A model generated the notes under the pieces. It ran no database searches. It was not told the DNA's origin and was given only the letters and a program-made list of their open reading frames with translations. Positions 1-64,000 of a stretch of DNA of 64,000 bases are shown here, one piece after another. Position 1 is the first letter of the stretch, and each line of letters starts with the position of its first letter. Source of the stretch: Pseudovirgaria hyperparasitica (lineage: Eukaryota; Ascomycota; Dothideomycetes; Acrospermales; Acrospermaceae); assembly GCF_010093815.1 (NCBI RefSeq), contig NW_022985577.1, forward strand, positions 109,804 through 173,803. The letters are read 5' to 3'. Made by a program: the position numbers and the translations under genes.

Positions 1-1433
1 GCTTTGTTGTCCATATTCTCCAGCCACTTAGTCTCCTCTGCGTATGTGAAGGGTTTAAACCGCTCTTTTTGTTCGGCGTTAGAATTCTCGTTGGTATAGT
101 TGCTACCGTGATGTCTAACGGGTGCGATAGTGGTCTGCGATGAGGAATGAGCATGTGCGAACTTGTTTGTTGAGGAGGCTGATCCAGCTTTGCTCCGTAG
201 TTGAGTTTGGGTACTTGATATACGAATATCTGATGCTACGGCACGACCTGAGGAATATCCCATCGTGTTTCTAGACGCAGCCGTAGCTAGGTTATGAATT
301 GTCGCTTGCTTGATGGCCGAGAGAGCAGGCTTCCTTGTCGCTGATTCACGGGCTGTGGTCGAGACGGAATAGAGCACGCCGGGCTTAGTCTTCTGCTGCG
401 AGAGAGCTGATGCTGCAATCCTCGCAGCAATGGCAGTGGCAGACGGTGGTTTGGTTGACGCGCGTGTCTGCTCGTTCTTCGGTGCAACCTTAGTTTTTTT
501 AGCATTCGTCGACGTGTTCCCTTTGATAGTCGACGATCCGGGCTGAATGCCCATCTCTAGGCGAAGTTCGTTTACGATTTCGTCGACTTCGGCGAAAGTG
601 TCTTCGCAGCCCCTAGCAATAATTTCACCTGCTTTCCCAGCATATTCGGCTGCTTCTATTTCTCCGTCGTGCCACGCCTTCGGGTAACCATTCTCGTCTA
701 CTGCGTTGAAGTAATGCGAATACATCCCGCGGGTCGGATAGTCGCACTTCAACATGTCTAGGTTAAGATCAGGCGAGAAGTTCTCGCGTAAGTCGGGAAG
801 AGCTGCTCATGTCAGTAATTGGCTTCTCACGTTACATGATATCTTACGTTTCTCTTTGGGGGGCATATATTCACTCTCATCATCATCATCATCATCATTG
901 TCGTCGTCGTCTTCTCCAACAAGCAAAGATTCTTCTTCAGAGTGTAGAACCTTGACTTTGGATCTGCGGAGTCTTTGAGACTTGCTCTTCTGCTGTGTCT
1001 TGTTGGTGGCCTTTGGGTCGATGGTGAGAGGGGCAGGTGTCTGGAATGCCTGTGCCTTCGCATTGGTAGTTTTCATACCCAAGGGAGCTCTATTACGTGG
1101 GCCTGATTTTACCGGTTAGCAATAGATACCACCATGCTACTCTTTATGGCTTATACCAGCTGGGGTAACGAATGCGTCTTTCCCAAGCAGTCCTCCCTTC
1201 TTGCTCGTGAAAAGTAAATTCTCGTTTCCTCTGCCATTTGTCCTCAATGCAGACTTGCCATCCTTTCGAATGACATTCTCATCATAAAATGGTACTTTGA
1301 AAGGCGTTTTGGGAGCTTTGATTTTTGGGGTTCCTGCTCGAAGACCCTTCACGCTTTGGTCAAGTGACTTTGCAGCAGCCGCTGCCTGGTAGTCATGAAT
1401 GCGGTTCTCTTGGTTGTGGTGTGTCGAGAGCAT
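1..1433 (-). CDS. Unrecognised conserved-looking nuclear-type protein, three exons, 3' end outside window
   Basis: I do not recognise this gene. Exons are 1433-1157, 1102-848 and 802-1, giving at least 444 residues and running off the left edge. Intron 1 (1156-1103, 54 nt) has GTATAA donor, TGCTAAC branch point and CAG acceptor. Intron 2 (847-803, 45 nt) has GTAAGA donor, a CTGAC branch and CAG acceptor. Splicing joins the open frames smoothly. The ATG at 1433 (MLSTHHNQ) is the first in-frame ATG; the frame is open a little further upstream but only from a TTG. The N-terminal 110 residues are basic with TPK/TPF and APLG motifs. Residues ~146-170 are a Glu/Asp run followed by PPKEK. The exon 3 part starts with a well-structured-looking stretch and then becomes Ser/Thr/Ala/Lys-rich and probably disordered. 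The gene shares a divergent promoter region with tropomyosin. A cell-cycle or chromatin role is possible from composition only. Confidence 0.75.
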
Positions 1434-1918
1434 GTCGTATAATGTTTCACATTGATAGCCGATGAGGCGGTGGATCAAACTGGGATCACACGGTAGGTAT
1501 AGCAGGTGTATATGTACTTCTAACGAGTGATGTTGGGCTTTGTTTACCTTTAGCGCTATTGGGATAACCTAGGTACGGTTGCTAGGCAGCTGCAATTGGC
1601 AGACCCGGATTACTCTGAGAGAGCTGGTAAGTCCATGCGTGTATGGTGTGGTATTGGCGTGACTCATCACGCACCAACTTTCGACTGGAGGGGATAAGGG
1701 TGTCAGCAAGCTAGGGACAGCCGCTCCGCCCCTGGCTGCTTCCGCCGCGCTGTCCATGCCTTAACACCCGCTACTACCGACTCTCCACGCCTGCTTCTTA
1801 TTCTTCTACATTTCACCTCCAGCACACCCTCAGCACACCATATCCTAATACCAGTGCTTCAGTCTCCTACCAGAAATACTTTATACCAAGCCTAACAATC
1901 ACATAAAAAGCTAACAAT
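1434..1918. promoter_or_regulatory. Divergent intergenic region between the partial gene and tropomyosin
   Basis: These 485 bp separate two head-to-head genes and must hold both promoters and 5' UTRs. The last 130 bp before the tropomyosin ATG are C/T- and A-rich on the plus strand, as is usual for fungal core promoters, and the ATG context is AATATGG. I see no convincing TATA box and no further gene; a 62-codon minus-strand frame inside has no gene-like features. Confidence 0.6.
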
Positions 1919-2605
1919 ATGGATGGGATTCGACAGGTCAGTCTCTACCTACGTACCCCGCTGCAGTATCCTCCTAGACTAGTGACCACAAACATTTCTT
2001 TCCTGTGGATGTATTAGAAAGAACCCAACAAAACAGTTACTAATATCATGTTTGAGCGCAGAAAATGGCTCAACTCCGGACGGAGGCGGATGAGTCTGCC
2101 AGTCAGGTCGAAGAGCTCAAGCTGAAAGTCAAGCATCTGGAACAGGAGAATCTCTCCAAGGAACAAGAAATTACATCCCTCCAGCACAGAAACCAGACTC
2201 TTGAGGCCGAAGTTGAGAAGTTGGAAGGCGGCATCAAGGACCACAAAGAAATTGCCTCGAAGAGTGCTCAGGCAGACAATCAAGCCGAGAGTCTGACAAG
2301 GAAAGTGCAGCTACTTGAGGAGGAAGCCGAGGAGTCAGACAAAAACTTGAGAGAATTGAACGAGAAGTAAGCTTCTGCTGTGTTTCGGTCTATGTGACAC
2401 GGCTCTCCCTAAGAGCCCGTTGCTGACATGTTGACAATGCAGGCTCCGCCAAACTGACGTCAAGTCAGGCCACTTTGAACGAAAGGTGCAAGCTCTGGAG
2501 CAAGAGCGAGATCAGTGGGAGGCCAAGTTTGAGGAGATGTCTAAGAAATACAACGACACCAAGAAGGAGCTCAACGACTTCCTTGCCGAGATTGGTACCA
2601 TCTAA
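1919..2605 (+). CDS. Tropomyosin (fungal short form, 161 residues)
   Basis: Actin-filament side-binding coiled-coil protein that stabilises actin cables and the contractile ring. Exons are 1919-1936, 2062-2366 and 2443-2605, coding exactly 161 residues, the usual length of short fungal tropomyosins (S. pombe Cdc8, yeast Tpm2). Exon 1 codes only MDGIRQ before a GTCAGT donor; exon 2 resumes with KMAQLRTEADESA after GCGCAG. Intron 2 (2367-2442) has GTAAGC and TGCAG ends and a TGCTGAC branch, and splits a Lys codon. Nearly the whole chain is heptad coiled coil, with runs such as KVKHLEQENLSKEQEITSL and LRQTDVKSGHFERKVQALEQ typical of the family. It ends DFLAEIGTI, close to the conserved C-terminus. 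The tiny first exon is a feature of fungal tropomyosin genes as I know them; cDNA would settle whether any micro-exon lies in the 125-bp first intron. Confidence 0.95.
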
Positions 2606-2842
2606 GGCCCTCGACCGCAAGCGCGTGAGTCGTAGTGAGCACGGAAGGGTGAACGTTGGCTTTTCGCATTGTATGCTACCATCCCTGGGAGGCTCCGGGT
2701 AGGCTGTTGTCGAGCTGAGCATCTTGATGGCAGCGTGTCCTTTTGGGTGGAGAAGGGAGGAATTCCATCGTACTTTACCCCACATCAACATAAAAATTCA
2801 CATAATATTGACTTGACACGAGTTTCAGGAAGTCTTGTGCTT
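2606..2842. other. Convergent 3' intergenic region
   Basis: These 237 bp lie between the stops of tropomyosin and the Rrp17-like gene, which converge. They must contain both 3' ends; an A-rich stretch around 2790-2810 could serve polyadenylation. No gene is seen here. Confidence 0.5.
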
Positions 2843-3552
2843 TTAGCTTCTCCGTGCCTTCGCCTGTGATCGGCTCTTTGATCTCTCCTTGTGCCTCGTT
2901 ATCTTGCGCTCCGCTTTGCTCTCATATCGAAACTTAGGCTTGGCTTTCTTTGCCTTCTCCTTTGTAGGCTTGTCTTTGGTCCATACTCGCTTCTTCAAAT
3001 CCTCCCCGACCTCGTGTTTGGCTGTAGTAGATATTCTATCGTCGTGTTGATCTCCAGGCTCGATGTCCACGTTAAACATGCCATCCCTCGTGATATTCAC
3101 AGCCTCGACCTGGACTGTGATGTATTTGTCTTCATCAATGTACTCGTCTTCACGGGACATAGGTACATCGTCTCCAAAGCCATTCCAATCTCGATCCTCA
3201 TTCTGGCTGTCTCCCGATTCATACTCATCTGATGGATCGCCATTCACTTTCCTGAGTGCTGTGTTGACCTCGTCAACATGTTTCTCCAAGTCTTCCTTTC
3301 TTTGTTTCCGGAGCTGTGGTACAGACGTCGTCAGCGTGACCATTCCTAATGCAAAATAGGACATACCTTTGCTCTCTCAGCGATTTTCTCCAGTCGCTCT
3401 TTCTCAATAGCAAGTTCCTGGGCATGCTTTATCCTCGCCTGTTTGCGTTTGTGGAATCCGGTGAGATAATCTTCGCGGGCAGCGAAGTCAAAAGACACCT
3501 CGTCAACTGATCTGAAATGAAGCTTCTTATGCCGCTTCGGTACAGGACCCAT
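2843..3552 (-). CDS. Rrp17/Nop25 (NOL12) family nucleolar rRNA-processing protein
   Basis: Predicted nucleolar protein of the Nop25/NOL12 family; the yeast member Rrp17 is a 5'-3' exonuclease needed for pre-60S maturation. Exons are 3552-3367 and 3313-2843; the 53-nt intron (3366-3314) has GTATGT and CAG ends and is in phase 0. The product is 218 residues, normal for the family. The family block is clear at the N-terminus: VSFDFAAREDYLTGFHKRKQ, followed by a long charged helix with ERLEKIAERAK spliced to LRKQRKEDLEKHVDEVNTAL. The middle (residues ~95-145) is acidic, and the C-terminal ~45 residues are very Lys/Arg-rich, as expected of a nucleolar localisation and RNA-binding tail. The gene's start is only about 50-100 bp from the RIP-mutated block, so its promoter must be short or lie in AT-rich DNA. 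Confidence 0.92.
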
Positions 3553-3870
3553 GACGATCTATGGTGTTATTAGTAAAGCGAATAGTTCATCTAAACGATA
3601 ATCTAAGTAAAAGGCGCCTAGCAGTCTCTAATTAGAGCCGAAAGATAGTTAATACCGAGATTAGTCCGAATAGAATGATTACTTATATGAAATGTACTAT
3701 ATTATTTTAGTATATATCTTATAATAAAAATATATACTATTATAAGAAGATTTTATATATATATATATAGAATTAATAAAAGAAGTACTAGACTTAGAAT
3801 AATAATCTTAATACCTTTATTAATAAATTATACTAAGTATACTTATTACTAATATATATATATAAACTAT
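3553..3870. other. Transition from gene-rich DNA to RIP-mutated block
   Basis: Composition changes within about 120 bp. CpA and TpG are still present up to ~3680 and then nearly vanish, and GC content falls sharply. The first part must hold the 5' UTR and promoter of the Rrp17-like gene. From ~3660 the sequence is A/T runs that I could not assign to an element. Confidence 0.7.
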
Positions 3871-4297
3871 TAACTATATAATATTACTAATATATAAAGA
3901 TACTATATATATACTTAAACTCTACTTAGAGATAAGAGTATAGACTATCTATCTATAAATACTAATATATAAGCTCTATATTTATTAGTTAAGAATATTT
4001 CTTAAATAATAACTATAGTAGTCTAGATACTAATATACTCTAGTTTCTACTTATTAGAAATTTAATAAAGACTAGACTAGATCTATCTATTAAGAGTAAA
4101 CCCTAGATATACTTTATACTAGTATACTTATATCTATACTATTCTTATTCTACTAAGTAAGACTAAGTAGTTCTCTTTTTAATAATATATACTCTACTCT
4201 ATATCTTAAGAGAGCTAAGTAGATTTCTACTTTCTCTTTTATTAAACTTACTTAGTAGATTCTATTAATACTCTTATATCTATATATATATTATATT
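3871..4297 (+). repeat. 5' LTR of element F (left edge approximate)
   Basis: Aligns by eye with the reverse complement of the B LTR at 51,225-51,616, for example the block AGAGTAAACCCTAGATATAC at ~4099. It contains the possible decayed palindrome at 3982-4012. Confidence 0.6.
3982..4012. repeat. Possible decayed copy of the 31-nt palindrome
   Basis: Left arm TTATTAGTTAAG matches the first 12 bases of the 14-bp arm seen seven times elsewhere, the total is again 31 nt, and the right arm pairs apart from one base. The inner GGG and CCC of the intact copies are GAA and TTC here, i.e. symmetrical G-to-A and C-to-T changes. The match may be chance in AT-rich DNA. Confidence 0.4.
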
Positions 4298-5942
4298 TCT
4301 ATAATATTAAGTTTAATCTTATTTTACTCTCTAGAAGTTCTACTATAGACTCTAGAAATAATATATAGAGTAATATTAGTAGTAAACTAGACTAAGTTCT
4401 ATATCTAAATATTACTCTATAAGAAGCTAAATAAGCTCTCTATAATCTAATATAATAGTAACTAGTACTCAAGTAGAAGATTTCTATCTTAGAAAACTAA
4501 GTAGAAAATCTATAAAATCTATTAGACTCTATAACTAATAATCTACTAAGATCTTTTATTATAGTAATCTTCTCTCTCTTATAGACTAACTAAGAACTCT
4601 TAGAATCTAGAGACTAGAAGCTATCTATCTAGAATAGTAAAGTAGCTATCTTCTAAGACTTTCTTCTTTAGTTATATAGCTTCTATAAGATATAATTAGT
4701 ATTAAAACTAAAGCTATCTCTAGAATACTACTAGAATACTATATATAATACTCTTATTATAGCTATAGTAGTAGTATATATTATATATAATTAATATAGA
4801 TAGTAGTAAACTAGTTAGCTATATAAATAGAACTAACTAGATATATAGATAGCGACTAGTTTATATACTTTAAATACTAAGTTCTCTTTACTAGACTATC
4901 TTAGTTAATATAATAATATTAGAATAATTATAAGTTTATATAATCTTCTCTCTACTATACTATCTATACTAACTATTTTATATTAGACTAGTAAAATATC
5001 CTTCTTCTAGTATAAGATATAAGTAGAATAGACTTATTATATTACTAAAAACTTAGCTCTCTAGAGCTTAAGAATACTCTATTTACTAGTTATAAGATTA
5101 TATATAGAATAAATAAGATATCTATAACTCTATTACTTCTATAAACTACTATTTAACTAAAAACTTTTTCTCTTAGTTAATACTAGATACTAGTAATCTA
5201 ATACCTTCTATTACTATTTCTAACTATCTATAATAATAGCTTATATTACTACTAGAGAACTTAGTTCTTCTAGAGTATTAACTATTTAGTTATAGATAAG
5301 TTAATTAATAGATATTTAGAAATCTACTATTACTTAAGATAATACTTAATTATCTTATTACTAACTATCTACTACTCTCTATACTAGAATATTCTTTATA
5401 AAGTAGAAGACTAACTATTAAGAATTTTCTACTATAGTAGTTAATAAATTATCTAGTATTATAAGAGATATATAACTTATTTCTAAATAATCTATTAATT
5501 TAAGCTTAGTATCTATTAACTACTAGACTCTCTAGAGTATTCTTAAGCTTATTAGACTTAGTTAATTATATAGTAAGCTCTAGTATAGAAGCTACTATAT
5601 CTAACTATTCTAAATATACTAGTACTTTAGTAGAATATACTATACTATATTAGATAGATATAGATACTAGTAATAGTAGTATACTAGCTAGAGCTCTAAT
5701 AACTAATAATAGAGACTTATAGTAAGATAGTAAGCTATAATTATATCTATAATCTAGTAGACTCTTACTTAGTAGGTAGGTATTTTATAAGATAATAACT
5801 AAAACCTAATAGATAGTAGTAAAAATCTACTATTTAATAATAATAAAGATAGTTAAGAGTTTAGAATATAAGAAATTAGATTCTTCTAGTCTAACTTAGA
5901 TTATAGCTTTAGAGATAGAGATATTACTTTTACTAGTTAGAC

Positions 5943-5968
<26 letters not shown>
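5943..5968. repeat. (TA)n microsatellite
   Basis: About thirteen uninterrupted TA units at the junction between element F and element G; possibly partly made by RIP converting CA/TG to TA. Confidence 0.9.
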
Positions 5969-5974
<6 letters not shown>

Positions 5975-5975
<1 letters not shown>

Positions 5976-8900
5976 TCTTCTTTAACTAGATTAAAGACGC
6001 TACTATAGCTAGAGAAACTAAGACTATTAAGTTAAAAATCTTCTAGTATCTATAAGAATATATCCTTAAGTAGTTTATATTAGAATTATCTAATCTTATA
6101 AAGAAAGTACTCTATTACTTATCTAGTTTAGATACCTAGACTATAGTCTTAATTAAGTAGTTTAAGTAGCTATTATCTAATACTCTATTATCTCTTATAA
6201 TATAAAGATATACTCTTTAAGAGATCTACTTCTAAACTAATATTACTTTATATATATATATTATAGCTTATAACTATAGTACTATATAACTATTAGACCC
6301 TTCTAGCTAAAATACTTAGATATTTATATAGAATAGTATTAATATTCTTCTTTACTAGGGTCTATCTCTACTAATAGAATCTATATCTCTAGTCTAGTTT
6401 ATATAAACTCTATAAGTAAAATATAAAGAATAGTACTAACTTATCTACTATTATCTTAGTAGTATATAGTATAGTACTTCTAGTTAATTTACTTAATAAG
6501 AAAGAGAAGATAGTTAATATAATAGCTCTTATTACTATAACTTACCTTAACTATTTAATAACTCTTAAGACTAGAGCTAATCTAATAGCTATTATTTTAT
6601 AGCTAATTAGTCTAATTAATATCCTAACTTATACTAGTCTTACTCTTCTTAGTAGTTCTAATAGAGACTAGAAGGTTTAGAGAATAGTAGTTAAAAGATA
6701 TTAGCTAATATATATTAGCTACTAGCTATAATAGATAGTTCTATAGATTATCTAACCGGTCCTAGACTAACTAATAAGCCCTATACTAGCTAGTCTCGGT
6801 CTCTTAGTAATAATAGATAATTTACTTAAGTACTATAACTATTCTACTAGGCGTGTAATATCTAGAAAGAATTATATAATCTAGATATTAAAGCTACTTA
6901 CTATATAGAGATTAAAGAAGCTTTCTTCTATCTTAGACTAACTAATATAGATACTATAGAACTAGTATAGTTTAGTAATAAAATAGATCTTACTAGTCTT
7001 AACCTACTATCTAGTAATATTAATAAGAGTCTATCTTTATAATTTATAGTATACTAAGTAACTAATATATATCTAGTATACTAGATCTAGTATAATATTT
7101 ATAATAAGATATTTCTATTATAAAGAAAGCTATTTAAGTACCTTAAGAATAGAAAGTACCTTAAGATAGCTATAAAGACTAAAGTTTCTCTATATAGTTA
7201 TATAGTTCTAAAGTTAAATATTATATATTATAATATTTAAGAGAATATAGTACTATTATTAGTTAATAGTCTACTAGATACTAGCTAAGTATATAAAGAA
7301 TTATACTATATCTAAGTTAAGGCCTTACTTAGTCTTAATAGTCTAGTTAAATATATCTATCTAGATATAGAGAGTATAGTAATACTAATTAACTAAGCTT
7401 TTCTTAAGTAATAGAACCCTACTATCTAAGTACTTATTTATCTAGCTATTTCTATTTAGAGAGTAGAGGGAGTTAAGTCTATAAAGCTAACTAAATTTAT
7501 AATTATTATACTATTTCTTCTAGACTAAACGTCTAATAGTTTAACTACTATAACTACTAAAGTATTATATAAGATATATATTCTTAACTATCTATAAGTA
7601 GATCTTCTTCTTAGAATAGATATTATAGTATCTTAGAAGATAGATATCTATATAAGTATATATATAATAACTATTAGTAAATATAGTGGGATTACTATAC
7701 TAATCTTTACTACTACTATTTAACTAGTAGTATACTAGAGAGTAACCATTTTATAGTATACTATTCTCTAGCTATAAATACTTATACTAGTTCTAATTAT
7801 AATCTATTACTAGTATAAGTTAGCTATAGAAGATTATATATTCCTATAGAATCTTATAAAAAGATATAAGTTCCCGCTAGCGTCCTTACTAAAACCACGA
7901 CTAAAAAACTACCTTTTCCCTTATAATAAATTAACCACGCCCTTAATTAAAGATCTATTCCGATAAATCATGCTCCTAGCTACGCTAAGTAATTCTATAT
8001 ACTTTTTATAACTTATAGACGCGGTATTATAGACGAGTTCTAGTTATAAGCCTCTAGTATCATGTTTAGTAGTAGCTTGAAAATTTGTACGTCTTAGCCG
8101 TGGATTTTCCAGCGTACCTTAGTGCCTTAGTACCTTAAATTGAGACTATACGTAGTCTACCAGCCGTAGGCCACCCTAGTTTACTCTAATATATATAAGT
8201 ATAAGACTTAGTTAAGATAGAGATATCTATATATATCTTACTAACTAAAATATAGTATATATATTTATTATAAATTATAGATTTAGATTAGTATATATAA
8301 ATAAGAATATAAGACTTAGTATATTAATAGATAAAATAGATACTCTCTATATATTTTAGACTAAAGTAGTTTCTTTAGATATTATAGAGAGATTATCCAT
8401 AAAGCTTACTTAGCTTAATAAAGTTAAATAGATAGATATATTTTATATAAAAATTTATACTAAAGATAAAGTAACTATCTAAAGGTTTAATAATATTATT
8501 TAAAGTTATACTAGCTTATTTTATAATACTAGACTTATAAATATTCTAGAGAAAGACTAGATATAAATTCTACTAGTAAGTAACTAGAAAACGGCTAGTA
8601 TAAAGCTAAGCTACTATATCTATCTATTAGAGATAAGTAGTAAGACTATTATTAATAAGATATATAATAAGCTCTATATATAAGGTTATATAGAATATCT
8701 AATATAATAAAGACTATTTAGTTTTCTAATATTTATTATATATACTATAGTAAAGTTACTTATCTAAATATTATATAAGAATACTAGTTAGATAGCTAGA
8801 GATATAAGAGACCTAAATAAGATTAGTATTAAGAACTTCTATCTATTACTACTATAGAGTAATATTATCTAATATATAGCTAGAAAGAAGTTTATATCTA

Positions 8901-11700
8901 TTATTAATATAGCTAGTTTCTTCTACTAGTAGCTAGTTACTAAGAAAGACTATTATAAACTAATATTTATATTATACTAAGGCTAGAAGTAGTTAAATAT
9001 TATGCTTATAGATTTCTATAACTCTCTACTATATATATAGAGATAGATTAATAAGATCTTATATAAAGCTAGATATAAGGCGTTTACTATAGTATATATT
9101 AATAATATTTCTATATTTAGTAAGAAACTTAATAGGTATCTTAACTATCTATAGTAGATATTCTCTACTCTATAGATAAAAAACCTAATACTTAAAGGTA
9201 AAAAGTATTACTTAGAATATCTATCTATTACTCTACTTATCTAGAAGGTTAATACTTATAGACTCTCTACTATAGCTAAGAAATTAGTAGCTATATATAA
9301 TCTCTAGTATTCTAAAATACTTAATAAGCTTAAGTACTACCTTAGACTAACTAGATAGTTATAGTAATATATACTATACTCTACTTAACTTACCTAGAAT
9401 CTATAGATAGAGAAAATATATCTTCTTAAGAAAGTATCTTTAGTAGACTATATATATATATAGTTCATTAATAAATAAATAAAAATCACTTAAATAGACT
9501 AGCTACTAGTATTATAGAAGGGTATTTAGACTACATTTATAGATAAGACTAAGCTTATCTACTATAATCTTAAAACGATATCTTTATATAGATATTAATA
9601 TATTAAAGTATAGATTTAGAGTATTTATCTATTATATTAGAGAAGAAGTAATTAATATTATAAAGATTAGATAATCTAATATTAAATCTATTCTATATCT
9701 TAGTAAAGAACTCTCTTCTACTAAGTTATACTACTAGCTAATAGAGCTAGAAGTAGTAGTAGTTATATAAATAATATATTAAATATACTATATAGTTAAT
9801 AGTTTAGATAAACTAATAACTATTATTACTAACTATATAGCTATACTAAGTATTATTTAGTAGATAGTACTTATAAGCTTATTAGTTAATAAGCTAAATC
9901 TCTAACTAGTATAGGTCTTATAGTATCTATTATAGTTTAACCTAGAGCTTAGATATAGACTAGGTAAGAAGTATATAGTATCTAATACTCTCTCTTAGCT
10001 CTATTAGATCTATAAAAGAGTCTAGCTAAGAGACTTAGATATTCTTAAGGAGCTCTTAGTATTTAATATTATAAGTTAAGATTAATCTAAAATTTATAAA
10101 GTAGCTAGCGGACGCCTATAATAATAATAAGTACTAGATAAGTATTAAAGCTATAGTACTAGACTAGAATAATAATATTACCTAGCTAATTTCTTTTTAA
10201 GTTACTAATAGTATAATTTATTATATTAATTAGCTTAATAGATAATATTAGATCTATATACTAAAATTACTTAATAGAGATATTTTTACTTAATTCTATA
10301 ATAAAAGCACTTATATACGTTTTTTCTAAGTATATAATTAAATTCATATAGACTACTTTATTTATTAGCTTATAAAGCATCTAAAGTACTATATTTAGTA
10401 CTATTCTATCTATAAAACTTACTAGATATAAAGACACGCTCTATATAGTAAATTAAAGCTAGTCTAGTTACTACTAATACTATTTTACATAGTTATAATA
10501 GACTTTATTATTAGACTACTAATATAGAATAGATTTAATATACTACTTACTATAATAGATTAGTTTACTAAATAAATCTATCTTATTCTAGACTAGAATA
10601 ACTAGACTACTATATAATAGATAACTATATTTAGAAGAAGTATACTACTAGAATAGAGAGTTCTAGCTATAATTATTTATAATAGAGACTAAAAGTTCCT
10701 ATTATTATTTTAGAAGGGAATTTTTAAGGGTATTAGTACTAAAATCCTAGTATTAACTACTTATTATAAGTAGAGTAATAGTTAAAGTAAATATATAAAT
10801 TAAATAGTAGAGATTACTCTATATTTTCTTATTTTAATATTACTACCTATAGACTAGATAATCTATATTCTATTAGTCTAGTAGATTATAAAGAATTTAA
10901 TAAATATCTTAATATAAAAATCTCTAAATAAGATAGTATATAGCTTCTAACTATCTAAGAATACTCTATTTAAGGGAACTAATTTAACTAAAGTAAATAA
11001 TTATATCTAAAAGTATAATATAAACTAGAAGAAGACGTTAGACGCGCTAGTATTCGCCTAGATATATATAAAGGAGCGTTTTAATAGGCGCTATATATCT
11101 CTACTAGACCTTGCTTCCGGTAACTAGGTCTATATTTAACTATATAAAGGGTATAAGATTCTAGGCACTTATTATAAGCTTAGCTAATAGTAAGTTAGAC
11201 TAGTATCTATTAAATATATAGTAGACCGTTAAGCGTATAAACTAGAGCTACTAGAAATATAGAAAAGATATCTAGTAATATCTATTAAGTAGTTAGAACT
11301 ATTTCTAAAAGAGCTTAACTACTTTAACTATAAAGAAAATATATATCTACTTAAAATTATAAATAAGTAGATAGTAATAGCTATCTATAATTAGTACTAT
11401 ATTTTAATTAGATATAATTATAAACTAACTATTAAATACTAGATAATAGTATATAGTAAGGGTCTAGAATTTAGTTAGTAGATTTAGTAAAGTATACTTC
11501 TATTAGACTTAGTTAAGGAATATAACCTTAGATAAGCTTATAGAAATAGTCTACTAGAAGTCTAGCTAGGTTAATAACTACTTAAAGTTACTATATCTAT
11601 CTATCTCTAGCTATTATAGATAGAGAGCCGTTAATATCTATTATAATAAGTAGTATTATAATATATATCTCTATCTGGTATTTTAAGGATATATAACTAT
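5975..11700 (+). mobile_element. Element G: RIP-destroyed chromodomain Gypsy retrotransposon (gag-pol)
   Basis: The plus-strand frame, broken by TAG/TAA at former Gln/Trp codons, reads as gag (~6000-7300), protease (~7560-7720, LLRIDIIVSQKIDIYIS), reverse transcriptase (~8780-9250, with TIVYINNISIFSK at the catalytic site, the second Asp now Asn), RNase H ending near 10,000 (LRYRPGKKYIVSNTLS), integrase (~10,450-11,250) and a chromodomain-like segment (~11,380-11,540). This order is Ty3/Gypsy (chromovirus type). I could not find its LTRs; the left end is set by the gag frame and the right end by loss of the frame. A 320-bp stretch with much less RIP lies between protease and RT. Confidence 0.75.
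7866..8185. other. Island of weak RIP inside element G
   Basis: This stretch keeps about a dozen CpA/TpG dinucleotides and CG-bearing words, while the kilobases on both sides have almost none. It lies between the protease and RT parts of G and is still roughly readable in the flanking frame, so it may be pol linker that escaped RIP, or a short unique insertion. Confidence 0.6.
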
Positions 11701-13304
11701 AAAGTATTTTCTTATATTATTACTTAAAGATTAGTACTAGATCTAAATCTATTAACTAAAAATAATTACTATAGTTAAGCTAACTATATAGTCTACTATA
11801 TATAATTACTAATCTATAAATATTCTATAATATTAACTAATTATTATATATAACTAGCTTTATTCTTATAAGACCTAGTATATTAATTTAGTAGATATAT
11901 AATAGTTCTACTTAATCTAAACTAACTAATATCCTTCTATACCTATAACTAAAGATAGATAAAAAATACTACTATTAGTCTATAGTAAAAATTTAGACTT
12001 AAGTAAATTTTAATCTAGCTATATAACTATTATATACGGCTCTATATAATATAATAGCTAACTAGGTAGATTCTAATAATTTTCTAGACTTATTAAAAGC
12101 TTTTCTACTAATCCTTCTAGAATATATAGTAGTAGAATATTCTTTATTATTAGCTCTATCTATATAGATCTCTAGTAATAGACTACTATTAGATAAATTC
12201 TCTATAACTAAATAACGGTACCTATTAAAATATAATTTATAGCTATTTTATATAGATTATTCTATTAATATTATAGAGATCTAAATAACTTAGCTACTAG
12301 TAAATATCTAGCTATCTAACTAAGTAAAGTTACTAATAGTTATAGTAATAGAATAATAAATTATAAAGAAAGGTAAGATTAGTATCTACTAGCTAGCTAT
12401 CTTCTTAAAAGAAGAATAGTTTTAGAATAGATATTTACTATATAGAGTCTCTAGCGTTTTAAATAATAAAGTTATAATTATATTTAATTAATTTATACTT
12501 AGTAGAGTAGTAATATTACTACTATATTATTAGTAGATTCTAGAGAAGACTTATTCTAAGCCCTAGGTAATTAAGAATAAACTACTTATAGTAAATAAAA
12601 CCGACTATTATAATTAGACGGTACCCTTAGATATTAATCTAGTATATAGATATAAAGATAATAATAGTAGTATCTTAGCTAAGTAACTATTAAAGATTAT
12701 AAGTACTATATAACTAACTATAAAGAGTATAGTAGGCGATCTAATCTTAGTCTAATCTTAATAATTAGGTTATATATATACTATATTACTTATATTAATA
12801 ACTACTACTAATAATTTAGACTTTAGCTTACTATATAGTTAGTTAAGTAGATAGTAAATAAACATAGGTAGCTTAGTACTAAATATTAGTAATCTATTAC
12901 TTTTTATAGCTAAATTAAGTTATATAATTCATTTTAAAACTAGTATATAAAGATTTAATCTAATTATAATTCTATAGAAAGATTAGCTAGATAATAAGAA
13001 AGTAACTATATTAGATATCTATATATATAATCTTAATATAGTTAAAAGAATTATTAACTAATTAATCTAGACTAATATCTATCTTACTAATATCTACTAA
13101 TAGCTATATAATATAACCTTATTAATTAAGGTAAATATATTTAACTAGAGAACTATAGTAGCTATCTAGATGTAATTTTTAATATCTATTCTAATAGCTA
13201 CTAGAAATAATCTATATATAATACTTCTTAACTAAGCTAAAGCTCTATATAAACTTATTAGTAATAAAGGTATTAACCTAGTTAAGAATAGATATAAGTA
13301 ATCT
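11701..13304. other. Unclassified RIP-mutated repeat, left part
   Basis: Strongly RIP-mutated sequence after the chromodomain of G. Long frames broken mostly by TAG/TAA can be read on the plus strand but I recognise no domain. It may be the 3' part of G or a separate element. The TRIM at 13,305 is inserted in it, and the sequence resumes at 13,886. Confidence 0.5.
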
Positions 13305-13445
13305 TATTAGGTACGTGGCCTACTAGTTAATTATACATGTATATAGTAGTTATATATAAGTAGTATACTCTACTCTTAAAGTAGTAGCTTTAACATTCGG
13401 TTCTTTTAGTATAGTTAGTTAGTATATAAAGTCTATCTTATTATA
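13305..13445 (+). repeat. 5' LTR of TRIM
   Basis: 141 bp, same length as the right copy; differences from it are mainly C/T or A/G. Confidence 0.85.
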
Positions 13446-13739
13446 TAATCTTAAAGCTACTATAGGGTTATAGGTTTAACTCTTGGTCTAGTTAACTATT
13501 ATTAAATTTTATATAATTCCGTTTAGCTTACTACGTTATATATACTTCTAGATATATATACTAGATAATATATATTATTATAATAAGTTAGTATATATAG
13601 TACTAGAGACGGTATTACGAGTATTAATTAGGTATATATATAGTTTATACTAGGCCTATTACGGCTAGTTTAGTTTATCTTTTATAAGGTAATATATCTA
13701 TAATATATAAGGGCACGCGTCTTTAAAAAGGGGAGATAT

Positions 13740-13880
13740 TATTAGGTACATGGCCTACTAGTTAATTATATATATATATAGTAGTTATATATAAGTAGTA
13801 TACTCTACCCTTAAAGTAGTAGCTTTAAGATTTAGTCCTTTTAGTATAGTTAGTTAGTATATAGAGTCTATCTTCTTATA
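13740..13880 (+). repeat. 3' LTR of TRIM
   Basis: 141 bp, preceded by the purine tract and followed by the AATCT target duplication. Confidence 0.85.
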
Positions 13881-13885
13881 AATCT

Positions 13886-14251
13886 ATATTTAAGTATACT
13901 ATTTTAATAACTAAAGACTCCTTTAAAGTTAAAAGTAACCTAGATATATATATTATATTATTCTAGGATTTTTAGTAGAAAGTAAATACTACTAAAAAGA
14001 TATAGAGCCTTAATAGAGTTATTATAGAAAGTCTAGTTTTTAAAAAACTATCTATTAAGAAGGACTCTTATATTATCTAATCTAAGCTTATAAAGAAATA
14101 ACTTATTATCTTATTAGATAAGAAATTAATTAATAGTAATTTTACTATAGAATAGCCGTATCTAGTTCTAAAGATAACCTTAACTATCTTAAAAATAATA
14201 TCCCGAATATTTTAAAGGAAGTCTAAGTAGTCTAATTTAGTTAGCCGTCTA
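13886..14251. other. Unclassified RIP-mutated repeat, right part
   Basis: Continues the sequence interrupted by the TRIM after its target duplication. It is AT-rich with no recognisable domain, up to the LTR of A2. Confidence 0.5.
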
Positions 14252-14492
14252 TATAAGAATTATAGACGTAGAATAGTAGTCTAATAGATTATAGAAGAAT
14301 TTAGAAATATATTTAAAAGGGTAGTCTACTCTTATAATAAGGTTAATTTCTAAAGAGTAGAAGTTAAGTATATATAGTCTACTTATATAGTACTATCGCT
14401 TAATCTAGCTAACTTAATCTAGATCTATCTATTATAGAACTATACTAGACTATAGTAGTCTAGTTAAGTCTATTCTAGTATTAGTTCTAATA
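14252..14492 (-). repeat. LTR of A2
   Basis: Aligns end to end with the two 240-bp LTRs of A (37,918 and 50,984), with RIP-type differences. Confidence 0.85.
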
Positions 14493-15049
14493 ATATTCTT
14501 CTTCTTTTTATACTTTACTCTAAAGTACTTAACTATATATAAATCTATAATTCTAGAAGTATTATATTTATATATATATCTAATTAAACCTATATAATAT
14601 TATTAATAGCCTTTATATTAGTAAACTTAAAACTCTAGTTTACTTTTATTAACTTATATATACGCTTATCTCTTACTTTCTAGCTATTACCTTAGAGATA
14701 GCTCTATAGATTATCTAACTACTATATTAACTAAGCTTATATTTAGTTCTCTTATTCTAAATTTTCTTCTTTAGTATATCTATCTTACTCTTAAGATAAG
14801 TTATTAATTTATATACTATCTCCTTTAGTTTAGGTCTATTTAGATCTAGAGTAGTCTATTCTTATTAGAGCTAGTTCTATATAATCTATTCGCGTTATTA
14901 TAGTTACTAATTTAGCTTTCTTAATCGCCCTTAAGACTAAATAAGTATTCTATTCTTAGATCTCTAGCTAATATATATATATAGATACCTAATACTAGTT
15001 CTATTTCTAAGTCTATCTTCTTCTCTTATAAGACTTACTCTAAAGAGAT

Positions 15050-16450
15050 TATCTCTACTTTAGCTATACTAGCTAAAAAGTCTACTTATTATAGTAGTAT
15101 AAAGGCGTACTCTAAGTTAGAGAAGAAGGTAGATAAGACTACTACTACTATTACTACTAAGGTAGCTACTAGTTACTCTAATCTAGATAAACCTAGTACT
15201 AGTAGTATAGAAGAAGTAGTTATAAAGCCTACTTATATCTACTCGCGCTATCTATCTATTCTATCTTCTCTAGAGAATAAAGAAGATCTTATTATAGATA
15301 ATAATTAAGAGTTTACGCCCTTACCGCCCCGCTCTAGATACTATTTCTCTTTTTAGTCTAATATAGACTAGTTTAGTTACTCTAGGCCCTTTTAGAATCT
15401 TACTATTTATTCTAAGTCTAGCCCTTCTAATAATAAGATCTAGATTACTAAGAATACTAAATATAATTATAGTTTATACTATAGGAAAATAGTAAACTAT
15501 AGTTTAATATACTTTAAGTATATTAAGACTTATATAACTAGCTCTAAGTATCTTTTCTACTCTAACTCTAGTATTAGCTACTACTCTACTAATTATAATA
15601 GATTTATATATCTAATCTTTAAACTATCTACTTACTACTACTACTATACTATCCTTAGTAAAGTTTATCTTTAGATTAGTCTATTAGACTATTTTAGTCT
15701 AGGGTAATCTAAAGTTATCTATACTAATATATTTTTAGATTTCTATTTATATATAAGATATATATAATAATCTTTATATCTATAAGACTCTTAGTAGTTC
15801 TAGTAGTTATCTAGCTTCTATATATAGGGAGTTTAGAGAGTACTATAAGCTCTTTCTAGAGATTATTAAAGTATAAGTTTAGAAACTATTAATTATAATT
15901 AACCTTAGCTTATAATTTTTAGTTACTATAAGATTTCTAGTACTTAGACTATCTATTCTAGAGAATTAGTTTTAGCTACTAAGACTATAGAAGAGATTTA
16001 TAGTATTTCTTTCTATCTAACTTATACTACTAATAGATCTTATAAGAGATCTACTAGCTCTCTCTCTAAGTTACCTTATAAGAGAGTATATATTCTATTC
16101 TAGATTATTCTAGATTATATTAGCTAACTTTAGATCTAGTTACTCTACTCTAGTATATAGTTCTCTTTCTACTAGACTCTAGTTAATTAGATAGCTACTC
16201 TAGAGAATAAGGTATCTAATCTCTACTACTATATTATCTATCTAGATTAGTTAGTTTACTCTAAAGAGAAGAATAAAATAAAGAAGTAGCTCTATAGTTC
16301 TATTTACTAGGGTTTCTATATAGTATATATTAGCTCTATCTATCTAGTTTCTATTTATTTTAGTTCTTTTTAGACCGTTTAGATATCTATCTACTAGTTT
16401 CCTAGTAATTTAATTCTTAACTTAATAATATTATATACGCTCTTATTTAT
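15050..16450 (+). pseudogene. Antisense ORF remnant of A2
   Basis: Counterpart of the frame at 38,642-40,060 of A. Recognisable pieces include KEDLIIDNN and FTPLPPRS around 15,270-15,340. It has many TAG/TAA codons at positions that are Gln or other codons in the less mutated copy. Function unknown. Confidence 0.55.
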
Positions 16451-16691
16451 TCTATAACTATTAAATTCTAGGTTCTAATTTCCTTTAAGTTACTTAAATA
16501 TAGATATTATATATAAGTTAGTTTATTTCTCTAAATTATATTAGAGTATCTAAACTAGTAGCCTAGTAGTTATTAGTTTAGGTACTCTAACTTTTTATAT
16601 TATATATTATAAGTTTAATTCTATAGTAGGGTATCTTTTTAGATTCTTAGTTCTATATTCTTCTTATATATAATAGTCTATATTAGTCTAT

Positions 16692-17064
16692 TGTGGTGAG
16701 CTATCGCCACGTGTGTCCCTTTTTATAAATGGCTATGTTCTTAGTATAGTAGTCGCGACGAACTCACAAGTATCTCTCCTAGGTATTATGAGTTCTCTTT
16801 AAACGCACGACTTCTTATTAGTTCTCTTTTACGATAGGACGGGTCTATATAATACTCTTAATCAATTCTTTAATAGCTAAGCCTAATAATTAATACCTAT
16901 AGAGGCCCATGAACGTAAGAAAAGATTAAATTATTAAATATTAGTAATGGGGGAAGCGTGCCGAGTAGAATAACCGAGGAAAACGCCCTCCTTAAATATA
17001 TAATGAAGCCATGTAATCGAGCTAGGGATATATACATATGGGGCTATAGGAGCGGCCTTCTATA
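16692..17064 (-). repeat. 3' LTR of element C
   Basis: 373 bp, beginning TGTGGTGAGC on the plus strand. Compared with the other LTR, the differences I could find by eye are nearly all C/T or G/A transitions, as expected of RIP after insertion. Confidence 0.93.
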
Positions 17065-17211
17065 TATACCTCCCCGGCCCATAGAACTACTACCCTTAGT
17101 AGTATAGTAACCGTGTAAGAAACCGTGTAAAGAACGCCTAAAAGAAAGACCTTAATATAAATAAAATGCGCCTCTAGTAAATCTCTCGGCGCGGGTAAAC
17201 CTTAGCCCGGA

Positions 17212-17242
17212 TTATTAGTTAAGGGCAGCCCTTAACTAATAA
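17212..17242. repeat. 31-nt palindrome, copy 1 (element C, after third ORF)
   Basis: Arm TTATTAGTTAAGGG, centre CAG, then the exact reverse complement of the arm. It starts 26 bp past the TAA stop (17,271-17,269) of the dioxygenase-like ORF on the minus strand. Confidence 0.95.
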
Positions 17243-17268
17243 TTAGGTAGACTTTTAGGCGCCTAATC

Positions 17269-20200
17269 TTAGTACTCGAGGTCGCGAGCCAGCTCCTAAA
17301 GAATCGTGTCGCTTATCTTAGAGAGGTTAGATTCCTCCTCGTCGGATAGTTCGTTAGGCCTCTCCTATCTATAGAAGTTCTCTTTAACGTTATCTAGGCC
17401 CGTATTAGGCTCGAATTTCTTAAAATTAATTAGCCGCTTAGCGGCGCGCGCCTCGTTAAATTCCTTCTAGAATAACCTATCCCTATAGACTAGCTTTTTC
17501 TACCTTACTATTTTCTTAAAGGTCTCTATAAATACCCTCGAGCCCTCCTTAAACCAGGCGTCTACCTTAGCTTTAAGTTATTAAGGACTTACGTTAAGCC
17601 ACGTAGCTACCTCTTCTTTTACCTTCTAGCTATCCTATCTTTTACGGCCGACTAATATATTACTAACGGCGTTAAAACTCGGGAGTTAAACTACGGCTAG
17701 GAAGGTAAAAGGAATCGCGCTATATTTATTAGAAAATCCCGACGGAGACGTGGGTCCCGGAGTTAAATTTCTATGAGCTACTATAAGTTGTTCCTATATA
17801 CCCATTTTAGGTACTTCTATTATTATATGATTAGGGCTAATCGCGATATACCATGGAAGCATCGTGCGTCTTCCACCCTTTACGGGACCCTAGGCGCCGT
17901 GTATTATTAGTGGGCTAGAGATACGCACTTTAAGGGACTGGTAGGGGACCGGAATAAAGGGACTAAATCGTTTCCTATCGTCCGTATTATAGATCTTATC
18001 ATTAATAGCCGTGATTATACCGTTTCGATTAACCCCCTCGCGGAGCTTAGCCTTTAACTACTATTCGTTTAAGAACTTATAGAAGCGGGGAACGATTATA
18101 GTATAGTCGTTACTTCGTTCGTCGTCGAGACTAATACTCCCCTAGATTATATTAAACCCGTGTCTATTACTAGGATCGAGGATTTAATTAATAGCGTTAT
18201 CGAGATACTTAAAACCCGTCTTATCGCCCCTATTCTAGGACTTCGTATAGTACGGGTACGAGATTAGATAGTGGTTAAGATCGGGCCGAAGAGCGATATA
18301 GGTGAGCTAGTAAAGTAGGTATTACCTAATAAACTATTAGATATAGAAGTAGTATATAGTTCGTAGCTAGCCGTAGTTCGATTTCTTATTAAACATGCGC
18401 TAGTAGTACTTATATATATTAAATTCATCCCTCGCGAGTTCTAGGATACTCTTATTAAGTATAGAGGTCGTCTTTTTAAGTAGCTCGAAGAGCCCTTTAA
18501 TATTAATACTTCCAGTACATTCCCACTCGTCGAAGAGTTACCTACCTATTCTACCATCCTCCTTCTAAATTACAAATGCGATACTAGTAAGAATGGTTTT
18601 AATATTAATAACTTACTTCGGGGTCTCTAGGGCCTAGTAACGATAGATATCTAATGCCTCTATCGGATAAGGTGGCCGCGCGTACTTCGCGAACTAGGTA
18701 TAGCGGCCCTTATAAACTTTAAGGGCCCCCACGTTATCTCTAAACTTATATACTATTTTAAGTCTCGCTACTAGGTTTAAGTAGGACACGCTAACGAGTA
18801 TATTATTCTTTCTAGCCACGTCTTAGTAATACTTATAGTAGACTTTATACGGAATAGCCATGTTACCTATCTACGCTTTCTAGCGTACTAGTAGGGCCAT
18901 TCCCTTAATACTCGTGAAATTCTTCTTTAATGATATAGCTACCTTAAAAGTCTTCGTTACTAAAGGCGCGTATTAACACTTCTTAGGCTCGTCCTCTTCC
19001 TTAACCGATACTATCGTCTTAGAGTATAAACTAAGAATAACCAGGGATTATCGTGTAGGCGCCCCTAGTAATTACTAAGGGCCGGTAGATAAGGCACGTC
19101 CGCGAGTAGGTTTTATCGGCGTGGCTATAATAGATACTAAAGAGGTTCTCGCATGGCCTAGTAAGGGACGTTTACTAGTAGTAGTAGGAGAAATACTTAC
19201 TTCGAACGGACGACTAGCTTTAAAAAGATAATATACTACTAAACTAGAAGGCGTGCTTCGTGGAGGGGACTTTACCGCGGGCATTACCTACGCTGGTTTT
19301 AGTAATGGTAAGGTCTAAGGCGGAGGCGATGCACTTATCTCTTTAATTTATAGGTAGTATTTAACGGGCCTATGAACCATTCTACTTATCCGTAACTATT
19401 AACTAGCGGGGATAATAAGTCCCGTCTCATTATAGAACGTTAGTTTATTTTATCGGCTAGGGTAGTTCGAGAGTTACTAGAGAGATAGACTATCCTCGTT
19501 ACTATCGCTAGCTAGGGCGGTATCGATATTAGAGCTCTAAAGATATACCTTGATTCCTCTTCCCTTCTATCCCTGGCCGATTCAGGACTATAGGGATACG
19601 TTTAACTAGTTCCTCGCTCTCGCCTATGTCCGTACTCGTGAGAGCGCTACTAGCTTTTCTATAAAGTTCTATATTTACTAGAGCTATCCGAGGGCGGATT
19701 AGAGTAACTAGCTATCGTTATTAGGGAGGTCTTTTCGCTAGTTTTATAGGATTATATTTTTAGCTTTTAGGATGCGGGAGTTAGTATCTCTTCCATAACG
19801 AATTATCTCGTGGACTTCTTTCGGAATAGAGGAGTTAATCTTTACCTTACTATACCCTATTACGGCTCCTACTTCCTAGAAGAGGTTAACTATACTACTT
19901 AAGAGCTATTCTATAAGGCTAGTAATATAAAGGAGATTATTAAACGTGTCTAGAATATAGTCCTATCGCTCTTACGGGTCCTAGATGGCGATAATTCGGT
20001 TAATAGTAGACTTATTTACTTCCGTAGCTTCTATAGCCTATCTATATAGAGTAGTAGATGGCCTTAATACCACGATAGCCGTCGATAGCCCTACTTTAGT
20101 ACTTATAACTCTTAACTAGGACCGCGTCTATCTTATTAGTGCTTAACGATCTTATAACTCTTCACGGGTAGGCGTTTTCTTTTTCGGCGGGGCTATTATT

Positions 20201-20300
20201 ATTATCGGTTCTATTAGCGAGTTACGTTCTAAGGAGAGGTAGTTAAGCGAGGCGGAAGTAGAGGAGGAGGTTTTATTAATTAAGGAGGTATAGAGAGGTA
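17269..20300 (-). pseudogene. Third ORF of element C: 2-oxoglutarate/Fe(II) dioxygenase-like protein with HTH-like N-terminus, inactivated by RIP
   Basis: One minus-strand frame of about 1000 codons follows pol and ends at TAA 17,271-17,269. Frame checks at 20,160, 20,004, 19,284, 18,207, 17,901 and 17,610 all agree, and the breaks are TAG/TAA of RIP type. The N-terminal part has a basic stretch PPKKKTPTR (~20,185-20,160) and an HTH-like segment AIEATEVNKSTINRII. The C-terminal half reads RPDLNHYLISYPYYTK, then DKTGFKYLDNAIN (18,225-18,190), ISLDDERSND, DDRKRFSPFIPVPY, PLIIHGA (His codon 17,901), GGRRTMLPWYIAIS and KEEVATWLNVSPQQLKAKVD. This is the layout HxD, ~100 residues, H, ~10 residues, R of the double-stranded beta-helix 2OG-Fe(II) oxygenases, with the first His now Tyr (CAT to TAT, a RIP change). 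I recall similar large uncharacterised fungal proteins; a link to the TET/JBP group is possible but unproven. No start ATG survives. Confidence 0.65.
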
Positions 20301-20966
20301 TAAGAGGGAAGAGTTATATACTATCTTAAGTTCTCTTTTTATGCCTCCTCGAATGCCGGGTATATAGTGATTTTTATAAATAATCCTTACTAACGGCCAT
20401 AGGCCCGTATACGTGTCGAATCTATAAATAAATATATACTAGGTACATAGAAAATCTATAAATAAATGTATCTACCGGGTATATGGCGGAATCTATGAAT
20501 AAATAGATACCGGGTATATTCTTATCCTTATAAGACTTTCTATAAGTATCTTTTTCTTCTATACCTCCTCCTTCTTTTCTTCCTTATTAGTTCCTAACGG
20601 GGCCCGTTCCATAGTAACGAAATAGGCCTTCGATAGATAGACTTCGATTACACGACCGGCTTTAATATATAGTAGGTAGAATTCGCGTAAACGCTATTAT
20701 GTCTTCTTTCGAGCATTACTTACTTTAATAATAAGTTTTATCATTTTATAGTAATGATAGGGTTTATCATCCTCTTTCGATAATAGAGTTTATTATTATA
20801 AGACTACTTTTATAAGCATCCCTTCTCTCCTTAAAAAAACTTCTATCCCCTAGAAGAAGATGTTAATTCTAGGGAAACGTAAATATTCCTCTCTATTGAA
20901 GTCTTACGGAGTAGGAATTACCACTTCCACCCGGGTTCGTGTAGCGTCGTCGAGGTATTCCGTAAG

Positions 20967-23900
20967 TTATTTATAATAGTTTTTCTTATCGCTACTCTCC
21001 TTATTTTCCTTAGTAATTCTTCTAATTAGTAGTCGCGAGGGCTCGTTATAACTCTTATTACTCGCATTTCTTATAAAATATTTCTTTAACCTATGGCTAG
21101 GAAACGTCCCTCTAAGCATGGCTCTATTAAGCTCCGCGAGCTTATAAGTATAATTAAACACGGACTAGATTCTATATAGCCCCCTCTAATGCTACCTTAG
21201 CTTCCGCCCTATATCCTTCTATTACTACGAGTCGTATAGGAGGATAATTATATCGACTAGTAACGACTCTTAACGAAGGTAATAGTCATTATTCTATGTC
21301 TCTCTTGATTCCTTACGCGTTCGTATCGCGTAGGCATGGGCCTCCTTAAGATCCTCGGATCTTCTCTTAAGTTATCTAGCTCGAAGAGCGAGTAAGTTGG
21401 ACGTTAATCGCACCTCGTCCTAAGGGAGCATTCGGAGCGACTCGAATTCGACTTCGATAGGCATGATTAGTTTATAGCCGAGTATAAGGTATGTGGTACT
21501 ATACTCTATACTAGCACGTGTTATTATTCTATCTACCTAGATAACCGCATGGAGGTGGTCGGGCTAGTTCTTAAATCCGCTATTAGTTATCTTCGCGAGA
21601 GTATTAGCGAGTAGTATAAAACTTCTCTCGATAATTCTATTTACTCGGGGATTATACATAGATATAACCTTCTAATAAATTCTATAGAGTTGGAGGAGCT
21701 CCTCTATGGCACCTATATTTTCTCTACTACCGTTATAGGTGATTTTAGGAATGATTCCGTATCTATAGATCACGTTCTTAAAGAGGAACTTTACGACGAC
21801 TATGGACGTGGCCGCCGTATATACCTCCGCCTTAGTCTATCCGCTTAGCTATTCTCGTATAGATACTACTTTACTATATTCTATAGAAGGTGGTAGTATC
21901 GTTACGTCTAAGTATATTCTTTACTAAAGAATAGGCGTTATAATATAGTAGAGCCCTTTATTAAGACCTCCGAGGAGCTTACTTCGTTATTAATATTTAT
22001 TATAGGTTTTCACATGCTATCGCACGTCTCTACGCATACCTATCTACTAATACTTATCCTTAATTCTTCCGAGGGTCCCTTCGCTACCTCTATAATCTAT
22101 CTCGTTATAAGTAGTAGTAATTATACGCGCCCTAGTATTCGGATCCTTAATTACTCGTGTATATTAGCGATGCCTATCTCCTCTCCGCTAGAGTATTCGG
22201 TCACATATAAGGAACTTTAGATAGTCGGTTATAAAGGCCTTATACGCTCGGTTAGTTAGGTTAGTTAGCCTCTTAAGTATAGTAAGGTACTTCGTAATCC
22301 TCTACTATTTATTACTATATTTATCTATTAAGGGAGACTTAATGGCGGTATAGTTAAGTATCCCTATCGTGTAATCTCTCCCGCTAATAGGCTTAATTAA
22401 CGACGTCTCTAGTACGTCTATATATAGAGCCATATCCACGAACTCGTCTAGGTTAAAGGTAGAGATATCTAGTAGTTCTTCTCCTTCGTATATCCGTGAG
22501 ATACCGTCGGCGACTACGTTACGCTTCCTAGGTACGTACCTAACTATAAAGTTCTATAGCTGAATCTACGCGAGCCACCTAGTAACGAGCGCCCCTAGTA
22601 AGTTAGTTATGGTACGGTTAATTTAAGCGACTAGAGTATTCGCGTCTATTTCTATAATAAAGTGCGTACTATAGAGATATTACTAGAACTTCTATAACGC
22701 GTGGAGGAGGGCTTAGTACTCTAGTTTCACGGTGTCGTAGTTTCTCTTAGCTTTTAACCATATTCCTCTATTATACCGCGATGGCTAATGTTTACAATCC
22801 TCGTTCTCCTACATTAACGTAGCCCCCTACCTAACGTTACTAGAGTCTACTACTAGAATTATATCTCCCGTACCTATCCCGTACCGTAACATTATTAGTA
22901 CGGGAGTAGTAGTTAGAGCTATCTTTAGCGCGTCCATCGAGGTCTACTCCTTAGCTATCTACTACTAGGCCGATTTATTCTTTAATAGTATAAATAGCGG
23001 TAATATAATAACAGTGTACCCGGGGATCTATATCCGGAAATATATATAAACGCTGAGGAAGGCTCGCATATTCGTCGTGTTTTTATAGGGTTTCTAGTCC
23101 CTAATAGTAGTAACCTTTTTATTACTCGGTCGCCTCCCTTTAATGCCGTAGACGTATCCTATAATATTAGCGGCTTTAATATACTACTAAGTCTTCTTAC
23201 TACTTAGGGCGTATCTAGCGCGCTCTATATCCGTGAGAACCTTATCCACGTTAATTAAATATTCTAGAATATATCTACGAATTCTAGGTAGGGCCTCCTT
23301 AGAGTTATATTTTATTATAGGTCCTTTAATACCTAAGTTATCTAGGAATAGTAGAGCCCTCTCCGGGATATATTCTTATATAATAGTTAATATAATTCTA
23401 ACGAACTAAGCTACTAAATTAGTAGCCCCTTAAGGTAATATTATCCCATGTAGTAACCCTAGGGGCGTTATAAACCCCGTTAAGTCTCGGTAATGCTCTA
23501 CTAATAGAATCTAATCGTATCCTAAGAAGAAGTTGGTAAACGTTAAGACGGCTATCCCCGTAAAGTACTCCGAGAATTCTTTATACGAGGGCGGCGTGGC
23601 CGCATTACGAATAGTAACTCGGTTAATTTCTATTACCGAATTGATTAACCTATGATCTCGTTCCTTATTAGCTTCCTTCTTCTTTTCTATAAGAAAATAG
23701 ACGTTTTAATAAGGACTACTATAGGGCTCGAGCCTTCCGCTATTAAGACGCTCTTTTAGAATCGTGAGTACCTTCCTATAAAGGGCTCTAGGAATATTAA
23801 AGTTCTTGGCCTACTATACCTTATGTTCTACCGTTCGGATCTCCTACGGAGATGCCACCTCTTTATTAAATTTACTAAGGTATAAGAATTCCTATACTAG

Positions 23901-25779
23901 TACTTCCTTACGATATAATAAGATTATATATAGTAACTTAAGTTCCGCGGGACGTAGCTCTATTCTAATCTTTAGCTAACTTATATATAGAGGCGTTAGA
24001 CGTGTTCCTAGCGGGATAGTTACCCTTCGAGGCTCTATTAGCCTATTAAACGCGTTAAGGCCTAGGTGGACGGCTAGAAGAAGTACCTACTATACGATTA
24101 CTCGTTCACGCTAGTCTAGATACCCTAATGGATTCCTAGGGACCTTTCGGTGGGCTTCGGAGTTATCTATAGGGTGTACTTTAACTCCCTTTCTTTTATA
24201 TATGGTAGCTATACTAAATCCCTTTGATACCCCGGAAGAATACCGTCTTTAGAGGCTGGTAGAGCCTACTATAAGCTATTCTATTATCGTGCCTTATTTA
24301 TGTACGAAGGTAGCGTACCTCGCCGCCGTAACTAGGGCGGCTAAGTTATCTTTTCTCGATAACTAAGTAATATTTTTAGGCCGGATTTTCTTAGAAAGTA
24401 ACTCTATATAACTTATTTCTATATCCGTATAAAAATATATCCTATCCCCTTCGTTAGTAGGTTTACTAGACTCTATTTAGTGCGGATTATTAGTTAAGGG
24501 TAGCCCTTAACTAATAATCCGGCTTAACTCCGGCTTCTAGTAATATACTCCGCTATATAGTTAGTCTCTAGCCACGGAGTTACCCTCCTTCTCTAAGACT
24601 AGAATATACTTATCCGGACTAGTTTCGAAGGTTATACGTTCTTATCTATATACGGAGTAGACTATTAAGAGTACTTATCTAGAGGCTAACCTCTACACCG
24701 TAAGTGAGGCCTACCTAGTATATAGCTCCCCTAGGATAAGGTCATAATTAAGTTCGCTATATATGAATATCGAAGTGGCTATAATAATCCGACCTATATA
24801 GATAGAGTATTACTATACTATTCCTATGAATAGAGTACTATACTAAGTAGCGCTAACTAAACTTAAGTTCTTTATATATGGTGGAAGCGAAGATATCGCT
24901 AGCCTAAGACGCCTTATAGTATCTAGTTAAATGCTATTTATCTACGCGCTACTATTAAATAGTACTATACTAGTCGCCCTTTTAGGACTAACTTCTACGG
25001 GGTACCTCGGACACTCGGCTACTAGCCTTACTATCCCTTCCTTAAGCTAATTAATATCTTATTATATAATGGCCGTCCCTATAGCATAGAGGGGTACTAA
25101 TATGTTAAGTTTATTTATCTCGGGAGCCATAGCATGGTCGTTTCTTCCTTTCTTCTCGGCTCTCTCCTCTCGAGCCTCGCGGATCTCTCTAGCTATAAAG
25201 TCGGGGGCGCCCTTCTCGAATACCGCACGACATAAGTTACTATTAAGGCTTAATAGTTTACTAATAGTAATATTTATGGTTATCCCTAGAACGCGCACTA
25301 GCCATGCTTTACTAGCTTCTATACTTAGCCGCTATCCCTTACGTAGATAGTTATTAAGCTTAACGCCTCGGATACGTGCCTTTTAACTAGGATTTAGGCT
25401 ATCCCCTTTATCCATCTTATTCTTAGACGCTATTAGCTCTTATTTAGACGTTCCCTAGTTACTACTCTTCTTACTATCCTCCTATTCCTTAATAATCCTT
25501 ATATACTACCCTTCACGCATTCCGCGGAGATAGGCGATCTTTCTTTCCTTAGTATAATTAGGTATACTCTTCGTAATCCCCCTTCTAGATATTACGAGCA
25601 TAGCGGGCTCTTCTAGGGCTATCTCCTTATGGATATATCTATTACTAGCTACGTTAAAGCGTTCGTGGAATTCTATATATCTATCTTTCTTACTCTCGGG
25701 CGACGTGACTTCTTCTTCCGAATTACTATCCGCTAAGGCCTAGTAGGGACCCTTCATAGGTTTTATACTAATACTATAT
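20967..25779 (-). pseudogene. pol of element C (protease/RT/RNase H/integrase), RIP-inactivated
   Basis: Continues in the same frame as gag and ends with a TAA at 20,969-20,967. Reverse transcriptase motifs include LINSVIEINRVTIRNAATPP, TNFFLGYDQILLVEH, LHGIILPQGATN and FLDNLGIKGP (start 23,348); the family motif is F-x-D-D, here with the second Asp changed to Asn by RIP. This is the Gypsy subtype with FxDD and GIKGP seen in many fungi. RNase H remnants follow at ~22,900-22,500 and integrase with a C-terminal tail at ~22,000-21,000. The last 64 residues (21,161-20,967) are still open. A palindrome with an in-frame TAA sits at 24,483-24,521, between the N-terminal part and RT. Confidence 0.85.
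24483..24521. repeat. 31-nt palindrome, copy 2 (inside gag-pol of element C), arms extended to 18 bp
   Basis: Arm CGGATTATTAGTTAAGGG, centre TAG, then the exact reverse complement, 39 nt in all. The frame is the same on both sides, but every frame through the palindrome meets a stop; in the gag-pol frame it is TAA within the stem. Confidence 0.95.
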
Positions 25780-27266
25780 ACCGACACTCTCTATGAAGCG
25801 TTAATGTTTACTACGGACGTGGAAACCTTTACTCCCCCTCCGTACTAGCTTAGGCCGTTTTAAACCGTTACTATATAGTTCTAGATAGCTTATAGAGTAG
25901 CTTATGGCCCTACTAAGGAGGGTGGTAATGGGATTTCTTCTCTGTTCGCCCTAAAACGCCCTCGGAATACTCGTACCCCGTTAATATTTAGTAATCCGTC
26001 TCTAATGTATCCTACTATCTCCGGATATCTATATATTAGGTAATCTTCTCCGTACGTAATACATACGATCGGTCTTCGAGGCCTATCCTAGGCTATAACG
26101 CCTTCTTAGGAGTCTCGGGTAGAGACGTATTCTCTATTCTATGTATAATTCTATAGATAAACTTACGTTGGTTCTATAGGCATGCCTCGTACTTAGGGGT
26201 GTATTAAAAGATTTAGCCTTCGCGCCTACTAGTTAATAATAGCCGAAAGTAGCTTAGGTTCGTACTTCTTAAGGGATAGGAATAAGGGATTAGAGATAAA
26301 GTAGGACTTTATCTTAATTAACGTGAGGTCTAGTTTACTAAATCTCTCTACTATCTTGTTAAACTTATCCGATTCTAGCGCGACGTGTACTTCGACTAGA
26401 GAGAGGTAGCTAAATTTATTAGTTCTTCTTTCTTCATGTGACTACTCTTCTAAGCTAGTCTTCTTACTCCCTATCTTTGATTTATAGTATATGGCTATGG
26501 CTAGCTCTTATACGGCTAAGTACTTATTAATACGAGCTAGTTCCTTAAGTGCTCTAGCCTTTCGTAATACGAAGCTATAGATAATTACCTAGTTATAACT
26601 ATGTACTTCTATCGTGAGTTAACATTTCTCTATAGCCCGAGCCTTAAGACTATTAGGCAGCCCTTCTAGAAAGAGCTCTATTCGCGAATACGAGCTTAGA
26701 CTTTCTTTAGCCGTAAGTTTCTCCGTAATAATATAATACCAGGAGTAGTATATAGAGAGAGAGTAGGATGGGTCTACTTTAACTATTTCCATGTATTTTC
26801 GGATAAAGTAGATGGTACCTTCCTCGAGGGCGGAGTTAAATAGAGAGAATTCCTTTAATAATTCTTCACGTAGCGTGGCCTACTACTATTTCTAAAACCT
26901 ACTCATTCCTTTAATAGTAGGACGGAGATAGTCCTCGTAGTATGATGGTAGGGAGGTTATCTTCTTATTAGGCGGAACTTTATAGTTTATATATATGTCC
27001 TTATACTTCCGAAGGAAGGCCGTAATATTTATTCCTTTAAAGCGCTTAGGGGCTAGGGTAGATAGAGGTACTATCCTTCCTTATCGCGTAAATGCTACGA
27101 AGAAGTTAAGCATCTCTCTACGAGTTACTAGGTCGTTATTTTAAGCTCCTATCGCACTATTACTAGTAGTAGGTGTGCTAGTAGAGACGCTGGGGGTAAG
27201 GTTATTAGTTAAGGGATTACCTTGACTAAAGGTTAGCCCAATGCGTCTACCTATAATATCTATCAT
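25780..27266 (-). pseudogene. gag of element C, RIP-inactivated
   Basis: Starts at ATG 27,266 (MIDIIGRRIGLTFSQGN), followed by a Ser/Thr/Pro-rich stretch, a capsid-like segment (~26,950-26,500, with FLRKYKDIYI and SSYSRIELFLEGLP) and a relic of a zinc knuckle near 26,070 (CITYGEDYLIYRYPEI, with Cys and His positions partly changed to Tyr). The border to pol is set by eye. Confidence 0.7.
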
Positions 27267-27733
27267 CCCTTCTCCATGTTAATTAATCCCTTTATAAGGT
27301 AAACTATTACTATCGTCTTTATCGATATAAGGTTCACGGTATCCTACTTATGTTATTATCTTCATGTAAGGCGTTCCTAAAGTAGTATACTCGTGTAGCC
27401 GTGTTTATAAATGATAGCTATGGTAGTACTAAATAGGTTGTATTTATCGTTTTTGAACTCTTCTTTGCTACTTCATCTAGCCCTATTTTATATTCTATTC
27501 CCCTAAGATATTTTCGAGTCGTACTATCACCTATATTAGCATGCGTATACTTTTTACAGCTACTTTTAAGAGACTAGCCCCTAGCGACTCCGGACTCCCT
27601 GTTTTCCGGACTTATAGCTTCGATCTAGTAAGTCTAGACTACCTTATTAGGCACGCTATATACTTCCCCTAAGCTAGTTTCGGAGTCCTAATCTCCCCCT
27701 ATAAGTTTATAGTCCGGGTATAACCTCTAAAAT

Positions 27734-28106
27734 TATGGTAAGCTATCGCCACGTGTGTCCCTTTTTATAAATGGCTATGTTCTTAGTATAGTAGTCGCGA
27801 CGAACTCATAAGTATCTCTCCTAGGTATTATAAGTTCTCTTTAAACGCACGACTTCTTATTAGTTCTCTTTTACGATAGGACGGGTCTATATAATACTCT
27901 TAATTAATTCTTTAATAGCTAAGCCTAATAATTAATACCTATAGAGGCCCATGAACGTAAGGAAAGGTCGAATCGTCGAATATTAGTGATGGGGGAAGCG
28001 TGCCGAGTAGAATGACCGAGGAAAACGCCCTCCTTAAATATATAATGAAGCCATGTAATCGAGCTAGGGACATATACATGTAGGGCTGTAGAAGCGGCCT
28101 TCTATA
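27734..28106 (-). repeat. 5' LTR of element C
   Basis: 373 bp; starts TATGGTAAGC where the other copy has TGTGGTGAGC, and ends TTCTATA like it. CTAT follows at 28,107. Confidence 0.93.
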
Positions 28107-28244
28107 CTATTCTAGACTTTTCTATATTATTCTATTATAATATATTATATTATATATCTATAATAGTTATTTATATTTTCTTTATGTTTAGTAACTATAT
28201 ATTACTTAAATTATAGGGCTATCTTATAGAGTTTTCCTTATATA
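28107..28244 (-). mobile_element. Element A2, second part
   Basis: Continues A2 after the C insertion: 28,111-28,240 aligns with 40,355-40,485 of A, ending at the shared TATAGAGTTTTCCT. D begins at 28,245. Confidence 0.85.
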
Positions 28245-28472
28245 TATTAGGACTTAGCCTTAGGTATAATCTAATCCGTACGTACCGTAGCTAACATAGT
28301 TAGAAGATAGCGTGAAGGGCGGTAAATAGTTATATACTAGATAGATCGGCGTCCCTTTATATATATACTCTTAGATTTCTACTAAAAGGGTTTAGTAGTA
28401 ATTTATTCTATAAAAGAATATACCCTATTATTATATCTAACTATACTACTATCTAATAACCCTATTCTTATA
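28245..28472 (+). repeat. 5' LTR of element D
   Basis: 228 bp; less mutated than the right copy in its first 100 bp. Confidence 0.9.
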
Positions 28473-28629
28473 TTCGAATTACTCTCTATATAGTACTATA
28501 GTTAAAATAGTCTAACTAGAACCGAGAAGGTTAATATAATCTACTATAGAGATAAGTTATACTATATTAAATAATAGGGATCCTCTATAATTAGTATTAA
28601 TTCTAGCTATTTCTAACTAAGAAGTAGAG

Positions 28630-31600
28630 ATATTAGACTAAATCATGGAGCTTTTAGATAAAGAAATAGTAGATATACTAAGTAACTTCTAATAATATAA
28701 AGCCGGATAACAAGTTATAGTAAAGCTATATAAGATATTATAATAAACTATCGCTAAACTTTAGAAATACATTATAAATTAGATTTAAGAGATTTAAACC
28801 CTTAAAGAGTAGATAGAACGCGCGAAACTCCTTATAAAGAGATAAGAACTTAAGGAGTCTCTTAAAGAACTATACTAAATAATAGTAGATAGACGACTTT
28901 CTATACTAATTTAGGCGGAATTAGTTTACCTACTATTAGAGTTATAATAATCTACTATACTCCCGGCCGCTTTATTACCGATTTACTCTACTTCTTTTCT
29001 AGATATACTAAACTCTAAAGACCTAACTATATTTATAGAGAAGAACTAAAAGAAGTAGAAAGACTAGAAGAGAGACTATAAAAAGTACTTTCTTAATAAC
29101 TCTCTACTCTTTTCTACTAAAGTATAATATTTTCTATTTAGAGAATAATACCTAGACTTATAATTCTATAATTAATAGAATAGATAGAAGGAAGCGTAGC
29201 TACTATCTACGATAACCTAGGAATATTTAGCTATATTTATACTAAATACTCTTAGAATAGATAGAGAACGTAAAAGAAAGATACTATCTAAGTTAAGAAG
29301 CGTAGTATAATAACCGAACTAGACATCTACTTAACTACTATAATATCTATAAAACCTATAGAATAATATTCCTATACTATAGAAAAATATTTATATATTC
29401 TAGTTTTATAAAGTACTACTTCTATTAATCTACGAAAGACTAGAAATAGTATTATTAAGTTTTAACTATCTATATAAATTAGAGGAGAAAGCTAATAAAT
29501 ACTACTATATCCTTAAGGAACGCGGCTCTCTAGGTAAAACTAATAAACTCTATACGGGTTAGAAATGAGGTTAATTAAATACGTTTAATTAAGAGTAACC
29601 TTACTATAATTAGCGCTAGAAGAGTATAAATTAGAGTAGAAATATATTAAGAGAATACTAAAATAATTAAGATAGTACTTCTTAATATAGAAAAGGATAA
29701 GGTATAGACTTAAATATAACGCCTATTATAAAATAGTAGGATTATAGTATACTTTATTACTATAAGTATAGAGAAATAAGATATATTTTATCTAACTATA
29801 AGAATCTAAAAAAAGAATAGACTAGTATATAAGACCTAACCACGTTCTTAGCTAAATTATATATACTTAGAAGAAGCTATAGCGCCTTCTAGTAAGTAAA
29901 GACCTAATATTACTAAAAGTATTATTATCTATAGTAAATAGTAATAAAACTATATAGGCCCTTATAGATACTAGTATAGAAGATAATTATATTTCATCGA
30001 TTCTCGTAAAGAAGTATAGATTATTATATAATCTTAGTAAAGTTAGCTAAACTATTATAGTTAATAGATATAAAGTTAGAACTTTAGATAAAGCTATAAT
30101 AAATTATAAAGTTTATAACTTAAAGATAATAAAATAGTAGATATCTAATAAATTTATTATAGCTAATATTAGCTAATAGAATATAATTCTAGAAATACCT
30201 TAGCTTAGACGCCTAAATCTAATCCTTAATTTTTAGAAGGAGATATTAATATTCCGATAATACTATAGTAAATTATACTAGTAAGTTATAACTATTAGTA
30301 AGGAGATATAGAACCTTACTATATAGATCTAATTATTACTAATCTATCTTATATCCTTATTAATTATTAATAAAGATAAGAATAATAGTAATAATTAGAG
30401 TAAAAACACGCTATCTAACGTATATTTATAGTATACGGATATATTTTTAGTAGAAGATATATTACTTATCTCTAATCACGGGCTATATAAGCTAAAGATT
30501 AAGCTTAAAGAGGGAGTAGACGTCCCTTATAGTCTACTTTATCTACTTTTAAGACTAGAACTTAAAGTTGTTTATAAATATATTAAAGAATACCTTAGAA
30601 GAGACTAGATATATTATAGTATATTATTAGCTAGTATATCTATTCTCTTTATAAAGAAGAGAGATAGAAGTTTATATCTATACTTTAACTATTAGATACT
30701 AAATATAGTAACTAAGAAGAATTATTATCTATTACTACTAGTTAGTAAATCTTTAGACTAATTAATAAAGGTAAAGTACTTTATAAAGCTAAATTTATAA
30801 GATATATATTACTAGCTTTAAATTTATTACGGAGATAAGTAGAAAACCGCATTTTAGACTAGATATAGTTATTTTAAGTATACTATTATACCATTCAGGC
30901 TAATAAATACACTAGAAGCGTTTTAAGAATATATTAATACTATACTTATAGAATTACTTAATATAATTTATATAGTTTATCTTAATAATATACTAATTTA
31001 CTCTAATAGTATATAGAATTATAAAGAATATATAAAATCGGTACTAAATCGTCTAAGGTAGTATAAACTCTATATAAAATTATCTAAATACGAGTTTTAC
31101 TAATAAGAAGTTAGGTTTCTTAACTTTATTATAATATATAGCGGCCTAAAAATAGAGCTAGAGCGTATAAAGACTATTATAGAATAGCTAGAATCTACTA
31201 CTATATATTAAATTAGAATATTTATAGATTTTATAAACTATTATTATAAATTTATTATAGGCTTCTTATAAATTACGGCGCCGCTTAATAAACTTATAGA
31301 GAATAGTGGTAAAATCTCTATAGATAGATAAGTATAGCGTAAAGCTAAGTTAGTTAAGATATAGTTAATACTAGAAGCGTAAGATATATTCCGATTATTA
31401 AAGAATTACTTTATAACTATACTAATTCTTAGGTATTTTAATTCTAAGAAGTATATTTAGATTAAAACGAATATATTAGAATTTATAATTACTAGAATTA
31501 TTAGTTAACTATATAAAGATATAAAAGATAAGGTATAATAGTACCCGGTCGCCTTCTTTTTCTATAAAATAGTAGATATAAAGACGCGTTATAATACGTA

Positions 31601-33560
31601 TAACTAGAAACTACTTATAATTATTAAGAGCTTTAAGTAATAGTAATATTATTTAGAAGGTTCTATATATTAGATTAAATTATTATTAAATTATATAAAT
31701 CTATATTACTTTATATTAACTAAGGTCCTTAATTACTAATAAGTATATTAGACTAAGTAGATATTAATATTTAACTTTAAAATCTTATATAAAGCTAGAA
31801 GAGAGAATAAAGCTAATCCTCTATCGCGGCGTAAAGATTATAAGAAATCGTTATAGAATAACGTAGATAGTTAGTATAATTTAGACTATACTATACTTTA
31901 GATACTATAAGACTAGTTATCTAATAGAATACTAGAAGCTAGGATACTTTTAGTAATTCTCCGCGGGAATTAGAGCGGGTATTAAGTAATCTAAATAAAT
32001 ATCTAAGAAACTAAGAAAACCCTTAAAGACTTAATTAAATCTACCTAGAATTCCAATATATTAGTAAAGAAAGTTATAAGTATAAAAGGAAGCGCTATAG
32101 ATCTACTATAGTTATTAAGATAGAAATAATAATTAGACGCGATCTACTTCTAAGGCTAACTCTACGTACTAGAAGACGGCTTATAAATTAATATTTTAAG
32201 AGAATAGTATAATTATATATTAGTAGAATACTTTAGTATTATAAGAATAGTTAATTTAATCTAAAGAATATATAACTAGCTAGGTCTTTACAAATATATA
32301 AAGGACTATATGGAAATATATAATGTTTACTAGTATACAAAAGTATATAGATACTTACTATATAGTAAATTAAGGCTATTATCTATACTAAAGGAGGTAT
32401 AGAAGGAATTATTAATGGATTTTATTATAGATCTACCCCTAAGTAAGTATTCTAGGTATATTTATAATAGTTTACTTATAGTTCTAGATAGATTTATAAA
32501 GATATTATACTATATCTCTATAAGAAAGATAATCTAAGTACTAGATCTTATAGATATACTACTCTATAACGTAGTTCGGCTCTATAGTATACTAAATAGT
32601 ATAGTTTTAGATAGAGGTCTATAGATAATATCTAAATTTTAGAAGGACTTCTACTATATACTAGAAATTAAGTAGAAACTTAGTACTATATTCTATCTAT
32701 AAATAGATAGATTAATAGAGTAGTAGAATTAGATAGTTAAGGTATATTTATATATATATATTATAACTAGAAGTAGAATAACTAGATAAGGTTAGTCTAT
32801 ATTACGGAATTTATATATAATAATAGCTAATATATATTAATCTATATAAGTCCGTTTAAAGTAAACTTTAGTTAAAACTATAATATATAGTTCTTAGAGA
32901 CTTAGTTTAAAGTAGAATAACCTAATATTAAAGTAATAGAAATTACTATAGAACTATTCTAAATATAAAGAAGTATTATAAAGTTACTATAAGATACTAT
33001 AGATTATAGTAAATTATACGATAATAAGGGTAGAAAACCTATAATCTTTAATATTAGAGATAAAGTTTTACTAAATAGTAAGAATATTTATAGTATTAGA
33101 CTAAAGAAGAAGCTTAACTATATAATAATAGATCTATATAAGATTACTTATATAATTAATAACTAGATATATAAGTTAAAACTCCCTTCTATATTAAGGA
33201 TTTATAATATATTCTATATTTTACTTCTTAAGCTATTTTATATCTTATTATTACTAGATTATTCTAAATAGATACTATATAAAGTAGTTATATAAGAAGG
33301 TATAGATATCTATAAAGTTAAATAGATACTTAGCTAATAATATACTAAAGATAGTACGTAGCTATATAAAATTTATTAGAAAGAATATAATTCTAATAAA
33401 GATACTTAGAAACCTATAATAAATATTAGTAAAGTAGTAATATTAGTATATAAGTAGCGATTAGTAAAGGAAGCTATAGAATTATAGAGAATTATACTAA
33501 AGTATAGTAATTTAACGTTTTTTAGTATAGTTTAATACTAAGAATAGCTATCTAAAAGGA
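28630..33560 (+). pseudogene. gag-pol of element D, RIP-inactivated
   Basis: The frame, interrupted at former Gln/Trp codons, shows a gag with long charged helices (~28,630-29,600), a protease motif ALIDTSIEDNYISL (~29,958-30,000), a reverse transcriptase (~30,480-31,130: VPYSLLYLL, ISILFIKKRDRSLYLYF, KLNLQDIYYQLQI, FRLINTLEAFQEYIN, IYIVYLNNILIYSNS), RNase H (~31,200-31,830) and an integrase (~32,400-32,800: LMDFIIDLPLSKYS, IVLDRGLQIISKF, LSTIFYLQIDRLIEQQNQ). The RT catalytic YLDD is now YLNN. The order is Ty3/Gypsy. Confidence 0.85.
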
Positions 33561-33614
33561 AGAAGGTAAAAGAAATATAGATCTTTAAAATATTCTAAGG
33601 AATTAAGAAAACTT

Positions 33615-33666
33615 CCTTAGAAGGTTTAAACTTAGAACTCCCTTAGAAAGTTTAAACTTAGAACTT
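33615..33666. repeat. 26-bp tandem duplication downstream of D pol
   Basis: Two adjacent copies of a unit starting CCTTAGAAGGTTTAAACTTA, differing at about two bases, in the untranslated 3' part of D. Confidence 0.85.
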
Positions 33667-33715
33667 TAAAATTTAACTAAAAAATAGACTTAGAAAAAAT
33701 AATTTACTAAGAGAA

Positions 33716-34250
33716 ATGGATATTAAAAATTAGTATAGATTAGTATAGATTACTAAAGAGATTAAGAAGTTATTATTAAAGAAAGATAAAATTAAGAAAA
33801 CTAAAAGAAAATATAGAGATCTATATAGATCTATATAAACTTATACTAATCTATCTAAAAGAAGTAAGATTACTTTAAAATTAAAACTAAAAGCTAAAAA
33901 TACTAGATAAAAGAAATATGTTAGTACTAATTAATATAGATCTAAACTAATTAAGTTAGAGTAGAAGTAGAAGTACTAATTACTATAATAATTATATCTA
34001 ATTTCTTCTACTACTTCTTATTTAGTATAGTATAGAGCTTTATAATATAAGTCTCTAGCCTTTTATTCTAATACTATAAACCCTATATAGCGTGTCTTAT
34101 AGCTATAAACTTCTCTATAGAAATCTATAGAGTAGTAGAAACTAGAGTAGAGAGAGATAGACCGGTATAGATATACTAAGAATTATATAAATTAGTAAAA
34201 AGATTTAATAATCGGTATAGAACTATATACCTTTAGTATAGAAACTTCTA
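33716..34250 (+). pseudogene. Possible extra Lys/Glu-rich frame downstream of pol in element D
   Basis: From ATG 33,716 (MDIKNQYRLVQITKEIKKLL) a frame rich in Lys, Arg and helical residues can be followed for about 150 codons with only RIP-type stops. No domain is recognised. Random AT-rich sequence can look similar, so this is weak. Confidence 0.25.
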
Positions 34251-35402
34251 GATTAGAGCTATCTTCTCTAAATTTATAGCTCTTTAGTATATATAAGAAA
34301 GGAACCTTAGCCTTTTCTCTAGAACCTTTTCTAGAAATTTTAATATTACTAGTATATAGAAAGAAGTCCAAAGTAGTAGAGATTTTAGAACTATTATAGA
34401 GATTAATATATATTAGTAAGAATCTATAATAATTTAAGAAAAATAATATTACCTAGTAATTATAGTAATAATAGCTATAGTAGATTCCGCTAAATCTTTA
34501 TAGATTATATTAGAATTATACTTCTAGATATACTCCTTACTATATTTATATAAATTATAGAAAGTCTTTTCTAAGGCGTTATAATTAGTAGTACTATACT
34601 CCTTATTAGTAGGGGTTACTAGAGGCCTAGTAGTAATCTATATAAATATAAGTAAATCTATATAGAGTTCTTTAAACTTATTTAAATACCTATAAATAAT
34701 AACGCTTCTTAGTTATATAAGTACTATAAGTTATAGAATTAGTACTACTATAAGCGGTATATAATAGAAAGTAATAACTATAATAATATATAGCTAGATT
34801 ATTAGAGCCTAGCCTAGGTTAGAGTAGATTAATAGCTTTTAATATATTAGTAATATATACTAGATAAGGATTATTTAAAGATACTTATTTCTATACTAAT
34901 TACTTCTAAGCGTTAAGATTCTAAGAAACTATATTATAATTATTATAGATTTATATAGATTTTAGTATATTATTATTACTATTAGCTATATATACTATAA
35001 AAATTAGTAAACTATATAAAATTATAGTAAATTATAGTAAATCTATATAAATCTATATCTATAAGAATTAGATAATATATCTAATAATCTAAAAAACTCT
35101 ATAACGAGTTATAAAGTTTTTTAAGAAAAGAAATATTTCTAAGAAAAGATTTTAGTATAGATAGTATCTAGACTTATCTAATTATATTACGTAATATACT
35201 AGGCCTAATTAGATAATTCTACCTATATAAGAATTTAGAATAGATAAAATCTAGTTTATTAGAAAAATACTTATATAAATCTTAGATTAGCTAGTATCTA
35301 TATATATCTAAGATAAAGTATAGAGAATAACTAAGATCTTATAAGACTTAGAATAGAGATATCGAGATAGATAATAATCTAGGTTACTAAGGGTAGCTTT
35401 CT
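34251..35402. other. 3' untranslated part of element D
   Basis: RIP-mutated sequence between the possible extra frame and the purine tract; no recognisable feature. Confidence 0.5.
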
Positions 35403-35418
35403 AAAGAAAGGGGATAAT

Positions 35419-35646
35419 TATTAGAACTTAGCCTTAGATATAATCTAATCTATATATAACTTAGCTAATATAGTTAGAAGGTAGCGTAAAGGGTAGTAAA
35501 TAGTTATATACTAGATAGATCGGCGTCCCTTTATATATATACTCTTAGATTTCTACTAAAAGGGTTTAGTAGTAATTTATTCTATAATAGAATATACTCT
35601 ATTATTCTATCTAACTATAGTACTATCTAATAACTCTATTCTTATA
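35419..35646 (+). repeat. 3' LTR of element D
   Basis: 228 bp after the purine tract; differs from the left copy almost only by RIP-type transitions. Confidence 0.9.
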
Positions 35647-37036
35647 GTCGCTCTAGGTCCCTAAGAGGTATTCCTAGATACTATAGCTTTAATAATACTA
35701 GCTATATATAGTCTTTTAAGAGTATCTCTATCTAGTATATCTATACTCTTAATAGTTAAAGTATTAGATTATTATCTATATCTAGTTCTATAGTTCTACT
35801 ATAAGTAGTTCCCCTTTAGCTAAGAAGTCTTCTTATATAATTCTATAGATAAGAATAGAGTCTCTAAGCTCTACTATTATAGTAGAGTATTTTTTTAATT
35901 TTACCTTAATTCTCTATATATTTTTCTACTATACCTTTATAATCTTAATTCTAGGGTATTTCCGGTTATTAGATCTCTCTATTTACTTAATATTATTATC
36001 TCTAATAACTTAGCCCTAGATAGAGATAGTATATACCTATATCGGGTATATATTTACACGGATAGATATACTAGAAAAGATATTATTTATTATATTTAGG
36101 TTACGGGAGATAGTCTACTAGACTATATTAGTAGTAGTTATAAGTATTATATCTTCTAGAGTAAGTTTAGCTATAACTATATTTAACTATATTTCTTTCT
36201 ATTTATTAATTTTATTAATAATATTCTTTAGGGACGTCTACTAGACTTATATAAGTACTTTCTTATTCTAGATAGTAACTTATATACTATACGCTTCTCC
36301 CTTAGATATTCTTAGTATCTAGACTATCTTAGTTATACTATCTATTAGTATAGTAATCTATATCTATATACTAGAGTATTTATTCTAGGTAAGGCCTACT
36401 TAGATCTTTAATAGACTAGTCTTAATCTAGTCTAGTCTAGACTCTAGGTTTAACTCTAGTACTTATTTTACTTCTATAGTAAGTTCTTAGATATTCTAGA
36501 CTAGACTCTAGAAGATATTAAGAAGGGCGGTCTCTCCCTTCTTAATCTCCCTTTCTATATATACTATTTAGTATTCTATTTTATCTATAAGGGTATCCCC
36601 TAGTAGAGTCCCCTCTATTTTAGTTATCTATAGTATTTTATATTCTTAGTTATTCTTTATTTTCTAGATAGTAGTTTAGTTATCCTAGAATATACTACTA
36701 TATAGCTATTTCTACTATACTAGTAGTAGAGATATCCCTAGCAGAAGCTAGGGTATATTAGTATCTAAGGCCGCTATAATTATTAGTTAAGGGCTACCCT
36801 TAACTAATAAAGGGGGTTAGTATATTAGTATTTATTAGTAGTAGTCTATACTTACTACTCTAAAGAGTTTTTAGGTATAAGTATATAGTATCTCTATATA
36901 TTAGTACCGTTATATATTATACGCTATATATATATATATATTAGAAGTTATTATACTTAGTATACTCTATTAATTAATATCTATAGATTACTATATTGCC
37001 CTAAATTAACTAATTTTAGTTTCTTAGAGTATAGAA
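35647..37036 (-). mobile_element. LINE copy E-i: 5' fragment of a Tad1-like non-LTR retrotransposon
   Basis: Aligns with 45,120-46,505 of copy E-ii in the same orientation, so it holds the 5' UTR and most of ORF1 with the 5' end on the right. It is far more heavily RIP-mutated than E-ii; for example the ORF1 start context GCCATGG is GCTATAA here, so the ATG is lost. The rest of the LINE is missing; the fragment ends at the right LTR of D. A T-run (37,039-37,048) follows the 5' end. Confidence 0.8.
36780..36810. repeat. 31-nt palindrome, copy 3 (LINE E-i, 5' side)
   Basis: Both 14-bp arms intact, centre CTA. It survives although the surrounding fragment is strongly mutated; the arms hold no CpA or TpG. 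Confidence 0.95.
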
Positions 37037-37047
37037 GGTTTTTTTTT

Positions 37048-37189
37048 TAAAGATTAGAAATTAAGTATATACGGTCTACTTATATAGTACTATTACTTAA
37101 TCTAGCTAACTTAATCTAGATCTATCTATTACTAGACCGTACTAGACCGTAGTAGTCTAGTTAAGTCTATTCTAGTATTAGTCCTAATA
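37048..37189 (-). repeat. Fragment of an A-family LTR
   Basis: About 140 bp aligning with the part 38,015-38,157 of the A LTR (shared words AAATTAAGTATATACGG and CTAGTTAAGTC). The other ~100 bp are missing, apparently cut by the 5' end of LINE E-i. Confidence 0.75.
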
Positions 37190-37917
37190 GTCTAGGTCTT
37201 CTATTTAGTCTAAGTAAGTTAGCTTATTCTCTAGCTAAGTATAGAGAACTAGAATATTACTTAAACTAGATAGATACTCTAATTAAGTAACTAGAGCCTC
37301 TAGAGAAGATAGTTAATCTCCTTAAGTCTATAAAGTTAATTTATAAGTATAGAAAGTATACTATAAGATTATTTAATAATAAAATTAGTAAGTATATATA
37401 GAAGTATCTAAATTAGATCTATAATACTAAGTATAAGCTCTATACTAAGGAGTTAGTACTAAAGTAAATAGTTAAATACTACTAGAATATCTATTAATAT
37501 TATAGCTTTAGACTTAAGAATACTACTATAGCTACTTATAGTTATAAATAGTATAAACCTTATCTTACTAAACTACTTCTAAATAGACTACTATATTATA
37601 AGATATAGAAAAAGGTTATAAAGCTAGTTTTTCTAGATAATAACTTAAATAGTATATAAGATAAGACTTTAATAGCTTTATATAAACTAACTAGTATACT
37701 ATCTACTAGTAAGATACTATAAGTTAACTAGAATAATAAATAAGATATTAATATTAGTAAGCTACTAGCTAAGTAATAAGACTACTCTAAAGAAACTATA
37801 AAGTATATTATACCCGCTAAGAAACTTTCTAATATTAGTTTAGTAGTAGGTTAAATATAAGATAGTATCTATAAAGATATATATCTATATCTATCTAAGT
37901 ATTAAATATAAGGCTAC
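37190..37917. other. Unclassified RIP-mutated sequence left of element A
   Basis: Reads on the plus strand as a Lys/Leu-rich helical frame with RIP-type stops (~37,190-37,560). No family recognised; it adjoins an A-type LTR fragment, so it could come from another LTR element. Confidence 0.4.
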
Positions 37918-38157
37918 TATAAGGATTATAGACGTAGAATAGTAGTCTAACAGGTCATAGAAGGATTCGGGAATATATTTAAAAGGGTAGTCTACTCTTC
38001 TAATAAGGTTAATTTCTAAAGAGTAGGAATTAAGTGTATACGGCCTACTTATATAGTGGTCTCGCTTATTCTAGCTAGCTTACCCTAGGTCCACCTATCA
38101 CGGACCGTACTAGACCATAGTATTCTAGTTAAGTCCATCCTAGTGTTAGCCCTAATA
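37918..38157 (-). repeat. 3' LTR of element A
   Basis: 240 bp, same length as the right LTR. On the plus strand it runs from TATAAGGATTATAGACG to AGCCCTAATA. Confidence 0.9.
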
Positions 38158-38641
38158 ATATCCTTCTTCTTTTTATACTTCGCCCCGAAGTAATTAGCTA
38201 TATATAAATCCGTAATTCTATAAGCGTTATATTTATACGCGCATCTAATTAAATCTATATAACGTTATTAATAGTGTTTATATTAGTAAACTTAAGCTCT
38301 AGTTTACTTTTATTTATATACGCGCTTATCTCTTACTTTATGGCTACTACCTTAGAGGTAGCTCCGCGGGTTATATAACCGCTATATTAACTAAGCTTAT
38401 ATTTAGTTCTCTTATTCTAAATTTTCTTCTCTAGTATATCTACCTTACTCTTAAGGTAAGTCGTTAATTCGTATACTATCTCCTTTAGTTTAGATCTATT
38501 TAGGTCTAGAGTAGTCTATTTTCGTTAGAGCTAGTCCTATGTAATCTATTCGCGTTATTACGGTTACTAATTTAGCTTCTTTAATCGCCTTTAAGGCTAA
38601 ATAAGTATTCTACTCTTAGATCTCTAGCTAACGTATATATA

Positions 38642-40060
38642 TAGATATCTAATACTAGTTCTATTCCTAAGCCTACCTCCTCCTCTTATAAGACTCGCTC
38701 TAAAGAGATTATCTCTACCCCGGCCATACCGGCTAAAAAATCCACTTATTATAGTAGTATAAAGGCGCGCTCTAAGTTAGAGAAGAAGGTAGCTAAGGCT
38801 ACTACTACTATTACTACTAACGTGGCCACTAGTCGCTCTAATCTAGGTAATCCTAGTACTAGTATTACGGAAGAGGTAGCTATAAAGTCTACCTATACCT
38901 ACTCGCACCGCCTATCTACTCTACCTCCTTTAGAGGATAAAGAAGATCTTATTATAGATGATAATCGAGAGTTCACGCCTTTACCGCCTCGCTCTAAATA
39001 CCGTTCCTCTTTTTAGTCTAATATAGACTAACTTAGTCGCTCTAGATCCTTTTAGAACCTTAATATTTACTCTAAACCTAGCCCTAGTAATAATAAGGCC
39101 TGGGTCGCCGAAGATACTAAACGTAGTCGTGGTTTACGCCATAGAAAAACGGCGAACTATAGTTTAATATACTTTAAGTATATTAAGGCTTACGCTACTA
39201 GCTCTAAATATCTCTTCCGCTCTAACTCTAGTATTAGCTACTACTCTACTAACCGCGATAGGCCTATACGCCTAATCTTTAAGCTCTCTACCCGCTACCG
39301 CCGCTATACCGTCCTTAGTAAAGTTTATCTTTAGGTAAGTCTATTAGACTATTTTAGTCTAGGGTAATCTAAAGTCGTCCATGCTAATACGTTTTTAGGT
39401 TCCTATTTATATATAAGATATATATAACGATCTTCGCGTCCGCGAGACTCTCGGCAGTTCTAACAGTTATCTAGCTTCTATATATAGAGAGTTTAGAGAG
39501 CGCTATAAGCTCTTTCTAGAGGTTATTAAAGTATAAGTTTAGAAACCGTTAATTATTATTAATCTTAGCTTATAATTTTTAGTCGCCATAAGATTTCTAG
39601 CGCTTAGACTACCTATTCTAGGGAGTTGGTTTTAGCTACTAAGGCCGTAGAAGAGATTTATACTATTCCTTCCCGCCCGCCTCGTGCTACTAACGGGTCT
39701 TATAAGAGATCTACTAGTTCTCCTTCTAAGTTACCTTATAAGAGGGTATATATTCTATTCTAGATTATTCTAGACCATGTTAGCTAACTTTAGGTCTAGT
39801 TACTCTACTCTAGCGCTTAGTCGTTATCTTACTACGCTCTAACCGAGCGCGTAGTTACTCTAGAGAATAAGGTCTCTAACCTCCGTCGCTCTATTACTCG
39901 GTTAGTTTATTTACTACGCTCTAAGAGTAATAATAAGATAGAGGAGTAGCTCTATAGCTCTATTTACTAGGGTTTCTATATAGTATATATTAGCTCTATC
40001 TACCTGGTTTCTATCTATTTTAGTCCTTTTTAGACCGTTTAGATACCTATCTACTAGTTT
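38642..40060 (+). pseudogene. Antisense ORF of element A (unknown protein)
   Basis: Plus-strand frame opposite to gag-pol, between pol and the 3' LTR. The same frame is kept at 38,702, 38,822, 39,674 and 39,842, with only RIP-type TAG/TAA breaks. The N-terminal part is Ser/Thr/Lys-rich (KSTYYSSIKARSKLEKKVAK), then acidic EDKEDLIIDD and FTPLPPRSKYRSS. The middle is Arg-rich (KRSRGLRHRK, RPIRLIF). The C-terminal part has a short coiled coil (ERVVTLENKVSNLRRSITRL). An open run without stops lies at 38,822-39,016. No enzyme motif is seen; the look is of a gag- or adaptor-like protein. The frame may extend to ~40,340. The second copy (A2) keeps the same frame. Confidence 0.6.
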
Positions 40061-40479
40061 TCTAGTAATTTAATTCTTGACTTAATAATATTATATACGT
40101 TCTTATTTATTCTATAACTATTAAATTTTAGGTTCTAATTTCCTTTAAGTTACTTAAGTATAGATATCATATATAAATTAGTTTATCTCTCTAAATTATA
40201 TTAGAGCACCCGAACTAGTGGCCTAGTGGTTATTAGTTCGGGTACTCTAACCTTTTATATTATATATCACGACTTTAATTCCGTAGTAGGGTACCTTTTT
40301 AGTTTCTTAGTCCTATGTTCTTCTCGTGTATAATAGTCTATATTAGTCTATTCTAGACTTCTCTATGTTATTCTATTATAATATATTACATCACGTGCCT
40401 ATAACGGTTATTTACGTTTTCTTCGCGTTTAGTAACTATATATCGCTTGAATTATAGGGCTGCCTTATAGAGTTTTCCT

Positions 40480-41214
40480 AGTGTACGTTTAGAATTTATA
40501 ATTCGATACTTCGTTCTCTACGGTATCCTTCTTCTTTTTACGACGGCCCCGACGGCGCTAGGTTTACGGTAGTAATATATTATCCTATAACCTCTATTTA
40601 TATATAGCTATCGCGGCACTTAAGATATATACCATAGGTTTCTAGGTATCCTTATTCTCGGTGTAGTTCTTCTAACGGATTCGATACTTTTAGATACCGT
40701 TCTCGTCGAGTCTATATTCGATAATATAGTCTACTTCGTATACGTCTAGTCTATCTTAGAGTATAATAGAGTATAATTACACGTTCGTATGTTTATACAT
40801 ATTAGGTTAAAACCTTTTAAGTAATAAGACGTGGAATACGTTATAGACTTTTATATCGTTTCCTAGGTTAAGCTCGTAGACTCTTATACCGATATAACGT
40901 TTAATTCGAAAGGGACCAGCTATTTTATAATTAAGCTTTTTATTTACTCGCGACATTTGTATATTACGGATATTAAGAAGGACTTTGTCTCCCTCCTTAT
41001 ACGCTTAATCTTTAACTAATCTATTATAGTACTTTATATATAACTTATTTACTTACTAGATTATTACGTAATAGTTATATACGGTTTTAAAGATTTTAAT
41101 CGCTAGTTCCTATGCATGGACATTAATATCTATCATTCGGTTAAACTAGACCGTATAAGGTTCGAAACCTATCCTTAGACTACGTTCTAGGTTCGCCTAG
41201 AAGGGCGTAATACC
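40480..41214 (-). pseudogene. End of pol of element A (integrase C-terminus and chromodomain)
   Basis: Minus-strand frame continuing the integrase from the other side of the LINE: FEPYTVQFNRMIDINVHAQE, KEGDKVLLNIRNIQMSR, then KVYNVFHVLLLKRF and a chromodomain-like segment with VDYIIEYRLDENG and NYTENKDTQ. Ends near 40,480. Confidence 0.8.
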
Positions 41215-41464
41215 TATTATACTATAATAATAATAATAATAATATTATATAACTAGGTAGAGTAGTACTCTATAGGTCTATGCCTTCTCTAGTCTAAGCT
41301 ACTATATAAGAAGAAACCCCATAGGGAAAAACTTCCTTATATCTATAACTATATCTCGTTAAACCTCTATTTCGTCTTAAGTATATAGCTATAGGGTACG
41401 CCTATTAGCCTATAGCCTATATTACCGTTATTTTACCCTTAGGTAGCACGTATAGGTGCGGAGG

Positions 41465-41495
41465 TTATTAGTTAAGGGCTGCCCTTAACTAATAA
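41465..41495. repeat. 31-nt palindrome, copy 4 (LINE E-ii, 3' side)
   Basis: Arms intact, centre CTG. Lies about 235 bp from the 3' end of the LINE and covers the ORF2 stop, as in E-iii. Confidence 0.95.
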
Positions 41496-44400
41496 TTAGG
41501 GTTCTTCTAGGGTTCTTCCGGTATATATCGGGTTACTACCGGTGTATACTAGGTCTCTTCCGGTATATATTTCCGGGTCCACTAGTACTAGAGAAGTAGT
41601 AGATATATAAGTATCTATCAGGAGACGTCCTTAGAGTACTTATTAAGCTATTATACGATATCTAAAGTCTTCGTAACGTAGATAAGCTATTACCGTTATA
41701 TATGGAGGTTAGGGTATATAGCTAGATAGTAGCGTAATATACCTCTCCAGCCGTACGCCTTATACTATAGGGAGATATTAGAAACGCCTCTCTTATAGAT
41801 ATAGTATAGGAGTCCTATAGCGCCCGTTCGGGCTTAGATAAGTATAGATACTTAGGCTTTCGTTAGCCCTTTATATATCTATTTACTTAGTTCCTTCTAT
41901 AGCCCTTAAATCTACTCTAGATATCTATTCTACTAGAAGGTCTAGTGGGCACGGAGTGTCTCTTTCTACTTATCTTAAGTCTATAACTATATATTTTTTA
42001 CGAGTTCTTAAAGGCTCTACTAGTCTAGAAGAGCGTCTGGGTTATCTCGGACTTCTTATACTACTTAGCTAGAGTCGGCTTCTATTAAGTATCTATACCG
42101 TATTCGATTCTAGCCTATATATAGGAGTACGCGGTAATATATACTAATTCATACACGTAGCGCGGTAAAAGTATATTCTACGTTTTCTATGCGTTTCTAT
42201 ACTTATTATTTAGTAAAGTATACTACCCTCTATATCTAGTAGAAGTTATATATACTTATAACGTCTATCTCGCGTCGTAGTAGTACCGTGTTAGTAGCTT
42301 TATATACGCCTAATATAAGACGGAGTATACGGTTCTATATGGATTCGAGCTTTATTCGCCTAGTCTATATAAGGGCTATATACTAGTACTCGTATCCGTA
42401 TATAAAGGCGGGTCGTACCATAGATATATATAGCTAGTATGCCTTATCCCGGGCGGTTCCCCACGTAGAGGCTATAATCCATTATATAGCGGCTTCTACC
42501 TAGAGGGCCCTAGAGACGGCGTATGCTACTTATAGTCCCTATTTAAGCTTACTATCTAGTATAACTCCGAGCGCGCGCATGCTTTATACTAGTAGTTCGT
42601 TAAATACGTCGATTCGGGGGCGTCGTTTGCCTTCCCTAGTTACCTATTTCCCTTAATAATTAATAAAGTATATGAGCTAGTATTTCTCTAGGGCGAACTT
42701 TGCTCCGTGGCGTTTTACCTACTAGAGATACCTCTTATAGTTCTATTCTAGTCGTCTATACGTTTAGTTAGTATTATTATTAATAGCTAGGAGGTATATG
42801 TTATCGGCGTATCCGACTACCTCTATATACTTTATTTCTTAAAGAAGGTCTACTATAAAGAAGATAAATAGGATCGGAGAGATAGTACTCCCTTATGGGA
42901 TACCGTATACCGTCTCTTTATATTCGCTCTAGTATCTAGAGATATATATCTAAGTTATTCTTTCTATAAGGAATAACTATATAAAGCGTATAATCCATTC
43001 TAGTATTCGTCTTATCCGGAGGTTATAAATAAGTCTTATGTAGTTTATCTTATTAAACGCTCCGGCCATATTAAGGGAGAGGAGCGATACTACCCGTCCC
43101 TATTTCTATACGGCCTAGACGACTTCGATAATATATTAGATAGCTATTATTAGGGAGCTATCTATCTTTACCTTCTGGTTCGGAGGGAGGAGATTATATT
43201 CCTATACCGCGGTACTTATCTTCTTTACTATTATAGCCTCTAGTATCTTATCTAGGTAGGAGAGAAGGGCGATTAGTCTCTATCCCTTTAGGGAGTTAGG
43301 GCTCTTTCCTAGCTTCGGGAGTATAATAGTATAGGCGACTCGAAAGCTCTAGGGGTGGTACCCCTACGTGACGTATACTTAGAATATACGAGTAATAAGC
43401 GGTAGGGTCGCTTTTATAGTGCTTTTTAGGCATCGATTTAGAATTCTATCTAGTCCGGGTGCTTTATCATTTAGAAGTATCTTAATAATATTAAGTATAT
43501 CCTCCTCCGTAACTTCTTTAGGGATATCTACTATATATAGGTATTCGGCGCCGTAAACGTCTAATAGGTCTACTAGTTCTAGGAGAGGGAATATAGCCTC
43601 CCGTAGGGCCTTAGTTTTCTTAAGGCCCGTGGAGTATATTCTCCCCTAATATATTAGGGGAGGTATAAGTAGCAGGGGTGTCGGAGTATCTACGCCCTTG
43701 GCCTATTTTACTATACGCTATAGCCCTATTACGTGTTATATCTATTAACTAGTAATTATATACTACTATTTACGCCTTTCGTTATAGAGGACTTTATCGC
43801 GTTATTATATCGCTTCCTTCTATTCTTTCTACGACTCGGGTGTTCTCGTATAGTATACGCGTCTATATAGCCTTTAGGCGTCTTATCTACTTTCCCGTAC
43901 TTAAGAAATCCCCTTTACTTCTAGGGGCCGGTATATTTAGTATAGTACGTGTTTATTTCTCGTATTCTAGTATGTTTATAGGAGTGTCTATACGGTCTAG
44001 TCTATGGCTAGGTTATTAGATATATCGACTATAGAGGGATCTAGGATCGCCGATTCTAGGTCCTTTAGATACTTTTTCTAGTTAGTATCCTTCTATATCT
44101 ATTATCCCCGTTATTTATTCGGGGTATATACGTTTATTACGGTTTCCATATATTCGTGGTCGGAATTCGTCTATATCTAGCCTAGGTAGTAGTATTAGAT
44201 CCGGTAACTAATATACTCCGTAGCGAAGGTAAGGTTAAGCATGGACCCGTCTTCGTCCTATTTATGTTTTTTCTATATAACTTATTCTATAGGTATAAGT
44301 AGATATAGGAAGTCGTGGTAGCGGGTGCGTAGTTCCCTTACTCTAAGTTCTTCTCTAACTACGGCTAGGCCTCTCTACTATTAGTAGTAGAGATTAAAGT

Positions 44401-44900
44401 CTCCTAGGAGGATATGTTACCCTAGTTCCGTAGTACCCTCGAGTATCTCGTCTAGTATAAGTATATATTATTAGTTATATATGTTATATATATATAGGGG
44501 GCCTATATCTAGTTATAGATGTAGTATTATTCTAAGGTTATCGCGCTCGGTATATAACTATAATAAGAGTAGTATTAATCTATGAATATGGAAGAGGACT
44601 CGTCTTTCTAGTCCTAGAGGGTATATAGTATGGTATCCGGGGTGTGTGGTTGGTTTACTCGTCTAGTAGTATTTATAGGGTTCCTAGATAGCGAGTATTA
44701 TAGCCCCGGTCTCTTCGAGGAGCGTCGCCTAGTTCTCTCTTTTATATTATATGTTTACCTATATAATTCGGAGTATATTCTAGTCCCTTATTAGATACTA
44801 GGGAGTATATATATCTATATGCATATTCCTTGGAGGCGCGACTATCCTCGCGCGGTAGCGGCTTTAACTATGCCTTTTAGTCGTCCTATTATCTTCGGGA
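41496..44900 (-). pseudogene. ORF2 of LINE E-ii (endonuclease and reverse transcriptase), RIP-inactivated
   Basis: Minus-strand counterpart of ORF2 in E-iii (56,970-60,347); blocks such as the RT catalytic region (~42,820-42,780) and the endonuclease region (~44,450-44,350) align as reverse complements. Stops are of RIP type. Confidence 0.75.
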
Positions 44901-46239
44901 TAGTCTACTATCCCGCCTAACTATCTTCCGGAGGGGAGGTTAGGGGTGTTATAAAGGAAGGGCTCGTGGTAGGTATTATATTTTATAACTATCTCACGCC
45001 TCTTACTTTTATTATGCGAATATATTCTATAATCTATTTATATTTTATGCACGTTAACGACTACGACGGGTGTTTCCCGTTATAGTTTAAATACTATGCT
45101 ATATCCCTATTTCTTAGTCCGTCTCCTCGCGGTTTATAAGGGCACTCCTAGATAGCGTGGTCCCTACGGTACTATCCGCACTTGGTCTTCTATAAGTACC
45201 TTTATATAGTGTGTCTATACCCTTAATAGTTAAAGTACTATATTATTATCTATACTCTATCCTATAGCTCGGCTATAAGAAGCTCTTCTTCTATTAGGAA
45301 TCCCTTCTATATAATATATTATATAAGGGCGGGGTCTCGGAGCTCCATAATTATAGTAGAGTGTTTTTTCGCCGTCGTCTTAATCGCCTATAGGTTCTTC
45401 TACCACGCTTTTACGATCTTAATCCCTAGGTATTTTCGCGTGTTAGATTATTCTATGCGTATAATATCCTCCGCTCTAATAGCCTATCCCTATACGGGTA
45501 CTATATATACTATAATTAGGTATATAGCTACCCTAATAGACGCGCTAGAGAAGATACTATCTATCGCGTTTAGATCTCGTAAGATGTTTTACTATATAGT
45601 ATTCGTTATAGTAGTAAGTACTACCCTACCTAGCGTAACTTTAGTAGCCACGACGCTCGACCATATTCCTTTCTATTTATTAATCTTATTTATAATTTCC
45701 TTTAGAGATGCCCGTTAGACCTACGCTAGCGTGTTCTTATCCTAGATTACGATACGTATACTATATACTCTATCTATAGTTCTAGTAGTCCTTAGTATGG
45801 TAGCTCCGGGTATTACTATAATCTAAGCCTATGTGTTAGGGCGCTTACCTTAGAATAGCTCTTCCTAGATTTTCCGTAGGCTAGCTTCTATTTAGTTAAG
45901 CCTACTACTAGGTTCCTCTCGTGGCGACTTTCTTTCTTCCTCTATAATTCCTCTTAGGTTCTAGATAAGGTCCCGGAATATATAAAGGAGGGTCTTCTTT
46001 CTCTTCTTAGCGTCCCTCTCTACACGTATTACCTAGTATTTAATTTTATCTAGGAGGGTCTCCCCTCTCGGGGTCCCCTCGGTCTAGGTTATCTATAGCG
46101 CTTCGTACCCTTAGTTAGTTCCTATATTTTAGATAGGTGTCTAGCTATCTATATTAATATCGCTATATAGCCGTTTCTACCGTACTAGTAGGGGTATATC
46201 CGGCGTATACCGGGGTATTATAATGCCTAAGGCCGCCAT
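44901..46239 (-). pseudogene. ORF1 of LINE E-ii, RIP-inactivated
   Basis: Begins at ATG 46,239-46,237 in the context CCATGG, 2 nt from the palindrome. Codes a helical nucleic-acid-binding ORF1 protein with a zinc knuckle near ~45,180, as in E-iii. The left border is approximate. Confidence 0.7.
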
Positions 46240-46241
46240 GG

Positions 46242-46272
46242 TTATTAGTTAAGGGTAGCCCTTAACTAATAA
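46242..46272. repeat. 31-nt palindrome, copy 5 (LINE E-ii, 5' side)
   Basis: Arms intact, centre TAG. Lies 2 nt upstream of the ORF1 ATG (46,239) on the minus strand. Confidence 0.95.
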
Positions 46273-46525
46273 AAGGGGGTCGGCGTGTCGGCGTTTATTA
46301 GATATAGTCTATGCTTATATTATCGAAGAGTCTTCGAGCGTATATATATAGTATCTCTATACGTCGGTATCGTCGTGTATTATACGCTATACGTACGCAC
46401 GTGTGTCGGAGGTTATTATACTCGGTATACTCTATCGTTTAATGTATGTAAATCGCTGTTTTACCCCGAATTGACTAGTTTGGTCCGTTAGGGTATAAGA
46501 AGTTCTAATTATTATACTATAATAA

Positions 46526-49500
46526 CTATTATTATACGCGAATTCTACTATACTTAGTAGAGAGGCCTAGTCATCTTATTCGAAATTATAGAATGTACGA
46601 AGGTAGGCCTTAAGCGTTTAATTCTATCGCTCTATCTAACCATCTATTTATAGATGGAATGCTATTAACATGTTTCTATTCATGCCGGCTATTTCGTAGA
46701 ATGACGTCTAGAATTTAGACGTGAATATACTCCCTCGGTCTATAACGATCCTTTTTAGTATACTATAGACCTTAATAATCTTATTCTAGAATACTTATAC
46801 TAGTTCTTTTAATATAATTATCTTCTATATAGGGACGTACCTAGACATCTTTATAAGTCTATCTATAATAATAAGAATTAAATTATAACTTATTCTAAGC
46901 ATCTCGCTTAGAGGTAAGTTAACTATAAAATCTATAGTAATATCTTCCTATATAAAGAGGGGGACTAGTAGAGGCTATAAGTTTCTATATGGCTTATATC
47001 TAGGTACCTTTATTCTTTAATAAATTAGATAAGTAGCTATCTATTCTTTAATATACTTAGATATATCTTTCTAAAAATAGTACTAATAAATCGAGCTTAG
47101 GGTGCGTATATACCTAAAATATTCTACTAGGTTAGCGTTATAGTATCGGCTAACTACGGTAAATCGTATATTATCTATTAGTATATAGTACTTTCTATTA
47201 TAGTAGAGTAAGCCGTCCACGAAGGTCTACTTATAGTCTACTTCGGTCTATAATAATCTATCTTACTATATTTTACGTAACTTTAAAACTTTTAGATCTA
47301 TCTTTTATAGATCTATAATTAACTAGGCGAGGTCTACTTAATATACACGCTAGGTACTATCGCCCTCCCTAATAGCGCCGATAAATGGCTCGCTAGGGAC
47401 TTTAGTACCGCGTCTTTAGTTACTAGCTTTGGTCTTATAAATTCGATTACTAGTATCGGCGTTAGTATCTCGCTAATCATTAGATAACTTATTATCTAAC
47501 CTCGTCCTTAAGAGTTAGGCCTATAGCTACTCTAGGACCCTATAGCTACTATAATTCTAGGCGCCTTCTTTATAGTTAGGTCTTCTTAATATTCTATTAG
47601 CTAGATTTATACTTCTAGGTTAATAGTAGATTATAAAGTAGAAATTTATAAGCTACTTAGTCTATTAAACCTATTAACGATTTAAAACTATCATACTTAT
47701 AAACCCCTTTAAGTTATAGTAATTAGTTAGTAACTTAATATTATATATAGTATCTTTAAGATAATATCGCCACTACTTAAACGACTCTACTATTACTAGT
47801 AGCTCTTAGTTATAAATAGTATATCTAGTCTTAATGTTAGCTATCTTACGCGAGAAGAACGTAACTAGATACTATTAGACCTTTTTAGACTCTATTAGTC
47901 TAGGCTAGAAGAGTATACCCGAGATTATAAATTCTAATGCATTAGTTTCGACGCGAATAGGTTTAGTTAGGTTAAAGTACACTAGTAATAGGGCGGTTAT
48001 AAATGCTTCTTTAATCTTCTCGAAGGATATTCTTTTAACCTTAGTTAATTTAATAGGTTATAATTTAATATTACGCTATTTCTATCTACTACGGACCATA
48101 ATAGACGAGTTAGTGGTAGTAGTATACGTATTAAGTAGTGCGGCTAAACGGGAGAAGTATTTAATAAATTTTTGGTAGTAGTTAGTAAAGCTAATAAAGA
48201 CACGTATATCTCGAACGGATTTTAGTTTAGGCTAGTCTATAATAGTAGTAACTCTATCTCTCTCTATGGTTATACCTTAATTAGTAATAACGAAGCTAAG
48301 AAAGTTAATATAGTTCTAATGGAACTCGCATTTAGATAGCTTAATATATAGCTTATACTTTTCTAGCCTATCTAGGACTACACGTACGTGCTAGATATAC
48401 TCCTCCTTATTATCTAAGAAGATAAGGATATTATCTAGATACACGATATATATCGTGTTAAGTAGGCCTACTAGCGCGTTATTAATATACGCTTAGAAGG
48501 TGCCTAGCGCGTTAGTTAGTCTAAAAGGGACCACGATATACTTAAAGTATCTATAATAGGTCCTAAAAGCCGTTTTCCATTCGTCGCCTTCCTTAATATA
48601 AAGGTAATAGTAGGCGTTATATAGATTAAGCTTAGTAAAGATCTTTATACGTTCTAGTCTATTAATAGACTCGGAGATAAGAGGTAGTAGGTAACGATTC
48701 TTTCGCGTAATATTATTTAGACTATAGTAGTTAATATATAGACGGAGGCTTCTATCCTTCTTCTTTATAAAGAGAATTAGAGCTCCGGCTAGGGATATAC
48801 TAGGCCTAATCTATTCTCGCGTAAGGTTCTTTTCGATATATTCTCGAAGGGCGTATAACTTAGATTCTAAAAGAGGGTAGATAGGTCTATATAGAGGTTA
48901 CTAGCCATCTTTAAGATTAATAGTAAGGTTAGTAGATTAGTATTAAGGTAGTTCGGAGGAATCGATCGCTAACGCGATATATTAGTATATTTTATACTAA
49001 TATAGTAGGTTTTCGTCTACTTTAATACTAAGCTCGCTATTTTACGTAAGTAAGAGTATATAGATAGTAGAGATTACCTTCTCATAATCTTTTTAGAATT
49101 ATTCGTTATTAATAAGCTATACTAGTTCCTATTAAGGTAGGTTCATACGCTAGCTAGCTATCTTCTTAAGGAAGTCTAGTTTTAGATTATATTTCTTAAG
49201 CTACGGTATACCTAGAATTATATTAAAGGAACTATCTACCACGATAAAGGTTAAGTAGTAGAGTTTCCATTTCCCTCCGCTATTCTAGATACTATATTTA
49301 ATAGTATAGATACCGTATAACTTAATAGGACCGTGAATACCATGGAACATAGTATCTATTAGAGCTTAGATGTCGGCGTTAAGTTCTCATGCTCGTTAGG
49401 TCGATATAACGTTAGTAGCCGACCTACTATCGAGTATTATAGTCTAATATTATCCATAAGGGACCTCGATAGGTCTAGTCTATAGTTTAATATACTATTT

Positions 49501-50942
49501 AGCGGATTACCCCTCTATTATAGTCGCGTCTATAAGTTACGAGGGTTTCTCGTAGGCTATTAGTTTTTTATATTCTATACTAGGTAGTTAGGCGCGATAT
49601 ATCCTAGCTACTAGCACTTATAGTATATAACTAGTTAGTTAGTTATATTAGTACTTAGTAGCTTCCCTAAACGGTACTTAGATACTATATAGTCTATTCT
49701 ACTATAGGTATAGTAAGTAACTTTAGGTTATTTATATAAGTTAGTCCTTATATCTCGATATATTAATTAGTAGGGAGATCTATAATACGATCCGCGTGGT
49801 TTTAAATTCGAGGTATAGTAGTGGCCTTATAACGTCCCGCGAGATCTATTACTAAATCGGTTTTAGTTAGACGATTTTACGTTAGATTAGATTATTAGAG
49901 ATAGTTATATACTAGCGCGGCGTTAATTATTTATTATACGCTAGTATTACTCCGCGAGGTTTATAAGAGCTTAGAGGTCTATAGAGATTATCGTTATAAG
50001 GTCGAGACGGTCCTTTATATTTAGAGCAAGGGACCGTTTAAAGTCATCATACTATCGAATCATACAATCTTCTTCAGCTTCTCTCTAGAAAGGCCAAAGG
50101 TATTTAAGGAGTTATAATAGTAACTAATTATCTCGTTATCGAGTCTCGAAGATATAGCCCTAGGCCTAGTCACATCATTTAGCCCTATCACTAAAATATT
50201 AGAGGAGAAATTCGGTGAACGTGTCCTAGTTATAGGCATCCTTAGAATATTTAATTTAGTATACTATCTAACGTTCTAAAGGCGTCGGGTTAAGGTAGTT
50301 CTAGGCGAATCTAATTTTATCGCTATCGTTCGTAAATAGATAGAAGAATCGGCTATATTAGTAAGCCTATACGTGGAAACTCTTTCTACTTTTACTATTA
50401 AAGTAAGGTAGTTTCTTAGGTTAGGGTAATTAGGATAGTAGTAGACTAGGATAGATCGTTTTAGTTAGTATAGGTCTATATAAATATAGATTAGTCGTTA
50501 CTAGAACTAAAGCGCGTAATATAGCTTTAAGTCTTATAGTGCGTTCTTAAGCTTCGTTAAGTTCGTGTAGTTATTACTTAAGTTAAACCTATCATTACCT
50601 CTCTTCGTGTAGTCTAGTATATATATTATTATAAGGTGTAGTTAACGTTAGGCGATTCTAACGGATTAACTCATTAATATTAATAAGGTCTAGCCTCGTA
50701 TTAAGGTTAGGTCTAGTATAGTTTAAACTAGACCGAGATAGAGTATAATAGACTCTATCCTCGTGTTCTATAATATCTTCTATAGTTATATAGAATGTCG
50801 TACGAGTTATTAGTACGATAGTCTATAAGATATAGTTATTAGTAGGGGTAGTTATAGGTAGACTATTCTCCTCGTTTAGGTTAGGAGAAGGTCTACTATA
50901 AGAGGCGGTGCCACGAGTATTATAACGAGTGGTTAGAGCCAT
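46526..50942 (-). pseudogene. gag-pol of element A up to the LINE insertion, RIP-inactivated
   Basis: Gag starts at ATG 50,942, 42 bp inside the 5' LTR (MALTTRYNTRGTASYSR). The protease motif ALIDSRSATNVIS is at ~49,440. Reverse transcriptase spans ~48,950-48,150 ([66 protein letters not shown], second Asp changed to Asn), RNase H follows at ~47,950-47,600 (RYTIYNQELLVIVESFKQW), and the integrase core lies at ~46,770-46,526 (RIVIDRGSIFTSKF, NRNMLIAFHLQIDG). It continues beyond the LINE at 41,214. Confidence 0.85.
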
Positions 50943-50983
50943 TTCTATAAACTACCGTCGTGCTATATAAAGAGAAATTAAAA

Positions 50984-51223
50984 TATAAGGATTATAGACG
51001 TAGGATAGTAGTCTAATAGGTTATAGGAGAATTCGGGAATATATTTAAAAGGGTAGTCTACTCTTCTAACGAGGTTAATTTCTAAAGAGTAGGAATTAAG
51101 TATATACGGCCTACTTATATAGTAGTCTCGCTTATTCTAGCTGGCTTACCCTAGGTCCATCTATCACGGACCGTACTAGACCATAGTATTCTAGTTAAGT
51201 CTATCCTAGTATTAGCCCTAATA
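50984..51223 (-). repeat. 5' LTR of element A
   Basis: 240 bp, aligned end to end with the left LTR. Confidence 0.9.
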
Positions 51224-51224
51224 G

Positions 51225-51616
51225 AATACAACGTATATATAGACGTAAGAGTATTTATAGAATATAGTAAGTTTAATAAGGGAGGAAGCTAGAGTCTACT
51301 TAGCTTCCTTAAGATAAGGGACGGAGTATACTATTAAAAAGGGGCTCGCTTAGCTTTATTAAGTAAGGAGAGAGTAGTAGCGCGGACGTAGTATACTAGC
51401 GTTAAGTATACCTAGGGTCTACTCTTAATATTACTCCCTCCCTCTACTTATTTATTACTAGAGCCCTCCCTAGCTATAGACTACTTATAAGTAAGTATTA
51501 TCTAGCTTATTTCTACTAGCTTCCTAGAAAACCCTTAATAAAGCCGCTCTTCTATACCTAGTTATTATAGTAGTAATTACTATTAGCTTATAGTAATACT
51601 TATTATTATATATAAC
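51225..51616 (-). repeat. 3' LTR of element B
   Basis: About 390 bp from AATACAACG to the purine tract; the right edge may be off by a few bases. Confidence 0.75.
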
Positions 51617-53240
51617 GCCCCCTAATATAGACCTTAGTAACTAGACTTAACGTCTACTATTAGATTATAGCGCGTATATCTTCTATTAAAAGAATCTATC
51701 TATTAAACCTATTATAGGTTATTTATAGAAGATGGTTTAAATTCTACGTTAGTAGCTCCTTTTATACCTATATCCCCCTAGTACTAGGTAGATAGCTATC
51801 TATCTAAGAATAGCTTTCTAACGTGGTAGTATCTATTATTACTCTAGTAGTAATAATTATTATTATAAGATGGTAGTAGCCTCTATCGCCGCTATATATA
51901 GTACTCTCTATAAGCTAGACTACTTAGACTTAATATATATATTTACGTAGTAAGTCTAGTAAAATCCTACTAGACTTACCGTCTATGCGTCTACTTTAAT
52001 TTAGCCCTATACCTTCTTAGACCTTAGATCTATTATTAAGTATATAGAAGAAAGGGTTTAGTTCTTTAATTAAGGACTATTTTTATATTAATCTATCCCT
52101 TACCAGGTGCTTCTTAGTTAATAGAGTACCTATTATTACGTACGCTAGGACTATTTACTCATCTATTAAGAGTATATAAATAAGAGTTATTTATATGTTT
52201 TTAGAGTCGTACGTAAATAGATATTCGTATATTATAGATGTTCTATTTATAATATTCTATTTATAAAGGTCTATTTATAATTTTAAGGGTCCTAAGTATA
52301 AAGATATAGTTTTCCTTCTATTTTTCTAGACCTTAATAACCTTATCCTTCTCCGTTATAAGATTAGATTCTCCCTTCTTATCTAGTTAGAGTCTAATTAG
52401 TAATACTTAGATTCTATAGATAAATAATATTATCTACTACTAGGGCTACGCCCTAGCTAGCGAAGACTATACTAACTAAGTAGTAAGTATTAGACTCTAT
52501 ATTATTTATATTAGGCTCTACTAATTTACTTCGTTAAACTAAAGTTACTTCTATATTTATTATACTCTAAGAAGGGTAAATTACTAGAATCTATAAGCTA
52601 ACTTAGAAACCCTTATTATAATAACTACTAACTAAGTATTTTAGACCGGAGATCGCTTATATTACTTATATAGTATAGACTTAGTTAGCTAATACTAGGG
52701 CGTAAGTTCTTTTCTCTTCTAGTTCTATATTTTAATACCCGGCTAATGGTTAGTTTAGACTAGATATCTATAAGAATCTTACCTAGGTCCTAAAAGCTAT
52801 AAAGGCTTTATAGTCTTTATAAGTAGCTAGTCTACTTTCTATATAAGACTATTTAGACTCTCTAGACAAATAATTACTAACTACGCTTTTAGTACTATCG
52901 CCTTCTAGATAACTACTTAGGTAACTAATATAGTGGTCTAGTAGAGTTAAATATAAGTTTAATCCTAGACTCTAGTTAAATTCTCTTACTAACCTTCTAT
53001 TATAGTATAGGCGGTATTCCTCTAGCGTTAGTATTAGGGCTCCGTTAGACTAACCCGTAGGTCTATTAGAATATACCGGCCTCCGGGTCTTTTCCTTTAG
53101 CGTTTAGTTCTCTCTCTCTTTTTTTTTTCTATAGAATAAATTCCTTTTCTATTCTCTCTTAAGACTATATAGTTTTCCTCTTCTTTATCTATGTATTCTA
53201 TAGATTACTAGATAGATACCTTCTTTTTCTTTATAGTCTA
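51617..53240. other. 3' untranslated part of element B
   Basis: About 1.6 kb of RIP-mutated sequence between the chromodomain end and the 3' LTR. Some frames with RIP-type stops can be followed, but I recognise no domain. Confidence 0.5.
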
Positions 53241-54087
53241 CTACTCTAGTAGGCTATTATTTATCTTAGCGGGTCCGAACTTCTATTTAAACTTATCTAA
53301 TATAGTAGTATCTATTAGATTTACTAAGGGTTCCTATATTAGATTATAGTATCTAGCCTATTTTACTAGGACTTCTCTTCTCTATCCTCGCCCTTTATTT
53401 CTAGTATATAGTATCTCTTTAACTTACTACTCTTTATATATCTTAATAAGTATAGAGTCTAGTTAGTTATTATTAGTCTTCTATCTAGATAGAGGGTCTT
53501 CGCTAGCTAGTCTAAGTAGATCTATATAGAATACTAGATAGAGGTTACTAGGAAGCCCCCTTAGTCTAATAGATACTAGTAATAGAACTTTATCTATAGT
53601 ATATTTCACGTACTTTAAGTCTAGGTTCTTCTTTAGTTAACTTATTATATAGTTTCCTAAATTAAGCTATACTTTATCTTCTATACGGTATATTAGTACT
53701 AGAGTTTACTTTCTATTCGCGGACTTCTCTTACTTTTAGGCGGTCTCTATTATATTTACTTAATATAGCTTAGTAATATTCTTTATCTTTTTTATAAAGG
53801 TTTCCGCTCTTTATTTAGTAGGAAGTAAGAAACTAGAGTTAGCTTCTATCTATAGAGGTATAGAGGATAGTAGATTATATCTATAGGTAGTAAAGAATAG
53901 ACTTATTTCTAGCTCTACTTAGTAGCGCGTGTTTAGTACTAGTTATATAGTTAGAAGCTAGGTTTTCTAATTAGACTATTTCTAATTAATAAAGTTTTAT
54001 AAGTAGCTCTATACCTTCTAGTTTATTCTCTCTAGGTCTCCGTCTATTTAAGGATAGTATATAGAGCTTAGTCTTTAGGTTACTCTA
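53241..54087 (-). pseudogene. End of pol of element B (integrase C-terminus and chromodomain)
   Basis: Minus-strand frame with KVQLNLGNYI, LKKNLDLKYVKYTIDKVLLL, SNLYLVFYIDLLRLASEDPL and a chromodomain-like segment (QQVKEILYTRNKGRGQRREV, YNLIQEPLVNL) ending near 53,240. Broken by RIP-type stops. Confidence 0.75.
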
Positions 54088-54092
54088 GTAAG

Positions 54093-54244
54093 TGTTAGGC
54101 ACGTGAGGAGCACGTGGTCTACCAGTTGATTCTACATGTATATAGTAGTCGTATATAAGTAGTGTGCTCTACCCTTAAAGTAGTAGCTTTAAGATTCGGT
54201 CCTTTTAGTATAGTTGGTTGGTGCGTAGAGCCCGCCTCCTTATA
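54093..54244. repeat. Solo LTR of the TRIM family
   Basis: 152 bp from TGTTAGGCACGTGAGG to CTCCTTATA, with the 5-bp duplication GTAAG at 54,088-54,092 and 54,245-54,249. It matches the LTRs of the TRIM at 13,305, with one 11-bp extra segment near the start. It keeps TG and CA dinucleotides, unlike element B around it, so it was probably too short or too young for RIP. It lies in the integrase of B. Confidence 0.92.
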
Positions 54245-54249
54245 GTAAG

Positions 54250-55306
54250 GCTATAAAAGGTCTTCTAGAAATAGCTAGTCTAGTTTATTTCTTAATCGCT
54301 TATTATTACTAAGGGTATACTATAGTACCTTACCTAGTAATCTATAAACGCCTTAGTATATTCCTCTACCTTTATAGTAGATATTACTTATAATACTATA
54401 GTCTTACTTAGGCGGTCTTTAATAACCTATAAGTAGCGGTTCCCTTCTAAGCCGGGTAGGTTAGTAATAAAGTCTATTAAGATCTTCTAGAAGAAATAAT
54501 TAGAGACTAGAAGAGGCTTTAGAAGTCTATATTTTTATTTCTACTATATCTTATTCTATCTATAGTAGTTATAATTTTATAGAAACTATCTTATATATCT
54601 TACCTATAGTAGCTAGTAGAAGCTTTATACTAGTATAGAAGTAGTAGAATCTCGGTCTAGGTAGCCGTAGAGCGGTAAGTTATATATAGACTAGATAAGC
54701 TTAGTCTAAAGGATATCCCCTTCTAAATCGCTAGGCCCTAGTACTTTATACTTAGCTTCTATAGTTATCTTCGCGTCTAGTATCTATAATTTCCTATAGT
54801 AGTTAAGGTAGCCCTCTAAGCTAATACTATAATCTACTACTTAGACTTTTAGCTTTACCTTACTTGGAAATAACTATACTCCTTCTATTACTATATAGAG
54901 TATAGTTTAGTATATTAAGTTCTTTTCTACTATTATAGTCTATAGATTATTTAGAGAGTAGTTCTAGAAAGATTCTAGGGAAGCCGGCTCTTTATAGGTA
55001 GACTTAGTCTCTAGTAATATATTCTTAAATAGTAAGTTAGTAGTATAGGCTACCGATAGCCTTACCTTAGGGACTAATTAATCTTTTATATTCTTAGGGT
55101 CTAGAAACCTATAGAACCTAGACTCTTTATTATCTACTCTAAGTATATCTTATTTCTATCTTAATAGAGCGTTAGAGATAACCGCTTTAGATTCTAGTTA
55201 GTAAACTAGAGAGAACTAGTACTTAGATAAGGTTTTATACTACTATATTTAGCGTTCTAATAGATAACGCTTTATTATAAAGTATTTAAGGTTCTTATAG
55301 TCTATC
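54250..55306 (-). pseudogene. pol of element B between LINE and solo LTR (RNase H end and integrase)
   Basis: Minus-strand frame with the RNase H tail (IDYKNLKYFIIKRYLLERQI, ALLRQKQDI at ~55,300-55,130) and integrase with a DFITDLP-type motif and RYLLVIKDRLSKTVVLE at ~54,450-54,330. RIP-type stops throughout. Confidence 0.75.
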
Positions 55307-55563
55307 TATATAGTAAAGGGAAGAACTAACTTACTTCTTACACCCTAACGGACCAAACTAGTTAATTCGGGGTAAAACAGCGATTTATATACATTAAACG
55401 ATAGAGTATACTAAGTATAACAACCTCCGACATACGTGCGTACGTATAGTATATAATACGCGATAATACCAACGTGTAGAGAAACTATATATATACGCTT
55501 AAAGACTCTCCGATAATATAAGTATAGACTATATCTAATAAACGCCGACACGCTAACCCCCTT

Positions 55564-55594
55564 TTATTAGTTAAGGGCTACCCTTAACTAATAA
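55564..55594. repeat. 31-nt palindrome, copy 6 (LINE E-iii, 5' side)
   Basis: Arms intact, centre CTA. It ends 2 nt before the ORF1 ATG at 55,597 (CCATGG context). Confidence 0.95.
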
Positions 55595-55596
55595 CC

Positions 55597-56960
55597 ATGG
55601 CGGCCTTAGGTATCGTAATACCCTAGTAGACGCCGGATATACCCCTACTAGTACGGTAGAAACGGCTATATAGTGATATTAATATAGATAGCTAGATACC
55701 TATCTAAAATATAGGAACTAACTAAGGGTGCGAAGCGCTATAGATAATCTAGACTAAGGGGACCCTAAGAGGGGAGACCCTCCTAGATAAAATTAAATAC
55801 TAGGTAATATATATAGAGAGGGACGCCGAGAAGGGAAAGAAGACCCTCCTTTATATATTCCGGGACCTTATCCAGAATCTAAGAGGAATTACGGAGGAAG
55901 AAAGGAAGTTACTATAAGAGGAATCTAGTAGTACGCTCGACTAAATAGAAGCTAGCCTACGGAGAATCTAGAAAGAGCTATTCTAAGGTAAGCGCCCTAA
56001 CACGTAGGCTTAGATTATAGTAATACCCGGAGCTACCGCACTAAGGACTACTAGGACTATAGATAGAGTATATAGTATACGTATTATAATCTAGGATAAG
56101 GACACGCTAGCGTAGGTCTAATAGGTATCCCTAAAGGAAATTATAAATAAGATTAATAAATAGAAGGGAATGTAGTCGAGCGTCGTGGCTACTAAAGTTA
56201 CGCTAGGTAGGGTAGTACTCCCTACTATAACGAATACTATATAGTAAAATATCTTATAAGATCCGAACGCGATAGATAGTATCTTCCCTAGCGCGTCTAT
56301 TAGGGTAGCTATATATCTAATTATAGTATATATAGTACCCGTGTAGAGATAGGCTATCGCAGCGGAGAATATTACGTATATAGAATAATCTAACACGCGA
56401 AAATACCTAGGGATTAAGATTATAAAAGCGTGGTAGAAGAACCTATAGATAATTAAGATAACGGCGAAAAAATACTCTACTATAATTATAGAGCTCCGAG
56501 ACCCCGCCCTCGTATAACGTATTATATAGAAGGGATTTCTAATAGAAGGAGAGCTCCTTATGGCCGAGCCATAGAATAGAGTATAGATAATAATATAGTA
56601 CTTTAACTATTAAGGGTATAGATATACTATATAAAGATACTTATAGAAGACTAAGTGCGGATAGTGCCGTGGGGACCACGCTATCTAGAAGTACCCTTAT
56701 AAACCGCGAGGAGACGGACTAAGAAATAGAGATATAGTATAGTATTTAAACTACGACGGGAAATACCCGTCGTGGTTATTAATATATATAAAACGTAAAT
56801 AGGTTATAGAATATATTTATATGATAAAAGCGAGAGGCGTAAGATAGTTATAGAATATAATACCTACCACGAGCCCTTCCTTTATAATACCTCTAACCTC
56901 CCCTCCGGAAGGTAGTTAGATAGGATAGTAGACTATTCTAAAGATAATAGGACGACTAAA
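55597..56960 (+). pseudogene. ORF1 of LINE E-iii (zinc-knuckle protein), RIP-inactivated
   Basis: From ATG 55,597 one frame runs to beyond the zinc knuckle at 56,653 (KCG-stop-CRGDHAI-stop-KYPYKPRGDG; frame checked at both points). The knuckle pattern C-x2-C-x4-H-x4-C has its last Cys changed to Tyr by RIP. The middle is Lys/Glu-rich and helical, as in LINE ORF1 proteins that bind element RNA. A 92-codon minus-strand frame at 56,396-56,118 is only its antisense. Confidence 0.75.
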
Positions 56961-56969
56961 AGGCATAGT

Positions 56970-59900
56970 TAAAGCCGCTACCGCGTGAGGATAGTCGCGC
57001 CTTCGAGGAATAAGTATATAGATATATATACTCTCTAGTACCTAATAAGGGACTAGAATATACTCCGAATTATATAGGTAAATATATAATATAAAAGAGA
57101 GAACTAGGCGACGCTCCTCGAAGAGACCGGGGCTATAATACTCGCTATCTAGGAACTCTATAAATACTACTAGACGAGTAAACCAACTATATACCCCGGA
57201 TACTATACTATATACCCTCTAGGACTAGAAAGATAAGTCCTCTTCTATATTTATAGGTTAATACTACTCTTATTATAGTCGTATACTAAGCGCAATAACC
57301 TTAGGATAATACTATACCTATAAATAGATATAGACCCCCTATATATATATAATATATATAACTAATAATATATACTTATACTAGACGAGATGCTTAAGGG
57401 TACTACGGAACTAGGGTAATATATCCTTCTAGAAGACTTTAACCTCTACTACTAATAGTAGGGAGGCCTAGCCGTGGTTAGGGAAGAACTTAGAGTAAGG
57501 GAACTACGTACCCGCTACCACGACTTCCTATATCTACTTATATCTATAGAATAAGTTATATAGAAAAAACATAAATAGAACGAAGACGGGTCTACGCTTA
57601 ACCTTACCTTCGCTACGGAGTATATTAGTTACTAGATCTAATACTACTACCTAGGCTAGGTATAGACGGATTCCGACTATAAATATATAGAAACTATAAT
57701 AAACGTATATACCCCGAATAAATAACGGGGATAATAGATATAGAAGGATACTAACTAGGAAAAGTATCTAAAGGACCTGGAATCGGCGATTCTAGATCCC
57801 TCTATAGTCGATATATCTAATAACCTAGCCATAGACTAGGCTGTATAGATACTCCTATAAATATACTAGAATATAAGAAATAAACACGTACTATACTAAA
57901 TATACCGGCCCCCGGAAGTAAAGGGGATTCCTTAAGTATAGGAAAGTAGATAAGATACCCGAAGGCTATATAGACGTGTATACCGTATAAGAATACCTAA
58001 GTCGTAGAAAGAATAGAAGGAAGTAATACCATAACGCGATAAAGTTCTCTATAATAAAAGGCGTAAATAGTAGCGTATAATTACTAGTTAATAGACACGA
58101 TATATAATAGAGCTATGGCGTATAGTAAAATAGGCTAAGGGCGTAGATACTCCGACACCCCCGCTACTTATACCTCCCCTAATATATTAGGGGAGAATAT
58201 ACTCTACGGGCCTTAAGAAAACTAAGGCCCTATAGGAGGCCATGTTCCCTCTCCCGGAACTAGTAGACCTATTAGACGTTCGCGGCGCCGAATACCTATA
58301 TATAGTAGATATCTCTAAAGAAGTTACGGAGGAGGATATACTTAATATTATTAAGACACTCCTAAATAATAAAGTATCTAGACTAGATAGAATTCTAAAT
58401 CGATGCCTAAAAAGTACTATAAAAGCGACCCTACCACTTATTACTCGTATATTCTAAGTATACGTCACGTAGGGGTACCACCTCTAGAGCTTCTAAGTCG
58501 CCTATACTATTATACTCCCGAAACTAGAAAAGAGCCCTAACTCCCTAAAGGGATAGAGACTAATCACCCTTCTCTTCTACCTAGATAAGATACTAGAGGC
58601 TATAATAGTAAAGAAGATAAGTACCGCGGTATAGAAATATAATCTCCTCCCTCCGAACTAGAAGGTAAAGGTAGATAGCTCCCTAATAATAGCTATCTAA
58701 TATATTATTAAAGTTATCTAGGCCGTATAGAAATAGGGACGGGTAGTATTACTCCTCTCCCTTAATATAGCCGGAGCGTTTAATAAGGTAAACTATATAA
58801 GACTTATTTATAACCTCCGGATAAGACGAATACTAGAATAGATTACACGCTTTATATAGTTATTCCTTATAGGAAGAATAACTTAGATATATATCCCTAG
58901 GTACTAGAGCGAATATAAAGAGACGGTATACGGCATCCTATAAGGGAGCACCATCTCTCTAATTCTATTCCTCTTCTTTACGGTAGACCTTCTTTAAGGA
59001 ATAAAGTATATAGAGGTAGTCGGATACGCTAATAATATATACCTCCTAGCTATTAATAATAATACTAACCGAACGTATAGATAACTAGAATAGGACCACG
59101 AGAGGTGCCTCTAGTGGGTAAAATACTATAGAGTAAAGTTCGCCCCGGAGAAATACTAGCTTATACACTTTATTAATTATTAAGGGAAATAGATAACTAG
59201 GGAAGGTAAATAACGACTCCGAATCGACGTATTTAACGAACTACTAGTATAAAGTATATATACGCTCGGAGTTATACTAGATAGTAAGCTTAAATAGGGA
59301 CTATAAGTGGTATACGCCGTCTCTAGGGCCCTCTAGATAGAAGCCGCTATACGACGGATTATAGTCTCTATATAGGGAACCGCCCGGGATAAGGCACGCT
59401 AGCTATATATATCTATAGTACGACCCGCCTTTATGTACGGACACGAGTGCTAGTATACGGCCCTTATATAGACTAGGCGAATAAAGCTCGAATCTATATA
59501 GAACCGTATACTCCGTCTTATATTAGGTATATATAAAGCTACTAACACGGTGCTACTATAACGCGAGATAGACGTTATAAGTATATATAACTTCTACTAG
59601 ATATAGAGGGTAGTATACTTTACTAAATAAAAAGTATAGGAACGCATAGAAAACGTAGAATATACTTTTACCGCGCTACGCGCGTGAATTAGTATATATT
59701 ACCACGTACTCCTATATATAGGCCGGAATTAAATATAGTATAGGTACTTAATAGAAGCCGACTCTAGCTAAGTAGTATAAGAAGTCCGAGATAACCCGGA
59801 CGCTCTCCTAGACCGGTAGAGCCTTTAAGAACTCGTGAAAAATATACGGTCGTGGACTTAAGATAAGTAGAAAGAGGCACTCTATACCTACTAGACCTTC

Positions 59901-60347
59901 TAGTAGGATAGGTATCTAGAGTAGATTTAAGGGCTATAGAAGGAACTAAGTAAATAGATATATAAAGGGCTAACGAAAGCCTAAGTATCTATACTTATCT
60001 AAGCCCGAATAGGCGCTATAGAACTCCTATACTATATCTATAAGAGAGGCGTTTCTAATACCTCCCTATAGTATAAGGCGTGCGGCCGGAGAGGTATAAT
60101 ACGCTACTATCTAGCTATATACCCTAACCTCTATATATAACGGTAATAGCTTATCTATATTATAAAGACTTTAGATGTCGTATAATGGCTTAATAAGTAC
60201 CCTAAGAATATCTCCTAATAGATACTTATATATCTACTACTCCTCTAGTACTAGTAGACCCGGAAATATATACCGGAAGAGACCCGGTATATACCGGTAG
60301 TAACCTAATATATACTAGAAGAACCCTAGGAGAACCCCGATTATTAG
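56970..60347 (+). pseudogene. ORF2 of LINE E-iii (AP endonuclease, reverse transcriptase, CCHC), RIP-inactivated
   Basis: One frame checked at 57,384, 58,242, 59,025, 59,967 and 60,321. The endonuclease shows ILAIQEPYKY, LLEDFNLYYQQQG, GSTLNLTFATEYIS and SDYKYIET. Reverse transcriptase shows LLNNKVSRLDRILNRCLKST, PNSLKG, RLITLLFYLDKILEAIIVKK, LSLNIAGAFNKVN and VGYANNIYLLA, where the catalytic YADD is now YANN. The C-terminal part has the Tad-type AWVSILIQARIGAIGL-like block and a CCHC relic (KACGRRGIIRYYLAIYPNL). 58,242-58,457 is still open. The stop TAG at 60,345-60,347 lies inside the 3' palindrome. Clade placement is by eye. Confidence 0.85.
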
Positions 60348-60371
60348 TTAAGGGTAGCCCTTAACTAATAA
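60341..60371. repeat. 31-nt palindrome, copy 7 (LINE E-iii, 3' side)
   Basis: Arms intact, centre TAG. Its left arm supplies the ORF2 stop codon (TAG 60,345-60,347). Confidence 0.95.
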
Positions 60372-60627
60372 CCTCCGCACCTATACGTGCTACCTAAGGG
60401 TAAAATAATGGTAATATAGGCTATAGGCTAATAGGCGTACTCTATAGCTATATACTTAAGATAAAATAGAGGTTTAACGAGATATAGTTATAGATATAAG
60501 GAAGTTTTTCCCTATAGGGTTTCTTCTTATATAGTGGCTTAAACTAGAGAAGGCATAGGCCTATAGAGTACTACTCTACCTAGTTATATAATATTATTAT
60601 TATTATTATTATTATATAGTAAAGGGA

Positions 60628-63620
60628 CTATATACTTTTAACTCGGGGTTCTAGAACTTTAAGTAGGAGATTATAGTAAGTATCTCCTTATTATAGATAT
60701 TATAGTTAATCTCTACTTTATTTAGCTTCTATAAGAAAAATCTAATAGATCTAAGAGTTTCTTTATTTTTCTAAAGTAGTACTTCTCTAAGTATAAACCC
60801 GCTATAGTCTATCTTAAGAAACGTCTTCCGATAAGGGTCCTAGTATACTATAACTAGAGCCCCTAAGAACTTCTTCTTTAGGGACTAGAATAACTCTTCC
60901 TTATTCTTTCTCTAGAAGAATAGAGTATTCTTATTAGTAAGCGCTATAAGAGGTCTAGCTAGTTTAGAATAGTTTATAATAAATATCTAGTAGTAGTTAT
61001 AGAACCTAAGAAACTATTATACTTCCTTCTAGGTATTTAGCTTCTACTAGTCCTTTACTACTTCTAGCTTCTCTAGGTTAGAATCTATATCTTTTCTATT
61101 AGTATATATAATAAACCTAAGGTACTTAATCTTTTTATAAGTAAACTTACTTTTCCTAGGGTCTAGGTAGAGGCCTCTATTCTAGAGCTTCTAAAGAATA
61201 ATATATACTTTACTAAAGTAGTCTTTCTTTAATCTATTTAAGTAGATAATTCAATTATCTATATAGACTAAAGCGAAGTCGTCTAGCTATTCTCGTAGTA
61301 AGGAGTTAATATACTATTAGAAGGTTACTAGAGCCCCTAATAACCCGAATAGGTATACTATCTATTTAAACGACTCTAGCCAAGTTCTAAATACCGTTTT
61401 ATATTTATAACTAGGGGCTATATAAATCTAGTAGAAGGCGGTAATAATATCTACCTTAGTTAACTATTTAGCGTCCATTAGATTTTAGAGAGTCTCTAGT
61501 ATTAGTAGTAAGGGGTACTAGTCGGGCTTAGTAATAGCGTTTAAGGCGTAGTAGTTATAATAGAACTAGAGTCCTCCGCCAGGCTTTCTTATAAATAATA
61601 TAGAGGCTATAGCTTCTAATATAATATACTAAATTAGCTCTTTTACTAGAAGGTCTCTTAGAAGTTTTACTAGTATAAGAAGCTTATCCTTTACTATACT
61701 AAATAGCTACCCCTATAGTAAGTCTATTAGTATTCCGTCTACTTTCTTATATATCTTAATTTTATAATTAATATCTAGTTAGTATAGCGCGAGTTTATTT
61801 ACTTTACTTTTAGAAAATAGCGGAGCTATATTCTAGAGTTATAGGGGTAGTATCTTCTATATCTATTCTAGTAATAGCTCTTTCTTCTTCTCTAGCGCCT
61901 TATAGATATTCTCTATAGATACCGCGTTTACTATAAGGGCCCCTTTAGAGTTCTTATATTCTTTTATAGGGTCCGTCTACTCTTCGGCGGTCCCCAGCTT
62001 ATAGTAGTTAAGACCTTTATCTATATATTACTTTACTTAGCCGTAGTAGTACTATTACTTATTAGGCGCGGTCTATACCTTATTATATACTTTTTAAGGG
62101 TTTCTAAGGATAAGCGGGAAGGCTAAGTTAGATACTATATAAGTATAGATATCTTATCTATAATTATCTATCTCTATATAAAACGCAATAACTCTATAAA
62201 TTTTAGAGTTATTTATAGTATCTATTACTCCCTTAATTATATACTTTCTATAATTTATATAGAAGAGTTCTAGACCTTCTATTAGATCTTCTTAAATTAT
62301 AGTATAGTACTAGTAGCCTTTATTAATAAGTATAAAAGTCCTAATAGCTTTTTAGAGAACTATATCTATATATATAAGATTTCTATCTATTATACTTTAG
62401 AACTTAGTCTATCTATCTACTAGTACGTTCTCTACTCTCTACTCTTAACTTTAAGAGAGAGTTATATATTTTCTAAGTACTTATTACTAGAATCTATAAG
62501 ATTATCTTAAATCTCTAATAGAGATATAATTTTAACTTAATTAATCTTTATAATTCTTTTAGAGGTTAAGGAGGGGTTAGTATATAGATAGTCTTTAATC
62601 TAGTATTCTAATACTCTATAACGGAAGTAGAGCCCTTCTTTCCGGTATCTATCTCTTTCTATCTAGTTAATCTACTTTACCTTCGGTATCGCCTCTATCT
62701 TATAGTAGAATTTAGATTCTTTCTTCTAGTCTCTACTTATATATATAGAGTCTATAATAGTATCTCTATTCTTATTCTTTTTAGCCGCGGTGTAATACTT
62801 ATATAACCTTACGGCTACTATACTTTTTATTATAGTAACTATATTCTTTTTCTACTTCTTATTAGCTACCTTAAACTACTTAGTATCTTCTAAGTTTATT
62901 ATAATTCTCTTAATCTCTTCCACAAAGCTATAGTAGTCTATAATCCTTAGTATAGAGGCTATATATATATAAGTAGAGTTTAAGAAGGTATTTTAGAGAT
63001 AGCTAATTTTTATACTATCTTTCTAGTTATCTCTACCGGCGCTTAGTAGAAGTCTATTAAATTTAAGTTAGTATATATACTAAGGTTAGCTATTTATATA
63101 TTTAAGTAATAAAAGCTTTTCTAAGGCCTTAGCCTTCTTATTACTATCTATAAATATATACTTAAGTTATATAAAGAAGGCTTTAGAGTTCTTACCTCTT
63201 ATAGAGTCTTCCCTTTTCTAGAAGTATTATATTTAGATTCTCTTACGCGCTAGTAGAGTATTATAGATAGTATCCTAGTAGTAATCTAGAGATAGCTTCG
63301 GCTTAAGCGCGGATTATACCTTATAGAAGCTATATAACTATAATAGATAGTCTTAGAAGGTAGCTACTTTACTATCCTAGAAGGGCGGTTTCTAGTCCCT
63401 AGGTTCTAATAGTTTCTAGTTAGTTTATAGGGTTAAGGTTATCTTTTTAAGTAGAGACTTTAGTAGTTTATTTATAGCGGAACTTAATTAATTCTAGAAG
63501 GCTTAGTTTCTTATAGTAAGAATCTCTCGTTTAAGGGCTTACTAGCGTTATAGTAGATTAAAGATCGCCTCTTTAGCGCTTTATAACCCTATATTTAGAC
63601 CTAGATCTTAGCCTAGCTTA
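60628..63620 (-). pseudogene. gag and first half of pol of element B, RIP-inactivated
   Basis: Gag spans roughly 63,620-62,300 on the minus strand, with a capsid-like helical part (~63,400-62,950). Reverse transcriptase lies at ~61,700-61,200 (ILFIRKPGGGLQFYYNYYAL, KVDIITAFYQIYIA, FGLLGALVTFQQYINSLL, DDFALVYIDN), followed by the Gypsy connection (YLRFIIYTNRKDIDSNLEKL, FLRFYNYYQIFIINYSKLA) and the start of RNase H at ~60,700 (VEINYNIYNKEILTII). The frame continues at 55,306 beyond the LINE. Confidence 0.8.
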
Positions 63621-63715
63621 CCCCCGGTATTACTCTATATATTATCTCTAAAGTCTATAGTAAAGTACTTAGAGAGTAAAATAGAATTAAACTTAATATT
63701 ATAGAAATACGACGT

Positions 63716-63816
63716 ATATATAGATGTAAAAGTATTTATAGAATATAGTAAGTTTAATAAGAGAGGAAGCTAGAGTCTACTTAGCTTTCTTAAGATAAGG
63801 AATAGAGTATACTATT
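63716..63816 (-). repeat. 5' LTR of element B, truncated
   Basis: The first ~100 bp (plus-strand order) match the left LTR up to GTATACTATT; then unrelated sequence (element X) begins. Confidence 0.8.
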
Positions 63817-64000
63817 TGTAAACTTAACCTCTACTATATCTAATAAGTTTATATAAGGTACTTCCTTATTAGGAATAGCTTAATATTAGTAATTAATATT
63901 ACTAATATTATCTACTTATATATATAAATACTCTATACTCTTATAGAAGTTTCTAGAACCCTCTAGAAACTTCTAGAGGTCTTTAGAAACACGAACTTCT
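63817..64000. mobile_element. Element X: start of a further element inserted in the B LTR (partial)
   Basis: Sequence starting TGTAAACTTAACC replaces the expected LTR of B. It looks like the first 184 bp of another LTR: TG start, then AT-rich DNA, then a cluster of TTCTAGAA-type words. The second end and target duplication are outside the window. Confidence 0.45.
63945..63974. repeat. Perfect inverted repeat in element X with heat-shock-element-like words
   Basis: 13-bp arms (AGAAGTTTCTAGA) around a 4-nt centre. The alternating TTC/GAA spacing through 63,999 resembles heat-shock factor sites, a type found in LTR promoters; function is only inferred. Confidence 0.6.

What the first reader, a model, noticed from the sequence alone, without database searches (positions are those of the whole stretch)
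17269..20300. A Gypsy retrotransposon carrying a 2OG-Fe(II) dioxygenase-like third ORF
Between the pol stop (20,967) and the 3' LTR of element C, on the same strand, one frame of about 1000 codons ends at 17,269. Its C-terminal half has the HxD ... H ... R layout of 2-oxoglutarate/Fe(II) dioxygenases: GFKYLD (His now Tyr by a C-to-T change), PLIIHGA, GGRRTMLPWY. An HTH-like segment and a basic stretch precede it. Fungal DNA transposons (KDZ) are known to travel with TET/JBP oxygenases; an LTR retrotransposon with such a cargo is not something I know of. A DNA- or RNA-base-modifying enzyme on a retroelement could serve to counter host methylation or silencing, but that is speculation.
Basis: partly seen in the sequence, partly recalled or inferred. 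Interest (0 to 1): 0.86.

Follow-up and report, generated by a model that had tools for sequence, protein, structure and literature searches.

The report
Retrotransposon carrying an oxygenase gene
A mutation-riddled jumping gene in a fungus carries an extra gene for an iron-dependent oxygenase enzyme between its replication genes and its end repeat, which may have helped it escape the host's silencing, although what the enzyme acts on is unknown.

The parts
16688..16691 (.). target-site duplication CTAT (left)
   Evidence: flanks and an empty-site paralog at 40,330-40,370
16692..17064 (-). 3' LTR (~373 bp)
   Evidence: direct repeat of 27,734-28,106; 94.7% identity over 375 aligned bp; 20 transitions, 0 transversions
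17065..17090 (-). purine-rich stretch before the 3' LTR (likely polypurine tract)
   Evidence: sequence; assignment inferred
17269..20330 (-). ORF3, broken (66 stops in 992 codons); start not fixed
   Evidence: X-at-stop homology to fungal proteins; no indel inside it in 7 of 7 compared copies
17480..18570 (-). 2OG-Fe(II) oxygenase domain of ORF3 (limits approximate)
   Evidence: column mapping and fold of relative P0002
18199..18207 (-).
17899..17901 (-). distal iron-binding His column (kept)
17866..17868 (-). 2OG-binding Arg column (kept)
18829..18978 (-). columns of the CxC...CxxH zinc-like motif (mostly altered here)
20335..20966 (-). spacer between pol and ORF3; its length differs between copies
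20967..27300 (-). gag-pol frame, broken; RNase H about 23,000-22,500, integrase zinc domain about 22,150 (weak)
   Evidence: lowest stop density in one frame; RT_RNaseH 3.3e-14, Integrase_H2C2 0.0054
27734..28106 (-). 5' LTR
28107..28110 (.). target-site duplication CTAT (right)

Best explanation
Element C is a retrotransposon of Gypsy domain order with a third ORF that was probably translated on its own. ORF3 encoded a Fe(II)/2-oxoglutarate oxygenase: an N-terminal region (helical in the relative that was modelled), a CxC...CxxH zinc-like module, then a PhyH/DUF1479-like double-stranded beta-helix with an HxD...H...R active site. SHOWN: homology, motif conservation in relatives, fold of one relative, linkage to the element in dozens of copies, RIP-type inactivation after one recent burst. 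INFERRED: in the master copy it was an active enzyme that entered the nucleus and oxidised a host mark (on DNA, RNA or chromatin protein), helping the element to be transcribed or to integrate before RIP destroyed the copies. My confidence is about 0.95 that it is an element-borne gene of 2OG-oxygenase fold, 0.8 that it was catalytically active in the master, and 0.35-0.4 for the nuclear counter-silencing role.
Against: The nearest solved folds are DUF1479 proteins, whose function I could not settle, and small-molecule enzymes (GriE, ColD, proline hydroxylase H11, EctD), not nucleic-acid demethylases. No Tet_JBP or AlkB-type signature in 52 relatives. If the ORF countered RIP it failed here: all 53 scored matches hold stops. 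49 of 96 relatives lack the simple NLS pattern. The compared copies come from one burst (8 transversions in 21,210 sites), so copy number is not independent evidence for selection. Whether relatives elsewhere lie in retroelements could not be tested. Pfam gives no hit on the element's own frame, and the fold was modelled on a relative 35% identical to it over 80% of the query.
Confidence: 0.4

Rival explanations
1. ORF3 is a 2OG oxygenase that acts on protein side chains or a small molecule (as proline or ectoine hydroxylases do), for example modifying Gag, integrase or a host factor; nothing to do with methylation.
Against: The zinc-like module, the NLS-like cluster in 47 of 96 relatives and the presence on a mobile element point to a macromolecular partner, but none of these is decisive.
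Confidence: 0.3
2. ORF3 is a host PhyH-like gene captured once by chance and amplified as a passenger in one burst.
For: The compared copies are nearly free of transversions, so they descend from one recent master; linkage in many copies may then reflect one event.
Against: No intact ortholog was found in this genome: a relative's protein matches 53 scored places (of 63 candidates), each with stops, and the 6 that I read are this element. The conserved residues were kept over a long branch up to the burst, although that selection could have acted in a host before capture.
Confidence: 0.15
3. A non-catalytic role: the fold is kept as a nucleic-acid-binding or structural subunit.
Against: Iron- and 2OG-binding columns are kept in 114-122 of 123 relatives, which a dead enzyme would not need.
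Confidence: 0.08
4. An artefact: a chance reading of a RIP-degraded frame.
For: The frame is full of stops.
Against: E 2.7e-38 in the whole database; only one of six frames, and 0 of 5 shuffles, matches the relatives.
Confidence: 0.01

Closest known systems
Orchid (Phalaenopsis) Gypsy elements with an AlkB 2-ODD ORF (PMC9289625)
   Same: Gypsy-type LTR retrotransposon with a separate ORF that ends in a 2OG-Fe(II) oxygenase domain
   Different: There AlkB type with tested m6A RNA demethylase activity, 25-kb element, plant; here PhyH/DUF1479-like with a zinc-like module, 11.4-kb element, fungus, substrate unknown
Fungal DNA transposons with TET/JBP dioxygenases (PMC12730594)
   Same: Fungal mobile elements carrying a 2OG oxygenase, presumed counter-silencing
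   Different: DNA transposons and Helitrons; [quoted passage not shown] the relatives here give PhyH hits and no Tet_JBP hit
PhyH (PF05721) and DUF1479 (Gig2/YbiU) proteins
   Same: Fold and active-site layout of the C-terminal domain
   Different: Here the domain follows a zinc-like module and a long N-terminal region, on a retroelement; 13-14% identity to the DUF1479 chains
Bdelloid rotifer LTR elements with captured enzymatic ORF3s (PMC5408684, abstract seen)
   Same: Enzyme-coding third ORF beside gag and pol
   Different: GDSL esterase and DEDDy exonuclease, not an oxygenase
Boty/BcGypsy1 of Botrytis with the extra gene brtn (cited in PMC8365987, passages seen)
   Same: Fungal Gypsy element with an additional gene
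   Different: brtn is antisense according to the title of the cited paper, which I did not see; ORF3 here is sense; relation of brtn to this family not tested

Membership tests
Ty3/Gypsy LTR retrotransposon | LTR pair with target-site duplication | tested here: met
   ~373-bp LTRs, CTAT duplication, empty-site paralog
Ty3/Gypsy LTR retrotransposon | RNase H upstream of integrase | tested here: met
   RT_RNaseH 3.3e-14, then Integrase_H2C2 0.0054, the latter weak and under its cut-off
Ty3/Gypsy LTR retrotransposon | reverse transcriptase domain | tested here: inconclusive
   no Pfam hit in the RIP-degraded piece
2OG-Fe(II) oxygenase, PhyH-like | double-stranded beta-helix fold | tested here: met
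   [not shown]
2OG-Fe(II) oxygenase, PhyH-like | HxD...H iron site and Arg for 2OG | tested here: met
   H 122, D 120, H 122, R 114 of 123 relatives; the element keeps three of the four columns
2OG-Fe(II) oxygenase, PhyH-like | Pfam PF05721 over the curated cut-off | tested here: inconclusive
   3 of 8 relatives over it; 15 of 52 at E up to 0.1; element frame no hit
TET/JBP | Pfam PF12851 match | tested here: not met
   0 of 52 relatives at E up to 0.1; 0 of 2 halves of the element frame at E up to 10
TET/JBP | closest fold | tested here: inconclusive
   not among the 50 rows shown, which does not exclude it
AlkB (as in orchid Gypsy) | AlkB-type Pfam signature | tested here: not met
   no such family among the 13 listed for 52 relatives
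DUF1479 | own Pfam signature | tested here: not met
   not among the 13 families listed for 52 relatives, though closest in fold
RIP-mutated repeat | CpA/TpG depletion and transition-only divergence between copies | tested here: met
   CpA 0.22, TpG 0.21; 1,326 transitions against 8 transversions over 7 copies

The most novel reading that the evidence does not exclude
A large, undescribed family of retroelement-borne PhyH-fold oxygenases in Pezizomycotina (169 relatives found) that enter the nucleus and strip or alter a host silencing mark: an element-encoded answer to RIP, DNA methylation or heterochromatin.
Probability: 0.15. Interest if true: 0.9.

Novelty: new variant of a known kind. Interest (0 to 1): 0.7.

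Why it matters
It adds another route, beside TET/JBP on fungal DNA transposons and AlkB on orchid Gypsy elements, by which mobile elements have taken up 2OG oxygenases, here in a fungus with RIP. If relatives prove to be element-borne and to act on nucleic acids or chromatin, the question of whether transposons fight RIP and methylation with enzymes becomes directly testable. At the least it gives a candidate identity to a family of 169 or more fungal proteins that are mostly unnamed or labelled hypothetical in the listing.

Tried and rejected
Rejected: TET/JBP or AlkB identity (no Pfam hit in 52 relatives; not among the 50 fold rows, which does not exclude them); ORF3 as an extension of pol (different frame in the window; in 4 of 7 other copies the net spacer difference is not a multiple of three, in 3 of 7 it is); chance frame; an intact host ortholog in this genome (none found among 53 scored of 63 candidates; the four direct PhyH matches lie elsewhere).

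Led nowhere: no relatives in plasmid records (the DNA itself none either), in IMG/VR by two scans or in GTDB contigs; PDB by sequence gave nothing meaningful for the element or the relatives' profile; NCBIfam nothing relevant; a profile search of the protein database listed only 2 proteins, probably because its words came from the variable N-terminus. The tree does not place the element firmly: its end branch is 1.98, joined to another long row. Rfam: 0 matches. Tandem repeats in the element: 0. The Tet_JBP search of the genome is uninformative, since no control rang. Papers: of nine library searches, seven asked for extra ORFs, domains or oxygenases on retroelements, one for brtn and one for DUF1479; no listing or passage that I saw reports a PhyH-like ORF on a fungal LTR element, but many listed papers were not opened and most subscription journals are not in that library. 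PMC3248453 mentions complex fungal LTR elements with many additional domains in a supplementary figure that I could not see.

Full report
WHAT WAS CHECKED. The window lies in an unnamed 35.0-Mb genome of 59 contigs, at G000:C29:109,804-173,803. G+C in 2-kb steps runs from 49% to 21%, and the 17,269-20,967 stretch lacks CpA and TpG (observed/expected 0.22 and 0.21), the mark of RIP in filamentous ascomycetes (established knowledge). I did not identify the species.

THE ELEMENT. LTRs of about 373 bp lie at 16,692-17,064 and 27,734-28,106 (94.7% identical over 375 aligned bp). The flanks share CTAT, and a paralogous sequence at 40,330-40,370 shows the site without the insertion. One minus-strand frame from about 27,300 to 20,967 has the lowest stop density. 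Pieces of it, with X at stops, match RNase H (RT_RNaseH 3.3e-14) and, weakly, the integrase zinc domain (0.0054, under its cut-off), in Gypsy order; the reverse transcriptase piece gave no Pfam hit. The primer-binding site was not analysed.

THE THIRD ORF. No stop-free stretch of 80 aa exists in the interval; the frame holds 66 stops in 992 codons in the window copy and 65-73 in seven other copies. Read with X at stops, the C-terminal part found eight fungal proteins, best E 2.7e-38. A search with one of them (P0002) found 169 relatives, of which 120 were listed; 123 proteins were then in hand. Locally, the C-terminal half of the element's frame matches 123 of 123 (best 1.2e-84, for a set of 123), the other five frames match 0, and 5 of 5 shuffles match 0. 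These 123 were themselves found through that frame or a relative, so the six-frame contrast is the control, not the count. The N-terminal half matches 1 of 123 (5e-4).

ACTIVE SITE AND DAMAGE. In the 123 relatives the columns of HxD, the distal His and the Arg are kept in 122, 120, 122 and 114; a CxC...CxxH motif ahead of the oxygenase is kept in 110 of 110, 110 of 111, 115 of 116 and 115 of 116 that have letters there. At 66 columns conserved at 95% or more the element has the same residue at 45; 18 of the 21 others are of the kind that RIP would give, against 15% in shuffles (maximum 31%). At 85% conservation the figures are 121 columns, 76 identical, 32 of 45 RIP-type (shuffles 13%); at 70%, 185, 105, 50 of 80 (shuffles 12%). 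So the copy that spread probably had nearly all of the conserved residues.

COPIES IN THE GENOME. The DNA search scored 40 of 72 candidates and the protein search 53 of 63; the union is 57 distinct places on 26 contigs, a lower bound. All 53 scored protein matches contain stops. Of 40 listed pol copies (68 candidates), 37 have ORF3 downstream on the same strand; for the 28 with a full ORF3 match the spacing is 1,699-1,701 bp in 12, 1,724-1,727 in 15 and 1,718 in one. The other three were fetched: L023 has 3.0 kb of ORF3, L024 only about 450 bp, and L025 is interrupted by another copy. The 3' LTR, whole or in part, follows ORF3 in 14 of 14 loci that reach that far, the window copy included. Between the window copy and seven others there are 1,036 transitions in RIP context, 290 other transitions and 8 transversions in 21,210 compared sites; the LTR pair has 20 transitions and no transversion. 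These copies therefore stem from one recent burst and were mutated later; their number is not independent evidence for selection. In the same seven copies no indel lies inside ORF3, whereas 1-bp and 26-bp differences lie in the spacer at 20,335 and above. The net spacer difference is not a multiple of three in 4 of 7 copies (25, 25, 28, 1) and is one in 3 of 7 (0, 0, 27), so ORF3 was probably translated on its own rather than fused to pol; some of these indels may postdate inactivation.

HOW IT MAY WORK. In the 96 relatives with the CxC motif and at least 250 residues ahead of it, the 140 residues before the motif hold an NLS-like basic cluster in 47, against a shuffled mean of 5.4 and maximum of 10, and 2 of 96 in a control segment. 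I infer a nuclear enzyme with a zinc-like module for a partner, probably chromatin or nucleic acid, that helped the element against host silencing. The host has four places matching cytosine DNA methylases, two of them adjacent. The nearest folds are small-molecule enzymes or proteins whose function I could not settle, so a protein or metabolite substrate is a serious rival. Nothing here shows the substrate.

WHAT IS KNOWN. PMC9289625 (abstract, the results section on element structure, and discussion read) reports orchid Gypsy elements with an AlkB-type 2OG ORF and in vitro m6A RNA demethylation. [quoted passage not shown] PMC5408684 (abstract) reports enzymatic ORF3s on rotifer LTR elements. 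PMC8365987 (passages) cites an additional gene brtn on Boty, and other additional ORFs on Botrytis elements without naming a domain in the passages seen; the cited title calls brtn antisense; that paper (Zhao et al. 2011) was not seen. PMC3248453 (passages) mentions complex fungal LTR elements with many additional domains, shown in a figure not held. PMC5987419, PMC5872316 and PMC13297926 (passages) showed no such ORF. In nine library searches I saw no report of a PhyH-like ORF on a fungal LTR element.

VERDICT. A real, RIP-destroyed, element-borne gene for a PhyH/DUF1479-fold 2OG oxygenase with a zinc-like module; a new variant of a known kind (2OG oxygenases on mobile elements). Function inferred, not shown. 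The main gap is the genomic context of the relatives, which these tools could not reach.

Noticed in passing
window 14,252-16,692 and 28,107-28,238 against 37,918-40,479: Element C is nested in another repeat whose paralog in the same window gives the empty site.
   Followed up: partly
window 41,215-46,503 and 55,333-60,621: A 5.3-kb inverted repeat pair, 92% complementary, probably two copies of another element in opposite orientation.
   Followed up: no
window 2,843-3,364 (minus): An ordinary host gene (or part of one) matching Nop25 (nucleolar protein 12, E 8.3e-13) in the G+C-richer end of the window.
   Followed up: yes
window 20,335-20,967 and copies: Two spacing classes between pol and ORF3 (12 and 15 of 28 copies) suggest two subfamilies that spread together.
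   Followed up: partly
G000:C1:295,241-299,115: Two direct PhyH-family matches near each other on opposite strands, one with five stops, perhaps a host gene and a decayed neighbour.
   Followed up: no
G000:C20:121,867-122,771 and C4:139,280-140,446: Matches to cytosine DNA methylase, candidates for the host's RIP/methylation enzymes.
   Followed up: no
[not shown]
   Followed up: no
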